Below, one piece after another: positions 1 through 60,238 of a stretch of 60,238 nt of DNA; the first letter of the stretch is position 1, and every line of letters begins with the position of its first letter. The stretch lies in NCBI GenBank assembly GCA_017482205.1, contig JAFUNK010000006.1, positions 1-60,238 of the forward strand, read 5' to 3'. Below the pieces are notes generated by a model. It was given only the letters and a program-made list of their open reading frames with translations. It ran no database searches and had not been told where the DNA came from. The position numbers were made by a program, and so were the translations under genes. This DNA is from Lachnospiraceae bacterium. GTDB taxonomy: Bacteria; Bacillota; Clostridia; Lachnospirales; Lachnospiraceae.

Positions 1-72
1 CAAGGATAATCTCCTATTATCCTATTTTCCTATATATCTTTATGATACAATTATACACCAATCCCCTCTCCA

Positions 73-98
73 CACCATAGCGTTTCACGAAAAATTTA
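73..98. repeat. Copy 1 of dispersed CACCATAGCGTTTCACG repeat
   Basis: This 26-nt segment matches three others at 2700, 18015 and 24042 (core CACCATAGCGTTTCACGAAA). Here the A-run is one base longer and no matching right arm is visible, so unlike the other copies it does not form an obvious hairpin. The other copies lie at operon boundaries of the secretion/toxin locus. Confidence 0.75.
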
Positions 99-145
99 TC
101 AAATTTTGTATTTTTTTATATCCTAAAATATCCTCAAAATACACA

Positions 146-196
146 CCCCCGCATTTTCCAACAAACATCTGCTGAAAAATGCGGGGGATATTTTTT
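146..196. terminator. Intrinsic terminator downstream of GH130 gene
   Basis: A perfect 12-bp inverted repeat (CCCCCGCATTTT at 146-157, AAAATGCGGGGG at 176-187) is followed on the plus side by ATATTTTTT. It lies after the minus-strand GH130 gene and probably stops its transcription. The stronger T-run faces the plus strand, so it may work in both directions. Confidence 0.8.
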
Positions 197-263
197 CTAG
201 TTACTTATCATATCTTATGCCAAGTTCAACCTGCGTTTTTATGACCTTGTCACCTGTTATTTT

Positions 264-1259
264 TTACTGCTCCGTCAAAGGATTTTCCTTCATATACTTT
301 AACAATTCATCCACGGTTGTGAATGCCATACCGGTTACGGTGTCCGCACAACCATAGTAGATTGTAATTCTGCCGGTTGCGGCATCAGTCAGGGTGGCAC
401 AAGGGAATACTACGTTGGGCACGTCGCCTACGCACTCGTAGTATTCGTAGGGAGCCATCACATAATCCTTGCTGCGGCACAATACCTTCCACGGCTCGTC
501 AATGTCTAACAGTGCCACACCCATGCGATATACAAAACCGTTACAGGTAGTAATAACTCCGTGATAAATCAACAGCCACCCCTCATCGGTTTCAATGGGA
601 ACCGGTCCGGGTCCGATTTTGGTGGACTGCCATGCGGACTCATCACCTTTAACGGTACTCATTACATGTCTGTGATGTCCCCAGAACTCTAAGTCAGGGC
701 TCTGACTACAGAAAATATCGCCAAAAGGAGTATGTCCTGTGTCGGAAGGGCGGGATAACATCATATAACGACCGCCGATTTTACGAGGGAACAGCACACC
801 GTTTCTGTTATAAGGCAAAAATGCATTTTCTATCTGATAAAACTTCTGAAAATCAAAGGTATACGCAATACCAATAGTAGGACCATGGTAACCGTTACAC
901 CATGTAATATAGTAGCGGTCTTCAATAAAGCACACGCGGGGGTCATAACGATACTCTCTGGTAGTAACCTCCGGGTCGCCCTCGAAAGAAATCGGCTCAT
1001 CATTGATTTCCCAATGAATACCGTCCTTAGAAAATCCCGCAAAAATGTCCATGCTCACAGAACGGCTGTCACAACGGAACACGCCGGCAAAGCCGTCCCC
1101 AAAAGGCACTACCGCACTATTAAATACACTGTTAGAGCGGGAAATTGCATCCCTGCCGATAATAGGATTTTCCTTGTATCTCCAGATAGGCATGCGGTAA
1201 CCCGCTTCTTTGTCCTGCCATGGAATATTCGGCAAATCCTTTCCGATAATCTTACTCAT
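264..1259 (-). CDS. GH130 family beta-mannoside phosphorylase
   Basis: This 331-aa protein belongs to glycoside hydrolase family 130, inorganic-phosphate-dependent phosphorylases of beta-mannosides (mannooligosaccharides or mannosylglucose) acting in the cytoplasm. The five-bladed propeller family signature YDPRV carries the expected general-acid Asp, and phosphate-site residues are likely in the [13 protein letters not shown] stretch. There is no signal peptide. I chose the ATG at 1259 over one 16 codons upstream because GGGAGGACTTTTT lies directly before it. The subfamily (mannooligosaccharide phosphorylase versus mannosylglucose phosphorylase) cannot be set by eye. The gene stands alone, with a strong terminator after it. 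Products such as mannose-1-phosphate would feed the same metabolism as the ManA gene at 33.3 kb. Confidence 0.88.
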
Positions 1260-1490
1260 AAAAAGTCCTCCCAATTCATTATTTCTCTTACCTTTATGCA
1301 GATTCAAATTCTACCTGCCAATCATGCTTGTACAAGTATCGTCTTTCCAAACACCACCTGCCTACACGCATGATTTCTGATTGCTTATAGCATATCACAA
1401 ATTGGAAGAAATGACAATTTATATCCGTTGGAAATCCTTCTTTAATAAGGCGTTCTCGTATTAACAAATGCTCTCTTTCTATCACATAGG

Positions 1491-2216
1491 CTATTTAGCA
1501 TTCCTGACTCCAATCAGGCATAGTAGCAACGGATTCTTCGCCAGATGCTCTACTGTCTCCTGCAATGTGGCAAAGCCTTTTTCCCCTGCCGGCATTGCCA
1601 CATATCGGTTTCCTTTCCGATAAAATGCATTGTGGGCAAAATACTCGCCCCTCTCATTTTTCGTAATGCAGACTGTATGAATCCGCTGTGTAATGTCAGT
1701 CTTATCATTGTAAGCAGTGACAATCAACACCTCGTAATCTGTCCCGATTTTATTTACTATTCCGGGACTTCTCTCTGCCGCCATATGTACCTCAAAGCCG
1801 TTTTCCAAAAAATACCTGTAAATTGCCTTGGGTGAAATCCCCAACCTGCCATTTAAGGCAAGCCCCTTTTTCTCAAAGTGTGCAATCAAATCCAATAAAA
1901 TTTCTTTTCCGACTTCTTTTTTCAATACGTACAAAGCATTATAAACCGCAAAGACTCCACAACCGGATTTCTGCATGGTCGCATTCTTCCCACGACCAAT
2001 TTTTACATCTGTCCATTCACGTTGGTTTTCTATGAAACCCACGGGGGTTTTCAGGGGGCTGTTGGCTAGAGTTGCCAAAACGGCTGCGTTTTCTGCTCCG
2101 TGGGATGCAATGGTACGGCCCGAAATCCTTAATAACCTACGGAGTATGTCATAGATAATAAGGACGGTGGGGTTGCTTATTTTGTTGGGGATGAAGGATT
2201 TAAATACTTCTACCAA
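1491..2216 (-). CDS. Papain-like (C39-type) cysteine peptidase-like protein
   Basis: This 241-aa protein has a Cys in an N-terminal helix motif (MQKSGCGVFAVYNAL) and a His in a strand motif (QRIHTVCITKN), the spacing expected of C39-like papain-fold peptidases or related bacterial effectors. No signal peptide is clear, though the first 40 residues are hydrophobic. The most likely start is TTG at 2216, because GCAGGAGAGAATATA precedes it. Its substrate is unknown. Its place just downstream of the type VII operon, in the same orientation, would fit a secreted or accessory peptidase, but nothing in the sequence proves that link. A non-enzymatic papain-fold protein is the main alternative. Confidence 0.55.
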   Translation of the reverse strand: MVEVFKSFIPNKISNPTVLIIYDILRRLLRISGRTIASHGAENAAVLATLANSPLKTPVGFIENQREWTDVKIGRGKNATMQKSGCGVFAVYNALYVLKKEVGKEILLDLIAHFEKKGLALNGRLGISPKAIYRYFLENGFEVHMAAERSPGIVNKIGTDYEVLIVTAYNDKTDITQRIHTVCITKNERGEYFAHNAFYRKGNRYVAMPAGEKGFATLQETVEHLAKNPLLLCLIGVRNAK

Positions 2217-2695
2217 TATATTCTCTCCTGCTTTATGTCAATACTACATTTATTTTATCACCCTAATTATATCTGCGGCAATCATTTTTCGTGCACAGTG
2301 CCTATCTGCTGCCCCCAGCCCTCTAATAAGCATTTCCTCTTTTCTTCCTGCACCTGGTTGAACAAAAATTTTTCGAATCTTGGTAATAAATATTTTTTGC
2401 GAAACTGATAACTTTACTTTTTTACTAAAGTTGTTGTGGCTGAAGTTTCAAATTTTCCAACTTCACATTCTTTTACTTGTTCTGAAACCTTAGACGCTAC
2501 TGTCACTCCCAAAACTGTAGCTATAATACATTTTTTAATGTCACTTTATTCCTGCTATCGTTTCTGACATTGCATTACAAGTCCACCTAAGACTTGCAAT
2601 ATTACGAACCTAATTTTTAAACTCATGCCATACATTATACGCTCCTATCTTTTTCCATAATAAAGTTTTCAATTTTCAGCGTATCATACCCATAA
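2217..2695. other. AT-rich gene-poor stretch with decayed coding traces
   Basis: About 480 bases carry no convincing gene. On the minus strand an open stretch ending with a stop at 2414-2416 reads as a short peptide beginning IIATVLGVTVASKVSEQ, with no start codon or ribosome site. It lies right after the truncated LXG effector stub and may be what is left of the effector's lost body or of an immunity gene. That is inference only. Confidence 0.35.
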
Positions 2696-2754
2696 AAAGC
2701 ACCATAGCGTTTCACGAAAATTTTTACTATTCCGCAAATTCTATGGCACTTTTA
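2696..2754. terminator. Repeat copy 2: hairpin terminator of the T7SS operon
   Basis: The repeat CACCATAGCGTTTCACGAAA (2700-2719) forms the left half of an imperfect hairpin: AAAAGcaCCATAG at 2696-2708 pairs with CTATGGcaCTTTT at 2741-2753, leaving a two-base internal loop. On the minus strand the stem ends in CTTTTTATG, three bases after the last gene of the secretion operon, so it fits an intrinsic terminator. Confidence 0.7.
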
Positions 2755-2756
2755 TT

Positions 2757-2891
2757 TTAATAAGACCAGTAATACTTTGTTATACTATCTGTCTGTATGG
2801 TATACACTTCCTTTGCTTCTTCCATTTGCTCCCTCATGGAAAGTATTGCTTCTTTAAAAGCGGATAGCTTTTCAGTGTCTATTCTGTACAT
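2757..2891 (-). pseudogene. Truncated LXG/WXG effector N-terminus (44 aa)
   Basis: The 44-residue product begins MYRIDTEKLSAFKEA, nearly the same as the start of the 963-aa effector at 21038-23929 (MYRIDTEKLAKFKAA). It stops at W42-S-Y-stop, the position where the full effector has its W-E-G turn. The ATG at 2891 follows GTAGGAACTATAAA. It is therefore a stub that kept its ribosome site and first helix. It sits directly after two small helical genes, the usual place of an LXG effector behind its Lap partners. It could be pure decay, or a short helical partner still made from the operon. The decay reading is favoured because the WXG turn and second helix are gone. Confidence 0.7.
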
Positions 2892-2901
2892 TTTATAGTT
2901 C

Positions 2902-3252
2902 CTACTCTTGCCCTGCTTCCTGCTGTAGCCGTAGGAGTTCCTCATGATAGGCCGCATCTTCTTTTTGCAATGCCGAATATGCATTTCGCAAAGAATTTTC
3001 ATAACTGGTTATGGTAAAAATTACTCTATCGGTATTTGTTCCTAATTCTTTGTCCACTCCTTTTACAGCACAGGACATTTCCATCTGAATATCTGATGTC
3101 AGACTTTCTACAGAATATCCATTTATCGTCTGCGAGTCTACATTGACTACTTCTTTCTTTTTACCAATATCTATACATCTTGCAACTGCGTGAACCAATC
3201 TTCCGATATCTCTGTTACAACGTTCCATTTCATTACATCTACATTTTAACAC
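2902..3252 (-). CDS. Small helical T7SS accessory protein (Lap2/YwqH-like position)
   Basis: This 116-aa protein is predicted mostly helical, with a Cys/Arg-rich N-terminus (MLKCRCNEMERCNRDIG) and a C-terminal coiled coil (SALQKEDAAYHEELLRLQQ). A GTG at 3252 follows GAGGGAG; an ATG at 3228 is the alternative start. I do not recognise the family by sequence. Small helical proteins directly upstream of an LXG effector act as targeting partners in characterised streptococcal and bacillar loci (Lap1/Lap2, YwqH/YwqI). The gene's position between the 97-aa gene and the LXG stub suggests the same role, perhaps for the full-length effector encoded elsewhere in the window. Confidence 0.55.
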   Translation of the reverse strand: MLKCRCNEMERCNRDIGRLVHAVARCIDIGKKKEVVNVDSQTINGYSVESLTSDIQMEMSCAVKGVDKELGTNTDRVIFTITSYENSLRNAYSALQKEDAAYHEELLRLQQEAGQE

Positions 3253-3268
3253 CGTATATCAACTCCCT

Positions 3269-3562
3269 CTATAGTGCATTTTTTGCAGTTTCATTTATTA
3301 CTGCTGTATCTTCTGCATGTATCTTAATTGTGCTTCCGAACTCATCCAATTTACTTTCTATTTCCGCAACGCTTCCATCTTCTGTTAAAATTGTTCCAAT
3401 CAGACTTTCCTGCGCACTTCCCTCATATGAAACAGCAATTTCTTCCCCACAATTTCTAAATAAAACCTTCTTCGCCTCCAATGGTATTTTTCCTGACTGT
3501 ATACTTTTTCCCAGTACCAATACCGCTTCCGGGGTCAATATATCCTTTATTCCACTACTCAT
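3269..3562 (-). CDS. Small T7SS accessory protein (Lap1-like position)
   Basis: This 97-aa protein is soluble and has no cysteine-pair or enzyme motif apart from one NCGEE. Its C-terminal half (ESKLDEFGSTIKIHAED) resembles in tone the small helical partners found upstream of LXG effectors. Its start codon overlaps the stop of the upstream YukD-like gene as ATGA, so translation of the two is probably coupled. Function is inferred from context only; family membership was not established. Confidence 0.5.
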   Translation of the reverse strand: MSSGIKDILTPEAVLVLGKSIQSGKIPLEAKKVLFRNCGEEIAVSYEGSAQESLIGTILTEDGSVAEIESKLDEFGSTIKIHAEDTAVINETAKNAL

Positions 3563-3819
3563 CTTTCATCCCCTCCATACCATATAACACTTCCATCATG
3601 CAAATTACATTGTTCAAGAAGCATGTCCCCTTTTATAAGCATAATAGGGTTTTTGGCTCTCAAAAAACAATTTGTTATATCATTAGTATCCATTCCTAAC
3701 CAAAAGCCTTGATTCAATGCCACAATCAGTTCATTGGCCGTAATCTGTTTAGGCACCTCTATATCAAAAGTTTCTTGTGTTTTTCTGTTCTCAAAAATCA
3801 GTATATATGTATCTTTCAT
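3559..3819 (-). CDS. YukD/EsaB-like ubiquitin-fold protein
   Basis: The 86-aa protein has the beta-grasp pattern of the YukD/EsaB family, a conserved small cytoplasmic component of Firmicute type VII secretion. It shows a strand, DIEVPKQITANELIVAL as the strand-helix unit, then IMLIKGDMLLEQCNLHDGSV, which matches the family's LLIKGD...L..DGD ending. The ATG at 3819 follows AAAGGATATCAGTA; an in-frame start nine codons upstream lacks a good site. It lies between a WXG100-like gene and the two small accessory genes. In known systems EsaB is needed for secretion or regulates it; that role is assumed here. Confidence 0.8.
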   Translation of the reverse strand: MKDTYILIFENRKTQETFDIEVPKQITANELIVALNQGFWLGMDTNDITNCFLRAKNPIMLIKGDMLLEQCNLHDGSVIWYGGDER

Positions 3820-3907
3820 TACTGATATCCTTTCCCATATAGCCAAATTTCTCTTTTTATAAGGTCGGGTCGGATATATACACGATACTCCAACCCGACT
3901 ATCCTTC

Positions 3908-4210
3908 TTACAGCGTACTTCCGCCTGCTGCCTTTGTTGCTTCTATATCAATATTTCCTTTCATCTCTGCAGATGCTTTCACGACACCGCCCAGTGCATT
4001 GATCTTATCTGCATATGCTTTAATTACACCACTAATCTCTTCATACCTGTTTAATAATTCTGTTGATGCATTTCCATAGACTCCATCCTGTGCAATAATA
4101 TTCACTTTTTCATTTATGTTCTGTAACAAAGCCATTAGATTTTCGGCATAGCTTTCAAATTCAGCGCCTTTTCTTTGTAAACCATCTTTTGATATACTAT
4201 TCATTGCCAT
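3908..4210 (-). CDS. WXG100-like protein with VYG turn
   Basis: This 100-aa protein has the length and two-helix pattern of WXG100/ESAT-6 proteins. The central turn reads DGVYGNAS rather than W-x-G, an aromatic variant known in Firmicutes. Helices run roughly residues 8-40 and 50-85 (LLNRYEEISGVIKAYADKI). GTAGGAGGGTAGGAAA lies before the first two ATG codons. It follows a second WXG gene by 12 bases, so the two may form the usual secreted dimer. It is the first or second substrate expected for the EssC ATPase upstream. Confidence 0.8.
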   Translation of the reverse strand: MAMNSISKDGLQRKGAEFESYAENLMALLQNINEKVNIIAQDGVYGNASTELLNRYEEISGVIKAYADKINALGGVVKASAEMKGNIDIEATKAAGGSTL

Positions 4211-4222
4211 TTTCCTACCCTC

Positions 4223-4537
4223 CTACATTTTGAAAATTTGATTAAAAGATGTTTTTGTCTTACCGACAGCAGTATCATATGCATCTGCTGTACTTTCACC
4301 CCAGCCGGCAATAGAACTAATCACCTCAGGCAATTCTTCCAGACTCTTCCTAAATGTCGCAAACTCTGTATGCAGCAACTCCAAGTCTTCGCCCTCCCAG
4401 TATTCTGACAAGCCGTTTTCCAATGCTGTCAAGTCACCAACAAACGTATCTAATTCTCCCGCCGCTGCTCTTAGTTCCTGACAATTTTCCTGTAATACAG
4501 CTCCATCTGCTCCAACAGTTCCCTTTCCAATATTCAT
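4223..4537 (-). CDS. WXG100 family secreted protein (EsxA-like)
   Basis: This 104-aa protein carries the W-x-G motif as YWEGEDLELLHTEF near residues 46-60, between two amphipathic helices, as in EsxA/ESAT-6. The start at 4537 follows AAGGAGAGAAAAAA. WXG100 proteins are both substrates and structural partners of type VII secretion and bind EssC. It sits in the operon directly before the VYG-type paralogue. The C-terminus (TKTSFNQIFKM) has no strong Y-x-x-x-D/E export signal apart from STADAYDTAVG, so the true signal may lie there. Confidence 0.88.
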   Translation of the reverse strand: MNIGKGTVGADGAVLQENCQELRAAAGELDTFVGDLTALENGLSEYWEGEDLELLHTEFATFRKSLEELPEVISSIAGWGESTADAYDTAVGKTKTSFNQIFKM

Positions 4538-4600
4538 TTTTTTTCTCTCCTTTTTTTATATTTATGTATTAACTAAATACATATCATAATAAATCAGTCC

Positions 4601-4996
4601 CTAAAGATATTTTTCCGTTTCCACCATCTTTAGTTCTTTTTCCACCACAAACATATCCTGCGGTTTTAATACTGCTGTTTCTTCTCCTGTGGTCACATCT
4701 TCACTTAAAAGTTGTGTTTCTTCCGCACCAATATCTTTTACTATTTTAGGTTTCTTTTCCTTTTTCGTTTTCTTTAATTGAATCGGTGCGTTACTTTTTT
4801 GTATTTTTTGAATCGCCCATTTTCTACGAATACCTGTCAGTTCCAAAAATACAGTCGGTATGTGAAAATAGAAAAACAGAAAAATTGCTACTATAGCAAA
4901 AATGATTGCTCCTGCTACACATAGCCAAAATAGTATCTGATAACTCTGTAATTGATTCTCTACTTGTTGTAATTTTCCAGCTGTCATATATCCCAT
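4601..4996 (-). CDS. Single-pass membrane protein with Thr-x-x-Leu tail
   Basis: This 131-aa protein has one long membrane segment (about residues 21-44, ILFWLCVAGAIIFAIVAIFL and following), then a basic stretch (KKTKKEKKPK) and an acidic tail. The tail carries two E-E-T-x-x-L motifs: T94-Q-L-L and T107-A-V-L. Such acidic pThr motifs are typical kinase sites and FHA ligands in actinobacterial and firmicute Hanks-kinase systems. Four bases separate it from the kinase gene upstream. I infer that it is a kinase substrate that docks FHA domains of EssC or of the protease. I do not recognise the family; it is not obviously EssA. Confidence 0.7.
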   Translation of the reverse strand: MGYMTAGKLQQVENQLQSYQILFWLCVAGAIIFAIVAIFLFFYFHIPTVFLELTGIRRKWAIQKIQKSNAPIQLKKTKKEKKPKIVKDIGAEETQLLSEDVTTGEETAVLKPQDMFVVEKELKMVETEKYL

Positions 4997-4999
4997 AAA

Positions 5000-6700
5000 T
5001 TATTCCACCCTCGTGTCAAATGCATTACTAATTGCACTATTAGAATACTCAATTCCTTCTTCTACCTGCTCTTTCAAGCTCAGAATTCTTTCCAGACCGG
5101 AAATATCTGTAACTTCTATATCCGTTTCCAGACGCACTTGGATATTTTCCAACTGTGCCTCCATTTCCTCTCTGGTCACACCTGCTCTTTGAAAGTTAAC
5201 TGCATTAATATATATCTGCGTACATAACTCTCTGTAAACAATCAATGCCGTTGTAGAATTATCAATTTTTGCTATATCGCCCTCTGCTGCCTCTGTTATA
5301 TCCTGCCAATAATCTGCATAACTGATGAATGTATCGCCTGATCTGCTTTCTTTCCCTATTTTACTGTAATAGCCGGCAATCCTGCTCAAACATTCCGCCC
5401 TGAAAATTTGTTGTTCTTCAAGTGTTTCCGCATTTTTTGCTATATCCAGCCATTTTTGAGCTAACGTTTTATTTCCCTGCTCTTCATAAGAGTAAAAATA
5501 AGCAACTCCCATTTTATAAGCAAACTCCTCATAACCGGCAACATTGCTTCTGAATATTTCTTCATATGTCATCCCATCGCTATCTTTTATCAGTATGGAA
5601 CGCATCAATGCATCTTCCTCTGCCGTAAACACATCATCTTCTAAAAATACCAACTCTAAAAGTGCCAGGTATGCTTGTTCATTCTGCGGTTCTAATTGCA
5701 ACGCCAATAAATATTTCTCCAGCTTTTCTTCCATGGTCGGCTGACTTTTCGCTTCTTCCAAAAACAATTCATAATTCCCCGAAGAAAGTTGTTTTGACTG
5801 TAAATTGAGCATACCTGCTCCAACAGAAAATAGTGTTGCCATGCATAATGTCATTACAAATAGCCCCATTCTTTTCTTCTGTTTGTTCAAATATCTGTTG
5901 TCCAACTCATCATAATGCTCTAATGCATACAACAATTCCGCACAGGACTGAAATCTTTCTGCCGGATTTTGGGCTGTACACTTTAATAAAATTTTTTCCA
6001 GTCCCTGTGACAATCCCGGATTCCACTCTCTAATCGGTCGCATTTCATACGGTGGTTCACAAGGATTATGTCCTGTTACCAAATGATATATCGTTGCCCC
6101 TAATGAATAGATATCTGTTCTGGCATCCGTCTGCCCCATACCACCAAACTGCTCCGGAGCCGCATATCCCTTTGTTCCTAAACACGTAGTATCTTCCACA
6201 TTCACTTCTTTATATTCTCTTGCTGTTCCAAAATCTATCAATGAAATAGTCCCATTGGGTTTTAACATAATATTGGAAGGTTTTAAGTCCCGGTATATAA
6301 TCGGTGGTTCTTGCGAATGTAAATATGCAAGAACCTCGCACAACTGTTTTGCCCACTCTATTACATTTTCCTGAGACTGAGCACCTTCTTCTACCAGTTT
6401 CTTTGCCAGTGTATTCCCTTCTATGTAATCCATCACTATTAAGAAGCTTCCCTCGCCGTCCACCACATCAACAATACTGGGCAGATATTGGTGGTTTAGC
6501 TTCTTAAGCATTTCTGTTTCCACAATCAGCCCCTGTCTTACTACTTCATAATTGTGAATGCCATCTTTGCGCACCTCTTTAATTGCCCACTGCTTATTAG
6601 CTCTTTCATTCATTGCCAGGTAAACAACACTCATTCCTCCCTGACCGATTTTATTTAGTATCTTGTACTTTCCTTCTATAACAGAACCTATTTCTAACAT
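5000..6700 (-). CDS. Transmembrane Ser/Thr protein kinase with EssB-like layout
   Basis: This 566-aa protein has an N-terminal Hanks-type kinase (residues about 10-265) with a full motif set: glycine loop IGQGGMSVVYLA, catalytic Lys in AIKEV, YRDLKPSNI, DFG in LIDFGTAREY and activation-loop end GTKGYAAPEQF. One membrane segment follows at about 281-301 (GLFVMTLCMATLFSVGAGML). The external part is about 260 residues of TPR-like helices (EKYLLALQLEPQNEQAYLAL), not PASTA repeats. Canonical T7SSb EssB/YukC has the same order (kinase fold, TM, external helices) but is a pseudokinase. Here the kinase looks active and no other EssB candidate is present in the operon. It is paired with the PP2C phosphatase 9 bases upstream. 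Confidence 0.92.
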   Translation of the reverse strand: MLEIGSVIEGKYKILNKIGQGGMSVVYLAMNERANKQWAIKEVRKDGIHNYEVVRQGLIVETEMLKKLNHQYLPSIVDVVDGEGSFLIVMDYIEGNTLAKKLVEEGAQSQENVIEWAKQLCEVLAYLHSQEPPIIYRDLKPSNIMLKPNGTISLIDFGTAREYKEVNVEDTTCLGTKGYAAPEQFGGMGQTDARTDIYSLGATIYHLVTGHNPCEPPYEMRPIREWNPGLSQGLEKILLKCTAQNPAERFQSCAELLYALEHYDELDNRYLNKQKKRMGLFVMTLCMATLFSVGAGMLNLQSKQLSSGNYELFLEEAKSQPTMEEKLEKYLLALQLEPQNEQAYLALLELVFLEDDVFTAEEDALMRSILIKDSDGMTYEEIFRSNVAGYEEFAYKMGVAYFYSYEEQGNKTLAQKWLDIAKNAETLEEQQIFRAECLSRIAGYYSKIGKESRSGDTFISYADYWQDITEAAEGDIAKIDNSTTALIVYRELCTQIYINAVNFQRAGVTREEMEAQLENIQVRLETDIEVTDISGLERILSLKEQVEEGIEYSNSAISNAFDTRVE

Positions 6701-6709
6701 TTCCTTCTC

Positions 6710-7480
6710 CTAAAATACTTTTAGTATAATAGCCGATATATTATCTTCTTCTTTTCTTTTTTTGATAGTCTTAACCAACTGCTTAAGTGTTTCCTGCATC
6801 TGTCGCTCCGTTCCCAGCTTTTCAAAATTCATTGCTTTTTCGATTTCACACTTCTGCACTACATGCCTAAAACCATCTGAACAAATCAAAAAAACTATAG
6901 GATCATAAAGCTTCATTTTCCAGAAATCCGGTTGTGGTTTTGCTGCGGCACCTACACATTGAAGTAAAACACTCCTATTCGGAGATTGTTCTGCCTGCTC
7001 TTCTGTCATTCTCCCCGCATCTATCTCCTGCTGCACATAGGTATGATCATGCGTTTTTTGAAACATTTTCTCTCCATCATGCAAGTACACTCGTGTATCA
7101 CCCACATTAACTATGTAGCATTCACAATCTATTATCAGTAACGCACTTACTGTTGTTCCTATTGCTTTTCCTGTTGTATCTGTGTACTCCTTTAATTTCT
7201 TATCTGTATCCAGAAGCACTTGCATTAAACTATCTTTAATAACCTTTTCCCGATTTTCTCTTTCCAGTAGGGATGGCAGAACATTTATGAACCATTCTTC
7301 CAATTCATGCACCATTGTAGCACTAGCCAGCTCTCCTTCATTCAAACCGCCCATACCGTCACATACTGCTGCCAATGCAAGTCTTCCCCAAAAGGAAGAT
7401 GCTACCTTTACCAGTATTGCATCTTGATTTACCTTTTTCTTAATTCCTGTATCAGAAATTGCCGCAACTTGAATTTCCAT
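6710..7480 (-). CDS. PP2C-family Ser/Thr phosphatase
   Basis: This 256-aa protein is a PPM/PP2C phosphatase that reverses Hanks-kinase phosphorylation in the cytoplasm. Metal-binding and catalytic motifs are intact: NQDAIL, AAVCDGMGGLNEGE, VGDTRVYLHD, LICSDGF and KKRKEEDNISAIIL. The ATG at 7480 follows AAGGAGCGGGAGT, which overlaps the end of the protease gene. It sits between the FHA protease and the kinase, a usual phosphatase-kinase pairing, but inside a type VII operon. It probably resets phosphorylation of EssC-associated or FHA-binding proteins. Confidence 0.92.
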   Translation of the reverse strand: MEIQVAAISDTGIKKKVNQDAILVKVASSFWGRLALAAVCDGMGGLNEGELASATMVHELEEWFINVLPSLLERENREKVIKDSLMQVLLDTDKKLKEYTDTTGKAIGTTVSALLIIDCECYIVNVGDTRVYLHDGEKMFQKTHDHTYVQQEIDAGRMTEEQAEQSPNRSVLLQCVGAAAKPQPDFWKMKLYDPIVFLICSDGFRHVVQKCEIEKAMNFEKLGTERQMQETLKQLVKTIKKRKEEDNISAIILKVF

Positions 7481-7491
7481 ACTCCCGCTCC

Positions 7492-9057
7492 TTATATCCG
7501 AAAACAAAACTCTTCATTCGCCAATCGTATCCTGTCTCCACTCGTCAGTTTTACAGATTGCCCCGATTTCAAACGGGTTCCGTTCAAAAATGTACCGTTT
7601 GTTGCCTGTAAATCCTCCAAATAAAATCCACCATTTGTCTGCCTGATTGCAGCATGACTACGACTGACAGAAGGATTATTTTTCACACAATAATCCACCT
7701 TAAGACTTTCCTTTCCTAAATAAAACGTATTCTTATTAATTGTAATATTCTCATCTGTCTTACATCTTATCAGCGTTGCTGTCACTAAATCTTTACAAAA
7801 ATCACTACCCAATACGGTTGTTTCCCCTGCATTCCCCGAAGGAACAACCTGATGAAGTACTCCTGTTTCCTCCATAATTCCCGGCAATTGAAGCTGTCTT
7901 TTTTCCAGAACAAGTTTAGAAGTTCTTGGGGATGCTTCTTTTTCAGTACCTTTGTCACCTTTTCTTACAATTAGTATCAATAATACAACTACTGTTATCA
8001 ATAATAGCAATATGACTATTCCGCCAATCAACAGATAACTACTATTTCCTTCTATACAAAGTGCCGCCTCCGCAGCTTTTAATTCCAAGAGTCCTTTATC
8101 TAACTCTTCCTGTGTTAAAACCTCTTTTTCTAACAAAAGTCTGGCATTCTCAATCGCCGCTTGAAAGATTTCTATACTTTCTTTTGTGTAACCATCTGTA
8201 TTCTTTTCCTCAGCAGCCTTAACAGCAGCCTCCAAGACAGAACGGTCTACTACCTCTGCTTTTTCTTCTTCACACACAGTATAAGGAATTCCCAAGGCAT
8301 CCAGCACAGAAGTGATTTCCGAAATATGTACCGAATAGTAATACCCGTCATCCATAATCTGCTGATTCATTCCAACAACTGCTCCTGCTTCATTGAGCAA
8401 CGGACCACCACTGTTTCCTTCCGAAACCACTGCACTGTGCTGCACATACAGAATTCCATTTACCATAGTCTTTTTAGATACAATGCCATTCATAACGCTG
8501 ACATCATCTTTGGTGTAAAAGGATATATCCTGTGCCGCCTGAATATCCTCCGGAAAACCTAATGTGTATACTTGCGTAGTTTCCACTATACTCTCTTCTT
8601 CAACATTTAGTTGTAAAGGTGTTCTGTCATATATTATCTGGGATAACTGCAACACTGCAAAATCCATTTCTTCACTGGCAGTAACTACCGTTGCATCAAT
8701 GCTGATATCCCGCTTTACGACTACTTTCACCGTAAACTGCAGTTTATCTGCCTCTTCTTCAGCTAAACCATATTCTTCTGCAACACTGCTTCTTAATTCC
8801 TCTGTTACGTTCAGACAATGATAATTTGTAATAAGGTATTCTGCTCCCTCTTCGTTTCCAATCAAAAATCCACTTGCTCCCTGTACTATATTGCATTCTC
8901 CTGTTTCATCAACAAAAACCAGATTCACCTGCAAAATACCATTACGTGCTTCATATATGGCGTTACTGTTTCCATCCGATACCGAATCCGCCGTTACATT
9001 AACGGGCAACAATAAAAACAAACATATCAGTGCGATTAAAACTATTCCTTTTTTCAC
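7492..9057 (-). CDS. Membrane trypsin-like protease with FIVAR and C-terminal FHA domains
   Basis: The 521-aa protein starts with a signal sequence (VKKGIVLIALICLFLLL), then an extracellular S1C-type protease with triad His80 (TNYHCLN), Asp132 (MDFAVLQL) and Ser216 (EGNSGGPL). A FIVAR-like helical domain (about 274-333), a membrane segment (about 340-365) and a cytoplasmic FHA domain (about 429-521; SRSHAAI, TNGTFLNG) follow. The juxtamembrane part holds two Thr-x-x-Leu motifs (EETGVL, GETTVL), so the protein may bind its own phosphorylated linker or that of the small membrane protein. The GTG start at 9057 overlaps the upstream stop as GTGA. It could link kinase signalling inside to cleavage of secreted proteins outside. 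Confidence 0.9.
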   Translation of the reverse strand: MKKGIVLIALICLFLLLPVNVTADSVSDGNSNAIYEARNGILQVNLVFVDETGECNIVQGASGFLIGNEEGAEYLITNYHCLNVTEELRSSVAEEYGLAEEEADKLQFTVKVVVKRDISIDATVVTASEEMDFAVLQLSQIIYDRTPLQLNVEEESIVETTQVYTLGFPEDIQAAQDISFYTKDDVSVMNGIVSKKTMVNGILYVQHSAVVSEGNSGGPLLNEAGAVVGMNQQIMDDGYYYSVHISEITSVLDALGIPYTVCEEEKAEVVDRSVLEAAVKAAEEKNTDGYTKESIEIFQAAIENARLLLEKEVLTQEELDKGLLELKAAEAALCIEGNSSYLLIGGIVILLLLITVVVLLILIVRKGDKGTEKEASPRTSKLVLEKRQLQLPGIMEETGVLHQVVPSGNAGETTVLGSDFCKDLVTATLIRCKTDENITINKNTFYLGKESLKVDYCVKNNPSVSRSHAAIRQTNGGFYLEDLQATNGTFLNGTRLKSGQSVKLTSGDRIRLANEEFCFRI

Positions 9058-12000
9058 TGTGCATCCTCTTTTCTGTTTATAATCTTTGCAATACAAATGG
9101 ATAGCAGTGCAACTCCCCCTATCACCGCTATACCCAAAAGGATATTTCTCTTTTGTGCAGTCTCACCATTCCAATTCCCCAATGCTACTTCGGCTTCCCT
9201 TATCACCCAGATGTCGGTAGAGACAATAATATTGTCATAAACTAACTCACTTATATTTCCTGCCTCATCTGTTGCTACAACCAGTACTGTTTCCGGGTTC
9301 TGCATCTCACCTATTTCAAAAGAAACTATTCCGTTATTTCTTTCCAGCATTTCCTTAGCATAGCTTTGTATAATATTTTCTCCTAAATAGATCTGCAGTT
9401 CTTTTAGCATTACATTATCCTGCACATCTATCGTAACTCTCTGTGTTTCTTTACGATAAACTCCTGCTGACTCCAATCCTGCAAGCACTACACTGGGTGC
9501 CGTTCTATCAACTACAAAAGCAATTTCTGTTCCCTTGATACGGTTGTCCGATTTGTTTCCTGCAATATCTATTGATGAAAGTGTTACGACATAATAACCA
9601 TCTTCAGCAAAATGCTCACTATTGATTATATACGAGTATGCACTCCTACCATCCTGCTCTCCCTCTTTTTCTATTACATAGTCCTGTTCTGCCACCAATG
9701 TACGGATTTCTCCATTATGACTACATGTGATTTTTATATCCTTCAACTCATCCACATTGATTTCGGTTATTTTGATATCAGGTACTTCACTATTGTAATA
9801 TCTCTTAATCACCTGCTCTGTAAGACTATCTAACATATATACCGAACCAAACCGATTCACTGAAAATGTAATTGCTTCTTCACTTACATTCCCTGCATAG
9901 TCTTCCACATGCATTGACAGCGTGTACCAATCATCCATACTGCTGGCATATTCAAAATCATCACATACTATTTTGTAACCATTTCCTTCCGCTGTTTTTG
10001 TATATTGTACAACACTGCTGCCATTCTCTTTCCCTTCCAAGGTAATCCATGTTTTAGTATCGTCAAGATAACTGTCTTCATATGTCATTACAGGTTGTAC
10101 TGCACCATTATTTGCCGACATTGCCCCAACGCCAACAAATTCCAATTCAGGTGCTGTGGTATCTACTATAAAATACTCGCTCTGTTGTATAGGTGCTGTA
10201 TTTCCGGCAAGGTCCGAAACTTTTACAACAAATTGATATATTCCGTCCTCTTCAAAGGTAATTGGCAATACATATTTCCCGTTTTCACTTCTAAAATTCC
10301 CCAATGAAGGCAATGCATCCACATTTTTACCTTCTATCACTTCAACAGATACCAACTCTGATGAAAAAGTCAAATCTTCAATCGTAATATACGCAGTATG
10401 TGTCACATTAAAGTAATAGCCATTTTTCGGTTCACCTGCATCGTAGAAAATGTTTACAGAAGGTACCGTCTTATCAACCACAAACGTTCCGCTTTGATAC
10501 TCTTCTGTGCTGTGACCTGCTCTGTCCAGACAACTAAACGAAAACGTATAAATATCATCTGTACTAAACACCGTTTCACAAGTATATGTACAATTTATTG
10601 TATGCGTAATTCCATCACAATTTTCAGCTCCATGATGTACCCATTCTCCGACATTTACCTGTGTTCCATTCGCAGCATCTACAACGAAATTTGTTCCTTC
10701 TACAAAAAAGGTATAATCACGCACTGTTATAACTGCCGATTTATCTGTGTTATAGTACATACCGTTACTTGCCGTTTCCCTATTAAACTCTACATTTACG
10801 ACCGGTGCAGTCTTGTCAATGCAAAAACTGCTTCCCGCGATTTCTGCTTTGTTCCCTGCCATATCCACACAGGAAATATTAAAGGCATAACTGCCTTCCT
10901 GAACAAAGCTATATTGTATTGCATATCCCTCTCCGCTCTTTATCCACGATGTCGCATCTACCTCTTCATAGTAAGAACTGCCGTCAGCAGTTTTTCCAGT
11001 TATTATCATAGATAAGGTTTCCACATCCAGATTTTTATCCTCAATAAGAATATTTGCTACCATGTCACTACTAAAACAAATTCCTGCATATTCACTATAT
11101 ACTCCCCCATCTGCTCCTGTCAGTGAAATACTTATTTCAGGCTTTTTGCTATCTACTATCATTATTTGAGAACAAACTGTTTTGATACCATCTGTGCTCA
11201 TTGCATTTTCCAATATGTCATCTGCCTGAGTTAAAATACGATACCTGCCATCACCGGGTAATGTATAAGATATTCGTACAGGTCCCTCAAAATCCTCCTG
11301 TTGCTCTATGTCTACTTCTCCTATCTTTGCCTCATCATAATCTGATGCACTTTCAACCTTCACACTATCGGGGTTCAAATTCATGTCTGAAATTACAACC
11401 GTCCCCACAAATGGTTGTGCATAGTAATATATTTCTTCCCCTTCCGCCTCCACTCTCTGGGAAGAATTGGTCGTATTAGTTGTATACTCATAAACTATAT
11501 CCGGTGCCTGATTATCCACTGCATAGTAAACAGAATCGTTTATCGGTTCCTCTTGCACATCGATAGGACATTTATTGCCTGCATTATCGGTAATCACTAT
11601 TTCCGTTAACTGAAAAATTGCCTCATAATTACCTGTACTACCTCGTAATTCCGTCTCATAGTAGACGTACATTCTCCCCATATCATCTACTCCGAATGCA
11701 TTCTCTTCCACATGATAACTTTGTGTTGTAGTTCCACTTTCATCTGTTATCAATACCGTAAAATCCACCGCTTCAATACCAGAGACGCATTGTTCTTTCC
11801 CCGCAATGACCGTGTCCTTTACCATTAGTTTTACCGCAATCTTTTCGTTATCATATACCATGCCTTCTCCGGCTTCTACCACATAACTCTGACCAATAGC
11901 ATCACCCCCACTAACTTGAACCAACATATCTTCCGTTCCCGTAAACGCAACCACTACCTGACGCTCCGGCTTTGTATTATCGATACAAATTTTCTGTTCC

Positions 12001-13352
12001 ACTACTTCTCCCACATTACCAAACTCGTCATAAGCACGAATATAATAAGTCCGATTTTGTTCACCGGTAAACAATTCTCCGGATGTCGTGAAGATATATT
12101 TATCGTCTTGCAACCATGGCACTTCCGAACAAAGAACAGTTCCTTCCGCAAAACTTTTACTTGAAGCTATTTCAACTTTCACTACTGTACTGTCATCAGT
12201 TGCTATTATTGCCATTTGCAACGGCTTATCATTTTGGATTTCAGAATACCAATCCTGTATTTTTCTCTCTCCAGCTTTTAATGTTATCAAGACTTCAGGC
12301 CCTTTATTGTCCAAACCAAACTCCGAATAAGGCTCTTCCAACACTTGATTTCCAACATAATCACAAGCATCCACTTTAATTGTAAAGCTATATGCCTGTC
12401 CACTTTTTCTCTCTACGGTATACTCATAGTATCCGCTTCCCGCATTATAGCTCATTGACTGAGGGCTATTGTTTAATAATATATTTACCTGACTTACTCC
12501 ACAGGCTGCACAATTATCCTCCGGATCAACCACACTTGCCCTGAAAGTAATAGTCTGACTTCCCCATATTTTCTGTCCTTCTTCAAGTGCTTGGAATTCT
12601 TCTCCGTTTACACTATACAGAACTTCCGTCACCAGCGGAGCTTTATCGTCTTTTTGCACATAAAAGGCCTCACTTATCACTTCTGCAAGCAAAGTTCCTC
12701 TACGATACAATCCGGCAGTAGCATATACTATACTATTCTCATTACATTTGACTGTATAATTGCATCTGCTAAGTATGCCGGCTTCTGTACTGATACTACC
12801 GGTTACAAATCCATTTCCATAACTGCTTCCCCACTTAATCTCAATATCATCCAAGTTCATTTCATTACTCGTGGTTGTTTGCAAAGTCGCAATTGTGTTG
12901 CTACCATAATGCCCCTGTGTTTCAGAAAATGTAATATTAAAATTTTCTCCAGGCAACTTTTGGTCAAAGAAAATATGTAGCGTACTGTTTTCTGTAATAT
13001 CTTCCCATTCTCTTACAATTACATTTTCTCCTGTCAAATTGCCCGTTATAGTTTCAGTATTCCATGCATATCCTGCAACAAAATCTCCCTCGGTTTTAAT
13101 ATGCAAGCTGAAATCCATATCCGGTTCCACTGTAATATTACAGCTCCCCTGTGCACTAAGCCAGCCACTCTCTCCTAAATAAAAACCCTCACCGTAGGTG
13201 GTATCAAACTGTACACATATTGTTTTGGCACCATCTGAAGTGTTATCTTCTTCCTGAGCTTCTGCTGGCACGTATATCTGTAACAGACACAACAGTATAG
13301 TTAATCCCAGTGCAAAAATTCTCTTTCCTGCCTTTTTACCACCCTTTTTCAT
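9054..13352 (-). CDS. Giant Ig-repeat surface protein of the T7SS operon
   Basis: This 1432-aa protein has a signal peptide (MKKGGKKAGKRIFALG then a hydrophobic core ending AEA), many tandem bacterial Ig-like domains and a C-terminal anchor (NILLGIAVIGGVALLSICIAKI, then NRKEDAQ). The repeats share phrases such as DKTAPVVNVEF, CVDMAGNKA and VKVSDLAGNTAP about every 100 residues. It should project across the cell wall. Canonical T7SSb has a large extracellular EsaA/YueB; that gene is missing here, and this protein occupies a comparable place. Whether it forms part of a secretion conduit or is a separate adhesin is unknown. It is followed by the protease gene with overlapping GTGA. Confidence 0.85.
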   Translation of the reverse strand: MKKGGKKAGKRIFALGLTILLCLLQIYVPAEAQEEDNTSDGAKTICVQFDTTYGEGFYLGESGWLSAQGSCNITVEPDMDFSLHIKTEGDFVAGYAWNTETITGNLTGENVIVREWEDITENSTLHIFFDQKLPGENFNITFSETQGHYGSNTIATLQTTTSNEMNLDDIEIKWGSSYGNGFVTGSISTEAGILSRCNYTVKCNENSIVYATAGLYRRGTLLAEVISEAFYVQKDDKAPLVTEVLYSVNGEEFQALEEGQKIWGSQTITFRASVVDPEDNCAACGVSQVNILLNNSPQSMSYNAGSGYYEYTVERKSGQAYSFTIKVDACDYVGNQVLEEPYSEFGLDNKGPEVLITLKAGERKIQDWYSEIQNDKPLQMAIIATDDSTVVKVEIASSKSFAEGTVLCSEVPWLQDDKYIFTTSGELFTGEQNRTYYIRAYDEFGNVGEVVEQKICIDNTKPERQVVVAFTGTEDMLVQVSGGDAIGQSYVVEAGEGMVYDNEKIAVKLMVKDTVIAGKEQCVSGIEAVDFTVLITDESGTTTQSYHVEENAFGVDDMGRMYVYYETELRGSTGNYEAIFQLTEIVITDNAGNKCPIDVQEEPINDSVYYAVDNQAPDIVYEYTTNTTNSSQRVEAEGEEIYYYAQPFVGTVVISDMNLNPDSVKVESASDYDEAKIGEVDIEQQEDFEGPVRISYTLPGDGRYRILTQADDILENAMSTDGIKTVCSQIMIVDSKKPEISISLTGADGGVYSEYAGICFSSDMVANILIEDKNLDVETLSMIITGKTADGSSYYEEVDATSWIKSGEGYAIQYSFVQEGSYAFNISCVDMAGNKAEIAGSSFCIDKTAPVVNVEFNRETASNGMYYNTDKSAVITVRDYTFFVEGTNFVVDAANGTQVNVGEWVHHGAENCDGITHTINCTYTCETVFSTDDIYTFSFSCLDRAGHSTEEYQSGTFVVDKTVPSVNIFYDAGEPKNGYYFNVTHTAYITIEDLTFSSELVSVEVIEGKNVDALPSLGNFRSENGKYVLPITFEEDGIYQFVVKVSDLAGNTAPIQQSEYFIVDTTAPELEFVGVGAMSANNGAVQPVMTYEDSYLDDTKTWITLEGKENGSSVVQYTKTAEGNGYKIVCDDFEYASSMDDWYTLSMHVEDYAGNVSEEAITFSVNRFGSVYMLDSLTEQVIKRYYNSEVPDIKITEINVDELKDIKITCSHNGEIRTLVAEQDYVIEKEGEQDGRSAYSYIINSEHFAEDGYYVVTLSSIDIAGNKSDNRIKGTEIAFVVDRTAPSVVLAGLESAGVYRKETQRVTIDVQDNVMLKELQIYLGENIIQSYAKEMLERNNGIVSFEIGEMQNPETVLVVATDEAGNISELVYDNIIVSTDIWVIREAEVALGNWNGETAQKRNILLGIAVIGGVALLSICIAKIINRKEDAQ

Positions 13353-13401
13353 TTGTACTTAAATCCTTTCTGCTTATAAATATCCAATATAACTTCAACC
13401 A

Positions 13402-16400
13402 CTATGTTTCCGGCGTATACAAAGGTGTTTTTAATTTCTCCAGATTTCCTGCACAAATATTAAACGCTTCGCCTACTTCCAAAGGCTTTGCAAATTCTCT
13501 CTGTACAGCCAACGATATATCTACCATTTTCTGCTCTGACAAATTGTAGAACAGATACATATTCAACACCTCTTTGACAGATTTCCATATTGGTGACGCG
13601 CCAAAATTCAGACTGGTATTCGGCATTTGTGCCATAATAATGCAGACCTTTAACATACGGTATCTATTTATAATGTTCACATATGCTTCTACTAAGTTTG
13701 CATTACTTCCCAGCACGGAATAACAGTCCCCTGCATTCATCACAAGCACCAGTAATGGAGCTTTTTCCAACTTCTTTTCATTACCACTTAACATCCACTG
13801 ATAACGTTCTTTCAATATTCCTGTCAAATTATTGATGTAACTCTCCACTTCTGCCGGATTACAGGAATAAACAACATCCTCTTTGTCTTGTCCAAAAGGC
13901 TCCAATTTTCTTTTCAAATTATCCACAATATGTATTTTAACCGGTGCTTCTTCCTTATGTTTCAACAAATCAGCAATTATATATTTCAAGAAGTTAGATG
14001 TTCCACCATGTTCTCTGCCACCAATACCGATTATTCCTGTTTGCAACAAATGCAGATAATCGAATTTTGTTGTAGCATAATTAATACCGGAAACCATTTT
14101 GTAGGCTTCGAATTTTCCTCCTGTCTGCCTTGTAATAAACTTTGCGGTAACAACTGCCGGAATTTCCGGTATTTTTACAGCTCCTAAACCTCTGTCTTTT
14201 TGGTTACTCTCTTCAATAAATTCTCTTATTTGCGTAATCTTTTCTATTTCTTTTTCTGCCGAAAAAGCAAGATAAATCTGCCCTTCATACAGTTCTTTGT
14301 CAATTTCCAGAATACAACGTCCGGGTTTATTATCCGGTTTTATCCGACAATGTTCAAAGGCATGTGTGTACTCTGCCGATTCATTACAAAACAACGCAAT
14401 TCTCTTTCCAAAGTTGGGAACATATTTGTACCCTACTGCTGTTGACTGTGACGTTGTCGCAACCATTGAAATTCCAACCGCAATACCTTCTCGGCAAATC
14501 GAGAGCAAATCTTCCTCATATTTGGGATACATTTCCCTGACCGCTCCAAAATTATCTATCATCACAATAATCTGAGATAGTTCTCTATAACCGCTTTCTC
14601 TATAAGCACTAAAAGAACTCAAACCCATTCCGGCTAAAAGGTTTTTACGTTTTTCTACTTCTTCTAATAGCATCTTTATCAGGTTCTTTAATTTCTCATC
14701 ATCCCTTGCAGTAACAATACCTCCCACACAGTTTAATGATTCAAAATTTTTCATAACCAGAGTTGCAAAATCCAGAATATATATGTTGACCTCATCTGAA
14801 CTGTATCTGTCCGCCAGACCACGTACCATAACCTGTAACAAATTACTTTTTCCATAACGTGAAGAACCCACAATGTAAATATGATTCTGGGTAAAGTTCA
14901 CTTCCGTTATTGCCTGCAACTGTCTTGACGGATCATCATAGTAACCAATAGGTACACATATGTCTCCCGTTTCTACTGCAACCTTCTCATTTGCATACGG
15001 AATTTGATACTCCAATGCCGGCATACAAATATTGGGAAGACTCTTTATTTTCCTTCCTGCACAATACTGTCTTATATACTCTACCAAGGCATCTAATTGT
15101 GACATGCTGCCCGTATCCTGTGCAGGTTTTTGCTCATAAATAACTGTCCTGCGTCCTGCTAAATCAATTCGATTTACTACAAAAGGCTTTACTTCTCCCA
15201 TACTGCTATTCGGAACCGTTGCACCGCTATACGCCGATTGAAACAGTTGAAATATTTCATTGTTTCCCACTTGTAAATATGCACGTCCCGGTTCCCGTAT
15301 TTCTGCGGCCAAAGGAGACTTTAAAACTTCATTACTATCTTCTTTATTCTGCACTTTTAAACATAGTTTAAATTTAGAATTACTCCAAATTTGATCATTA
15401 ACCACTCCTGCCGGTTTCTGTGTTGCTAAAATTAAATGTACCCCCAAGCTTCTTCCGATTCTGGCAGTACTTATCAATTCCTTCATAAACTCCGGTTGTT
15501 CGCTTTTTAATTCAGCAAATTCATCTACTATTAAAATCAGATGGGGCAAAGGTCGTTGTGTCTTTCCTGCTTTAAACAGGCGAATGTAATCATCTATATG
15601 ATTAACCTCGTTTTCCGCAAACAGTTCCTGCCTCTTCCGCAATTCTGCTCTGATAGAAAGAAGCGAACGATTGATTTCTTTCCCATCAATATTAGTAATT
15701 GCTCCATTTAAATGTGGCAGATTCTTAAACTGATTAACCATTCCGCCACCTTTAAAATCAATAATAATGAATCCGACTTCATAAGGATGGAACAATGTTG
15801 CCATTGAAAGAATATAAGTCTGCAAAATTTCACTTTTTCCGGAACCGGTAGTACCTGCCACCAAACCATGCGGTCCGTGTGCTTTTTCATGTAAATCTAA
15901 ATACACAACCTCATCACCACTCTTAACCCCCAAAGGTGTCGCCATGGAATCATATATTCTGGAATTTCTCCATCTCTGCTCCAGTTGCAATTCAGATGCA
16001 CTTTCTATATTTAAAAGTTGGAAAAGTGTTATATTTTTTGTCAATGCACTCTCCAAGCTTACTTCTTCCACATAAACACAGCCTAATCTGAGTGCTGCTT
16101 CTGCTGCCTGTTTTGCCGAAATATGCGGATAATAAAATTTCTGTATGTTCTCTCCGTCTTCTGTCTGTTGTACATATCCTTCATTTACTCCACTCTTTAA
16201 AAACACTCGTGAATCACAGTCCTTATTGACTAATTCTGCATATTCTTCAAAAAACAAAAATACAATTCCCAAGTCTTTTGCCTTTTCCACATAATTACTA
16301 ATAGGATGTCCGTTAATGTACTCTGAACGATACACAAAAATTACATAGTGGGGCTTTGTTTCCATTGCCTTTTCATCCATGCTTTCACGCTCTGAAAATT

Positions 16401-17949
16401 CTGCATAAAGATACTCCAATAATACCTTTCTACTTTCTTCATCATACATAAAATTTCTAACACCAATAGTTTCATTCTTTGTATGACGCAACCATCTTGC
16501 CCATGCAAAAAACGCCTTGTCCTCTTCTTTCAGGACAAAGAAAAATTTAATATCGTTATAATAATGAGTAGCCGATAACGTTAATATCAAATTCTTTGCT
16601 ATTTGATATAATTTTCCCCTTTCTCCTACAAAACCAACTGCATTTTTATTTTTTAATTCCAACATAACCGGCATTTCTTCTATATACTGATACTTGTCAT
16701 GTAGTAGTCTCGGATATTCTGTTAAGGGGTCTTCTGTATCTTTATACTCCGGTTCCCGATACTGTATCTGACAAACTGATTCCATAGTACCTTTACCAAT
16801 ATAACAACTTAGAAAATCTTTATCGTTTCTCTGCTTTTCAAACAATCTTGCATCAAAATCTTCTATAAAGGTCAGTTGTTCTTCCAACACACTGTTTCTT
16901 TGTCTGGCTAAATATTTTTCCTTTTCTCTGGCTGCCTGTATTTTTTCCTCCTGCATCAAAAGATAGTCTTCATATTGTTCTTGTCTTTTCGCAACACGCT
17001 CTTTATATCGTTTTCCTTGATTTCGATAATTCCATACTGCCATTACACCACTTAAAATCATTGCCCCCACACAATAAATCATGTAAACACCGCTTTTTCC
17101 CATCACTCCCCGCATTATCACAGTAAGCATTGCTGAGGCCAATATGGGCACAATTGTCATAATTAAATTAGTCTGTGGTTCTTCCGGTAACTGTTTTGGT
17201 GGGAGTATTTCCAATTTTTCGGTCGGTTCCCCATATAACTGCCTGACACTACGAAGAAATACCGGATACTTCATATGATTTTTTACAGGCCAAACACTTT
17301 CCACGTATAGTTTTGTATCAAATGGTAATTTTTCCGCGAAATAAATCCACCCATCTTCTATATAAAATTGACAACCGGAAAACGAGACAAAATCACAATT
17401 ATGTATTCTGCTACTCTTTTCATTTATGCGGCAACCATTTCGATATACCCCATACCTACACTTCTCTATATGCACTAAATAGCCATCTGTATCCTTTTCA
17501 AGACAGATTTCATCCTGTTCTATTTGCGGCAACAAAATGCGCACCATACTGTCTGTCAAGCCCCCAATACTTACTTGAGAGCAATTTCGACAATCCATAC
17601 GTTTGCTGTAATCATTATAGTCGCCACCAAAATCGCAGACCAATTCTATACAAAATAGTCGTTGTTCGGTTTTTGTAGAAAAAATTTGCAACACTTCACC
17701 CGGTATAAGACTCCATTCTCTTTTTAAAGATTCCTTTTCAACCGTAAGATAAACGGTATCGCCACATAAAACATTCCATTTTTCTTCTGCTCGTTTAAAA
17801 GAAATTTTAAATTCTATATCAAATTTTTCTTTTATAAATTTCAAATTTGCTTCTTTTTCAGTTCCTATTACTAATCCGGAGCCATATTCGTTCTTTAAAG
17901 ACACTTCTCTATAAATACCCTCTCCATATACTACAATTTTGTACTCCAT
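13402..17949 (-). CDS. essC: EssC-type FtsK/SpoIIIE ATPase of type VII secretion
   Basis: This 1515-aa motor has two N-terminal FHA-like domains (about 1-200), two membrane helices (about 265-310, LIMTIVPILASAMLTVIM and VYMIYCVGAMILSGVMAVW) and three FtsK-type ATPase domains. Domain 1 is complete: Walker A GTTGSGKSE near residue 697 and Walker B HLILIVDEFAEL. Domain 2 has GSSRYGKSN near 1030 with IVMIDNF. Domain 3 has a weak P-loop, GGREHGGTSN near 1310. This matches Firmicute EssC/YukBA, which drives export of WXG100 and LXG proteins. The start at 17949 follows AAGGAGATAAATAAG; a start 14 codons upstream lacks a site. It is the first gene of the operon, 55 bases from a hairpin repeat. Confidence 0.95.
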   Translation of the reverse strand: MEYKIVVYGEGIYREVSLKNEYGSGLVIGTEKEANLKFIKEKFDIEFKISFKRAEEKWNVLCGDTVYLTVEKESLKREWSLIPGEVLQIFSTKTEQRLFCIELVCDFGGDYNDYSKRMDCRNCSQVSIGGLTDSMVRILLPQIEQDEICLEKDTDGYLVHIEKCRYGVYRNGCRINEKSSRIHNCDFVSFSGCQFYIEDGWIYFAEKLPFDTKLYVESVWPVKNHMKYPVFLRSVRQLYGEPTEKLEILPPKQLPEEPQTNLIMTIVPILASAMLTVIMRGVMGKSGVYMIYCVGAMILSGVMAVWNYRNQGKRYKERVAKRQEQYEDYLLMQEEKIQAAREKEKYLARQRNSVLEEQLTFIEDFDARLFEKQRNDKDFLSCYIGKGTMESVCQIQYREPEYKDTEDPLTEYPRLLHDKYQYIEEMPVMLELKNKNAVGFVGERGKLYQIAKNLILTLSATHYYNDIKFFFVLKEEDKAFFAWARWLRHTKNETIGVRNFMYDEESRKVLLEYLYAEFSERESMDEKAMETKPHYVIFVYRSEYINGHPISNYVEKAKDLGIVFLFFEEYAELVNKDCDSRVFLKSGVNEGYVQQTEDGENIQKFYYPHISAKQAAEAALRLGCVYVEEVSLESALTKNITLFQLLNIESASELQLEQRWRNSRIYDSMATPLGVKSGDEVVYLDLHEKAHGPHGLVAGTTGSGKSEILQTYILSMATLFHPYEVGFIIIDFKGGGMVNQFKNLPHLNGAITNIDGKEINRSLLSIRAELRKRQELFAENEVNHIDDYIRLFKAGKTQRPLPHLILIVDEFAELKSEQPEFMKELISTARIGRSLGVHLILATQKPAGVVNDQIWSNSKFKLCLKVQNKEDSNEVLKSPLAAEIREPGRAYLQVGNNEIFQLFQSAYSGATVPNSSMGEVKPFVVNRIDLAGRRTVIYEQKPAQDTGSMSQLDALVEYIRQYCAGRKIKSLPNICMPALEYQIPYANEKVAVETGDICVPIGYYDDPSRQLQAITEVNFTQNHIYIVGSSRYGKSNLLQVMVRGLADRYSSDEVNIYILDFATLVMKNFESLNCVGGIVTARDDEKLKNLIKMLLEEVEKRKNLLAGMGLSSFSAYRESGYRELSQIIVMIDNFGAVREMYPKYEEDLLSICREGIAVGISMVATTSQSTAVGYKYVPNFGKRIALFCNESAEYTHAFEHCRIKPDNKPGRCILEIDKELYEGQIYLAFSAEKEIEKITQIREFIEESNQKDRGLGAVKIPEIPAVVTAKFITRQTGGKFEAYKMVSGINYATTKFDYLHLLQTGIIGIGGREHGGTSNFLKYIIADLLKHKEEAPVKIHIVDNLKRKLEPFGQDKEDVVYSCNPAEVESYINNLTGILKERYQWMLSGNEKKLEKAPLLVLVMNAGDCYSVLGSNANLVEAYVNIINRYRMLKVCIIMAQMPNTSLNFGASPIWKSVKEVLNMYLFYNLSEQKMVDISLAVQREFAKPLEVGEAFNICAGNLEKLKTPLYTPET

Positions 17950-18007
17950 CTTATTTATCTCCTTGTACGATTGAAGCCTTCTTCGTTTCAAGTATCACAC
18001 ACAAAAA

Positions 18008-18069
18008 AAGAAAGCACCATAGCGTTTCACGAAAATTTTTGTATTTCGGAAACATTATGGTGCTTTCTT
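18008..18069. repeat. Repeat copy 3: hairpin between toxin array and essC operon
   Basis: Perfect 14-bp arms AAGAAAGCACCATA (18008-18021) and TATGGTGCTTTCTT (18056-18069) flank the GCGTTTCACGAAAATTTTT core. T-runs follow the stem in both directions (CTTTCTTTTTTT on minus, CTTTCTTTTTT on plus), so it should work as a two-way terminator. It lies only about 55 bases before the essC start, so the essC promoter must be inside that gap, inside the hairpin, or transcription must read through. Confidence 0.8.
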
Positions 18070-18342
18070 TTTTAACCACATGTCAAAATTCAACATATAT
18101 AATATCACATCTGCTGTTGCATATGTGTCTGCCACACGTATACCTGCTGCATAGGGATTTCCTCCTCCTGTCGCATATGCTAAAACGGTATCTCCCACAC
18201 TCATTCCACATCATAGAAAAATCGTCCGCCGCTGCTTTTGATGCCTCCCCTTACTGTTCCCCGCATTTCATCGGTTGCATCCTGATACAGATATAGTATA
18301 TTCTGGCTACTCTTCTCCTCAGATAGCGGAATATTTAATCCT
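18070..18342 (-). pseudogene. Third toxin cassette remnant (decayed)
   Basis: Minus-strand translation gives pieces matching the full effector's pre-toxin region: LYLYQDATDEMRGTVRGGIK, then FFYDV, then MSVGDTVLAYA and NPYAAGIRVADTYA. A single-base loss (GTGGAATG versus GTGGGAATG in the full gene) breaks the frame, and the sequence ends in an unrelated short tail before the hairpin. No toxin tip or immunity gene remains. It is the most decayed member of the array. Confidence 0.8.
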
Positions 18343-18525
18343 TGTTAGGGAAATGTGAAAGACATGATTTCTTAAGATACCGCCAACATAAGTAGGTTCA
18401 AAAATAGTGCAGGTTAAAAGGCTTGTGCCGCCGGAAGACCCCATCGGCAGAGCCGTTGGAAAAAGTATAATATGACATAGCTTCCCCTCCCCCCAACCAA
18501 TTTCTTATGCCACAGTCATACTTTT
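18343..18525. repeat. Conserved cassette leader, copy A
   Basis: This stretch aligns with 20428-20625 (shared runs such as TTGTTAGGGAAATGTGAAAG and ATTTCTTAAGATACCGCCAA). It lies at the head of the third toxin remnant, as copy B lies at the head of the second. It shows no coding pattern. It may be the conserved junction through which truncated cassettes were duplicated. Confidence 0.7.
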
Positions 18526-18629
18526 GTCTATTCTGCCTTATTTTCTCTGCTGATTTTCATTGAATTCTGTGAATGGATAAATTTTGAATTCTTCGGTATC
18601 GTGTGTTGTCAAGAAGGGAGGTGCATTTC

Positions 18630-18912
18630 ATGATGAACATGGACATTTTTCAACTGTTCTTCAATTACTTGGAAGAACGACCTTATAACAACATCCATCA
18701 AAACGTGAAGCAGGATGCAGATTATCTGGAAGCCGCAATGAGAGAAAATGAACTCAATGAGCAAGAGAATAAACTTATCGGACAAACAGTATAAAGTCAT
18801 AATCCAATGGATGGATGCCATCCAAGTACAGAACTCTGCTTATACATCTGTTGTTTTCCGCATGGGCATGCAATTGTGTTTTTCCCTACTAATGCAACTG
18901 GCTGACTTATAG
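18630..18912 (+). pseudogene. Frameshifted DUF6809-like small protein gene
   Basis: A strong site (AAGGGAGGTGCATTTC) precedes ATG at 18630, giving 54 codons to a stop at 18794. From 18790 the next frame continues as YKVIIQWMDAIQVQNSAY and then TSVVFRMGMQLCFSLL to a stop at 18912. The joined protein (about 93 aa, helical, ending in an FRMG/FRLG-like motif) resembles the DUF6809 small proteins common in Lachnospiraceae. A one-base insertion near 18787-18790 explains the break. It is on the opposite strand to the toxin array and looks like an insertion within it. Programmed frameshifting is possible but there is no slippery heptamer I can see. Confidence 0.6.
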
Positions 18913-18917
18913 GGACA

Positions 18918-19025
18918 GCTAAAAAGCAGCGGTATTTCATGACTTTTTAAGGTCTTGGAATACCGCTGATACTGTGTTTTATTTAGTTGTGAAAAGAATT
19001 TTCATCCCCCTTATACCCCCTGGTG
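18918..19025 (-). ncRNA. Candidate 108-nt cassette RNA, copy A
   Basis: A minus-strand promoter (TTAACG, 18 nt, TACAAT at 19061-19032) would start RNA near 19025. A 10-bp hairpin (CAGCGGTATT/AATACCGCTG, 18927-18968) followed by CTTTTT would end it near 18918. The RNA would carry the motif AGGGGGTATAAGGGGGAT near its 5' end. Copy B at 20647-20755 has the same order and size but a different terminator stem. The hairpin could instead simply end the immunity-gene transcript. Confidence 0.4.
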
Positions 19026-19093
19026 AGTGCCATTGTAACATGAGTGTTTTGGGATCGTTAAATAGAATGTAACAAAATTGTTACGTATTTTTT
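19001..19093. repeat. Conserved cassette 3' segment with promoter, copy A
   Basis: It aligns with 20731-20820 (TCATCCCCCTTATACCCCC versus TTATCCCCCTTGTACCCCC, then GTGCCATTGTAACATG in both). It follows immunity gene 2. On the minus strand it contains a -35/-10 pair TTAACG-N18-TACAAT. Confidence 0.75.
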
Positions 19094-19101
19094 GTAATTT
19101 G

Positions 19102-19515
19102 TTAATGCAAAGATACCTCACATCCATCTGGCTCTTTTATCAGTTTTTTTAAAGCCATTCCTAACCGCTCTATTAACCCTAATTCACTTTTTACATAAAA
19201 ACAGCATCTATGTGAACGCGTATCATTATCTGCTATTTCAATATCCACTTCAATTTTAACATGTCCTGATATATCAACTGGTAGCATACACATTGAAAAC
19301 GCAGGTGTATAATTCCCTTCTTTTTTACCGAATTCCAAATAGCAAGCTTCATTATAATTTTCTACAAAATTACAAATTGTTTCTGCTATTTCCTCTAATT
19401 TTTTATCCTGAATATAACAACTTTGATAAGCTGAAACAAATTCAGAATTAGCAGATATTTTTAATTCAATAAGACTATCGTCTTGCCAAATTTTCTCAAA
19501 AATAATGTTATCCAT
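19102..19515 (-). CDS. Probable immunity protein for the second toxin tip
   Basis: This 137-aa cytoplasmic protein directly follows the truncated toxin cassette, 14 bases after its stop, as immunity genes do. Visible features are GHVKIEVDIEIADND, a Cys pair in HRCCFYVKSELGLIE and the C-terminal GCEVSLH. I recognise the general pattern of an uncharacterised protein found beside polymorphic toxin tips but cannot name a family. AAAGGATAAAAAAG lies before the ATG at 19515. Retention of an intact immunity gene beside a headless toxin fits protection against siblings that still carry the full toxin. Confidence 0.65.
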   Translation of the reverse strand: MDNIIFEKIWQDDSLIELKISANSEFVSAYQSCYIQDKKLEEIAETICNFVENYNEACYLEFGKKEGNYTPAFSMCMLPVDISGHVKIEVDIEIADNDTRSHRCCFYVKSELGLIERLGMALKKLIKEPDGCEVSLH

Positions 19516-19529
19516 CTTTTTTATCCTTT

Positions 19530-20427
19530 CTACTTAAATTTAAAATCATCAAAAGTACCTGTTATTTCATTGTACACATAATGTATTGTAGTTTTCGTTC
19601 CATCTGCATTCTGTACCACTGATTGCATCTTAACCCAACCTTCTGAGGCTGGCCATCTTGGGTCAGTCATTTCTAGCGGTACTTTAGTTGCACCCTCCAA
19701 TGGATTAGATTGTACTTGATTCATTGCCATCTGCTCGTTTAATGTATTAGGAACCGTTCTTCCTGTATTTCCTCTTCCTTCTACTGCGACGGGATTTCCT
19801 ACACCTTGTGCTCCTAAGCCACCCTCACCTACACTTCCACTCTCTCCTTCCCTTCCCGCTACATCTGTCTCTCCAATCCCTTCTATATCCGTTATCTCCG
19901 GGCTGCTTCCTTCCACGGTACTTTCTCCCATACCGCTTCCTCTGCCATGGATATTTCCTGACATTTCGATGCTACCTCTCATGGCTCCCCCTGCTAGGAA
20001 TCCGCCTGCAAAATCATACCCCAATCGGCCTGCATACAGCTTCACTGTCTCATCGTACGCCTCTTCTTCTGTCAGTCCATCCTCTATGTACCCATTATAC
20101 ACCCTTACTATCTCTGATGCACTACCATTTATCAGATAATCCGCTTCTATACCACAGATATCCGTCAGTACTTCGCCACTCCCTTCTGTGAATGCCGCAT
20201 TTCCTATTCGTCCCCATATCTGCTTTGCTCCCGCTCCCTGCAGTGCTTCTGTTACTCCGCCTCCTCCAAAAATAGCTTTAAAGGATAAGGTTTCTGTGGC
20301 AAACTCTATTCCTGCCGCTGCTTTTAATACCTCCCCTTACTGTTCCCAGCATTTCATCGGTTGCATCCTGATACAGGTATAGTATATCTCAGCTACTATG
20401 CTCCGCAGATAGCGGAACATTTAATCC
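19530..20427 (-). pseudogene. 5'-truncated toxin cassette with intact alternative C-terminal tip
   Basis: The open frame (from about 20320; GTG at 20102 gives 190 aa) matches the full effector through YNGYIEDGLTEEEAYDETVK and the linker SSPEITDIEGIGET, then diverges after GSVGEGG. The new tip reads NEQMAMNQVQSNPLEGATK, then MTDPRWPASEGWVKMQ and HYVYNEITGTFDDFKFK, a C-terminal domain known from other polymorphic toxins. Further upstream the match resumes in another frame (YLYQDATDE) with a stop codon, and a deletion joins two AGCAGCGGC repeats. It has no LXG head or strong start, so it is a silent or displaced tip cassette rather than a working effector. Confidence 0.8.
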
Positions 20428-20625
20428 TTGTTAGGGAAATGTGAAAGACATAATTTCTTAAGATACCGCCAAAATCGATAGGGTCGAAAATAGTGCAGGT
20501 TAAAGGGCTTATGCCGCCCAAGGACGGCATAAGCCGAGAAACTCCCACTGGCAGAGCCGTTCGGATAAATCTGTTATGACATAACTTTCTCTGCTGTTCA
20601 GGAATTTGTTATGCTTTGGGACAAA
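20428..20625. repeat. Conserved cassette leader, copy B
   Basis: It aligns with 18343-18525 and sits at the head of the second cassette. Copy B has an extra 11-bp hairpin (GGCTTATGCCG at 20506-20516, CGGCATAAGCC at 20525-20535) that copy A lacks. No coding pattern is seen. Confidence 0.7.
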
Positions 20626-20646
20626 TTTATCGGAATTGCCCTGTAA

Positions 20647-20755
20647 CAGAAAAATAGGAGATGCGCCATAGCCCATAATAGCTACGGAACATCTCCCATT
20701 ATGTGTTTTTGTTTAGGTATTACGGAGCCTCTTATCCCCCTTGTACCCCCTCTTT
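20647..20755 (-). ncRNA. Candidate 109-nt cassette RNA, copy B
   Basis: A minus-strand sigma-A type promoter (TTGACG, 17 nt, TACAAT at 20790-20762) would start near 20755. The hairpin GGAGATG/CATCTCC (20657-20696, with inner CCATAGC/GCTACGG pairing) followed by CTATTTTTC would end it near 20647. The 5' part has AGGGGGTACAAGGGGGAT, matching copy A. Same promoter, motif and length, with different terminator stems, support a real unit, but a simple operon terminator placed after a cassette promoter is the alternative. Confidence 0.45.
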
Positions 20756-20820
20756 CGTGCCATTGTAACATGGATGTTTTGGAGCGTCAAGGGGAATGTT
20801 ACGAAATTGTTACATTTTTG
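20731..20820. repeat. Conserved cassette 3' segment with promoter, copy B
   Basis: This is the partner of 19001-19093, following the DUF4926-like gene. It holds the -35 TTGACG and -10 TACAAT on the minus strand with 17-nt spacing, and inverted GTAACAT/ATGTTAC motifs around them. Confidence 0.75.
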
Positions 20821-20827
20821 CCATGTT

Positions 20828-21025
20828 TTAATTTTCTACCAACTCCAAATCATCTGGTAACAGAGTACACTGTGCTTTGGGATTTCCTTCTTCATCTAGT
20901 ATTTCAACTTCATATGCCTCTCGTGGTTCCTCAAATACCATAAGTATAGCACCGATTTCACCTTTTTTTACACCCTCTTTACAATCTTTCATAATCTTTA
21001 CTGTGTCATATTCCTTAAACTTCAT
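20828..21025 (-). CDS. DUF4926-like small protein, probable immunity/antitoxin partner
   Basis: The 65-aa protein has the SH3-like pattern of DUF4926: YDTVKIMKDCKEGVKKGEIG, then VFEEPREAYEVEILDEEG and LLPDDLELVEN. DUF4926 proteins commonly sit next to DUF6883 proteins, and here it follows the DUF6883-like toxin tip by 12 bases. AGGAGAGATT precedes ATG at 21025. It likely binds the toxin tip in the cytoplasm and blocks it. Confidence 0.75.
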   Translation of the reverse strand: MKFKEYDTVKIMKDCKEGVKKGEIGAILMVFEEPREAYEVEILDEEGNPKAQCTLLPDDLELVEN

Positions 21026-21037
21026 AATCTCTCCTAA

Positions 21038-23929
21038 CTAATCTTTTACAAAAAGTGTTGTTAATTCAGGTATATCTGAACCCGTTTTTATTATCCAACC
21101 AGTTCTCACATTCACAGTATTGCCATTTGGTCCCGTAATAGGTATATCAACTGTATATCTCTGACCATACTCATCCAGTTGTCCTAATACTGCCTCACTA
21201 TTCGGCAATTTTTCATATATTTGTCTCATTAGGTCATCTGCATTCGATTGATTATATCCTAATGCACTTTCAAATACCTTGGCTTTATTTCCTCCTACCG
21301 GGTGATTTGGATTTAAGGCATATTCGGTTAATTTCTTGGGATTAATAGTTGCATTTTCAACATTAGGTATTGCATTGTCTATTGCTTTAATGCCACCCTC
21401 ACCTACACTTCCGGTCTCTCCAATCCCTTCTATATCCGTTATCTCCGGGCTGCTTCCTTCCACGGTACTTTCTCCCATACCGCTTCCCCTGCCATGGATA
21501 TTTCCTGACATTTCCACACAGCCTCTCATGGCTCCCCCTGCTAGGAATCCGCCTGCAAAATCATACCACAAACGGCCTGCATACTGCTTCACTGTCTCAT
21601 CGTACGCCTCTTCTTCTGTCAGTCCATCCTCTATGTACCCATTATACACCCTCACTATCTCTGATGCACTACCATTTATCAGATAATCCGCTTCTATGCC
21701 ACAGATATCTGTCAGTACTTCTCCCCCTCCTTCTGTAAATGCCGCATTTCCTATTCGTCCCCATATCTGCTTTGCTCCCGCTCCCTGCAGTGCTTCGGTT
21801 ACTCCGCTTCCTCCAAAGATGGCTTTAAAGGATATGGTTTCTGTGGCAAACTCTATTCCTGCCGCTGTCAGGGCACTCCCCTGTATCTGTCCGGGTGTCA
21901 GTCCGTTCTCTGCTCCTTCCTGTACCCTATCTGAATATGTGTCTGCCGCACGTATACCTGCGGCTGCATAGGGATTTCCTCCCGCCGCATAGGCTAAAAC
22001 GGTATCTCCAACACTCATTCCCACATCATAGAAAAACCGTCCGCCGCTGCTTTTGATGCCTCCCCTTACTGTTCCCCGTATTTCACCGGTTGCATCCTGA
22101 TACAGGTACAGCAGGCTGTCTTCTTTTACCGGAGCTCCTGTGATTCCGCTGTATATTCCCGCCACCGTTCCCTGGGCTGTTCCCGACAGGTTGGTGAACA
22201 GACTGGCTCCGGATGCTAACACCGGATGTTCTCCGGCTTCTTCCCTTGCCATCTTAAGACATTCTTCCCGTATCATATAATCTGCCAGGTTCTGCAGTTC
22301 TTCTTCGGTCAGTCCTGTCTTTTCTGACAGTTCTTTTCTTTTTTCCCTGTCTTCACTGCCCGGAAAGTACCCGGACCATGTTCCGAACAGGAACCCCTGC
22401 AATAAACCGTTTTCCAGATATGCTTCCCTGAATTCTGCTTCTAATCCTTCGTCTTTCAACACTGCCGCCGCTTCGATTCGCACTGCTTCATTATACACCG
22501 GCGACAGTAACTGTTTCATGGTTGTCAGGGCTTCTTTGTCTCCGTTATAGTCTGTCAGGTTTCTCTCCAGTATATTATAATTCGGTATTCTTTCATAAGC
22601 TTCTTTCAGTTCTTCTGCACTGTACCCGCTTAAATCCCTTGCTTCGTCCAGCATTTCCTGCTGACGGGCCTTTTCTTCGGCTATCTGTGCAAGCATCTCT
22701 GCACACTGCTGTCTTTCCTGTTCTGTTCTTTGCTCTGTTTCTCTTCTGTCTTCTCTTGCTGCCAGCCCTTCTGTTTCTTCTGCATTTCTTTCTTCATAGC
22801 CTGACTGCTCCAGACCGCCTCCCATATACAGCATCTGTTCCATTATGGTAAGTTCCGTTATGGCGGCTGTTGTCTCGTTGATAATCTTTCCCCTTTCTAT
22901 CAGTTCTTCTTCCGTAAGCCACTGACTTTCTCTTCTTCTGTTTTCTCCTGCTTTTCTTCCTTTTGTCTGCTCCGCTTTTTCCTTTTGTATTTCTTCCAGT
23001 CCCTGACAGACCATCCACAGTATTTCTGCTTTCAGTCCCTCTATCAATGCTCTTCTTTCAAGGTCCGTAAGGCCGTAGGGCTTTTTCTGTTTGACTGCTT
23101 CTATGATAAGGGCTGCTTCCTGTGGATGTTTTCCGTCCATCGCCCAATTTAATGCATACTCCAGTTCTGTTTTTTCGGCGGGGATAAGTCTTTCTTTTCC
23201 TCGGGACAGCAGATATCGTATCCTCTCCACATTCATTTTTCCTCCCCACAATGCCGGTTCGTATATGGCTACGGTCAGTCCTTTGTTCTCCTCTGACTGA
23301 TATGGTTCCAATGCTTTACTTAACTTCCTGTCCAGTTCTATGAATTCTTCTGCATACCGGCTGTAGCTTCTTCCGTATTCTTCTAACCGTTCTACTTTTT
23401 TGCAGTCTTTTCTGATTTTCTCTGTCTGGTCACTGATGTCTATATGTACGTACTCCATATTCCCCAGCAACTCATCTATTTCATGGGTTATATCCTCTAT
23501 TTCTCTGGCTGTTTCTGCCGCATGGTTACAGCTTTCCACCAGTTTTGTTACGGTGCTTTCTTCCAGTGATATGACACCGTCTGCTACCGGTGTCCCTATA
23601 CGGTAGCCGCTTCCGGTATAATACAGACTGCTTTCCTCCCCTGCCAGTATTTGTATAAACTGTCTGCTTTGCTTCCGCAGTCTGCGGGCATCATCCAGTG
23701 CATTCCCCAATACACCCTCCAGTCCTCTTAGGGAGCCGATTTCCTCTTCCATCTGCACCGTCAGGTCCTGCCCTGCTGTCAGTGCTCTGTCCGCTCCTTC
23801 TCCTTCCCAGTTTTCCTGCAATCCGCCCAGCTGTAATATATGCTCATCTCTTACTTCTTCCAGCCCTTCCCGCAGACCGGTGGTGGCTGCTTTGAATTTT
23901 GCCAGTTTTTCGGTGTCTATTCTGTACAT
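21038..23929 (-). CDS. Full-length LXG/WXG polymorphic toxin with DUF6883-like tip
   Basis: This 963-aa effector starts with a WXG/LXG-type helical head (MYRIDTEKLAKFKAA; N40-W-E-G turn; helices to about 220). A charged coiled coil follows (about 370-490, RRETEQRTEQERQQCAEMLA), then a Gly/Ala-rich pre-toxin region (SVGDTVLAYAAGGNPYAAAG) and a linker. The last 100 residues (NPKKLTEYALNPNHPVGGNK, GQRYTVDIPITGPNGN, RTGWIIKTGSDIPELTTL) match DUF6883, a suspected toxin domain. It should be exported by the EssC system. ATG at 23929 follows AGGGGAATGAAA; an ATG two codons upstream is too close. The immunity gene follows. It lacks adjacent Lap genes; those in the T7SS operon may serve it. Confidence 0.88.
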   Translation of the reverse strand: MYRIDTEKLAKFKAATTGLREGLEEVRDEHILQLGGLQENWEGEGADRALTAGQDLTVQMEEEIGSLRGLEGVLGNALDDARRLRKQSRQFIQILAGEESSLYYTGSGYRIGTPVADGVISLEESTVTKLVESCNHAAETAREIEDITHEIDELLGNMEYVHIDISDQTEKIRKDCKKVERLEEYGRSYSRYAEEFIELDRKLSKALEPYQSEENKGLTVAIYEPALWGGKMNVERIRYLLSRGKERLIPAEKTELEYALNWAMDGKHPQEAALIIEAVKQKKPYGLTDLERRALIEGLKAEILWMVCQGLEEIQKEKAEQTKGRKAGENRRRESQWLTEEELIERGKIINETTAAITELTIMEQMLYMGGGLEQSGYEERNAEETEGLAAREDRRETEQRTEQERQQCAEMLAQIAEEKARQQEMLDEARDLSGYSAEELKEAYERIPNYNILERNLTDYNGDKEALTTMKQLLSPVYNEAVRIEAAAVLKDEGLEAEFREAYLENGLLQGFLFGTWSGYFPGSEDREKRKELSEKTGLTEEELQNLADYMIREECLKMAREEAGEHPVLASGASLFTNLSGTAQGTVAGIYSGITGAPVKEDSLLYLYQDATGEIRGTVRGGIKSSGGRFFYDVGMSVGDTVLAYAAGGNPYAAAGIRAADTYSDRVQEGAENGLTPGQIQGSALTAAGIEFATETISFKAIFGGSGVTEALQGAGAKQIWGRIGNAAFTEGGGEVLTDICGIEADYLINGSASEIVRVYNGYIEDGLTEEEAYDETVKQYAGRLWYDFAGGFLAGGAMRGCVEMSGNIHGRGSGMGESTVEGSSPEITDIEGIGETGSVGEGGIKAIDNAIPNVENATINPKKLTEYALNPNHPVGGNKAKVFESALGYNQSNADDLMRQIYEKLPNSEAVLGQLDEYGQRYTVDIPITGPNGNTVNVRTGWIIKTGSDIPELTTLFVKD

Positions 23930-24034
23930 TTTCATTCCCCTATGTTGATTTTTCTGTTTTACCGGAATACTCCGGTTACATACCTTTCTGCCTATATACT
24001 TAAATTTCTTTATTGTGATTATCACGCACACACA

Positions 24035-24096
24035 AAGAAAGCACCATAGCGTTTCACGAAAATTTTTATGTTCCAGAAATGTTATGGTGCTTTCTT
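24035..24096. repeat. Repeat copy 4: hairpin at head of toxin array
   Basis: The 14-bp arms AAGAAAGCACCATA (24035-24048) and TATGGTGCTTTCTT (24083-24096) are identical to those of copy 3, with nearly the same loop. It lies about 105 bases before the effector start, so copies 3 and 4 in direct orientation bracket the whole toxin array. Confidence 0.85.
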
Positions 24097-24145
24097 AAAT
24101 TGTCCATTATTTTGTTTTTATAAATAAAGATAGGGGGTAATCATT

Positions 24146-24274
24146 ATGCGTAAAATGATTATTATTTCATATGGTCTTATCACACTTACAGAGCAAACTG
24201 ATTTCTTTATTCTCGAAAAAACTCTTTCTAAATCAGAGATTCCTGATCCGGATTTTCTTTATAATTGTCTGTAA
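24146..24274 (+). CDS. 42-aa candidate pre-pheromone peptide
   Basis: ATG at 24146 follows AGGGGGTAATCATT. The product has a basic start and hydrophobic core (MRKMIIISYGLITL), then an acidic, hydrophilic stretch and the C-terminus EIPDPDFLYNCL. Size and layout resemble PapR-type peptide precursors. Its last 47 bases overlap the 3' end of the RRNPP-like regulator on the other strand, a tail-to-tail arrangement like some rgg/shp pairs. No homology search was possible; a chance ORF cannot be excluded. Confidence 0.4.
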   Translation: MRKMIIISYGLITLTEQTDFFILEKTLSKSEIPDPDFLYNCL

Positions 24275-25175
24275 GTAAGTGTTGTTCACAATACGCTTGT
24301 AATTTTTTAGCCATTTCTAAGTTCCCAAGTAATTTATGCAAAGTAATTGCATATTCGCAGCTTTCTTTCGCTTCCTGCAAACGATTAAGCTGTGAGCATG
24401 CAACTGCTTTATAGTATAAAAATTCAGGCAATGCGACTAATCGCATATAATTTTTGCAAAAGGTAATTCCTTTCTCACACAAAAAAAGCATCTTTTCAAA
24501 ATCATTTGATTGTTGTGTCATTTTAGCTAAATTATAAACCAATAGAGGATATTTTTTTCCACTTGTATCTGTACTCAAATCACCTTTTTCCAAATATCCT
24601 ATCAGGTAATGCATTATCTCTATTGCCTCGCCAAAATTGTCCTGTTTATATTTTACAATTGCCAAATTATTAAGAATGGTAATTTCCGTCAACGTCAGCA
24701 ACTTAACCGTTACCAATTCTCTCTCTTCATAATCCGGCATCGTTAAAAGCAGTGCTTCCTCTAGTTGTGCCTGTACCTGCGAAAGTTCCCAACTTTCTGA
24801 ATACAGTGCCCAAATAGCTTCTGTCATCAATGCGAACTGTTTTTCCATATGACTGCTACTGTTATCATCTATCAGCTTTTTGTACTCTTCCAGTTTGTTT
24901 CCCAGTGGTTTCCTATGCATAGTTAATACGGTAAGTTCCGTTTCCAGATTATGCTTTGCAATTTCATCTTCACCGGCATAGAATACCAGGTTCTCGGTAC
25001 TGCAACCCAATTTTTCCAATAAAGCCTCTTCTATTTTTAAGGTAGGTTTCTGCGTATCATTCTCTATGCGGGAAAGTGTGGATACCGAACAAATTCCGTA
25101 ACACAATTCTTCCTGTGAAATTTTCTTTCTGATACGCTCCTCCTTAATTTTTCTTCCAACCTTGTAAAGTTCCAT
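24228..25175 (-). CDS. RRNPP-like HTH/TPR transcriptional regulator
   Basis: The 315-aa protein has an N-terminal XRE helix-turn-helix (residues about 8-60, KKISQEELCYGICSVSTLSR) and five or so TPR-like helical pairs after residue 75 (ILNNLAIVKYKQDNFGEAIE, FLYYKAVACSQLNRLQEAKE). This is the layout of PlcR/Rgg-type regulators, which bind short imported peptides and control nearby genes. A -35/-10 pair TTGCCA-N18-TATAGT lies upstream on the minus strand. It sits between the toxin array and the esterase, and could control either. Confidence 0.82.
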   Translation of the reverse strand: MELYKVGRKIKEERIRKKISQEELCYGICSVSTLSRIENDTQKPTLKIEEALLEKLGCSTENLVFYAGEDEIAKHNLETELTVLTMHRKPLGNKLEEYKKLIDDNSSSHMEKQFALMTEAIWALYSESWELSQVQAQLEEALLLTMPDYEERELVTVKLLTLTEITILNNLAIVKYKQDNFGEAIEIMHYLIGYLEKGDLSTDTSGKKYPLLVYNLAKMTQQSNDFEKMLFLCEKGITFCKNYMRLVALPEFLYYKAVACSQLNRLQEAKESCEYAITLHKLLGNLEMAKKLQAYCEQHLLTDNYKENPDQESLI

Positions 25176-25222
25176 TCTGCTATCCCCAATCTGTCATAGC
25201 CTTCTCTTTTGTCCTACCATTT

Positions 25223-25252
25223 ACTATATCGTATTTTACCTGTTGCTGGCAA
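25223..25252 (-). promoter_or_regulatory. Sigma-A type promoter of the RRNPP-like regulator
   Basis: On the minus strand TTGCCA (25252-25247), 18 nt and TATAGT (25228-25223) lie about 48 bases before the start codon at 25175. Confidence 0.55.
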
Positions 25253-25320
25253 CTGCAAGTTGGCTTAAAACCCGCATATTTTCTGCATTTTTTCATATTT
25301 TTCCCGCCACAACGCAGGTT

Positions 25321-25370
25321 CCGGTTACCACGTATCCGAACCGCGGTTACATTGTAACCGGTTTTTATTT
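25321..25370. promoter_or_regulatory. Palindromic GGTTAC/GTAACC site upstream of esterase promoter
   Basis: CGGTTAC-ATT-GTAACCG (25344-25360) is a 7-bp palindrome with a 3-nt centre, followed by GTTTTTATTT. A second CCGGTTAC at 25321 can pair with GTAACCGG at 25354. It lies between divergent genes with no plus-strand gene before it, so an operator is as likely as a terminator. Confidence 0.4.
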
Positions 25371-25398
25371 ACTGCATATCCGGCTTTTGATTTTCCTC

Positions 25399-25427
25399 TT
25401 GCCACTCTTATTTATTTCGCCTACAAT
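25399..25427 (+). promoter_or_regulatory. Sigma-A type promoter of the esterase gene
   Basis: TTGCCA (25399-25404), 17 nt, TACAAT (25422-25427) lie 28 bases before the esterase start, followed by the site CAGGAGGTATCTT. Confidence 0.7.
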
Positions 25428-25455
25428 AAGCTTATAAATATTCAGGAGGTATCTT

Positions 25456-26244
25456 ATGGCACTGCTACACGTAAATTTTTATTCTGAAGTTTTGCAAATG
25501 TCCGTGAATATGGATGTAATTCTGCCGCAGCAGACCCATTCCCAGATTGGAATGGAGGGGAAACGCCGGGAAGGAAAATATCCCACCATGTATCTGTTAC
25601 ATGGTCTCAGTGATGACCATACCATCTGGCAGCGACGTACATCTATTGAGCGATATGTCAGCGAATTGGGCATTGCGGTAGTAATGCCTACCACACATTT
25701 GGGATTTTATACGGATACTGCTTACGGTATGCCTTATTTTACTTTTATTTCCAAGGAACTGTCTGCCATTTGCAGGGATTTCTTCCCCAATATGTCCGAC
25801 AAGCCTGAGGACACTCTGGCTGCGGGGCTTTCCATGGGTGGGTATGGTGCATGGAAGCTGGCATTGGGGGCACCCGAAACCTTTGGTGCTGCTGCCTCTT
25901 TATCCGGTGCCCTGCATATGGCTGCCAATAAACGTATGCTCACTGAAATGCAGACTGAACGCCGCATTTTCTGGGAAAGCATTTTCGGTGATCCATTACA
26001 TGTGGCAGGCACCAAGAATGATTTAATGTATTTGGCTGAAAATTTAAAAGCCTCCGGCAAACCACTGCCCAAGCTTTTTGCATGGTGCGGTACCGAAGAC
26101 TTTTTGTATGAAGATAATCAATATGCCTGGAATAAGGTTCGTGAACTGGGCTACGATTTATCCTGTTCAGAATCTGAAGGGGACCATACATGGCCCTACT
26201 GGGATATGCATATCCAAGATGTATTGAAATGGTGGTTAGGGTAG
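25456..26244 (+). CDS. Esterase D/FrmB-type alpha/beta hydrolase
   Basis: This 262-aa cytoplasmic alpha/beta hydrolase resembles tributyrin/acetyl esterases. The nucleophile Ser lies in AAGLSMGGYGAW, the oxyanion region in MYLLHGLSDD, the acid in WCGTEDFLYED and the His in EGDHTWPYWD. AGGAGG sits six bases before ATG. It has no signal peptide. In carbohydrate-degrading gut bacteria such enzymes may deacetylate sugar oligomers, but the substrate cannot be read from the sequence. It is monocistronic; the array of hairpins follows its stop. Confidence 0.85.
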   Translation: MALLHVNFYSEVLQMSVNMDVILPQQTHSQIGMEGKRREGKYPTMYLLHGLSDDHTIWQRRTSIERYVSELGIAVVMPTTHLGFYTDTAYGMPYFTFISKELSAICRDFFPNMSDKPEDTLAAGLSMGGYGAWKLALGAPETFGAAASLSGALHMAANKRMLTEMQTERRIFWESIFGDPLHVAGTKNDLMYLAENLKASGKPLPKLFAWCGTEDFLYEDNQYAWNKVRELGYDLSCSESEGDHTWPYWDMHIQDVLKWWLG

Positions 26245-26303
26245 CGATACTAATCCCGAAAAGCGGATTTTGAATGTTGTCGGGTGCTATAAATTGTATT
26301 TAT

Positions 26304-26537
26304 GGGCATAAATGGATTTTTTTCTGCTCCAATGCCCAAAAAATTGTATTTTATGCTTTAAAAAGGAGCCTTTTGGGCATTACAGTGTAAATTTATCGTC
26401 TGATGCCCAAAAAATTGTTAAAATCTGGGCATAAAGCGTACTTCCTTTGCGCTCTATGCCCAAAACCACCAAAATAGCTATAAATCTTTCTTGCTTTTGG
26501 GCATCACCATGAAAAAATGCATTGTATATGCCCAAAA
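26304..26537. repeat. Array of four tandem GGGCAT/ATGCCC hairpins
   Basis: GGGCAT and ATGCCC alternate four times: 26304/26332, 26375/26403, 26427/26456 and 26499/26528. Each pair forms a stem with a 17-23 base loop; pairs 2 and 4 extend to 10 bp (TTTTGGGCAT with ATGCCCAAAA), and pair 3 adds AGCG/CGCT. Units repeat every 71, 52 and 72 bases. Several ATGCCCAAAAAATTGT copies follow the stems. No coding pattern is seen. The array lies between the convergent esterase and anti-sigma genes. Confidence 0.85.
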
Positions 26538-26623
26538 TTTAGTCTACCGAGCACTAAATGTCAGTTAATAGGTGTAATCAGCATGCCGACGCATCACCCT
26601 GCTTCGCGTCGCTCATAATGTAT

Positions 26624-27469
26624 TTATTCTACGCTAAGGATTTCATAGTCCCAGTCTTTACCTACAGTTGCCTGCAAGGTAAAATAATAACTTTCACCTG
26701 TCTGCAGTTCTTGAGATATTGTTTCTCCCTCTGCACCTGTTTCGTCTGCTCCCACGTTTTCTGTGTCCACACTTGTCTCTTCCCAAACCGCAATGTATAT
26801 TGTACCACTTTCATCACTTAGGTAGTAAAAGGTTTTGCCATGGTCATAGACGATTTCATCTACGGTCATAAAGACCGGCTCTTCTGGTTGAACTACTTCT
26901 GACGGCAAACTGTCTGACTGCAAACTGTCTGACTGCAAACTGTCTTCCATAGGGCTTTGACCTGCTTCTCCTACTTCCTGCATGGCAGAATCCATGGTTG
27001 TATCAAACTGTGCGTTTTCATTCTGCACACTTTCGCCTGCTATATTATCCAGCATTTCCTCCGGTGCCGCTGCATCTGCTGCCGGCGGTTCATAATCTGC
27101 CGTCATATCCATACTTGCACTATTGCCTGCCGTATCAGCCGCCGCACAATCGCTTTTTGTTCCGTTCCTACCCTGTGTCATCAAAAACCATGCTCCCGGC
27201 ACCACTAACGCCAGTACCAATATTGCAGCTGCAGCTTTTGCAAACCGGGTAAACCTGATAATTTTCTTTTTAGATGTCTGAGCCGGCATTGCAACTGTCT
27301 GCTGCCGCACCGCATTCCCATCTGATACAATTGGTTGTACTTTTCGGTCTGTCTGTTCCATTTTCTCTGCCAGAGGTGCTTTTTCAGGTAGTACTGCTTC
27401 TATCCGGTTCCACAAATCAGGTATTTCTTCCTGACATGAATTTCTGTATTCAGTTTCCAGCTTCTTCAT
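26624..27469 (-). CDS. Membrane anti-sigma factor-like protein
   Basis: The 281-aa protein has a cytoplasmic N-terminus (EEIPDLWNRIEAVLPEK, an anti-sigma style helix), a membrane segment near residues 82-98 (AAAAILVLALVVPGAWFL) and an external domain of about 180 residues. A direct repeat QSDSLQSDSL reflects duplicated DNA at 26915-26942. Its start overlaps the sigma-factor gene by 20 bases, so the two are coupled. It probably holds the sigma factor inactive until an envelope signal arrives. Confidence 0.8.
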   Translation of the reverse strand: MKKLETEYRNSCQEEIPDLWNRIEAVLPEKAPLAEKMEQTDRKVQPIVSDGNAVRQQTVAMPAQTSKKKIIRFTRFAKAAAAILVLALVVPGAWFLMTQGRNGTKSDCAAADTAGNSASMDMTADYEPPAADAAAPEEMLDNIAGESVQNENAQFDTTMDSAMQEVGEAGQSPMEDSLQSDSLQSDSLPSEVVQPEEPVFMTVDEIVYDHGKTFYYLSDESGTIYIAVWEETSVDTENVGADETGAEGETISQELQTGESYYFTLQATVGKDWDYEILSVE

Positions 27470-28040
27470 ACCCGCACCTCCTTAATGTTTTTATTGCCTG
27501 CCGATACCGCCATGCTACTGTTCCCATGGGTTCTTCTAAAATATCCGCAATCTCCTGAAAGGTCATCTGTCCCATAATCTTCATGTGCACGACCCTGCGC
27601 TCAGATTCTTTTAACAGTGCCAAAGCCTCTTTTATAGTCATGTCGGCTATAACTTGTTCTTCTACACTATTGCTTTTTTCTCCCGCCTGTATCATTTCTG
27701 CTTTTTTGCCCGCACTTACCCCTCCGGTATCTTCCTCTCTGTTTTCCGAAAAATCTACCGGTTCTTCACGCTTACGTTTTCTGATATAATCAATTGCCAT
27801 ATTGCGGGCAATGGTTGCCATCCAGCCCTTGTGACCGCTGCCGGGCTTATAGGTCTCGGACTTTTCCCAAAGGCGGATAAAAAAGTCACTGGTAATATCC
27901 TCCGCTTCTTCTTTATTTGCCAGAAGCCCACGCACAATACCGTATATGTAAGAAATATATTCTTCATACACTTCCCTAAGCCCGTCCTTGTCACCATTGT
28001 TCATGGCAACAATACATGCTTCAAATTTCCCCTCCGTCAC
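27450..28040 (-). CDS. ECF-type RNA polymerase sigma factor
   Basis: The 196-aa protein has region 2 (EEAEDITSDFFIRLW and MATIARNMAIDYIRKRKRE) and region 4 (LLKESERRVVHMKIMGQMTF, IADILEEPMGTVAWRYRQA). A charged linker of about 35 residues separates them. It recruits core RNA polymerase to envelope-stress type promoters. The anti-sigma gene follows with overlap. Targets cannot be read from this window. Confidence 0.9.
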   Translation of the reverse strand: MTEGKFEACIVAMNNGDKDGLREVYEEYISYIYGIVRGLLANKEEAEDITSDFFIRLWEKSETYKPGSGHKGWMATIARNMAIDYIRKRKREEPVDFSENREEDTGGVSAGKKAEMIQAGEKSNSVEEQVIADMTIKEALALLKESERRVVHMKIMGQMTFQEIADILEEPMGTVAWRYRQAIKTLRRCGYEEAGN

Positions 28041-28181
28041 GGTTCTTCCTTTCCGAATCCTTTACCGTATCTCTCCGACTTCGGTATCCACTATGGATAC
28101 GCATACAAGGATTCTTTTTTATGGTAAAATTTTATGTTAAAATACAAAATTCCTACTTTCAGGTGCATCATAAACCAACTG

Positions 28182-28567
28182 TCAGTCTGCTATGTATTCT
28201 TTCAATTCTGCTTCCACCAGTGCCAGGGATTCCGACAACATCTGCATCTGGCGAGAAAGTTCTGCTTTATTTGTACGTTCTTTTTTATAACAAATGCGGT
28301 GCTCCATACTGGACCAGAAGTCCATGGAAAGCGTGCGGAACTGCACTTCCACAGGATAATATTCCATGGCATCCAATGTATGCAGGGGTACACCGAATAC
28401 TATGTGGTAGCTACGATACCCACTGGCTTTCGGATTGTTGATATAATCTTTTTCTTTAATCACAATCAAATCGCTCTGCCACTTCAGTGCCTCCAGCATC
28501 CCCCTAAAAGGAGTCTGGTTGCATCTTCGTAAGGCCTTATCAGTTCATGGTACTGTTCGTTTGTCAT
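28182..28567 (-). pseudogene. Broken small alarmone synthetase (RelQ/RelP-like)
   Basis: From ATG 28567 (after AAAGGAAAGAGCAAAC) the frame reads MTNEQYHELIRPYEDATRLL, the usual N-terminus of RelQ-type (p)ppGpp synthetases, then hits a stop. From 28499 a second frame reads KEKDYINNPKASGYRSYH, EVQFRTLSMDFWSSMEH and YKKE, the C-terminal half of the synthetase domain. About 100 residues between them, including the R-x-K-x-x-x-S and D-x-x-G-x-R motifs, are missing and the frames differ by 2. Internal deletion has inactivated it; the C-terminal 105 aa could still be translated but cannot be catalytic. Confidence 0.85.
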
Positions 28568-28667
28568 TTATTGTTTGCTCTTTCCTTTCTTTGTTCAAAC
28601 CGTCTTTTTATAAGTATGTTTGAACTGCCCATTTCCAGTTCTGTCAATTAAAAATACATTTCCACCG

Positions 28668-29336
28668 TTACAGGCAGCACATTCCTCCACCGCCGCAGCA
28701 GAGATTACAGAACATATTTACCAGACAGAGTTTCATACAGAAATTGTCATTGCCATATCCATTTCCGAATGGTGCACTTCGTTCTCTGTACCACGCCGCA
28801 CCGGATTCCATGCGGCTTAGCATTTCCCGGTACTCCCAGTTGTCCGGTTCCATCCGCACTGCGGCATTAGCATGTTCCTTGGCAATTACATTGTTTCCCA
28901 ACGCCCAGTTAGCCATTGCACTATAATAATACCACTGTGCATTTCGTTCTGTCATCTGATTTAATACATTTATTGCCTCTTTATAATAACCTGCCCGTAT
29001 ATAAGAAGCCGCGGAACGCATATAATCCGGTCCGCTCTCACTGCTTCTTCTCTCTCCATATGAATACCTTTCACCAAAACCTCCAAAGCCGCCAAAACCA
29101 CTATATCCGCTGCTTTGCCTGTAATCGGTGGTGTCGTCACCCTTGCCGTTTTTTACTTTCATAATATCATCATAAGCACGCTGCACTTCTTTAAATTTTT
29201 CCTCTGCCTGTGCTTTATTGGGGTTATTTACATTGGCATCCGGGTGATATCTGCGGCTTAAGTTTCGATATGCTTTTTTAATTTCTTCATCGGTGGCCTC
29301 CCGGGATATTCCCAGCACCTGATAGGGGTCTCTCAT
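28668..29336 (-). CDS. J-domain (DnaJ-like) protein with Cys-rich tail
   Basis: The 222-aa protein has an N-terminal J domain (residues 3-70) with the HPD loop ([12 protein letters not shown]), a Gly/Ser/Tyr-rich spacer, TPR-like helices ([34 protein letters not shown]) and a Cys-rich end ([16 protein letters not shown]). It stimulates an Hsp70 partner, likely at a membrane or for metal-linked clients. The DUF5685 and zinc-ribbon genes lie just upstream in the same direction, a grouping seen in related Clostridia. Confidence 0.9.
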
Positions 29337-29369
29337 CTTTCCTCACATTCCGTCGCTGTGCCCTGATTT

Positions 29370-30221
29370 TTAATCCTGCACTGCCTGCGACTTTTCTTTA
29401 CTATTTCTTTTAGCCCGGATATTTTCAAATCTTACCCACACACCGGAATATAGGATATTTCTCAGAATATCCACATTTTCTAAAATTGGCAGTTTTTCAA
29501 ATTCTCTGGAGCATTCTGCTATCATCATAGTCAATATCTGTCTGCATTCTTCTTCAAATTCTGTGCTGTCATACAGTTTGTAAAGAGGATTGTAACGACC
29601 TTTCTTTTTGTCTTCTTCAATATCCTCGTAGGCATCCAGAATATAAATAAATTTTCCCAGATAAAATCCCATGCGGGAAAGTACCATTGCCCATTCATCT
29701 TCTTTTGCGACTAAAATATCTGCCATGATTCTGCCAAAGAAGCCTGCCATTTCATCTACATTGTCACTCCCTGCTTCTTCACCACGGGACAACTGTTCCA
29801 TTGCCTCTGCTATACGCTTGGTCTTTTCTGGATATTTCTCCACAATACCTTTATTTTTCTTTGTCAGCATACCCAACATACATTTTGCGGTCAGCTTTTT
29901 TTCATCATTCCAGTCGTCCCTGCATTTATAACAAGTCATCAGTACTGACATATCCGCCACATACTCTGCATATTCATTCTGCCGCATGTGCCGTTTTTCC
30001 AATGGGTGCAGAACACATTTACAGGGGCTGTATACTGTCTGTGGCTCATAAAGTCCGGTCAACAACATATATACAAAAGTCATGTCATAGGTCAATGCCA
30101 GTCTGGACACGTTCCCGCCACGCTCTTTTAATTTTTTACACAATCCGCAGTAAAAAGACTGATAAACATCAAACTCTTTAAATTTCAGTTCCGCTTTATT
30201 CACTACTACATATCCAAACAC
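29370..30221 (-). CDS. DUF5685 family protein
   Basis: This 283-aa protein has the DUF5685 pattern: an N-terminal FGYVVVNKAELKFKEFDVYQ, a FYCGLCKKL Cys pair, CKCVLHPLEKR and VLMTCYKCRDDW, suggesting metal binding. The rest is helical. A GTG start at 30221 follows GGAGGAGTCGTT. Its function is unknown. It is 33 bases from the J-domain gene and 16 from the zinc-ribbon gene, so the three likely form one operon. Confidence 0.78.
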   Translation of the reverse strand: MFGYVVVNKAELKFKEFDVYQSFYCGLCKKLKERGGNVSRLALTYDMTFVYMLLTGLYEPQTVYSPCKCVLHPLEKRHMRQNEYAEYVADMSVLMTCYKCRDDWNDEKKLTAKCMLGMLTKKNKGIVEKYPEKTKRIAEAMEQLSRGEEAGSDNVDEMAGFFGRIMADILVAKEDEWAMVLSRMGFYLGKFIYILDAYEDIEEDKKKGRYNPLYKLYDSTEFEEECRQILTMMIAECSREFEKLPILENVDILRNILYSGVWVRFENIRAKRNSKEKSQAVQD

Positions 30222-30237
30222 AACGACTCCTCCGTTA

Positions 30238-30633
30238 TCAGGTTTTCCCACAAAAGAGAGTCTGGCACTTCTTGCAACGGATTTCTACCCTGCCATGCCC
30301 TCTGGGGATTCGTAATTTCTGGTTACAGGAAGGACACTTAAAAATCTTGTACTGCTTACGCTGCGTGACCTCTTTCTTCCACGTTGCGGGACCATTTTTT
30401 ATCTTTGCAAGAAATCTTTCATAACTGCAAAGTTCCCGATATCGCTTTGTGGTGTTTTTTGAAAAAATACGAAAATAGCTGTAGATAAAAAGCACCAGCG
30501 AAAATAAATATAACAGACTTCCGCCAAAAAACATGGACAGCAGACCTAAAATCAAACCTGCCCACACCAAATGCTTTGATAATTTGTCCACTCCGTATCT
30601 GCCATACATAAACCTGATAAATTTTTGTTTCAT
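30238..30633 (-). CDS. Membrane-anchored zinc-ribbon protein
   Basis: The 131-aa protein has two close membrane helices (about 20-57, LVWAGLILGLLSMFFGG and LLYLFSLVLFIYSYF) and a C-terminal zinc ribbon (FKCPSCNQKLRIPRG, then IRCKKCQTLF). It is the first gene of the DUF5685/J-domain operon. The ribbon faces the cytoplasm if the N-terminus is inside. Role unknown. Confidence 0.78.
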   Translation of the reverse strand: MKQKFIRFMYGRYGVDKLSKHLVWAGLILGLLSMFFGGSLLYLFSLVLFIYSYFRIFSKNTTKRYRELCSYERFLAKIKNGPATWKKEVTQRKQYKIFKCPSCNQKLRIPRGHGRVEIRCKKCQTLFCGKT

Positions 30634-30815
30634 AATTTTCTCTCCATTCCCATGAAATCATTTTAGTTGTCAACACTCCAAAATGATTCCTATTTGCTCC
30701 TATCTTACCACTAAATTGTGAACGGGGTATGAGCGTTTTATAAAACTCCGGTTATTTTTATTAAAAAGATATGAAATATACGTAAATAAAGAATATGTAT
30801 TTATCACTCAACTAA

Positions 30816-30849
30816 AAAATAGTCCACAGATATTTCCATGGACTATTTT
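30816..30849. terminator. Terminator of the GGDEF gene
   Basis: Perfect 11-bp arms AAAATAGTCCA (30816-30826) and TGGACTATTTT (30839-30849) with a 12-nt loop; the minus strand continues TTTTTTAGTTG after the stem. Confidence 0.85.
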
Positions 30850-30856
30850 CTCACAC

Positions 30857-31753
30857 CTATTCATTTTCTTGTGATGACTGTGCTTTTTTTCGCTCACGCT
30901 TATTTTCATACATTCTTTCATCAGCTATCTTTAGCATCCCTTCATAATCCGCCCGTTCTTCTATCATACATGCGCCAAAGGAAAACCTGAGCGGCACTCT
31001 GATATCGTCTCCCAGACAGGCAGTTCCGTTATCCTGAATATAGTGAAGTGCCTTGATTGTATGTAACAGTTCATCCTCCGTATCATGATGATACAGAAAA
31101 AGGATAAATCCATCCCCTCCGAATCTGGCTGCCATACTTCCCCTCGTTCCGAAGCCCTTCAGTACCTCTGCAATTTTCTTTAAATACAAATCACCCTTAC
31201 TGTGACCATATTTGTCATTGATTATCTTCAAACCGTCGGCATCCACAAAAATAAATGCTCCCAAACCCAGTTCTTTTGGGTTTTCAAGCAATGGGAGTAA
31301 AAGGTTCTCCAATCCCCGACGATTATACAGTCCGGTCAGAGAATCCACATCTCTTTCTGCTTCCAGTTGCCTGCGCTTATTGATTTCTTCCGTAACCTCC
31401 ATTACTACGCCCAGGATATCATCATTTTTCGTTACCTCTTCAATTTTTATGTATCTTTTTGTATCTTTCTCCAGGCAGAATACATCCTTCTCTCCCGGCA
31501 CCGGAGTTTCACGTACCTCATCCAAAAATGCTTTAAACAATTTATAATCTGCCGAATCCTTTTTGTCCTGTAAGGAATCCAAACCCAGCACTCTTGCTAC
31601 ATTCTCCGTAAAACAAACTGTTTCCATATTGGCATTGTATTCATACACACCGATATGCATATTTGTTTTGTTCAATACATAGGCGATTTTATCAATATCC
31701 TCAACAATATCCTGTTTTTTATACAGTGCGTTTGTTTCCCTGCTCTTTTGCAT
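30857..31753 (-). CDS. GGDEF domain protein with degenerate GGDGF site
   Basis: The 298-aa protein has a PAS-like N-terminal part (IGVYEYNANMETVCFTENVA) and a C-terminal GGDEF domain (DSLTGLYNRRGLE, FVDADGLKIINDKYGH). The signature reads RFGGDGF, with Gly where the catalytic Glu belongs, so cyclic-di-GMP synthesis is doubtful; it may bind nucleotide or act as a sensor. The ATG at 31753 follows GGGGAGAATATAGG and is preferred over one 40 codons upstream. It is monocistronic, divergent from the XRE gene. Confidence 0.82.
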   Translation of the reverse strand: MQKSRETNALYKKQDIVEDIDKIAYVLNKTNMHIGVYEYNANMETVCFTENVARVLGLDSLQDKKDSADYKLFKAFLDEVRETPVPGEKDVFCLEKDTKRYIKIEEVTKNDDILGVVMEVTEEINKRRQLEAERDVDSLTGLYNRRGLENLLLPLLENPKELGLGAFIFVDADGLKIINDKYGHSKGDLYLKKIAEVLKGFGTRGSMAARFGGDGFILFLYHHDTEDELLHTIKALHYIQDNGTACLGDDIRVPLRFSFGACMIEERADYEGMLKIADERMYENKRERKKAQSSQENE

Positions 31754-31955
31754 CCTATATTCTCCCCAACAACATTCCGGCTTTATTTCTTTGCTGTTTT
31801 TTGCCAATAGTTTATTTTCTGTGTTCTTGTTTATACTAATAAATACTTTATCACATCCGCATTTATTTTTCAACTGAGTTGTATTTTATATCTCGATTAA
31901 GTTCTATTTTTATACTTCATTGAGTTATAAAATAACACTCAAAGGTGGTGATACT

Positions 31956-32258
31956 ATGAATGTGACTCAAAAAATCAGACAACTTGCTGCTTCGCGTAAC
32001 TGGACCGAATATCGTTTAGTCAAAGAATCCGGCTTACCGGCTTCCACCATTGCCAATATTTACCACCGCAATACGATTCCCAGCATTCCTACTTTAGAAA
32101 TCATTTGCAGCACATTCGGCATTACTCTTTCCCAGTTTTTCAGCGAAAATGATTTGATAGCACTTTCTAATGAACAGGAAATATTATTAGAGCAATGGGC
32201 TTTGGTTTCGCCCAATCAACGTAAGATTTTATTGGATTTATTAAAATCAATGCATTAA
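31956..32258 (+). CDS. Small XRE-family regulator
   Basis: The 100-aa protein is mostly an HTH domain (residues 4-65: LAASRNWTEYRLVKESGLPA, STIANIYHRNTIPS, LEIICSTFGITLSQFF) with a short helical tail. ATG at 31956 follows AAAGGTGGTGATACT. Such stand-alone Cro/CI-like proteins control nearby genes; the divergent GGDEF gene is a candidate. Confidence 0.82.
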   Translation: MNVTQKIRQLAASRNWTEYRLVKESGLPASTIANIYHRNTIPSIPTLEIICSTFGITLSQFFSENDLIALSNEQEILLEQWALVSPNQRKILLDLLKSMH

Positions 32259-32331
32259 AAAAGAGACCCTTTAAACTAAAGTGTGTGCAAAAGTTTGACT
32301 TTTGATGGCTTTAGATTAAAGGGTCTCTTTT
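32259..32331. terminator. Two-way terminator between XRE and epimerase genes
   Basis: Perfect 16-bp arms AAAAGAGACCCTTTAA (32259-32274) and TTAAAGGGTCTCTTTT (32316-32331) flank a 41-base loop. Convergent genes end on both sides. Confidence 0.88.
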
Positions 32332-32345
32332 GATTTTTCGGCACA

Positions 32346-33218
32346 TTATACTTCTATGCTGTATTCTGCTTCAAATACTTCACCGGCTTTTAAGGTGTTT
32401 CCCCATTCACGCTCTGCGAGAGTTCCTGCAAAATCCACCTTGTCGCATCTGCCGTACCAAGGTTCAATGCAGATAAAGGGTGCATTCTTTCCGGGAGGGG
32501 TCCAAACACCAAATAAAGGTGCGGTAAAGTTTACCGTCAGGTAAGGCTTTTTGTCTGCATCCAAAAGGGCAACTTTGCCGGTCTGGTTATTTTCAATAAT
32601 CAGGGCATCATCCGCAAATACTTCTTCGGTAACCGGTAAAATACTGCCTTCTTCCAAAGGAATTTCTACCACAACATCACTTGCCAGTCCGCCTGCGAGT
32701 TTGCGGGCTTTGATACTGTTTACACCCTCGAAACTGATGTAACAGGTAATCTTGTCTGCCTCTCTTAAAGGAGCCAAGAATGCAGGGTGTCCGCCGATGG
32801 AAAAATGCATATCGTTCTCGGCAGGATTAGTTACACGCCACAATACCTTTACACTGCGACCGTTGATTTGATATCCAAGCTCTAAAAGGAATGCAAAGGG
32901 ATATTTCTCTTTGGTTGTCTCGTTATCTCTCAAAGAAAACCACAAGGTATCTTCGGTCTGCTCTTTTAAATCAAATTCCATATCTCTGGCAAAACCGTGC
33001 TGGGACATCTTGTATACTTTGTCCTCATAACGGCTTTCGCTGTCCTTGTAGCTGCCTACTACCGGGAACAGTACCGGGGATACTCTGCCCCAGAACGTGG
33101 GGTCTGCATTCCACATATAGTCCTTGCCGGTTTTTACATCGGTGATAGCACGTAACTCCGCTCCGTGAGAATCCACTTTTATTTGGATTTCTTCGTTTTT
33201 TAAAATATATTCAGCCAT
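32346..33218 (-). CDS. Aldose 1-epimerase-family protein (LacX-like)
   Basis: The 290-aa protein has the galactose-mutarotase beta-sandwich pattern of the LacX-like branch: DSHGAELRAI, SPVLFPVVGSY, SQHGFARDMEF and FSIGGHPAFLAP. These interconvert alpha and beta anomers of a sugar or sugar phosphate in the cytoplasm. It follows manA by 84 bases and is last in the sugar cluster. The exact sugar is unknown. Confidence 0.85.
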   Translation of the reverse strand: MAEYILKNEEIQIKVDSHGAELRAITDVKTGKDYMWNADPTFWGRVSPVLFPVVGSYKDSESRYEDKVYKMSQHGFARDMEFDLKEQTEDTLWFSLRDNETTKEKYPFAFLLELGYQINGRSVKVLWRVTNPAENDMHFSIGGHPAFLAPLREADKITCYISFEGVNSIKARKLAGGLASDVVVEIPLEEGSILPVTEEVFADDALIIENNQTGKVALLDADKKPYLTVNFTAPLFGVWTPPGKNAPFICIEPWYGRCDKVDFAGTLAEREWGNTLKAGEVFEAEYSIEV

Positions 33219-33302
33219 TTTTGCTCCTTTTCTTGTGGTGGCGTACAGGTCTCATTTACCGCCTTCACCAGCCATATTTGCGTTCCCTCATGCAATTGCA
33301 AT

Positions 33303-34241
33303 CTATACAGTAGATAAAATCAATTCCATGCTGCCTTCAAATACTGCTTCGCCGTAGCCTGCAGGCAGGATAAAGTGGTCGCCCTTATTTACGGGAGTAC
33401 CATCTACGCTTCCTTTACCTTCCAATACGCTTGCCAGTAAGAAGGGATACTTCTGGTCTACTACTACTTTGTCGGTAACATTCATTTTCCATACAGTGTA
33501 GAAATCGCAGGAAATCAGCTGGTTCATGGTATTGTCAGCCAGTCCGTCGGTGTGACTTAATGCATCCTTGTCTGCATTGTCGGGTACAGTGATAACATCG
33601 ATACTCTGCTGTACATGTAAGGGTCTTTCCTTACCGTCCACCAGACGACCATAGTCGTATACACGGTAGGTAATATCGCTACTCTGCTGGGTTTCTAAGA
33701 TAGTAAATCCACCCTTAATTGCATGAACTGTACCGGGCACAATCTGTAAAAAGTCCCCTTTATGTACAGGCACGTTTTTAATCAATTCTTCATAACGGCC
33801 TTCGTGAATCATGTCTTTTAATTCATCTCTGGTAGTCGCGTTGTGACCGATAACCAGACTTGCATCTTCGGGACAGTCCATTACATACCAGCATTCGGTC
33901 TTGCCGTAAGGGCAGCTTTCATGCTCTTTTACGTAAGCATCATCAGGATGCACCTGAATACTTAAATTCTGCTTTGCATCAATAATCTTGATAAGCAGGG
34001 GGAACTCTTCTGCGGTAATACCGCCGAAAAGTTCTCTGTTTTCTGCATATAAAGCAGATAAGGTCTTGCCTGCATAAGTACCGTTTTTAATTTCACAGTC
34101 TCCGTTGGGATGGGCACTGATACCCCAGCATTCACCGGTAGAATCGCCTGCGCCCTCGTAACCGAATTCATCACGTAATTTGTTACCGCCCCATACTACA
34201 TCTTTTAACTGAGGCTTTAAAAAAAGAATTTCTTTACTCAT
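33303..34241 (-). CDS. manA: Mannose-6-phosphate isomerase, class I
   Basis: The 312-aa protein is a type I phosphomannose isomerase that interconverts mannose-6-P and fructose-6-P. Zinc-site and family motifs are visible: LSIQVHPDDAYVKEHE, KTECWYVMD, PGTVHAIKGG and EtQQSSDITYRVYDYGR. I prefer ATG at 34241 (MSKEILFLKPQ) on family length; an ATG at 34253 is possible, and neither has an ideal ribosome site. It would use mannose-derived sugars from the PTS or from the GH130 product after conversion. Confidence 0.92.
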   Translation of the reverse strand: MSKEILFLKPQLKDVVWGGNKLRDEFGYEGAGDSTGECWGISAHPNGDCEIKNGTYAGKTLSALYAENRELFGGITAEEFPLLIKIIDAKQNLSIQVHPDDAYVKEHESCPYGKTECWYVMDCPEDASLVIGHNATTRDELKDMIHEGRYEELIKNVPVHKGDFLQIVPGTVHAIKGGFTILETQQSSDITYRVYDYGRLVDGKERPLHVQQSIDVITVPDNADKDALSHTDGLADNTMNQLISCDFYTVWKMNVTDKVVVDQKYPFLLASVLEGKGSVDGTPVNKGDHFILPAGYGEAVFEGSMELILSTV

Positions 34242-34404
34242 TCCAAATACCATACCTTTCTATGTAATTCCCTTCCGCATACTATCGAAAGGGAGGTTTG
34301 TTTTTATTATATACATATCAGGGGGCAAAATCCAGTGTTTATTGTAGAAAACTGTGCCTGTTTTGGTTTGCTACAGACAGGCTTTTGCCGTCACTACTTA
34401 CTTT

Positions 34405-36630
34405 TTACTCTTCATAAACATCTACTGCCAAAAGGGATTCGCCCATTTTGATGCTACCTGTTTTTAAAATACGCACTTCCTGATTGTCGCCTGTATCTGT
34501 ACACAGTATCGGAGAAACCAGTGACGGAGCATGCTCTTTCAAATAATCTAAGTCCAGTTTCAACATGGGCGTACCTCTCTTTACCTTCTGCCCGTTTTCA
34601 ACCAAAGTCTTAAATCCTTTGCCGTCCAGCTTTACCGTATCAATTCCTATATGCAAAAGCAGGCTGATACCGGTATCGGTTCTAAAACCAATGGCATGTC
34701 CTGTATCAAACACAAATACCACTTCACCATCCTCTGGTGCATACACAAAAGAATCTGTGGGTGTTACCGCCGCACCGGCTCCCATCATTCCCTCTGCAAA
34801 AGCCTCATCGGGTACAGTGGAAAGTTCTGCCGCCACACCGTTTATGGGACTGGAAATTACAATGGTTTTTATCAGCTTTTTTGATGAAAGGTCGTTGGCA
34901 TTCTCAGACGGAATGCTCTCACCGATTCCGTCCTTTACAACGGCAGTTTCCTTAGTTTCTTCTGCCAAAGTATCCGGTGCAGTTGCAAGATAATCTTCTA
35001 AGTTGGATTTCACAACCGTCACGTTAGGACCATAAATAATCTGCACTCCTTTTCCTTTATGCACCACACCGGATGCTCCGGTAGCTTTCAGTACACCGTC
35101 GTTTACCAAGGAGGTATCCACCACCGTACAACGTAGTCTGGTGGCACAACAGTCTATATCGCTTATATTTTTCTTACCACCCAGGCCTCTGGTAATGGCC
35201 TCGCTAAAGGATTCTTCTGCCTGCGTTCCATCAGCTTTCCCACTACGCATACGGGTATCTGCAGCAACCTGTCGTCCCTCTTTTCGGGCATTTACATCAG
35301 CCTTCGTATACAGCTTCGTTTCTTCATCCTCTTCTTCACGTCCCGGTGTTTTTAAATCTAATTTCTTAATCAGGAACTTAAAAATAAAATAGTACAATAA
35401 GAAATACACAATACCCACCGGAATGATTAACAGCCAGCTGGTTTTTGCATTGCCCTGCAAAATACCGAACAGGAACAAATCAAGAAAACCGCCGGAGAAA
35501 GTAAGTCCTACCGCAATGTTTAACACATGGGCAATCATATAGGCACTACCCGCCAGAATGACCTGCACTACAAAAAGAATAGGTGCTACGAACAGGAAGG
35601 AAAATTCAATGGGTTCTGTAATACCGGTGGCAATACAGGTCAGGGAAGCTGACAAAAGCAAGCCGCCTGCTGCTTTCTTCTTTTCCGGTTTTGCACAATG
35701 ATACATTGCCAGTGCCGCACCGGGCAGACCAAAAATCATAAAAATAAATTCACCGGAGAAAAATCTGGTAGCTTCTGCACTAAAATGTACTACATTAGCA
35801 GAATCAGCCAGCTGTGCAAAGAAGATATTCTGTGCACCCTGTATGGTCTGACCTGCCACATCCATGGTACCACCCAAGGCAGTCTGCCAGAAGGGCATAT
35901 AAAATACGTGATGCAGACCAAAAGGTATCAATGCTCTCTTAATCAGACCAAAAATCAACGTTCCTGCATAACCCGAATTGGTTACCAATCCGCCTAACGC
36001 ATAGATACCGTTCTGTATCGGGGGCCATAAGAAGTACATCAAAATACCCACAAACATATATACCAATGTGGAAATAATGGGTACAAAACGTGTGCCGCCA
36101 AAAAAGGACAACGCATTGGGTAATTGAATTTTATAAAATTTATTATGCAGTGCTGCCACACCCAAACCTACAATTACACCGCCAAATACACCCATTTGCA
36201 AGGACTGGATACCACTGGCGGATGCTATAGTACCTTCCAGCACCTCTTCGGAAATAGTACCGTCAGCCAGAATCTGACCGTTTAATACCAGCATAGCGTT
36301 CACTGCAATATGCATAACAAGAAAAGCAATGACCGCAGACAACGCCGCCACTTCCTTTTCTTTCTTTGCCATACCAATGGCGACACCTACCGCAAAAATC
36401 AAAGGCAGGTTATCAAATACCGCACCGCCCACCTTACTCATAATCACTAACAATGCGTGTAAAATTGTACCCTCTCCCAAAATACCGGAAAGCCCATATG
36501 TTTCAATGGTAGTGGCATTGGTAAAAGAACTACCGATACCCAGCAAAAGTCCTGCTACCGGCAGGATGGCAATAGGGAGCATGAAGCTTCGTCCCACACG
36601 CTGTAAAACACTAAAAGTTTTATCTTTCAT
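34405..36630 (-). CDS. PTS EIICBA permease, glucose/N-acetylglucosamine family
   Basis: The 741-aa protein fuses EIIC (residues 1-420, starting LQRVGRSFMLPIAILPVAG; FGLHHVFYMPFW), EIIB (about 480-560; phospho-Cys in DIDCCATRLRC) and EIIA (about 595-741; phospho-His in LLLHIGIDTV). It imports and phosphorylates a hexose across the membrane using PEP-derived phosphate. Glucose versus N-acetylglucosamine or another sugar cannot be set by eye. ATG at 36630 follows AAGGAGAGAAGAAAA. manA lies 163 bases downstream. A terminator separates it from the upstream GH36 gene. Confidence 0.93.
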   Translation of the reverse strand: MKDKTFSVLQRVGRSFMLPIAILPVAGLLLGIGSSFTNATTIETYGLSGILGEGTILHALLVIMSKVGGAVFDNLPLIFAVGVAIGMAKKEKEVAALSAVIAFLVMHIAVNAMLVLNGQILADGTISEEVLEGTIASASGIQSLQMGVFGGVIVGLGVAALHNKFYKIQLPNALSFFGGTRFVPIISTLVYMFVGILMYFLWPPIQNGIYALGGLVTNSGYAGTLIFGLIKRALIPFGLHHVFYMPFWQTALGGTMDVAGQTIQGAQNIFFAQLADSANVVHFSAEATRFFSGEFIFMIFGLPGAALAMYHCAKPEKKKAAGGLLLSASLTCIATGITEPIEFSFLFVAPILFVVQVILAGSAYMIAHVLNIAVGLTFSGGFLDLFLFGILQGNAKTSWLLIIPVGIVYFLLYYFIFKFLIKKLDLKTPGREEEDEETKLYTKADVNARKEGRQVAADTRMRSGKADGTQAEESFSEAITRGLGGKKNISDIDCCATRLRCTVVDTSLVNDGVLKATGASGVVHKGKGVQIIYGPNVTVVKSNLEDYLATAPDTLAEETKETAVVKDGIGESIPSENANDLSSKKLIKTIVISSPINGVAAELSTVPDEAFAEGMMGAGAAVTPTDSFVYAPEDGEVVFVFDTGHAIGFRTDTGISLLLHIGIDTVKLDGKGFKTLVENGQKVKRGTPMLKLDLDYLKEHAPSLVSPILCTDTGDNQEVRILKTGSIKMGESLLAVDVYEE

Positions 36631-36712
36631 TTTTCTTCTCTCCTTTTTTGTGTAGTGTTTACAGAAAATACATTTATTATTGCTCTTTATATATTTTTTT
36701 TGAACGCAAAAA

Positions 36713-36755
36713 AAGGCTGCCACATCTGAAGTTCTCCTTCTTCTGTGACAGCCTT
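36713..36755 (-). terminator. Terminator of the alpha-galactosidase gene
   Basis: AAGGCTGcCACA (36713-36724) pairs with TGTGaCAGCCTT (36744-36755); the minus strand then has TTTTTTTGCG. It lies between GH36 and the PTS gene, so the PTS gene needs its own promoter. Confidence 0.85.
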
Positions 36756-36807
36756 GTTTTATAAAGTTTTATTTGTTTTAATTTTATGCAAACATCTTCT
36801 TCAATGC

Positions 36808-38997
36808 TTATGCTTCCACAATGTGAATCAGTTTTCCTCTGTAGTCGCCCCACAGATTTTCTACCAGAATACCTGCCTGCATCAGGGTGCTGCCCAAATA
36901 GGTGCGTTCTTCACCTTCAATGCGGTACTTCTTTTCGGGACATAAGCCCTTTAACTGAATGCGTCTGGAGTGGGAGTTGGGTCTTCCCATTACCTGGATA
37001 AAGGTTACCAGTGCTTCGGATTTATCCTTTGCCACTACCATATAGCAGTCATACATACGGTTCTGCTGGAAGGAAGCAACGCGGTAATAATCACCGGTAC
37101 GTACCAAATCATTGTACTTGTGATACATTGCCACCTGGTCAGGAATCATGTTTCTGTCTTCTTCGGGAATCTTGGTAACATCCAATTCGTAACCGAAAGT
37201 ACCTGCCAGTGCTACATAGCCTCTGGTTTCAAAAGGAGTCACACGGCCTACTGCATGGTTGGGACAGTCGCTGACATGAGCACCCATTGCAGATAAGGGG
37301 TAAATCAGTGCAGTACCTTCCTGGATAGTCAGTCTTTCAATTGCATCCGTATCATCGGAACACCAAATCTGAGGACTGTAATACAGCATACCTGCATCAA
37401 ATCTTGCGCCACCGCCGGAGCAGTTTTCAAGCAGGATATGAGGGAACTCGGTTACCAGTCTTTCCTGTAAACGGTACATACCTAATACATATCTGTGATA
37501 AAGCTCGCCCTGACATTCTGCGGAAAGAGCGTAACTACCGATATCGGAAAGGGGTCTGTTCATATCCCACTTTACATATTCAATGTTTGCACTTCTTAAT
37601 ACCTTTGCTACCAAATCAAAGATATAATCCTGAATTTCCGGTCTGGACATGTCTAACACCAACTGGTTTCTTGCAAGTCCTGCTGTTCTGCCGGGAACCC
37701 GGATTGCCCAGTCGGGATGTTCACGGTACAAATCAGACTCAGGGCTAATCATTTCAGGCTCGAACCAGATACCGAACTTCATACCCAGTTTATTTACTTC
37801 ATCTACCAGATATTTTAAGCCGCCGTTAATCTTTTCTTCATTTACAAACCAGTCACCCAGTGCACGGTTGTCATCACAGCGGTTACCAAACCAACCGTCA
37901 TCCATAACTAACATTTCAATACCCAGCTTGGAGGCTTCTCTTGCAATATCCAACAGTTTCTCGGTATTGAAATCAAAATAAGTTGCTTCCCAGTTGTTAA
38001 TTAAGATAGGACGTTTCTTATCTCTGTATTCTCCGCGAATCAGATGTTCTCTGTATAAGTCGTGGAAAGCATGACTCATACCATTTAAACCTTCCGCGGA
38101 ATAAACCAGTACAGCTTCCGGTGCCTGGAAGCTTTCGCCGGGATTTAATTTCCAGCAGAAGCCTTCGGGATTGATACCGGTCATCAGACGTACACTGTCA
38201 AACTGACCTCTGTCAGCTAATGTCAAAAAGTTGCCGGAGTAAATCAGGTTAATACCGTATACATCACCTGCATCTTCGGTAGCGGTCTTGTCTAAGAGTG
38301 CCATAAAAGGATGGGTCTGATGACCTTCTTCCCCACGTGTAGAAGACATGCTCTGCACACCGTAGTTTACGGGAGTCCTGTTAATATGGCGTTCTCTTGC
38401 CCAAGAACCGTTTAATAAAATCTTGTCATATTCCTTGTTGTCCATATCCATGGATGCGGACATGATGCGTTCGATAAATACCGGTTTGTCACTTTCATTA
38501 TATAATTTTACGCTTCTTACCACTGCATCGATACCTTCAAAAATACTGTAAGAAAGCACTGCCTTAATCTTTAAGACTTTGTCAGTCAGTACCAGTTCCA
38601 AAGTTTCGGTATCTTCTTCACTGCCCCAGGTTGCGGGTAAACCTTCTAAAGGCTTTTTACCCTTATAAATGTTGTAGCTGTCCATAGTAAGCTGTAATGC
38701 TCTGTGACCGCCGTCACTTCTTACCGTAATAGCACTTTCACGATAGTCACCGATACCACCGGTAGGATATTCCATGGGGAAGCTATCTAAGAAAGAAAGT
38801 CTGTCCCTTGCATTAGTTTCAGGTGTAAAGGGTGCCTCGCCGGTTCTCATCAAATAGGTTACATCGTCTTCACCCAGTTTTTTGCCAAAATACGCATGAC
38901 CTACAAAGCCTTCTGCGTCTACAACCCCAATGACGTAGGAAGCACTTTTGGTGTCCAGTTTAAAACTTTTACTGCTTTCGTTGTAAATAATAGCCAT
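36808..38997 (-). CDS. GH36 alpha-galactosidase
   Basis: The 729-aa protein is a family 36 alpha-galactosidase removing alpha-1,6-galactose from raffinose-type sugars or galactomannan fragments. The nucleophile Asp lies in YVKWDMNRPLSDIGS and the acid/base Asp in QIWCSDDTDAIERL; DDGWFGNRCDDNRALGDW and LENCSGGGARFD are family motifs. There is no signal peptide, so it acts on imported oligosaccharides. The AraC gene is divergent and is the likely regulator. Confidence 0.95.
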   Translation of the reverse strand: MAIIYNESSKSFKLDTKSASYVIGVVDAEGFVGHAYFGKKLGEDDVTYLMRTGEAPFTPETNARDRLSFLDSFPMEYPTGGIGDYRESAITVRSDGGHRALQLTMDSYNIYKGKKPLEGLPATWGSEEDTETLELVLTDKVLKIKAVLSYSIFEGIDAVVRSVKLYNESDKPVFIERIMSASMDMDNKEYDKILLNGSWARERHINRTPVNYGVQSMSSTRGEEGHQTHPFMALLDKTATEDAGDVYGINLIYSGNFLTLADRGQFDSVRLMTGINPEGFCWKLNPGESFQAPEAVLVYSAEGLNGMSHAFHDLYREHLIRGEYRDKKRPILINNWEATYFDFNTEKLLDIAREASKLGIEMLVMDDGWFGNRCDDNRALGDWFVNEEKINGGLKYLVDEVNKLGMKFGIWFEPEMISPESDLYREHPDWAIRVPGRTAGLARNQLVLDMSRPEIQDYIFDLVAKVLRSANIEYVKWDMNRPLSDIGSYALSAECQGELYHRYVLGMYRLQERLVTEFPHILLENCSGGGARFDAGMLYYSPQIWCSDDTDAIERLTIQEGTALIYPLSAMGAHVSDCPNHAVGRVTPFETRGYVALAGTFGYELDVTKIPEEDRNMIPDQVAMYHKYNDLVRTGDYYRVASFQQNRMYDCYMVVAKDKSEALVTFIQVMGRPNSHSRRIQLKGLCPEKKYRIEGEERTYLGSTLMQAGILVENLWGDYRGKLIHIVEA

Positions 38998-39067
38998 AAT
39001 CCCTCTCCTGTTTTGTTAGAATGTAAGTAATTTGGTTTCCTCTGCATCCGTACCTGCCGATGTGGTT

Positions 39068-39195
39068 GGTGCCTGTGCTATCCTGCTTGGAACTCGCTTG
39101 CGCTCTCGGAAAACGCAGCGGTACATAAGGCTCTAAAGTACAGAGCCTAAGTACCGGCGTTTCCCAAGGGTTCCAAGCAGGATAGCACAGGCACC
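39068..39195. repeat. Palindromic structured element E1
   Basis: Perfect 26-bp outer arms (39068-39093 GGTGCCTGTGCTATCCTG..., 39170-39195) enclose a core with nested stems GGTAC/GTACC (39120-39124, 39151-39155) and AGGCTCT/AGAGCCT (39128-39134, 39142-39148). Read in reverse, the core (CCCTTGGGAAACGCCGG...) matches those of E2 at 48.1 kb and E3 at 60.15 kb. It lies between divergent aga-type and araC-type genes. Confidence 0.88.
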
Positions 39196-39336
39196 GTTTA
39201 TAGCAGGTCGAAAACTTATTACTTATATTCTAACGAAAAGGAGTAAGTTTTTCTATACCTTATACTAACTTCTTTACTCTATGTGGTTGTTATTTTTAAC
39301 ATTTTGTGATAGATTTGTAAGAAAGGGGGAAGTGCC

Positions 39337-40185
39337 ATGAACATTGCGAATTTGCCCAACAAGCCGCTTTATACGGATATGGCTTACATTAACGGTAACT
39401 GGAAATATTACACCATGGACATTCATAGTCATGGTGTATTGGAGTGCAATTATATCGCTGAAGGCAGTTGTACTTATGAAATTGACGGTACTCCCTATCA
39501 TTTGAGCAAAAAGAATTTGATTCTGTTAGACTCGTCCATCCCCCACAAAATCACTTTTAACCATGAACATCCCTGTACAGTTATGGGCTTTTCCATGTCC
39601 TTTCAATATGAAGATTCGCCGGTGAATTTTCCCGGTTTGCTGGATGTGTTAAACAACTCTCTGGATATCTGTCGTTTATTGCTTACCCTAAACAAAGCTT
39701 TGGTTTTTCCTGATGCACGTGCATTACAATCAGATATTCTGCGTCTGGCTCACGAATATGACAGCCGTAAAGATGCCTTTTTTATGAACAGTTTAAGTTA
39801 CCACCTGCTCAGCGAAATTGCACGACTCCCTCTGACCGAAAAATCTTCCGTCCAGTATTATGTAGAAAAAACAGAAGATTATATCAAAGAGGCTTTTTAT
39901 CTGATAAAAAATAACGACCAGATTGCAGACCATATAGGGTTAAACTCTACCTATCTGGAGCGTATCTACAAAAAAACAACAGGAAAAACACTTTGGGAAA
40001 GCGTTACTGCCTGTCGTTTGGCTGCCGCAGAAGAGCTGCTGGCACAGCCCTCTATTCCTATTAATGAAATCGATAATATGATTGGCTTTGCGAACCGCCA
40101 GACTTTCTACCTGCAATTTAAAAAGCGGTATGGGATGTCTCCGTCAGAATTTCGGAAAACAAAAGAAGGGACTGTTGCAAAATAG
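39337..40185 (+). CDS. AraC-family regulator
   Basis: The 282-aa protein has an N-terminal cupin-like sensor (DIHSHGVLECNYIAEGS; SSIPHKITFNHEHP) and a C-terminal AraC double HTH (residues about 185-280: LNSTYLERIYKKTTGKTLWE, MIGFANRQTFYLQFKKRYG, MSPSEFRK). AGAAAGGGGGAAGTGCC precedes ATG. It is divergent from the alpha-galactosidase gene and likely activates it on an alpha-galactoside. Its last residues (TVAK-stop) are encoded by a repeat that also ends the GH74 gene. Confidence 0.92.
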   Translation: MNIANLPNKPLYTDMAYINGNWKYYTMDIHSHGVLECNYIAEGSCTYEIDGTPYHLSKKNLILLDSSIPHKITFNHEHPCTVMGFSMSFQYEDSPVNFPGLLDVLNNSLDICRLLLTLNKALVFPDARALQSDILRLAHEYDSRKDAFFMNSLSYHLLSEIARLPLTEKSSVQYYVEKTEDYIKEAFYLIKNNDQIADHIGLNSTYLERIYKKTTGKTLWESVTACRLAAAEELLAQPSIPINEIDNMIGFANRQTFYLQFKKRYGMSPSEFRKTKEGTVAK

Positions 40186-40242
40186 CAGTTTCCGAATCGT
40201 TTGTAAAAAGTTTCGAAAACCAGCCTATTTTGCAACAGTCCC
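40168..40242. terminator. Two-way terminator hairpin carrying the AraC stop codon
   Basis: Perfect 18-bp arms GGGACTGTTGCAAAATAG (40168-40185) and CTATTTTGCAACAGTCCC (40225-40242). The TAG at 40183-40185 is the AraC stop. The loop CAGTTTCCGAATCGTTTGTA... recurs at 60113-60143. Flagellin ends convergently at 40264. Confidence 0.85.
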
Positions 40243-40263
40243 TTTAGCTTACTATATAGCTAC

Positions 40264-42213
40264 TTAAGATAACAGACTCAGGATTCCCTGCTGGCTGCGG
40301 TTAGCCTGGGCAAGCATTGCCTGTCCTGCCTGTAACAGGATATTGTCTGTAGAATATTCCATCATCAGCTTAGCCATATCCGTATCACGTATTCTGGACT
40401 CTGCTGCCTGTACGTTTTCTACTGTATTGTCTAAGTTTTTAATGGTATGCTCCAAACGGTTCTGTACTGCACCATAATAGGAACGGATTTGGGAAATGGA
40501 TTCAATTGCCTTTTTATATTTGGTAATTCCTTTTCCTGCATTATCGGCACTATTTACTTTTACATTGTGTACACCTAAATCCCTTGCCGATACTTTCCAC
40601 CTGTCCACATCAATATGCTGACCGGCTTCTGCACCTGCCTGTATAAAGTTGACACTGCCACCGTTTTTCACGCCGGCACCACCGGCACTTCCTGAAGAAC
40701 CGCCACCCCACGTTTTCTCAGCATCAGGATTGATGGAACCGTCTGCCCTAGAACCGTTGGTAGTGGTCGAACCACCTCCGGTATACGGATCAACACCTGC
40801 GTTCTGATACTTTGACGAATTGTTTATCAGTCCGCCCTGATCAATATTTAAAAGAAAGAAATTGCCTGTTGTGGAATTGGAACCGTTCAACATTTCCTCT
40901 TTAGTTTTGGATAAAGAAGAAAGTGCAATGGAACCACAACCACTTGGTCCGCACGCTGCAAACATATCTTTTGTAAACTGTACGGCATCTTTTTCAAAGC
41001 TTGTTTCAAAATCCTCTAAATCTGCATATTTTCCATTGGATAGTATATTAATGGTCTGGCTTAAAGAGTAGCCGTCTGCTATATGTGCAAGCACATCGTC
41101 CAGACCGGAGGCTATAGTAGACGAATCAACAGTTCCACCACCGCCAGCCACATAACCTAAATACATGCTGGCAACATATCCCTGCGCATAGGATGCATAA
41201 CCACCATCCGTAAGCTCGGATAACCAGTCGGATAACTTTGCATTATTGTTCAAATAACCATAGGCTTCTCCGATATAATTCAACGCACCGCCTACTGCCT
41301 GTGCCGTACCTTCAACAAACCAACCTGGAAAAGCATCACCACCGTTGTAGCCCAGCATACCGTTCGTAACCGTGTCAAACATAATGCCATGAGTCATTTC
41401 ATGGGCAATGGTAGTAGCCATGTCACCGTCAACAGCTATCTGACCACCATTGTTTTCCAGATATTTCATATTGATACCCAGTTCGTAACTCACACCGTTG
41501 GAAGCCACATACGCCAATGTGCCACTGTCCTCATAATAATACTTGAGCCCGATTTCCAAGCCACTTACAGGTGGCTGTGCGGAGGGCAATGCATTTTGTA
41601 TATTGTTTAAAATAGTAGGTATGTACTCACTCTTAAGGTCCGTAGAAAATTGCTCCAGATTGGCTGCTGTCAGGAAGTCAATACCATTTGCCTGTGCTTC
41701 GTTTACGATACCGTCATAATCCAGTGCATCATATCTGGTCACATTAGGAAGACTTCCCATAACCGTCTGCATCTCCACGCTACGGCTGCCTGCATTGGAA
41801 GAGTCAAACACTTCCATATTGTTAAAATCCGTATCCTTGGCAATCCTGTCAATTTCTGCCCTGATCTGGTCGATTTCAGCCTGGATATAATTCCTGTCCT
41901 CATCCGTATTGGTATCATTTCCTGCCTTTACGCACAGTTCATTACCACGCTGTAATAAGTCATGGATTTCATTCAATGCACCTTCTGCAATCTGAATATA
42001 GGAAATACCGTCCTGTGCATTGTGGGATGCCTGAGAGAGCCCCCTGATCTGGCGCCTCATTTTTTCAGAAATAGCCAACCCTGCCGCATCATCTGCCGCA
42101 CGGTTAATTTTATATCCCGAACTGAGTTTTTCGGTCTTATTGGCAAAGCTTGTCTGCACCAGCCCCAGTTGACGGGAAGCATTCAGTGCCAACATATTAT
42201 GCTTAATTACCAT
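40264..42213 (-). CDS. Flagellinolysin: flagellin with inserted HEXXH metallopeptidase
   Basis: The 649-aa protein has normal flagellin ends: N-terminal D0/D1 (residues 1-140, SSGYKINRAADDAAGLAIS) and C-terminal D1/D0 (about 510-649, AESRIRDTDMAKLMMEYS, MLAQANRSQQGILSLL). The variable middle is replaced by a gluzincin-type protease: zinc motif H-E-M-T-H at about 269-273 (TIAHEMTHGIMF) and likely third ligand Glu near 299 in WFVEGTAQAVGG. Known flagellinolysins form proteolytically active filaments of thousands of copies. AGGAGGAAATAAGGT precedes ATG. A zinc-ribbon gene lies 42 bases upstream. No other flagellar gene is in the window, so whether this is the main or a minor flagellin is unknown. 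Confidence 0.93.
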   Translation of the reverse strand: MVIKHNMLALNASRQLGLVQTSFANKTEKLSSGYKINRAADDAAGLAISEKMRRQIRGLSQASHNAQDGISYIQIAEGALNEIHDLLQRGNELCVKAGNDTNTDEDRNYIQAEIDQIRAEIDRIAKDTDFNNMEVFDSSNAGSRSVEMQTVMGSLPNVTRYDALDYDGIVNEAQANGIDFLTAANLEQFSTDLKSEYIPTILNNIQNALPSAQPPVSGLEIGLKYYYEDSGTLAYVASNGVSYELGINMKYLENNGGQIAVDGDMATTIAHEMTHGIMFDTVTNGMLGYNGGDAFPGWFVEGTAQAVGGALNYIGEAYGYLNNNAKLSDWLSELTDGGYASYAQGYVASMYLGYVAGGGGTVDSSTIASGLDDVLAHIADGYSLSQTINILSNGKYADLEDFETSFEKDAVQFTKDMFAACGPSGCGSIALSSLSKTKEEMLNGSNSTTGNFFLLNIDQGGLINNSSKYQNAGVDPYTGGGSTTTNGSRADGSINPDAEKTWGGGSSGSAGGAGVKNGGSVNFIQAGAEAGQHIDVDRWKVSARDLGVHNVKVNSADNAGKGITKYKKAIESISQIRSYYGAVQNRLEHTIKNLDNTVENVQAAESRIRDTDMAKLMMEYSTDNILLQAGQAMLAQANRSQQGILSLLS

Positions 42214-42254
42214 ACCTTATTTCCTCCTGAAAATAATGAACCGACACTCCTTTG

Positions 42255-42641
42255 TCAGTCCCAATGCCCTACAATGTTTTTTGTTACAGTTGTCTTTCCG
42301 CAAATCGGGCATTTCATATCTTCATCTTTTTTTAACATCGTCAATTTCCTGTGGCATTTATCACATCTGCCACCCAGACACAAGCTTTCACCATCCGTGG
42401 TCTGTATCTTCACATTAAAGCATGAGCTTATTTCTTTACACACATCACAGTATGCCAGTTCATAAAACCACGAAAAGAAACGTACTTTTCCGCTTTCCTG
42501 AAGGCTTTTCCACTGCAAAAGATCTTCATCCTTTAAGTTATCTTCCACAACAGCGGCCTTTATACTCAACATACCGCCACCGGTTTTCAGTTGTTTCTCA
42601 TAGTCACAGTTATCACAAACTACGCGGATAATCTCCCCCAT
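42255..42641 (-). CDS. Zinc-ribbon protein upstream of flagellinolysin
   Basis: The 128-aa cytoplasmic protein holds four Cys pairs: VVCDNCDYEK, LAYCDVCKEIS, LGGRCDKCHRKL and MKCPICGKTT, so two zinc ribbons are likely. AGGTTAAAGT follows GGAGG before ATG at 42641. It is co-directional with the flagellinolysin gene 42 bases downstream and shares the sigma-28-like promoter. Its role is unknown; a zinc-linked or regulatory role in flagellin expression is inference. Confidence 0.7.
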   Translation of the reverse strand: MGEIIRVVCDNCDYEKQLKTGGGMLSIKAAVVEDNLKDEDLLQWKSLQESGKVRFFSWFYELAYCDVCKEISSCFNVKIQTTDGESLCLGGRCDKCHRKLTMLKKDEDMKCPICGKTTVTKNIVGHWD

Positions 42642-42677
42642 ACTTTAACCTCCGTCTGACAAATATGGTTATAGATT

Positions 42678-42705
42678 ATATCGGTGAAAAGCCACACATT
42701 TTTTA
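42678..42705 (-). promoter_or_regulatory. Sigma-28 (FliA/SigD)-like promoter
   Basis: On the minus strand TAAA (42705-42702), 16 nt and ACCGATAT (42685-42678) approach the flagellar consensus TAAA-N15-GCCGATAA. It lies 37 bases before the zinc-ribbon start. Confidence 0.55.
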
Positions 42706-42814
42706 TATTATCTACCAATATTTTTTATTTTTCTTACATACTAATACTAAATTCCACTTTCTATTTTCTTAAGTGAAACCTAGACTTTCTGCTTGACCAC
42801 TATATGAAACCTCT

Positions 42815-44554
42815 TTACTCGCTTAAAGCAAACTGACTGTTGTAAAGTTCAGAGTAAAAACCGCCTTTTGCAAGCAGTTCCTTGTGATTGCCCTGTTCAA
42901 TAATATGTCCGTCTTTCATAACCAGAATAATATCCGCATCTACGATTGTAGAAAGGCGGTGCGCTATGATAAAACTGGTCCTTCCCTCCATCATTTTTGC
43001 AAATGCCTTCTGGATACGTATTTCGGTACGGGTATCGATAGAGGAAGTTGCTTCGTCCAAAATCAACATTGGCGGCAGACATAGCATAACACGGGTAATA
43101 CACAAAAGCTGTTTCTGTCCCTGGGAAAGTCCCTCACCGTCCTCTGAAAGCACAGTATCATAACCATTGGGCAGACGCTTGATAAAGCTGTGGGAATGAG
43201 CGGCTTTCGCTGCTGCAATCATCTCTTCTTCAGTGGCATCCGGCTTACCCATGATAATATTTTCTCTTACGGTTCCTGCCTTTAACCATGTTTCCTGCAA
43301 TACCATACCATAATTTTCACGCAGACTTTCTCTGGTAATATTACGGATATCCGTACCGTCCACAGAGATACTACCTGCGTCCACATCATAAAAACGCATA
43401 AGCAGATTGATAATGGTAGTCTTTCCGCAACCGGTAGGTCCTACAATTGCCACTCTCTTACCGTCTTCCACTTTTAAATTTAAATCTTCAATCAGTTTTC
43501 TGTCAGGCACATAGGAAAATGCTACATCAGTTAGTTCTACATAGCCTTCTGCTTCTCCCAATACCTTTACATCTTCCGGCTCCGGCACCTGCGGTTCTTC
43601 TTCGATTAAAGCAAAAATTCTTGCCGCACACGCCAGTGCATTCTGAAATTCCGTAAACACTCCCGATATTTCATTAAAGGGCTTGGTATACTGGTTGGCA
43701 TAGCTTAAGAAGCAGGTCAGTGTACCTACGGAAATACCGCCCTTAATCACGGAAAGTGCTCCTGTAATACAAACCCCTGTGTACACCAGACTGTTTACAA
43801 AACGGGTGGACGGGTTCGTAATGGAGGAGAAGAAAATTGCCTTTAAGGAATACTCTCCCAATTTATCATTGATAGCATCAAACCGCTTCATTGCTTTTTC
43901 TTCGTATCCAAATGCCTGCACTACCTTCTGGTTGCCTATCATTTCGTCTATAAAAGCAGTCTGCTCCCCTCTGGTTTCAGACTGTAATTTAAACATTTTG
44001 TAGGTACGTCTGGCAATAAAACTTGCCACAAAAAGGCTTACCGGCGTAATGCAGACTACTACCAGCGTGATGCCTACATTTTCCCTAAACATAAATATCA
44101 AGGTGCCGAAAATGGTAATAATACCGGTAAACAACTGGGTAAAGCCCATAATCAGACCATCTGAAAACTGATCCACATCTGCAATGACACGGCTTACTAT
44201 TTCACCGTAAGGGTGTGCATCCAGATACTTTAAGGGCAGTATCTGCAATCTCTCAAAAGCATCCTTACGGATATCCCTTACTACATAATAGGCAATCCTG
44301 TTGTTGCATACCCCCATTACCCACTGGGAAATGGCTGTTCCTGTAATCACAAATGCCATCTTTTTCAAAATCTCTGTAATAGTGGTAAAATCTACCTTGC
44401 CCGGTTCCAAAATGCAGTCAATTGCATCACCGGTCAATACCGGAATATAGAGAGTTAAAGTCACGGTTACTGCCGCGCACACAATGGAGCAAAGTAAAAA
44501 GAACCAGTAACGCCCGATATAACGGAATACTTTTTTTAACGTTCCTTTATTCAT
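42815..44554 (-). CDS. ABC exporter subunit with complete nucleotide site
   Basis: This 579-aa half-transporter has six membrane helices followed by an ATPase: Walker A IVGPTGCGKTTIIN, signature LSQGQKQLL, Walker B PMLILDEATSSID and H-loop IIAHRLST. It overlaps the upstream subunit by one base (TAATG). Its Walker B Glu is present, while its partner has Asp, a pattern of heterodimeric exporters with one degenerate site. The substrate (drug, lipid or peptide) is unknown. Confidence 0.92.
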   Translation of the reverse strand: MNKGTLKKVFRYIGRYWFFLLCSIVCAAVTVTLTLYIPVLTGDAIDCILEPGKVDFTTITEILKKMAFVITGTAISQWVMGVCNNRIAYYVVRDIRKDAFERLQILPLKYLDAHPYGEIVSRVIADVDQFSDGLIMGFTQLFTGIITIFGTLIFMFRENVGITLVVVCITPVSLFVASFIARRTYKMFKLQSETRGEQTAFIDEMIGNQKVVQAFGYEEKAMKRFDAINDKLGEYSLKAIFFSSITNPSTRFVNSLVYTGVCITGALSVIKGGISVGTLTCFLSYANQYTKPFNEISGVFTEFQNALACAARIFALIEEEPQVPEPEDVKVLGEAEGYVELTDVAFSYVPDRKLIEDLNLKVEDGKRVAIVGPTGCGKTTIINLLMRFYDVDAGSISVDGTDIRNITRESLRENYGMVLQETWLKAGTVRENIIMGKPDATEEEMIAAAKAAHSHSFIKRLPNGYDTVLSEDGEGLSQGQKQLLCITRVMLCLPPMLILDEATSSIDTRTEIRIQKAFAKMMEGRTSFIIAHRLSTIVDADIILVMKDGHIIEQGNHKELLAKGGFYSELYNSQFALSE

Positions 44555-46392
44555 TACGCCTGTGCCTCCTTTCTCTTATCCGGATACTGGGAGTAGTATA
44601 TTTCCTGATATACTTCACAGTTTACCAACAATTCATCATGCTTTCCCATACCTGCCACTTCGCCGTCATCCAGTACAATAATCCGGTCTGCATGCAAAAT
44701 AGAGGATGCTCGCTGGGATACAATAAATACCACAGGGGCTTTTTCCATGGCATGAATAGCCCTGCGCAGTTTTAAATCCGTTGCATAATCCAGTGCCGAA
44801 GCACTGTCGTCCAATATAAGTATTTCCGGTTCTTTTACCAACGCTCTCGCAATGGTAAGACGCTGTTTCTGTCCGCCGGAAAGATTTTTACCTCCCTGAC
44901 TGACCTGTGTTTCCAAACCTTCCGGTTTATTATCCACAAATTCTGCCGACTGGGAAATTTCCAATGCACGACGTAACAGTGCATCTTCTGCTGCTTTTTC
45001 CTCTGCGGTCATTTCTTCTGCGGGCTTGGTATCACCCTTTCCCATTAACAGATTTTCTCTGATAGTACCTTTAAATAAAACTGCTTTCTGTGGCACTACG
45101 CCGATTTTCTTTCTCAGATCCTGCAAGTTATATTCTGCCACAGGTACACCATCCACCTTGACACACCCTTCTGTCGCCTCATAAAAGCGGGGTATCATAT
45201 TGATAAGGGAGGATTTTCCGGAGCCTGTACCTCCGATAATGCCGATGGTCTGTCCTCTCATCGCCTTAAAGTCAATGTCTGTAAGGCTTTCTGCACCTGC
45301 TTCCGGATAGGTTAAGGATACGTGGGAGAACTCAACTACCGGAATATCACTTGTAACCTCTGTCTGCGTTTCTTCGGCATTTGCACTTTGTGTTTCTGCC
45401 GTTGAGCCTTCTGCTGCCCTATTTTCTTCCCTGTCTGCCACTTTAAGTCCCGGTTCCATTTCCAGCACATCTCCGATACGGTTTGCACAGGCAAGAGCCT
45501 TATTCACGGTAATAATCAGATTTGCCAGTTTTACCAGTTCTACCAAAATCTGGGACATATAATTTACCAGTGCCATAACCGCTCCCTGTGTCAGAACACC
45601 GCCGTCAACTTTTACGGCTCCTGTCCACAAAAGGGCAACGGTTGCACCATTTACAATCACATAGGTCACAGGATTCATCACAGCAGAAATACGACCTACA
45701 AAAAGCTGCATGGACGTCAATCCCTCATTGGCAGCATTAAATTCTTCAATTTCTTCCTCTTCTTTATGAAATGCACGAAGCACACGCACACCGGTGAGAT
45801 TTCCTCTGGTAATGCCCAATACCTTATCCAGTCCCGTTTGTACTTTTTTGTACAAAGGAATCGTAATCAGCATGATTCCGAATACCACAATGGAAAGCAG
45901 GGGAATTACCACCACAAAAATCAGTGCTGCCTGCACATCAATGGTAAACGCCATTACCATGGCTCCCAAGACAATAAAAGGGGATCGCAGGAAAAGACGC
46001 AACACCATATTGACACCGTTCTGCACCTGATTGACATCACTTGTCATACGGGTAATCATGGTGGAAGTACCCATCTTATCCATCTGTGCAAAGGATAATT
46101 TCTGCATATGTCCGAACAGGGAATGTCTTAACTTAGTTGCAAACCCGACAGCAGCTTTTGCTGAATAATACTGGGCTGTAATGGCACAAACCAGTCCAAT
46201 AATACCTAACGTAATCATTACCAGACACATCTGCCCCACATAACCTCTGTCTTTATTTTCAATACCGATATCCACAATTCTTTTTACCACAAGCGGTATC
46301 AGTAATTCAAAGGAAGCTTCTAACATCTTAAATAAAGGTGCCAGTATGGTTTCCTTTTTGTAATCTTTTAAAAAGCCTAATAACCGTTTCAT
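44554..46392 (-). CDS. ABC exporter subunit with degenerate Walker B
   Basis: This 612-aa half-transporter has Walker A IIGGTGSGKSSLIN, signature LSGGQKQRL and Walker B EILILDDSASALD, with Asp replacing the catalytic Glu; the switch region is IVSQRAS, lacking His. An acidic insert of about 30 residues (TAETQSANAEETQTEV) precedes the ATPase. It pairs with the downstream 579-aa subunit. It belongs to a dapF-led operon. Confidence 0.92.
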   Translation of the reverse strand: MKRLLGFLKDYKKETILAPLFKMLEASFELLIPLVVKRIVDIGIENKDRGYVGQMCLVMITLGIIGLVCAITAQYYSAKAAVGFATKLRHSLFGHMQKLSFAQMDKMGTSTMITRMTSDVNQVQNGVNMVLRLFLRSPFIVLGAMVMAFTIDVQAALIFVVVIPLLSIVVFGIMLITIPLYKKVQTGLDKVLGITRGNLTGVRVLRAFHKEEEEIEEFNAANEGLTSMQLFVGRISAVMNPVTYVIVNGATVALLWTGAVKVDGGVLTQGAVMALVNYMSQILVELVKLANLIITVNKALACANRIGDVLEMEPGLKVADREENRAAEGSTAETQSANAEETQTEVTSDIPVVEFSHVSLTYPEAGAESLTDIDFKAMRGQTIGIIGGTGSGKSSLINMIPRFYEATEGCVKVDGVPVAEYNLQDLRKKIGVVPQKAVLFKGTIRENLLMGKGDTKPAEEMTAEEKAAEDALLRRALEISQSAEFVDNKPEGLETQVSQGGKNLSGGQKQRLTIARALVKEPEILILDDSASALDYATDLKLRRAIHAMEKAPVVFIVSQRASSILHADRIIVLDDGEVAGMGKHDELLVNCEVYQEIYYSQYPDKRKEAQA

Positions 46393-46407
46393 CTTTTTTG
46401 CTTTCCT

Positions 46408-47097
46408 TTAACGATAATCAAAAACCTTATTGTCCTGTTGTCCGTTAAACAGACTGTCCACATCTACATAATATTTACGGGGATTTTCCCTGTCCACATA
46501 CACTTTTACAATCTGTCCTATATAAAGGAACGGATCCTTCCAGATATTGTAGCTGCTGTAAAGATAGGTGGCTCCCGTATAAGTATCTTCGTACTTACAT
46601 TCCAGTTTCCACGGATGTCTGCCATTTACACTCATACTGTAATTCATCTGCCCGCCGGTAACTGTGGCTTCTACCACTCTGCCATTCTGAAAAAGTTCTT
46701 TCTTTTTCCTGCTTTTGATACTTACTATCAGAAAAAATATACCTCCTACAATAAAAAACGGCGCTCCTACTATACTTAAAATAAGAGTAGGCAAAAACAA
46801 CAGCATTTCCGTCCTTACCTTCTCGGGATTATCTTTTGACACATATAATATTACATCGTCTCCCTCACGCATACTGCTACTGTACTCAGATACATACGCT
46901 TCATACTGCCTGCCGTTATAAATATAAGATACCTCTATTCCTTTACCGCGCAGTTCCGTAATAGTGCCGGTAAGCTTCTCCGACGTTTTCTGCGTCCGGA
47001 CTGAAAACATTGCACATACCAGTGCAATTATCACCAGTAATACTGCTACCCCTGTAAAAGAAACAGCTAATATTTTCTCTACACGTTGTTCTTTCAT
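46408..47097 (-). CDS. DUF3592-like membrane protein
   Basis: The 229-aa protein has an N-terminal helix (VSFTGVAVLLVIIALVCAMF), a middle two-helix hairpin (TLILSIVGAPFFIVGGIFFL) and two extracytoplasmic or peripheral beta modules (EVSYIYNGRQYEAYVSEYS; VKVYVDRENPRKYYVD), typical of DUF3592. Its start overlaps dapF by 4 bases. Function unknown. Confidence 0.72.
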   Translation of the reverse strand: MKEQRVEKILAVSFTGVAVLLVIIALVCAMFSVRTQKTSEKLTGTITELRGKGIEVSYIYNGRQYEAYVSEYSSSMREGDDVILYVSKDNPEKVRTEMLLFLPTLILSIVGAPFFIVGGIFFLIVSIKSRKKKELFQNGRVVEATVTGGQMNYSMSVNGRHPWKLECKYEDTYTGATYLYSSYNIWKDPFLYIGQIVKVYVDRENPRKYYVDVDSLFNGQQDNKVFDYR

Positions 47098-47933
47098 ACT
47101 TCTACCTCTCCGTCAAACACATGGGTGGCAGGACCTGTCATATACACAAGATTTGCTTCTCTGTCCCAATGAACCTGAATTTCTCCACCTAAAACTTTTA
47201 CTGTTACATTGTCGTCCGTCAGACCGTTTAATACGCACGCCACCACGGTTGCACAGGTACCCGTACCACATGCAAGAGTTTCTCCTGTCCCACGCTCCCA
47301 AACACGCATCTGTACGGTATTTCTGTCAATAACACGCACAAATTCCGTATTGGTACGATTAGGGAAACACTCATGGTTTTCAAATAAAGGTCCAATCTTT
47401 TCAATTTCTAAATTCTCTACATCCTCCATAAACACTACTGCATGGGGATTGCCCATGGATACACAGGTCATACGATACTCCGTACCGCCTACCATAACCG
47501 GTTCATCAATTACCTGCTCCTTATCAGATTTAACAGGCACTTTTTCGGCAGAAAGCTCCGGTGCTCCCATATTGACACGCACCATCACTGCCTTGCCATC
47601 CTCCACCGTCAGCGTAATATATTTCTTCTTGCCGGCACTGACAATACAAAGTTCTTCTTTGTCCGTCAGTCCTTTATCATATACATATTTTGCCACACAA
47701 CGGATACCGTTACCGCACATCTCGGAACGGCTACCGTCTGCATTGTACATCTCCATCTCGAAATCCGCATCCTCGGCAGGGTTAATAAATATCACCCCAT
47801 CTCCTCCGATACCAAAATGTCTGTCACTGAGTCTTCTTACAAGCTCTGGTTTCTTTTCCAAATCTATTTTTTCCCTGCTGCCATCCACATACACATAATC
47901 ATTACCGCAGCCCTGCATCTTAGTAAACTTCAT
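47094..47933 (-). CDS. dapF: Diaminopimelate epimerase
   Basis: The 279-aa enzyme converts LL- to meso-diaminopimelate for lysine and peptidoglycan synthesis. Both active-site Cys are present: SEMCGNGIRCVAKY and LACGTGTCATVVA. The N-terminal MQGCGNDYVYVDG is typical. Of two adjacent ATG codons I prefer the second (47933), six bases after GGAGG. It heads a four-gene operon with the DUF3592 and ABC genes. Confidence 0.96.
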   Translation of the reverse strand: MKFTKMQGCGNDYVYVDGSREKIDLEKKPELVRRLSDRHFGIGGDGVIFINPAEDADFEMEMYNADGSRSEMCGNGIRCVAKYVYDKGLTDKEELCIVSAGKKKYITLTVEDGKAVMVRVNMGAPELSAEKVPVKSDKEQVIDEPVMVGGTEYRMTCVSMGNPHAVVFMEDVENLEIEKIGPLFENHECFPNRTNTEFVRVIDRNTVQMRVWERGTGETLACGTGTCATVVACVLNGLTDDNVTVKVLGGEIQVHWDREANLVYMTGPATHVFDGEVEV

Positions 47934-48097
47934 CATCTTCCTCCGTAGATATATTCATTTTTCCTGATTATTTGCAATAAAAGACTTTATTCTTTTGTCC
48001 AGTCCAAAATACTCCAATATTCATTATATCTCTATTTTTCTTATTTGGATATAAAAACTTATATCTTTTCTGTACAAAACTATATCTCCACAGTATC

Positions 48098-48248
48098 GCC
48101 TGCCTCTGCCGCAAAACCATATCTGCCATCAGACCCTTGGGAAACGTCGGCACTTATGCACCGTATTTTGGTGCATTATGTGTCCGCTACGTTTTCCATG
48201 GAGCGGGAGCGTGTCTGTGGCGGATATGGTTTTGCGGCAGAGGCAGGC
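48098..48248. repeat. Palindromic structured element E2
   Basis: Outer arms 48098-48127 and 48219-48248 pair over 30 bases with one G-U (GCCTGCCTCTGCCGCAAAAC...). The core 48131-48216 has AGAC/GTCT, a conserved CCCTTGGGAAACGTCGG, the stem ATGCACC/GGTGCAT (48156-48162, 48170-48176) and a GTATTTT loop. Its reverse-oriented relative is E1. It lies upstream of the membrane protein gene at 48357. Confidence 0.88.
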
Positions 48249-48356
48249 ACTCCTATGGTAGATATGGTTTTTGGTATCTTAACTTTATTTCCAACCATCG
48301 GTGCTAATCTGCTCCCTTGCCGCATATGGTATATAAAAGAAAGTGCAGGGATATTT

Positions 48357-48875
48357 ATGAGTGCAAAAACTAAAATCGTCGTACTTCATATGAAAGAGTT
48401 GATATACACAGGAATTTTTGTGGCGCTGGGCATTTTGTTTATTGTCCTGTTGATTATCATGTTTTTTCCCGACAAAGAAGAAGGCATGTCGTCCACCGGA
48501 GATGCAACCACAGAAGATACCGGTACGCCTGAAGTTTCTTACATACCCGGTGTTTACACCACCTCTCTGGTTTTAAGCGACCACACCATAGATGTAGAAG
48601 TTGCCGTTGACAAAGACAGCATTAACTCCATCCGTCTTGTCAATCTGGACGAAGCAGTGACTACCATGTATCCGCTGATTGAACCGGTATTTGATTCACT
48701 GACACAGCAGATTTATGAAAAGCAGTCCCTTGAAGAAATCACCTATGAAAACGAAAACAAATATACTGCTTTGGTTCTGTTAAATGCCATTCAAAATTCT
48801 TTGAATAAGGCTCACGAATCCAGTTCCGTTATCATCGATGACACTGCAAACATTGAAGAAGGCACCCTGCCATAG
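48357..48875 (+). CDS. Membrane-anchored FMN_bind-like protein
   Basis: The 172-aa protein has one N-terminal membrane helix (YTGIFVALGILFIVLLIIMF) and an external domain of about 110 residues (IPGVYTTSLVLSDHTIDVEV, NKYTALVLLNAIQNSLNKA) that recalls FMN_bind-like modules. ATG at 48357 follows CAGGGATATTT; the same frame is open far upstream through element E2, but those codons look non-coding. The stop lies in a terminator hairpin. Confidence 0.65.
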   Translation: MSAKTKIVVLHMKELIYTGIFVALGILFIVLLIIMFFPDKEEGMSSTGDATTEDTGTPEVSYIPGVYTTSLVLSDHTIDVEVAVDKDSINSIRLVNLDEAVTTMYPLIEPVFDSLTQQIYEKQSLEEITYENENKYTALVLLNAIQNSLNKAHESSSVIIDDTANIEEGTLP

Positions 48876-48883
48876 GGTGCCTT
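48859..48883. terminator. Two-way terminator between FMN_bind-like gene and nadE
   Basis: Arms AAGGCACCCT (48859-48868) and AGGGTGCCTT (48874-48883) with a 5-nt loop; the stop codon at 48873-48875 is inside. Confidence 0.8.
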
Positions 48884-48907
48884 TCGTATCTGTAAAAATA
48901 TTATTAT

Positions 48908-50818
48908 TTATAATGTTTCAATCTGGGACAGCCATAGTGCTGCACTGGCATCTGAAGGCATACGCAAATCGCCTCTGGGAGATACTCCCACACTTCCCAC
49001 CTTGGGACCATCCGGCAAACAGGAACGCTTAAACTGCTGGGTAAAGAACCTGCGATAAAACAACTTTAACCACTTCAAAATCTCCTCATCAGCATATTGT
49101 CCTTTAAAAGCCAGTTTTGCCACACGATATACCTTGGCAGGCTCATAACCGCAACGAAGCATATAATACAGGAAAAAGTCATGCAGTTCGTAAGGCCCTA
49201 CCAGTTCTTCCGTGCGTTGTGCAATCACACCGTCCACCGGCGGTAAAAGCTCCGGACTGACCGGTGTATCCAGTACATCCGTAAGCACCGCAGAAAGTTC
49301 TTTCTCTCCACAGGTATCCGCATAATAACGCACCAGATGGCGCATCAGTGTTTTTGGAACCCCTGCATTAACACCATACATGGACATATGGTCTCCGTTG
49401 TAGGTGGCAAAGCCCAATGCCAGTTCCGACATATCGCCCGTACCGATTACCAGTGCATTTTCCTTGTTTGCCACATCCATCAATACCTGCGTACGTTCAC
49501 GTGCCTGACTGTTTTCATAGGTCACATCATGGTTTTCCATATCCTGTCCGATATCTGCAAAATGTACCTTTACAGCTTCTTTGATATTGATTTCCAGCAA
49601 AGAAGCCCCTAATGTACGTGCCAGTCTGCATGCATTATCATAGGTTCTGTCAGTAGTACCGAAACAAGGCATGGTAATCGCCAATATATTTTCTCTCGGA
49701 ATCTCTAACAAATCAAAGGTCCGGACTGTTACAAGCAGTGCCAATGTGGAATCCAGACCTCCCGATACCCCTATCACTGCCTTTTTACAGCCGGTATGCT
49801 CATACCTTTTTTTCAGGCCGTATGCCTGAATGGACAATATTTCTTCACAACGTTTCTCTTTTTCTGCCTGTTTTTCGGGCACAAAAGGCATACAGGAAAA
49901 GGTTCTGTCCAATATAGTTTCTTCCTGCTTTAGTGCAAAAGGTACTATCAAATATTCTTTATCCGTCTTTTGGCTAAATGTGGTCATCTTGCGGCGTTCC
50001 ATCCGCAGTTTCCCCACATCAATATCCGAATAAATGCTTTCATTGGCAAAGCGCTTTGCCTGTACCAGTACGGTTCCGTTTTCCGCAATGATATTATGTC
50101 CGCCGAATACCATATCCTGTGTGGATTCTCCCTCGCCGGCTCCTGCATAAACATAACCAGCTACCAGTCTTGCACTGGCGGACTTCACAAGCATTTCCCT
50201 ATAAGCATCTTTTCCTACATTTTCACTGGACGCAGAAAGGTTTACCAACAGTGTAGCTCCTGCCATGGCATGTGCCGTAGACGGAGGATTGGGCACCCAC
50301 AAATCCTCACAGATTTCACACCCTATGGTCAGTCCTGTTACTCCGTCTGCTTCAAACAACAGATTTCCGCCAAAGGGAATTTCCTCATCTCCCACAAAAA
50401 CCGTGGAAACCGTTTCTTCTCCCGGAGTAAAATGTCTTCCTTCATAAAACTCTGCATGTGCCGGAATATTCATTTTGGGTATCAGACCCAAAATCATACC
50501 GTCCTGCAAGGCCGCTGCCACATTGTAAAGCAATCCATCTTTTTCAAAAGGCAGCCCTACAAACACCAGACTGTCATGTCCGTCCGTAAAATCGGCCAGC
50601 TTTTGTAATTGTACTTTTGCTTCTTCCAATAAAATATCCTGTAAAAACAACTCACCACAGGTATACCCTGTCAGACAAAGTTCCGGAAATACAATGATTT
50701 TCGCACCCTTTTCATATGCTTCACTCAGACGCATTTTTATCTGCTCGGCATTATAAACAGGGTCTGCTACCTTTATCTTAGGTGTAACGGCTGCTACTTT
50801 TACAAATCCTTGCTTCAT
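48908..50818 (-). CDS. nadE: Glutamine-hydrolysing NAD+ synthase
   Basis: The 636-aa protein joins an N-terminal nitrilase-type glutaminase (Glu in IVFPELCLTGYTCGEL, Cys in IGCEICEDLWVPNP) to a C-terminal NAD synthetase (PP-loop IGVSGGLDSTLALLV; ALVIGTGDMSELALG). It makes NAD+ from deamido-NAD using glutamine. It is last in the hisC-methyltransferase-hslO-nadE cluster. Confidence 0.96.
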   Translation of the reverse strand: MKQGFVKVAAVTPKIKVADPVYNAEQIKMRLSEAYEKGAKIIVFPELCLTGYTCGELFLQDILLEEAKVQLQKLADFTDGHDSLVFVGLPFEKDGLLYNVAAALQDGMILGLIPKMNIPAHAEFYEGRHFTPGEETVSTVFVGDEEIPFGGNLLFEADGVTGLTIGCEICEDLWVPNPPSTAHAMAGATLLVNLSASSENVGKDAYREMLVKSASARLVAGYVYAGAGEGESTQDMVFGGHNIIAENGTVLVQAKRFANESIYSDIDVGKLRMERRKMTTFSQKTDKEYLIVPFALKQEETILDRTFSCMPFVPEKQAEKEKRCEEILSIQAYGLKKRYEHTGCKKAVIGVSGGLDSTLALLVTVRTFDLLEIPRENILAITMPCFGTTDRTYDNACRLARTLGASLLEINIKEAVKVHFADIGQDMENHDVTYENSQARERTQVLMDVANKENALVIGTGDMSELALGFATYNGDHMSMYGVNAGVPKTLMRHLVRYYADTCGEKELSAVLTDVLDTPVSPELLPPVDGVIAQRTEELVGPYELHDFFLYYMLRCGYEPAKVYRVAKLAFKGQYADEEILKWLKLFYRRFFTQQFKRSCLPDGPKVGSVGVSPRGDLRMPSDASAALWLSQIETL

Positions 50819-50894
50819 ATCTTTTCCTCACATTAAGGTTCTCGTACCGTTTTGCCATCGGCTGTTTGCCGTCAGCCTTTGCATTAACTGTATG

Positions 50895-51776
50895 TCATCT
50901 GGTGGCACGCTTTTTCATTGCTTTTAATTCTTCTACACTAAATGCATAGTCTTTGTTGCAGAAATGGCAGTTGACATGAATCTCCTCTCCATCATCAATC
51001 ATCTCCTGCAAATCTGCACTGCCGATACTAATCAGTGCCTTTTCTACTCGTTCTTTACTGCAATTACACCAAAACTGAACCGGAGACTTGTCCGTAAATT
51101 CTACATCCATTCCTTCCAGTAAAATCTCTAATATCTGTTCGGGTGTATTGCCTGCATCCAGCAGTGCAGTTACAGACTGCACCTTGGACAGATTGGCTTC
51201 CAGTTTATCAATTACTTCATCCTCTGCAAAAGGCATAAGCTGTATAATAAAACCACCCGCCTGTTTTACGGTATTGTCCTTTTCCATCAGAACGCCCAGT
51301 CCTACGGAAGAAGGAACCTGCTCAGAGGTTGCAAAATAATAGGTGATATCCTCTGCTATTTCACCGGTCTGTAAACTAATCTGCCCCACATAGGGCTCTT
51401 TTAGTCCCATATCCTTAATAACATTCAAATAGCCTTTGCCCACTGCACCGGCAACATCCAGTTTTCCCACTGCATTGGCAGGCAAAATAACTACCGGCTG
51501 ATTGGCATAACCCTTTACATTACCTAAAGAGTCTGCCGTTACCGTCATGCCGCCCATAGGTCCATCGCCACGTATCTGTAAGGTCAGCAAATCCTTTTCT
51601 CCTTTGAGCATGCTACCCATCATACAGCCTGCGGACAAAAGTCTCCCCAGTGCTGCCGTTACAACCGGACTACTGCCGTGTAATGTCCTTGCGGTTTCTG
51701 CTATCTTTTTTGTTGTACAGGCAAATGCACGTATTTGTGCATTTGCTGCAGTTGCTCTCACTAAATAATCTGCCAT
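50895..51776 (-). CDS. hslO: Redox-regulated chaperone Hsp33
   Basis: The 293-aa chaperone has the four zinc cysteines near its C-terminus: FWCNCSKERVEKA and VNCHFCNKDY, which form a disulphide switch under oxidative stress. The N-terminal core (RGDGPMGGMTVTADSLGNVK, GYANQP) is typical. It starts 12 bases after the methyltransferase gene, so they are probably co-transcribed. Confidence 0.96.
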   Translation of the reverse strand: MADYLVRATAANAQIRAFACTTKKIAETARTLHGSSPVVTAALGRLLSAGCMMGSMLKGEKDLLTLQIRGDGPMGGMTVTADSLGNVKGYANQPVVILPANAVGKLDVAGAVGKGYLNVIKDMGLKEPYVGQISLQTGEIAEDITYYFATSEQVPSSVGLGVLMEKDNTVKQAGGFIIQLMPFAEDEVIDKLEANLSKVQSVTALLDAGNTPEQILEILLEGMDVEFTDKSPVQFWCNCSKERVEKALISIGSADLQEMIDDGEEIHVNCHFCNKDYAFSVEELKAMKKRATR

Positions 51777-51788
51777 AATCTTCTCCTG

Positions 51789-52583
51789 CTACACAGCTTT
51801 TCCTGCTACAATATATACCCGCTCGCTCTCTGCCGTAGGTATTTTCCGGGTATCTGCATCCAGAACTTCCTTAACAGAAAATCCTGCCTTTTCTACCAGT
51901 GTTTTCATTTCTTCCACCGTATATCCCTTTTGATAATGGGTTTCCGAAAATTTGCGGTAAATATCTTCCTTTTCTTTTACAAATACAGTGACCTCATATT
52001 CATTAACCGCCTCTTCGGAATAGTAATAGTTTTCCCAAATAAAGCTGCATTCTTCCCTGTTTTCTGCAATCGTAGTATCTCCAATTACCTGTGCATACTT
52101 ATACACCGTATTGAAGTCAAAGATAAAAATACCGCCCGGAAACAGATAATTGTGTACTAACCGAAACACCTGCAACAATTCGTCCTCATCTAAAATATAA
52201 TTTAACGAATCACACACACTTATAACTGTACCTACTGTACTGAAAAGTTCTATTTCCCGCATATCCTGCAAAAGATACAAGGTCTCATGTCCGGCTTCGT
52301 CCCTTTTATTCATTGCCAGCTCCAGCATGGCTTCGGAATTGTCAATGCCAATCATATCATAACCTGCTGCCGCCAGCATTTCCGTAAGGGTTCCGGTTCC
52401 ACACCCCAAATCCAGCACCAGATTGCGCTCTGAAGCCAGTGTATCCGTGCTCTTCTCCGGCTTGGAAATACCATACTCTTCTATTGTCTTTTTTATAAAA
52501 GCTGCCCATTCTTCATAAGGTGTTGCATCCATGAAGGTATCATAGACATAAGCAAAATCTGTATATGCATCCACTTTCTTCAC
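51789..52583 (-). CDS. Class I SAM-dependent methyltransferase
   Basis: The 264-aa protein has the SAM-binding motif I (LVLDLGCGTGTLTEMLAAAG), motif II (MIGIDNSEAML) and a start (AYTDFAYVYDTFMDATPYEE) typical of small-molecule methyltransferases beside housekeeping genes in Firmicutes. Substrate unknown. Confidence 0.88.
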   Translation of the reverse strand: MKKVDAYTDFAYVYDTFMDATPYEEWAAFIKKTIEEYGISKPEKSTDTLASERNLVLDLGCGTGTLTEMLAAAGYDMIGIDNSEAMLELAMNKRDEAGHETLYLLQDMREIELFSTVGTVISVCDSLNYILDEDELLQVFRLVHNYLFPGGIFIFDFNTVYKYAQVIGDTTIAENREECSFIWENYYYSEEAVNEYEVTVFVKEKEDIYRKFSETHYQKGYTVEEMKTLVEKAGFSVKEVLDADTRKIPTAESERVYIVAGKAV

Positions 52584-52644
52584 CGCTCTTTATCACCGCT
52601 TTTGCTGCGGTTGTTATATGACCTGTATTGCTCCACTTCTATTC

Positions 52645-53700
52645 CTATTGTGCCAGAATTTCTTTTAATGCTTCTATCAGCTTGTCCATCTGCTCGTCCG
52701 TACCAATGGATATACGCAAATAATCTGCAATACGTGGCTTATTCCAATGTCTGATATAAATATTGCGTTCCTTTAATGCTTCAAAAATTTCTGCACCGCT
52801 CCTGCTTTCATGCTTTGCAAAAATAAAGTTAGTCTTGGAATCCGGGAAAGTAAAGCCCAGCTCTTTCAGCCTCACCTTAGTACGTTCCCTGGTTGCCATT
52901 ACCTTGGCATTGCACTCCATAAAATAATCATTGTCCCTGACAGCTTCCGCTCCCAATACCTGGGAAGTCATATTCATAGTATAAGAGTTGAAGGAAAACT
53001 TAGTATCGTTTAAGTAACCAATCAGCTTTTCATTACCCATGGCAAAACCGATACGCATCCCTGCCATGGAACGGGACTTAGAAAAGGTCTGTACCACTAA
53101 AAGATTTTCATATTTTTCAATCAAAGGCAGACAACTTACTCCACCGAAATCTATATAAGCCTCATCCACAATCACCACTACATCGGGATTTGCTTTTACA
53201 ATTTCTTCTACCATTTCCACTGTTTCCAACACGCCTGTGGGTGCATTGGGATTGGGGAAAATAATACCGCCGTTTTCCTGTTTGTAATCCTCTGCTACCA
53301 TTTTAAACTCTTCATCCAAAGGACACAGCTTATACGGAATACGATATAAATCCGCCCATACGTCATAAAAGGAATATGTAATATCGGGGAACAGTATCGG
53401 CTTCTCCGAATTAAAAAAGGTCAAAAATGCCATTGCCAGTACATCATCCGAACCTACTCCCACAAAAATATTGGAAGGCTTTATCTGATAACGTGCTGCC
53501 AGTTCCTCCACCAATACGGTTGCCTTGGTATCAGGATATAAACGCAGGGCATCCCAGTCAAAATCCTGCAGCAGTTTTTCCACTCCCGGTGCAGGGGGAT
53601 AAGGATTTTCATTGGTATTTAACTTTATAATATCCTTTCGCACGGGCTGCTCTCCCGGTACATAAGGCACTACTTTTCTGATATTATTTTCCCAGCTCAT
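52645..53700 (-). CDS. hisC: Histidinol-phosphate aminotransferase
   Basis: The 351-aa PLP enzyme has NTNENPYPPAPGVEKL at the N-terminus, PNPNAPTG, VIVDEAYIDF and the PLP-binding Lys in TFSKSRSMAGMRIGF. It transaminates imidazole-acetol phosphate in histidine synthesis. No other his gene is nearby, so a broader aminotransferase role cannot be ruled out. Confidence 0.9.
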   Translation of the reverse strand: MSWENNIRKVVPYVPGEQPVRKDIIKLNTNENPYPPAPGVEKLLQDFDWDALRLYPDTKATVLVEELAARYQIKPSNIFVGVGSDDVLAMAFLTFFNSEKPILFPDITYSFYDVWADLYRIPYKLCPLDEEFKMVAEDYKQENGGIIFPNPNAPTGVLETVEMVEEIVKANPDVVVIVDEAYIDFGGVSCLPLIEKYENLLVVQTFSKSRSMAGMRIGFAMGNEKLIGYLNDTKFSFNSYTMNMTSQVLGAEAVRDNDYFMECNAKVMATRERTKVRLKELGFTFPDSKTNFIFAKHESRSGAEIFEALKERNIYIRHWNKPRIADYLRISIGTDEQMDKLIEALKEILAQ

Positions 53701-53813
53701 ATTTTTCTCCAGTCTTTGTATGCGGCAGATATACCCTGCCGAACTTAGTTTGTACTAGCTTCTTCCTATGAAGAAGCCAGCACCACATTCACTACGTGGC
53801 TATTTTATCATGT

Positions 53814-55595
53814 CTAAAGCACAAAGTCCACACATTCTTCTAAGGGTCTTCGCAGTTCTCCGTCTTCACTGCATACTACTAAATCCTCTCTGGCACACCG
53901 CTTTACCAGCCCCTTTTTCAAATGTAACCGGTAACGTAAAACATCCGTAGTTTCCGTAAGGTATTCCGGCAGATACAACTCCATGCCTTCTTCTTTTTTA
54001 TGCAAAAAGAACACTCCCAGTTTGCGATATTCGTCCCCACCGTCATAGCAATAAAGTATGGCACTGTATATCCACAAAAACCTGCCTGCCAATATCAAAG
54101 TGACAAGAACCGTCATCCCCAGTATTACTTCTCCCATAAAAAGAAGCATTTTCTGACTCAAAATACCAGTTCCGGAAAGCCCCTTTTTTTCTATGGTTGT
54201 ACCCTCTTCCTCTGCTTCCTGAAAGGGAACTGCCGCATGCATAAATTCCGGTTTAGACGTAGGCTTTACCGATTGTGTTGTTGCCATACCTGCTTCTGCA
54301 TTTCCGGCAGACACGGATGTTTCTCCACTTCCTCCTGCATTACCGGAAGTCACTGTGGAAACGGAACCCAACGCTGCCTCTTCTTCCGGTGCTCCTTCCT
54401 GTTCTGTATTTATATTTTCGTTTACCCTATCTGCGTCCTGCCTGTCAACATCAGAATCCGCCATAGGATTCGAATCTGATACTGCCTTAGGTGTTGCAGT
54501 AGGTTTTGAAGTTGATAGTGTCTCAGGTACCGGGGTATTTGCAGGCTCCGGCAACAACGTTGGTACGGGTGTGGGTACAAACGTTTGATCCGGTGTAGAT
54601 GCAGGCGTTACTGTCGGTGCAGGGGTAGGCACAGGTGTCGGCGTTGATACAGGGGGAGCTGTAGGTACAGGGGTCGGTGCAGGCGGATAGGGAAAATCAC
54701 TTCGCTGTATTGTCTTTTGCGTAACATTTCCGGCATTGTCTCTTATCATAAGGTTCACTGCATTTCCTTCTGATACGGAAAAAACATTTTGTCCGCTCCA
54801 TGTTGCACCACCATCTATAGAATAAGCATTTTCACTTAAACCACTTTCGCCATCACTTGCCAGTACCATAACTGTAACACTGCTTTGTGTAACGGAACTG
54901 CTATCATGATTCACCGTTTCTATAACAGGAGCTGCTTTATCTATACAACTGATTGTTATAGATGCTGTAACTGCATTTCCAGAGCTATCGGTCGCTGTAA
55001 CGCTATAAGTACCATTTTCTGTTACAAACAGAGTATCCGTCCCCCAATCATAGGTTATTGCGGTATTTGTTAAATTAGCATTTGACATATTTTGTTTTAC
55101 ATGTAATGTCACTCCGTCATTTGTGACGCAGTTATCCGCTACAATTTGTATTCCTATACTGGAACTACCTTCTGCAATTCCACATATCAGTTCCCGCACC
55201 ACAGTATTATGTTGATTGGCCGGATATCCATTCCAACCTTGCAGATATAAATTGCCACAAACTGTACAAGTGGTTTTACCATTATATATCCACGATGTAC
55301 CAAGATGAGCGCAAAAGCCATGATCATATACCTCAAGATGGTCCGTTCTGGTCCCACAAACAACACAATTAAACGTATTGTGTTGTTGTTGATTGTACCG
55401 AAATGTATGAGTACCTTCACAACTTCTTGTTACCATTCCATAACAATCCTCTGTATGCGTATGTGTATATGTAAGATACACTTCGTCACCTGCAATTTCT
55501 TCTGCACTTACCCGCAAAAAAAAGATACAAAAAATAGCTGTTCCCGTTATGATACTCAAAATACCATACCACCATATTGTCTTAAAAATCTGCAT
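53814..55595 (-). CDS. Surface protein with Ig-like domain, Pro/Thr stalk and cytoplasmic tail
   Basis: The 593-aa protein starts with a signal or anchor segment (WWYGILSIITGTAIFCIFFL). The N-terminal domain carries Cys pairs (FNCVVCGTRT, TTCTVCGNLY), then come bacterial Ig-like domains (DSSGNAVTASITISC, NLMIRDNAGNVTQKT). A stalk of TPVP/TPAP repeats, a membrane helix (LLFMGEVILGMTVLVTLILA) and an 80-residue cytoplasmic tail follow. ATG at 55595 follows CAGGAGGTTTTTTT. It shares the Ig style of the T7SS giant protein. A tail of this size suggests signalling or cytoplasmic partners. Confidence 0.8.
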   Translation of the reverse strand: MQIFKTIWWYGILSIITGTAIFCIFFLRVSAEEIAGDEVYLTYTHTHTEDCYGMVTRSCEGTHTFRYNQQQHNTFNCVVCGTRTDHLEVYDHGFCAHLGTSWIYNGKTTCTVCGNLYLQGWNGYPANQHNTVVRELICGIAEGSSSIGIQIVADNCVTNDGVTLHVKQNMSNANLTNTAITYDWGTDTLFVTENGTYSVTATDSSGNAVTASITISCIDKAAPVIETVNHDSSSVTQSSVTVMVLASDGESGLSENAYSIDGGATWSGQNVFSVSEGNAVNLMIRDNAGNVTQKTIQRSDFPYPPAPTPVPTAPPVSTPTPVPTPAPTVTPASTPDQTFVPTPVPTLLPEPANTPVPETLSTSKPTATPKAVSDSNPMADSDVDRQDADRVNENINTEQEGAPEEEAALGSVSTVTSGNAGGSGETSVSAGNAEAGMATTQSVKPTSKPEFMHAAVPFQEAEEEGTTIEKKGLSGTGILSQKMLLFMGEVILGMTVLVTLILAGRFLWIYSAILYCYDGGDEYRKLGVFFLHKKEEGMELYLPEYLTETTDVLRYRLHLKKGLVKRCAREDLVVCSEDGELRRPLEECVDFVL

Positions 55596-55744
55596 AAAAA
55601 AACCTCCTGAATAAAATAATGACTTTGGCAGAGGTCTCCCTCTGCCTTTACTCGTCACATTCAATTCAACAGGTACGTTTATACTACCACGTTTTTTTCT
55701 TTTTGCCTATTGGGCAATTTCTACAAGGTTATACCCTGTTTTTT

Positions 55745-56764
55745 CTATACCCGCGACAATTCATCCGCCTGACTGCGGTACAGTGCCGCTTCTTCGGGCA
55801 GACCCATTTTTTCATAGCAAACTGCCAGTTTTTTCAATGTTTCTGTGCCCTGACTCTTTAATGTCAATATAGCTTCAGTCTCATAGCAGGCATTGTAATA
55901 CCAAATTGCTGCCTCCTGCCAATCCTTTTCTGCCATATAAAAATCTCCCAGTTCACAACAGATTTCTGCACAACCGTTATCGGCAATTACCTTCATGGCA
56001 TACTTAAAAAACTTTTTTACATCTCCTGCTCTGTTTGCCGCTGCCGCTGCCACAAGACAGGCCTCTTTTACTTCTTCCGATGTTCTGTCCGTATCGGAGG
56101 CAGACTCTTCAAAAAAAGCTCCAGCCTGCACAAAATCCTCATCCGTGCCGGTAATAAAAAGTTCTTTTGCATACATATTGTGCAGACGTTTGGACAGTCT
56201 CTCTCCATTGGCAGTCAAACATTCAAATGCTGCAAAATCTCTGCCGGCATGAGACCCCTCAGGCATATGGGTAATCACAATGTCACTATCAAAAATAACA
56301 GGTGTTGTTCTAATAGTTTCATGGATTGCTTCTTCCCACTCAAAGGTGCGCAGGCGTTTAAAAAGCTTCGGTCTGTACTCCTCGTCATAATTGTAGACAG
56401 TTCCAAACCGAAGCTGATTACCATACTTCATCTGTACAATTTCTACTTCGGGGAGTAATACTTGTTTTAATACTTTAAAACGCTCATGGTTTTCCTTATC
56501 CAGCACTTCGTCTGCATCCGCCGAATAGATATATTCCTGCGTTGCTTTTGAAAATGCAAAATTTCTGGCGGCAGCAAAATCGTTAATCCATGCAAACTCA
56601 TATACTTTTGCCTTTGGATAGGATGCTGCAATCTCCATAGTCGCATCCGTAGAACCGGTATCCACAATAATCAATTCATCCACCAGGTTCGCTACGGAAT
56701 CCAGACAACGCTTTAAAACTCTCTCTTCATTTTTTACAATCATGCAAAGACTTATCGTAATCAC
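55745..56764 (-). CDS. Glycosyltransferase family 2 with TPR-like tail
   Basis: The 339-aa protein has the GT2 start SLCMIVKNEERVLKRCLDSV, VDTGSTDATMEIA and the metal motif YSADADEVLD, then a TPR-like C-terminus. It likely decorates a surface polymer or protein. GTG at 56764 follows GGAGAGAAGATT. It is downstream of the CarD gene. Confidence 0.85.
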   Translation of the reverse strand: MITISLCMIVKNEERVLKRCLDSVANLVDELIIVDTGSTDATMEIAASYPKAKVYEFAWINDFAAARNFAFSKATQEYIYSADADEVLDKENHERFKVLKQVLLPEVEIVQMKYGNQLRFGTVYNYDEEYRPKLFKRLRTFEWEEAIHETIRTTPVIFDSDIVITHMPEGSHAGRDFAAFECLTANGERLSKRLHNMYAKELFITGTDEDFVQAGAFFEESASDTDRTSEEVKEACLVAAAAANRAGDVKKFFKYAMKVIADNGCAEICCELGDFYMAEKDWQEAAIWYYNACYETEAILTLKSQGTETLKKLAVCYEKMGLPEEAALYRSQADELSRV

Positions 56765-56861
56765 AATCTTCTCTCCGTTTCCGTGATATAACAACAACTG
56801 CCTGTTTTTACAATCCTTATACTGTTATATCGGCATAGAAAAGTGTGGTCTTTAGCTTTTA

Positions 56862-57359
56862 TCATTCCATTTTGTCGGCAATGACCTCTTCCACTTCACT
56901 TTTGCTCATTCCGAGTGCTACCGCCAGTTCTCCGCATAAATTTTCTTCTGCCAGCTTATAATATCTGCTGTCCACAGCTGTTACCTTATGTCCCTTTTCT
57001 AATCTGCACTTTTTACGGAAATGCAGGGTCTTTAACAGTTTTACCCATTCGCTACAACTATTGGACTGCATACATTCCTTATATTGCAGTTCTACCGTTT
57101 TTTCATCCCGGATTGTCAATATCTGTATTTCCGGTATGGCTGCCAACAGGAGGTCTGCCTCTTCCTTGGAAAGCACTTTTCGCATAGATGCCTGTAAAGT
57201 ATCCACCGGTACATATACCGTAGAACTTTCTGCATATACGGGCTTTAAAATATAATATTTCCGGTTTTTATCAACCCCGTTCATACGCAGTGTAGTAATA
57301 TCCTTTATCAGACATACTCCGTTATTCCCGCATACTACATACTCACCAATTGCAAACAT
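56862..57359 (-). CDS. CarD-family transcription regulator
   Basis: The 165-aa protein has the CarD/TRCF RNA-polymerase-binding domain (IGEYVVCGNNGVCLIKDITT, KYYILKPVYAESSTVYVPVD) and a helical C-terminal part. These bind RNA polymerase beta and tune promoter opening. ATG at 57359 follows AGGAGGGATTTAACGT. Confidence 0.9.
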   Translation of the reverse strand: MFAIGEYVVCGNNGVCLIKDITTLRMNGVDKNRKYYILKPVYAESSTVYVPVDTLQASMRKVLSKEEADLLLAAIPEIQILTIRDEKTVELQYKECMQSNSCSEWVKLLKTLHFRKKCRLEKGHKVTAVDSRYYKLAEENLCGELAVALGMSKSEVEEVIADKME

Positions 57360-57524
57360 ACGTTAAATCCCTCCTTATATGATAATTTTAACAAATCCGT
57401 TTTTTTAATGTCAGCGTTTTTTTTAATCAATGACAAAGTTTGTGAATTCTGCCTACGAATTTTCCCTAAAAATTTGTGCACTTTTATTCTTCCCATATGT
57501 TTTTCATTTTTTTCGCAAATAGAG

Positions 57525-57553
57525 TTGTAGTTTTAAAGGAAACAAGCTATAAT
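57525..57553 (+). promoter_or_regulatory. Sigma-A promoter of the small peptide-GH74 operon
   Basis: TTGTAG (57525-57530), 17 nt, TATAAT (57548-57553) lie 35 bases before the 38-aa gene. Confidence 0.75.
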
Positions 57554-57588
57554 AATTATCAGAAATTGTTTTTTGAAGGGAGATTGTC

Positions 57589-57705
57589 ATGGAACTTCTT
57601 ATCTTATTAGGTGGCGGATTATTGGTTATTCTTTTTGCTGTTATTGTTGCTGTTGTGGCTTCCGTTACATCAGCCGTTGCTGCCAGCGAGGATATTGAGG
57701 ATTAG
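57589..57705 (+). CDS. 38-aa hydrophobic membrane peptide
   Basis: ATG at 57589 follows GAAGGGAGATTGTC. The product is one membrane helix (LLILLGGGLLVILFAVIVAV) with a short acidic end (ASEDIED). Its stop is followed at once by the GH74 ribosome site (TAGGAGAATTCAT), so the two are translated from one message. Function unknown; a leader-like or membrane peptide are both possible. Confidence 0.65.
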   Translation: MELLILLGGGLLVILFAVIVAVVASVTSAVAASEDIED

Positions 57706-57715
57706 GAGAATTCAT

Positions 57716-60112
57716 ATGTCCACAGGCATTCCTTATCAATATAAAAATTTACCCATTCCCGGTGGCGGTTACGTGACCGGTTTTCTTTTTTCTAAAAAAT
57801 ATCCTGATACATTGTATATCCGTACCGATATCGGCGGTACATACCGTTATCAGTACGATTCTCAAAAGTGGGCTCCTCTTAATACCGATGTTACCATGTT
57901 CGATTTAAGTGAAACCTACCCATCTGCCATCGCTTTAGATGACAACCACCCTGACCGGTTATTTATTATCAGCGGCGTACATGATAGAGCATGCGGGCTT
58001 TTATCCATATCGGAAGACCGTGGTAAGACCTTTATCCGCAAACCCATTCCTACTCTGGTTCACGGTAATTGGAGTGGCAGAGGCACCGGATATCGGCTGG
58101 TTTCTGACCCTCTTGCCGATGATACTCTTTACTATGCCAGCCAGAAAGGTGGCCTGTTACGCACCACCGATATGGGCAATACCTGGGAAGAATTGTCTGT
58201 AAATAATGAAAAGCTGATGACCCTAGTCTGGATTTCTCCCGATGGCAACACCATAGTAACCGGTTGTGCCGGAGCGACCCATATATCCGGTCACATGCGT
58301 GGACACAGCCTTTATGTATCTTATGACAGGGGAGCTTCCTTTGAAAAACTTCCCATGCCCGAAAATATAGACTTTGCAACCTCCAAATTATCCGGACTGG
58401 TAGCACAGCGTGCAGATTATGACGGCACTTATCTGTATATTACCTGTGCCGTTACCGGAAAACGCGCTTTTATTTTAGAAAGCAGTTATAGTTGTGATAC
58501 AGGCGATGTGCTGGGCGGCAGGGTACTTCGGTATTCTTTTGATGCCAATGGTAAAATTAGCCAATATACAGATATCACACCCTACGCAGGTAATACCACA
58601 GGGAATATTTCAGCTAAAGTTACAACCGGTCTTTCCGGCACTGCTGCCTGTCCCTATTCCCTTGCAGATAATCCTGCCTTTTTGGAATACGGCTTTTCCG
58701 GCATCACTTCTGCCACTAATGTAAACGGCAGTGCCCGCCCGGGAATGATTGCCTGTTCTACCATCTGCAAGGATGACGGCGATATGATTTTTGTATCTTA
58801 TGATTATGGAAACACTTGGGAAGCCAAACTTTATGACCTTTCCATAGGTCTTATGGATTTTAAGACCCCTTACATGCGTCCCTGCTGTAACGGTGGTCAC
58901 AATCTGGTGCACTGGTTAAGTGACTTGAAATTTAACCCTTTTAATCCTGACGAAATCTGGTTCAATTCAGGAACCGGTGTTTTTGTCAGTCACAATTTTA
59001 CTGACAAAACCGCTGTTTTCAGTGACTGCTGTGGGGGAATCGAAGAAACCGTACATTTGAACATATACGGTATGCCTGCAGGTGAAGTGCAGGTAATTGA
59101 TATTGTAGGTGATTTGGGGGCTTTTGCATTCCGCGACCTGAATGCTCCCTGTGACAATTCCTTTGCCGATGAAAACGGTAATCGTTACATTACCTGCATC
59201 AATGCGGACTTTTCCGACATAACTCCTGAGACTGTAATTGTAACTCCCAGAGGCAACTGGACCGGCAGAACCAAAGGCGGTCTGATTATCAGTTACGACC
59301 AGTGTAGAACTTTTACCCGTCTGCCCATGCCTTTCGGCTTGTCAAGGCGTACGGACGCTTTATTAGAGCGGATTGAACACCCCAATGTCAATTCCGGCTG
59401 GGTAGCTATGTCTCCTGACTGTCAAAATATTGTATGGTCTGTTGCTGAGCGCCTTCTTTTACCAATAGATGCCGTACTTCACAGTCACGACGGCGGTCAG
59501 ACCTTTGCCCTCAGCAAAATCAACGGCATAACAGGCGAAACACCTCTGATGAAGGTATACGCAGACCGCGTCAATTCCAATCTTATGTATGGTTTCGGCG
59601 AGGCCTCTCAGTTCTACATCAGCAAGGATGGCGGTGCTACCTTTGACCGTTATAACACTCCCGCCGATTTTCCCATGGTAAATTTCGGAAAAATCGACTG
59701 TTCCAACAAAACAGAAATACGTGCCGAGTCCGGCAAAGAAGGCCTTTTATATATAGCTACGGGAGAGCACGGCCTTTATAAAATGGTTTATGACAGCATA
59801 TCTGATACACTGTCTTTGACTAAAATCAGTAAAGAGGGTGATATAATTTACCGTTTCGGTCTGGGACTGTTAAGACCGGACGGCGACTACATCACCGAGG
59901 ACAAGGCTTTTTATATCAGTGGTATCATCAACGGTGACTACGGTTTTTACCGCTCCTTGGATCAAGGAAAAACATGGTTAAAACTCAACACTCCCTCACA
60001 AATGTACGGTGAAATCAACAGTATCGACGGCGACTGTCGTACCTTTGGCCGTTTCTATATCGCCACCGGGTCTTTTGGGGCTTTATATGGGGAAGAAGCT
60101 GTTGCAAAATAG
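57716..60112 (+). CDS. GH74 xyloglucanase-type enzyme without signal peptide
   Basis: The 798-aa protein opens with the GH74 signature YKNLPIPGGGYVTGFLF, then TDIGGTYRYQYDSQKWAPLN, and shows BNR-like propeller repeats (SYDRGASFEKLPMP, SYDYGNTWEAKLYD, SKDGGATFDRYN). GH74 enzymes cleave xyloglucan backbones. Most are secreted; this one has no signal peptide, so it would act on imported oligosaccharides. ATG at 57716 follows AGGAGAATTCAT; an apparent in-frame start at 57611 lies inside the 38-aa gene. Its last codons (GCTGTTGCAAAATAG) are part of a repeat shared with the AraC gene. Confidence 0.9.
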   Translation: MSTGIPYQYKNLPIPGGGYVTGFLFSKKYPDTLYIRTDIGGTYRYQYDSQKWAPLNTDVTMFDLSETYPSAIALDDNHPDRLFIISGVHDRACGLLSISEDRGKTFIRKPIPTLVHGNWSGRGTGYRLVSDPLADDTLYYASQKGGLLRTTDMGNTWEELSVNNEKLMTLVWISPDGNTIVTGCAGATHISGHMRGHSLYVSYDRGASFEKLPMPENIDFATSKLSGLVAQRADYDGTYLYITCAVTGKRAFILESSYSCDTGDVLGGRVLRYSFDANGKISQYTDITPYAGNTTGNISAKVTTGLSGTAACPYSLADNPAFLEYGFSGITSATNVNGSARPGMIACSTICKDDGDMIFVSYDYGNTWEAKLYDLSIGLMDFKTPYMRPCCNGGHNLVHWLSDLKFNPFNPDEIWFNSGTGVFVSHNFTDKTAVFSDCCGGIEETVHLNIYGMPAGEVQVIDIVGDLGAFAFRDLNAPCDNSFADENGNRYITCINADFSDITPETVIVTPRGNWTGRTKGGLIISYDQCRTFTRLPMPFGLSRRTDALLERIEHPNVNSGWVAMSPDCQNIVWSVAERLLLPIDAVLHSHDGGQTFALSKINGITGETPLMKVYADRVNSNLMYGFGEASQFYISKDGGATFDRYNTPADFPMVNFGKIDCSNKTEIRAESGKEGLLYIATGEHGLYKMVYDSISDTLSLTKISKEGDIIYRFGLGLLRPDGDYITEDKAFYISGIINGDYGFYRSLDQGKTWLKLNTPSQMYGEINSIDGDCRTFGRFYIATGSFGALYGEEAVAK

Positions 60113-60143
60113 GCTGGTTTCCGAATCGTTTGTAAAAAGCTTT
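60099..60143. repeat. Repeat shared by 3' ends of GH74 and AraC genes
   Basis: CTGTTGCAAAATAG and TTTCCGAATCGTTTGTAAAA recur at 40172-40209. In both places the TAG is the stop of the gene before it, in the same frame. Confidence 0.85.
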
Positions 60144-60150
60144 CCGGCGC

Positions 60151-60238
60151 AGACCTTTGGCGGACGTCGGCACTTGCATTCTACGAGCAATTTTGCGAAG
60201 GAGAATGCGTAGTACCGTTACGTTCGGCACGAGCGAGA
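60151..60238. repeat. Palindromic structured element E3 (partial)
   Basis: The core AGACCTTTGGCGGACGTCGG, the stem GCATTCT/AGAATGC (60176-60182, 60202-60208) and GTACCGTTACGTTCGG match E2 and reversed E1. The window ends before a right outer arm can be seen. Confidence 0.75.

Follow-up and report, generated by a model that had tools for sequence, protein, structure and literature searches.

A type VII secretion operon of a Lachnospiraceae bacterium with no detectable EssB and a candidate phosphothreonine reader beside its kinase and phosphatase

Subtypes c to j of the type VII secretion system (T7SS) were described by Garrett, Higginson and Palmer (2024; PMC11217815). As presented in the main text of that paper, T7SSe, T7SSd and T7SSj resemble the locus analysed here in having an EssC with FHA folds, a WXG100 pair, a ubiquitin-like protein, a transmembrane (TM) kinase, a PPM phosphatase, a TseH-like protein with one TM segment and a large Ig-like protein. 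The same text notes the EssB-like topology of the TscD kinase, raises phospho-regulation of the T7SS, and reports that the degenerate FHA domains of EssC contact the EssB pseudokinase in T7SSb (PMC11217815). The headline architecture treated below, a type VII system with kinase, phosphatase and FHA domains, is thereby known from that source, as is the idea of its phospho-regulation. For the motif-bearing tail, the T7SS-linked trypsin-FHA reader and the cassette in genomes with no EssC match, we found no published description in the open-access literature. Phospho-switching of type VII secretion in Bacillota is so far an open proposal.

We analysed a stretch of 60,238 nucleotides from a gut bacterium of the Lachnospiraceae (the window; GenBank assembly GCA_017482205.1, contig JAFUNK010000006.1), whose genome is 74% complete.

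Gene content of the operon and its place among the subtypes

The operon occupies 17949 to 2902 of the minus strand and is compact, its genes being spaced by -4 to 63 bp when likely start codons are used. Its order is EssC, Ig-like protein, trypsin-FHA protein, PP2C, kinase, one-TM protein, two WXG100-like proteins, YukD-like protein and two small ORFs. An earlier note on this DNA had described one operon uniting EssC, WXG100 proteins and a YukD-like protein with a kinase, a PP2C phosphatase and an FHA-tipped membrane protease, and had located it correctly; our analysis confirms these genes. All features given below lie on the minus strand.

EssC (TsxC; 13402..17949, 1515 aa from the ATG at 17949) matches TIGR03928 at 1140.7 bits (family cut-off 778.4) and consists of two degenerate N-terminal FHA folds and two predicted TM segments, followed by FtsK-type ATPase domains. 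The next gene encodes a large surface protein of 1432 aa (9054..13352) with hydrophobic N- and C-terminal segments, read as a signal peptide and a C-terminal TM segment, and bacterial Ig-like repeats (Big_13 and Big_3_3 above cut-off); judged by this architecture, it is a TseI-like envelope stalk. It is followed by the trypsin-FHA membrane protein (7492..9096; Trypsin_2 5.8e-22 and FHA 1.3e-17, both above the Pfam cut-off), a TseF-like PP2C/PPM phosphatase (6710..7507, with a TTG start or alternatively ATG 7480; PP2C_2 2.2e-13, above the Pfam cut-off) and a TseD-like membrane kinase of Hanks type (5000..6700; Pkinase 1.1e-48, above the Pfam cut-off). The one-TM protein with a cytoplasmic tail (4601..4996) was assigned as TseH-like through homologues of its TM region. 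Two WXG100-like proteins, TsxA (4223..4537; E 2.5e-4) and TsxA2 (3908..4210; E 1.3e-3), both under the Pfam cut-off, precede a YukD/EsaB-like protein of ubiquitin fold (TsxB, 3559..3846; YukD E 2.2e-5, 25.6 bits, cut-off 27). The operon ends with a 97-aa protein (3269..3562), whose gene overlaps the YukD-like gene by 4 bp, and a 116-aa protein (2902..3252), neither with a Pfam match at E<=0.1; that the latter is a small partner or substrate is a guess.

The kinase and phosphatase have their T7SSe counterparts in TseD and TseF, and the WXG100-like and YukD-like proteins, under Pfam cut-offs but in the expected place, in TseA/TseA2 and TseB (PMC11217815). In the published description, TseH has one TM segment and an unstructured tail, and TseI has a signal peptide, Ig-like repeats and a C-terminal TM segment; the window proteins agree with this description in architecture only. 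T7SSe also has TseK, with one TM segment and a short cytoplasmic stretch, and the window operon shows one such small protein, the one at 4601-4996 that we assigned as TseH-like (PMC11217815). Whereas TseC of T7SSe has a well-conserved phosphothreonine-binding FHA consensus, the EssC of the window has the FHA fold without it, and in place of the DUF6382-FHA protein TseJ the locus has the trypsin-FHA membrane protein (PMC11217815). The operon proteins scanned include none with DUF6382 and FHA; the genome's single DUF6382 match belongs to an FHA gene within a Tad locus (contig C20). Strict membership in T7SSe was rejected, since both the EssC phosphothreonine site and TseJ are missing.

Of the FHA-like domains in EssC proposed earlier, the folds hold up in the predicted structure and the phosphothreonine-binding residues do not. 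An AF2 model of residues 15-245 (pLDDT 84.8, pTM 0.67) had its best Foldseek matches in 9qks_H, 1wv3 and 5fwh (1.6e-8 to 5.7e-7); 5fwh is titled EssC FHA, 9qks is titled T7SSb core unit, and 1wv3 we take to be EssC of S. aureus. The window EssC has G-G, no Ser and no His where an FHA domain would bind phosphothreonine. In the second FHA domain, this site has Arg/Lys in 1/16, Ser in 0/16 and His in 0/16 sequences of the window's clade, against 20/23, 22/23 and 23/23 in the remaining EssC clades of that family sample (39 rows, L066 being left out for want of an FHA match). The site is lost in the window's clade. In a tree of 62 EssC rows, the window and L117 belong to a clade of 28 rows whose sister group is the EssB-linked EssCs (support 98, by a quick method). 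The loss of the site and the position in the tree together argue against strict T7SSe and against EssC as phospho-reader, a role that we reject for the window's clade because the binding residues are absent. The branch may be T7SSf, in a comparison of subtypes by description, not sequence. T7SSb of Bacillus and Staphylococcus shares the EssC family, WXG100, YukD and the tandem degenerate FHA folds of EssC with the window, whose genome (74% complete), in contrast, has no EssB or EsaA N-terminal match and has a kinase with intact catalytic residues and a phosphatase instead. Judged from its genes, the operon is a predicted type VII secretion system of the kinase/PPM/FHA kind with no detectable EssB, T7SSe-like in gene content and with an EssC next to those of T7SSb.

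The kinase and the question of EssB

The kinase comprises a cytoplasmic kinase domain (about 1-270), a TM segment (about 278-300) and an outer TPR-like domain (302-566). In an alignment of 54 kinases, restricted to those of 500-620 aa and including that of the window, G21, K41, E61, D138, K140, N143 and D156 are invariant in 54/54, as are T171 and T176 of the activation loop (D-T-T-C-L-G-T). With catalytic K41, D138, N143 and D156 kept throughout, the kinase looks active by sequence, which bears out the apparently active Hanks kinase of the earlier note.

That note had further placed the kinase in the slot of EssB. As a functional replacement, its cytoplasmic domain would dock on the degenerate FHA domains of EssC, and its kinase activity would add phospho-control of export. 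The order of parts agrees with this reading, as the kinase shares with EssB a kinase fold, one TM segment and a helical outer domain, and so does the EssC of the window, whose clade is sister to the EssB-linked EssCs and whose FHA model best matches T7SSb EssC structures, in a system where the FHA domains touch the EssB pseudokinase (PMC11217815). A search of the window's own genome (74% complete) for a separate essB beside another essC found one EssC above the family cut-off and no match to EssB (PF10140) at E<=10. The N-terminal model of EsaA (TIGR03929) also had no match at E<=10 in this 74% complete genome; the earlier note had called EssA and EsaA not recognisable. Of 250 genomes from the window's own bacterial family, 65 have an EssC (E<=1e-60) and 11 an EssB above cut-off, which makes EssC without EssB common in the family. 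Among 50 genomes with reader loci, 4 have EssB, always together with an EssC scoring 1250-1474 bits.

The outer domain of the kinase argues against replacement. Its model (pLDDT 89.5, pTM 0.88) is mostly helical, and structure comparison returned TPR, 14-3-3 and designed helical repeats, with EssB not among the matches listed. Searched against the PDB, the profile of the outer domain matched consensus TPR proteins (best E 1.3e-19), and EssB was absent from its matches at E<=1; as a positive control, an EssB profile found EssB and YukC at 3e-24 to 1e-35. Profile-profile comparison of the outer domain with EssB (hhalign) gave probabilities of 6.9 and 0.7, so an EssB-like outer domain did not hold up in sequence profiles, and the kinase had no PF10140 match at E<=0.1. 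Some genomes with no EssC match encode orthologues of the kinase (40-55% identity), and five EssC loci of the window's own clade (four genomes) have no kinase in the flanks examined; these four genomes have no EssB above cut-off. The kinase as a replacement of EssB is thus not supported, and we regard it as unlikely. Docking of the kinase on the T7SSb-like degenerate FHA domains of EssC, independently of phosphorylation, is possible. What stands of the earlier interpretation is an operon with no detectable EssB and with kinase, phosphatase and FHA domains, plausibly phospho-controlled.

A candidate phospho-reader and its threonine motif

The trypsin-FHA protein, whose gene likely starts at GTG 9057, consists of a signal peptide, a trypsin fold, a weak FIVAR-like stalk (match below cut-off), a TM segment, a GETTVLG linker with the predicted phospho-acceptor Thr426 (7819..7821) and a C-terminal FHA domain. 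Among 51 aligned proteins, the window's included (identical proteins, those under 440 aa and two cut by contig ends were dropped), the FHA residues Arg, His and Asn are present in 51/51 and Ser in 49/51; the loop residue, usually Arg, is Lys in 44/51 and Arg in 2/51. The extracellular H-D-S triad is intact in 24/51, including the window protein (H93-D145-S229, numbered from TTG 9096). In the other 27, one or more triad residues are missing, and one of these proteins has Cys in place of Ser; the triad is lost in the nearest relatives, L117 and L118. An active protease as the essential function was rejected on this incomplete triad. On the alignment, the conserved part of the family is the predicted cytoplasmic docking half, and the likely phospho-reader is this protein, with its near-canonical FHA domain, and not EssC.

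MycP, the mycosin of ESX systems, has a subtilisin fold, unlike the window protein with its trypsin fold and cytoplasmic FHA domain. The two are alike as serine proteases of a T7SS, and in ESX systems the MycP protein is needed for secretion and its protease activity is dispensable, as reported in PMC5082899. In the main text of PMC11217815, the word 'trypsin' is absent and 'protease' is used for mycosin only. One Bacteroides protein described in PMC2605481 has two FHA domains before a trypsin domain.

The TseH-like protein of the window contains the motifs EETQLL (T94) and EETAVL (T107), and TseH proteins carry tandem T-x-[VIL]-L motifs, e.g., ETTVL, ETELL and ATMVL. The pattern [DEGSNAQ]Tx[VILM][LIVMF] was set from the first seven distinct TseH sequences; TseH homologues were collected by similarity of the TM region. 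It occurs 177 times in the 50 held-out tails, where 500 shuffles gave 15.3 on average and never more than 28. At least one motif is present in 44/50 tails (13.2 expected) and none in 6/50. All 57 distinct tails together contain 203 motifs, with 17.7 expected; many of the copies are tandem repeats and hence not independent, and the window tail has only two.

An excess was also found in the TM-FHA linkers of trypsin-FHA proteins (89 motifs vs. 10.4 expected, in 49/50; this test was not fully held out, several proteins being among nine already examined) and in the linkers of DUF6382-FHA proteins (55 vs. 7.1, in 21/28). The controls gave no excess, i.e., 39 motifs against 34.7 expected for PP2C, 30 against 24.9 for the outer parts of the kinases, 157 against 180 for Ig proteins, 34 against 36 for the outer parts of the proteases and 17 against 20.9 for 86 other tails with one TM segment. 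Kinase domains do show an excess (84 vs. 24.6), which we attribute to the activation loop, so that the substrates would copy a site in the kinase itself. The pT+3 residue is often what FHA domains recognise. The tandem motifs suggest that the TseH tail is a putative phosphothreonine dock.

Distribution of the gene set and a model for its action

A genome collection was scanned with the protease alignment, guided by a single peptide pattern from the C-terminal FHA domain. Of 147 confirmed stretches the best 80 were kept, and these yielded 77 loci in 75 genomes; all counts of loci and reader genomes in this section refer to them. PP2C, kinase and TseH occur together at 55/77 loci, and several of the others are cut by contig ends. 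EssC (E<=1e-60) was found in 55/75 genomes. By type of reader, it is present in 44/47 genomes with the trypsin-FHA form, against a family background of 65/250 (Fisher 5e-19), in 6/20 with a DUF6382-FHA reader (Fisher vs. 65/250 = 0.79) and in 5/8 with other readers. G257 and G307, two genomes with a protease reader, each yielded a single EssC, scoring 1435 and 1329 bits like T7SSb EssCs. The kinase set shares its locus with EssC in differing gene orders (L117, L126, L127, L146, L147, L151 to L153). Kinases of 53 relatives are 38-58% identical to that of the window, and 49 of the 53 alignments start at residue 1 and reach residue 494 or beyond, within the outer domain, in settings with EssC as well as without.

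At 18 of the 77 loci (best 80 of 147 stretches), PP2C and kinase are present in a genome with no EssC match, these genomes being of unreported completeness and several of the records (L155, L172, L179) not titled MAG. Eleven of the 18 have a DUF6382-FHA reader beside Tad-type genes, and at one of them (L158) TadE, T2SSF and Peptidase_A24 score above the Pfam cut-off. Part of the set may therefore serve another machine. There are signs, from gene neighbourhoods, that kinase, phosphatase, tail, reader and Ig protein make up a portable module, present also next to Tad pilus genes where there is no T7SS, and its presence there suggests that kinase, phosphatase and TseH/TseI, described as 'core T7SS components', may serve a wider use.

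These EssC-less, Tad-linked loci also favour the reading that kinase, phosphatase, FHA protein, TseH and Ig protein are a general signalling cassette of envelope or pilus, a mere neighbour of EssC with no control of secretion. The position of the set inside the window operon, between EssC and the WXG100/YukD genes, speaks against it, as does the trypsin-FHA form, which tracks EssC in the 44/47 genomes above (best 80 of 147 stretches), and we consider this reading improbable. An ordinary housekeeping pair of the Stk1/Stp1 kind, unrelated to its neighbours, was already disfavoured by gene-order data and is highly improbable: the best curated models are indeed of Stk1 and Stp1 type, both under cut-off (173 bits for Stp1, cut-off 230), but the Stk1 model matched in the kinase part alone, the outer domain being TPR-like, and PP2C, kinase and TseH co-occur at the 55 loci mentioned (best 80 of 147 stretches).

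The model that we favour, with somewhat better than even confidence, is one of phospho-docking by a portable set. The outer TPR domain of the kinase would sense an envelope or contact signal, and the kinase would phosphorylate threonines whose surroundings look like its own activation loop, both in the tail of TseH and in the protease's linker between TM segment and FHA domain. The FHA domain of the protease would then bind phospho-TseH, or its own phosphorylated linker, and this binding would gather the kinase, TseH and the protease around EssC, probably together with the Ig stalk, until reversed by PP2C. The FHA domains of EssC, which have lost the phospho-site, would bind a partner independently of phosphorylation. 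The extracellular trypsin fold would be mainly a structural or sensing module, like mycosin in ESX systems, and proteolytic activity would be confined to some members, possibly including that of the window. As a working likeness we propose the threonine phosphorylation pathway of the T6SS (PpkA, Fha, TssL Thr14), in which, as described in PMC3953482, an FHA protein binds a membrane component of the machine once a kinase has phosphorylated it; unlike there, the reader of the window would be a membrane protein with an outer trypsin fold, and no secretion parts are shared.

The operon thus names the likely phospho-sites (T94 and T107 of TseH and T426 of the linker), the likely reader, which is the FHA domain of the protease and not EssC, and PP2C as the likely eraser, which reduces the question to simple in vitro tests.

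A wider view of the phospho-docking set, which we offer tentatively and at less than even odds, is that of a portable envelope-assembly module common to two unrelated machines, type VII secretion and Tad pili, made of kinase, phosphatase, multivalent TseH phospho-tail, FHA reader and Ig stalk. To suit each machine, the reader would exchange its outer or N-terminal part (trypsin or pseudo-trypsin, vWA, DUF6382) and keep a fixed phospho-docking half; in the T7SS form, the reading of phosphothreonine would have moved from EssC to a mycosin-like membrane protease.

Upstream of the type VII operon, also on the minus strand, lies a gene for a candidate effector of 997 aa (21038..24031) with a C-terminal DUF6883 domain (4e-32) and a WXG-like N-terminus read by eye. 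The adjacent DUF4926 protein (20828..21025; DUF4926 8e-13) is, by its position, a candidate immunity partner of this effector.

Candidate effector block and nearby hairpins

The effector block (window 18100-24031) comprises the 997-aa DUF6883 protein, which is the candidate effector, its DUF4926 neighbour and, besides this pair, duplicated DNA fragments. The product of an ORF at 19530-20102 is 85% identical to the 997-aa effector across 98 aa, and the next gene after it, at 19102-19515, is possibly an additional immunity gene. An 81-aa ORF at 2757-3002 matches the N-terminus of the same effector (44% identity over 43 aa, E 5e-11), and this ORF is probably a remnant.

The type VII secretion operon and the effector block are bracketed by three long copies of a hairpin of 70-90 nt with near-perfect pairing, located at 2681-2752, 17979-18069 and 24020-24096 of the window. 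For the copy at EssC, the folding energy was -35.2 kcal/mol (z -9.1). The remaining matches to the hairpin in the genome are either reverse matches of the same palindromes or pieces of 25-32 nt, three of which lie at most 270 bases from a contig start.

Outside the operon, a 241-aa ORF at 1491-2216 gave no Pfam match at E<=0.1. Read by eye, its CGVFAVYNAL stretch resembles a cysteine-peptidase active site.

Neighbouring genes at other EssC loci

FHA proteins of 516-536 aa are present at other EssC loci (L079, L082, L083, L084, L089 and L059). They look like (signal peptide-)vWA-TM-FHA proteins, and Pfam confirmed the vWA domain in all three that were scanned, i.e., those of L079, L082 and L089.

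At sister EssC loci (L052, L053, L054, L056, L058, L062, L065, L068 and others), a gene named ParA/MinD-like by eye, without a Pfam call, recurrently adjoins the YukD-like gene, usually with a DUF6382-FHA gene adjacent to it. Unlike these sister loci, the window has no ParA/MinD-like gene beside its YukD-like gene.

Tad-type loci

Another locus in the window's own genome (L112, G000:C20:47500-65117) appears to encode a Tad pilus. It contains a separate DUF6382-FHA gene, next to which no kinase gene was recognised by eye. A Mobilisporobacter record that contains Tad-type genes also encodes a fusion of a TadE-like N-terminus to a TNT domain (PF14021; L161:3404-4846), which might represent a pilus-linked polymorphic toxin.
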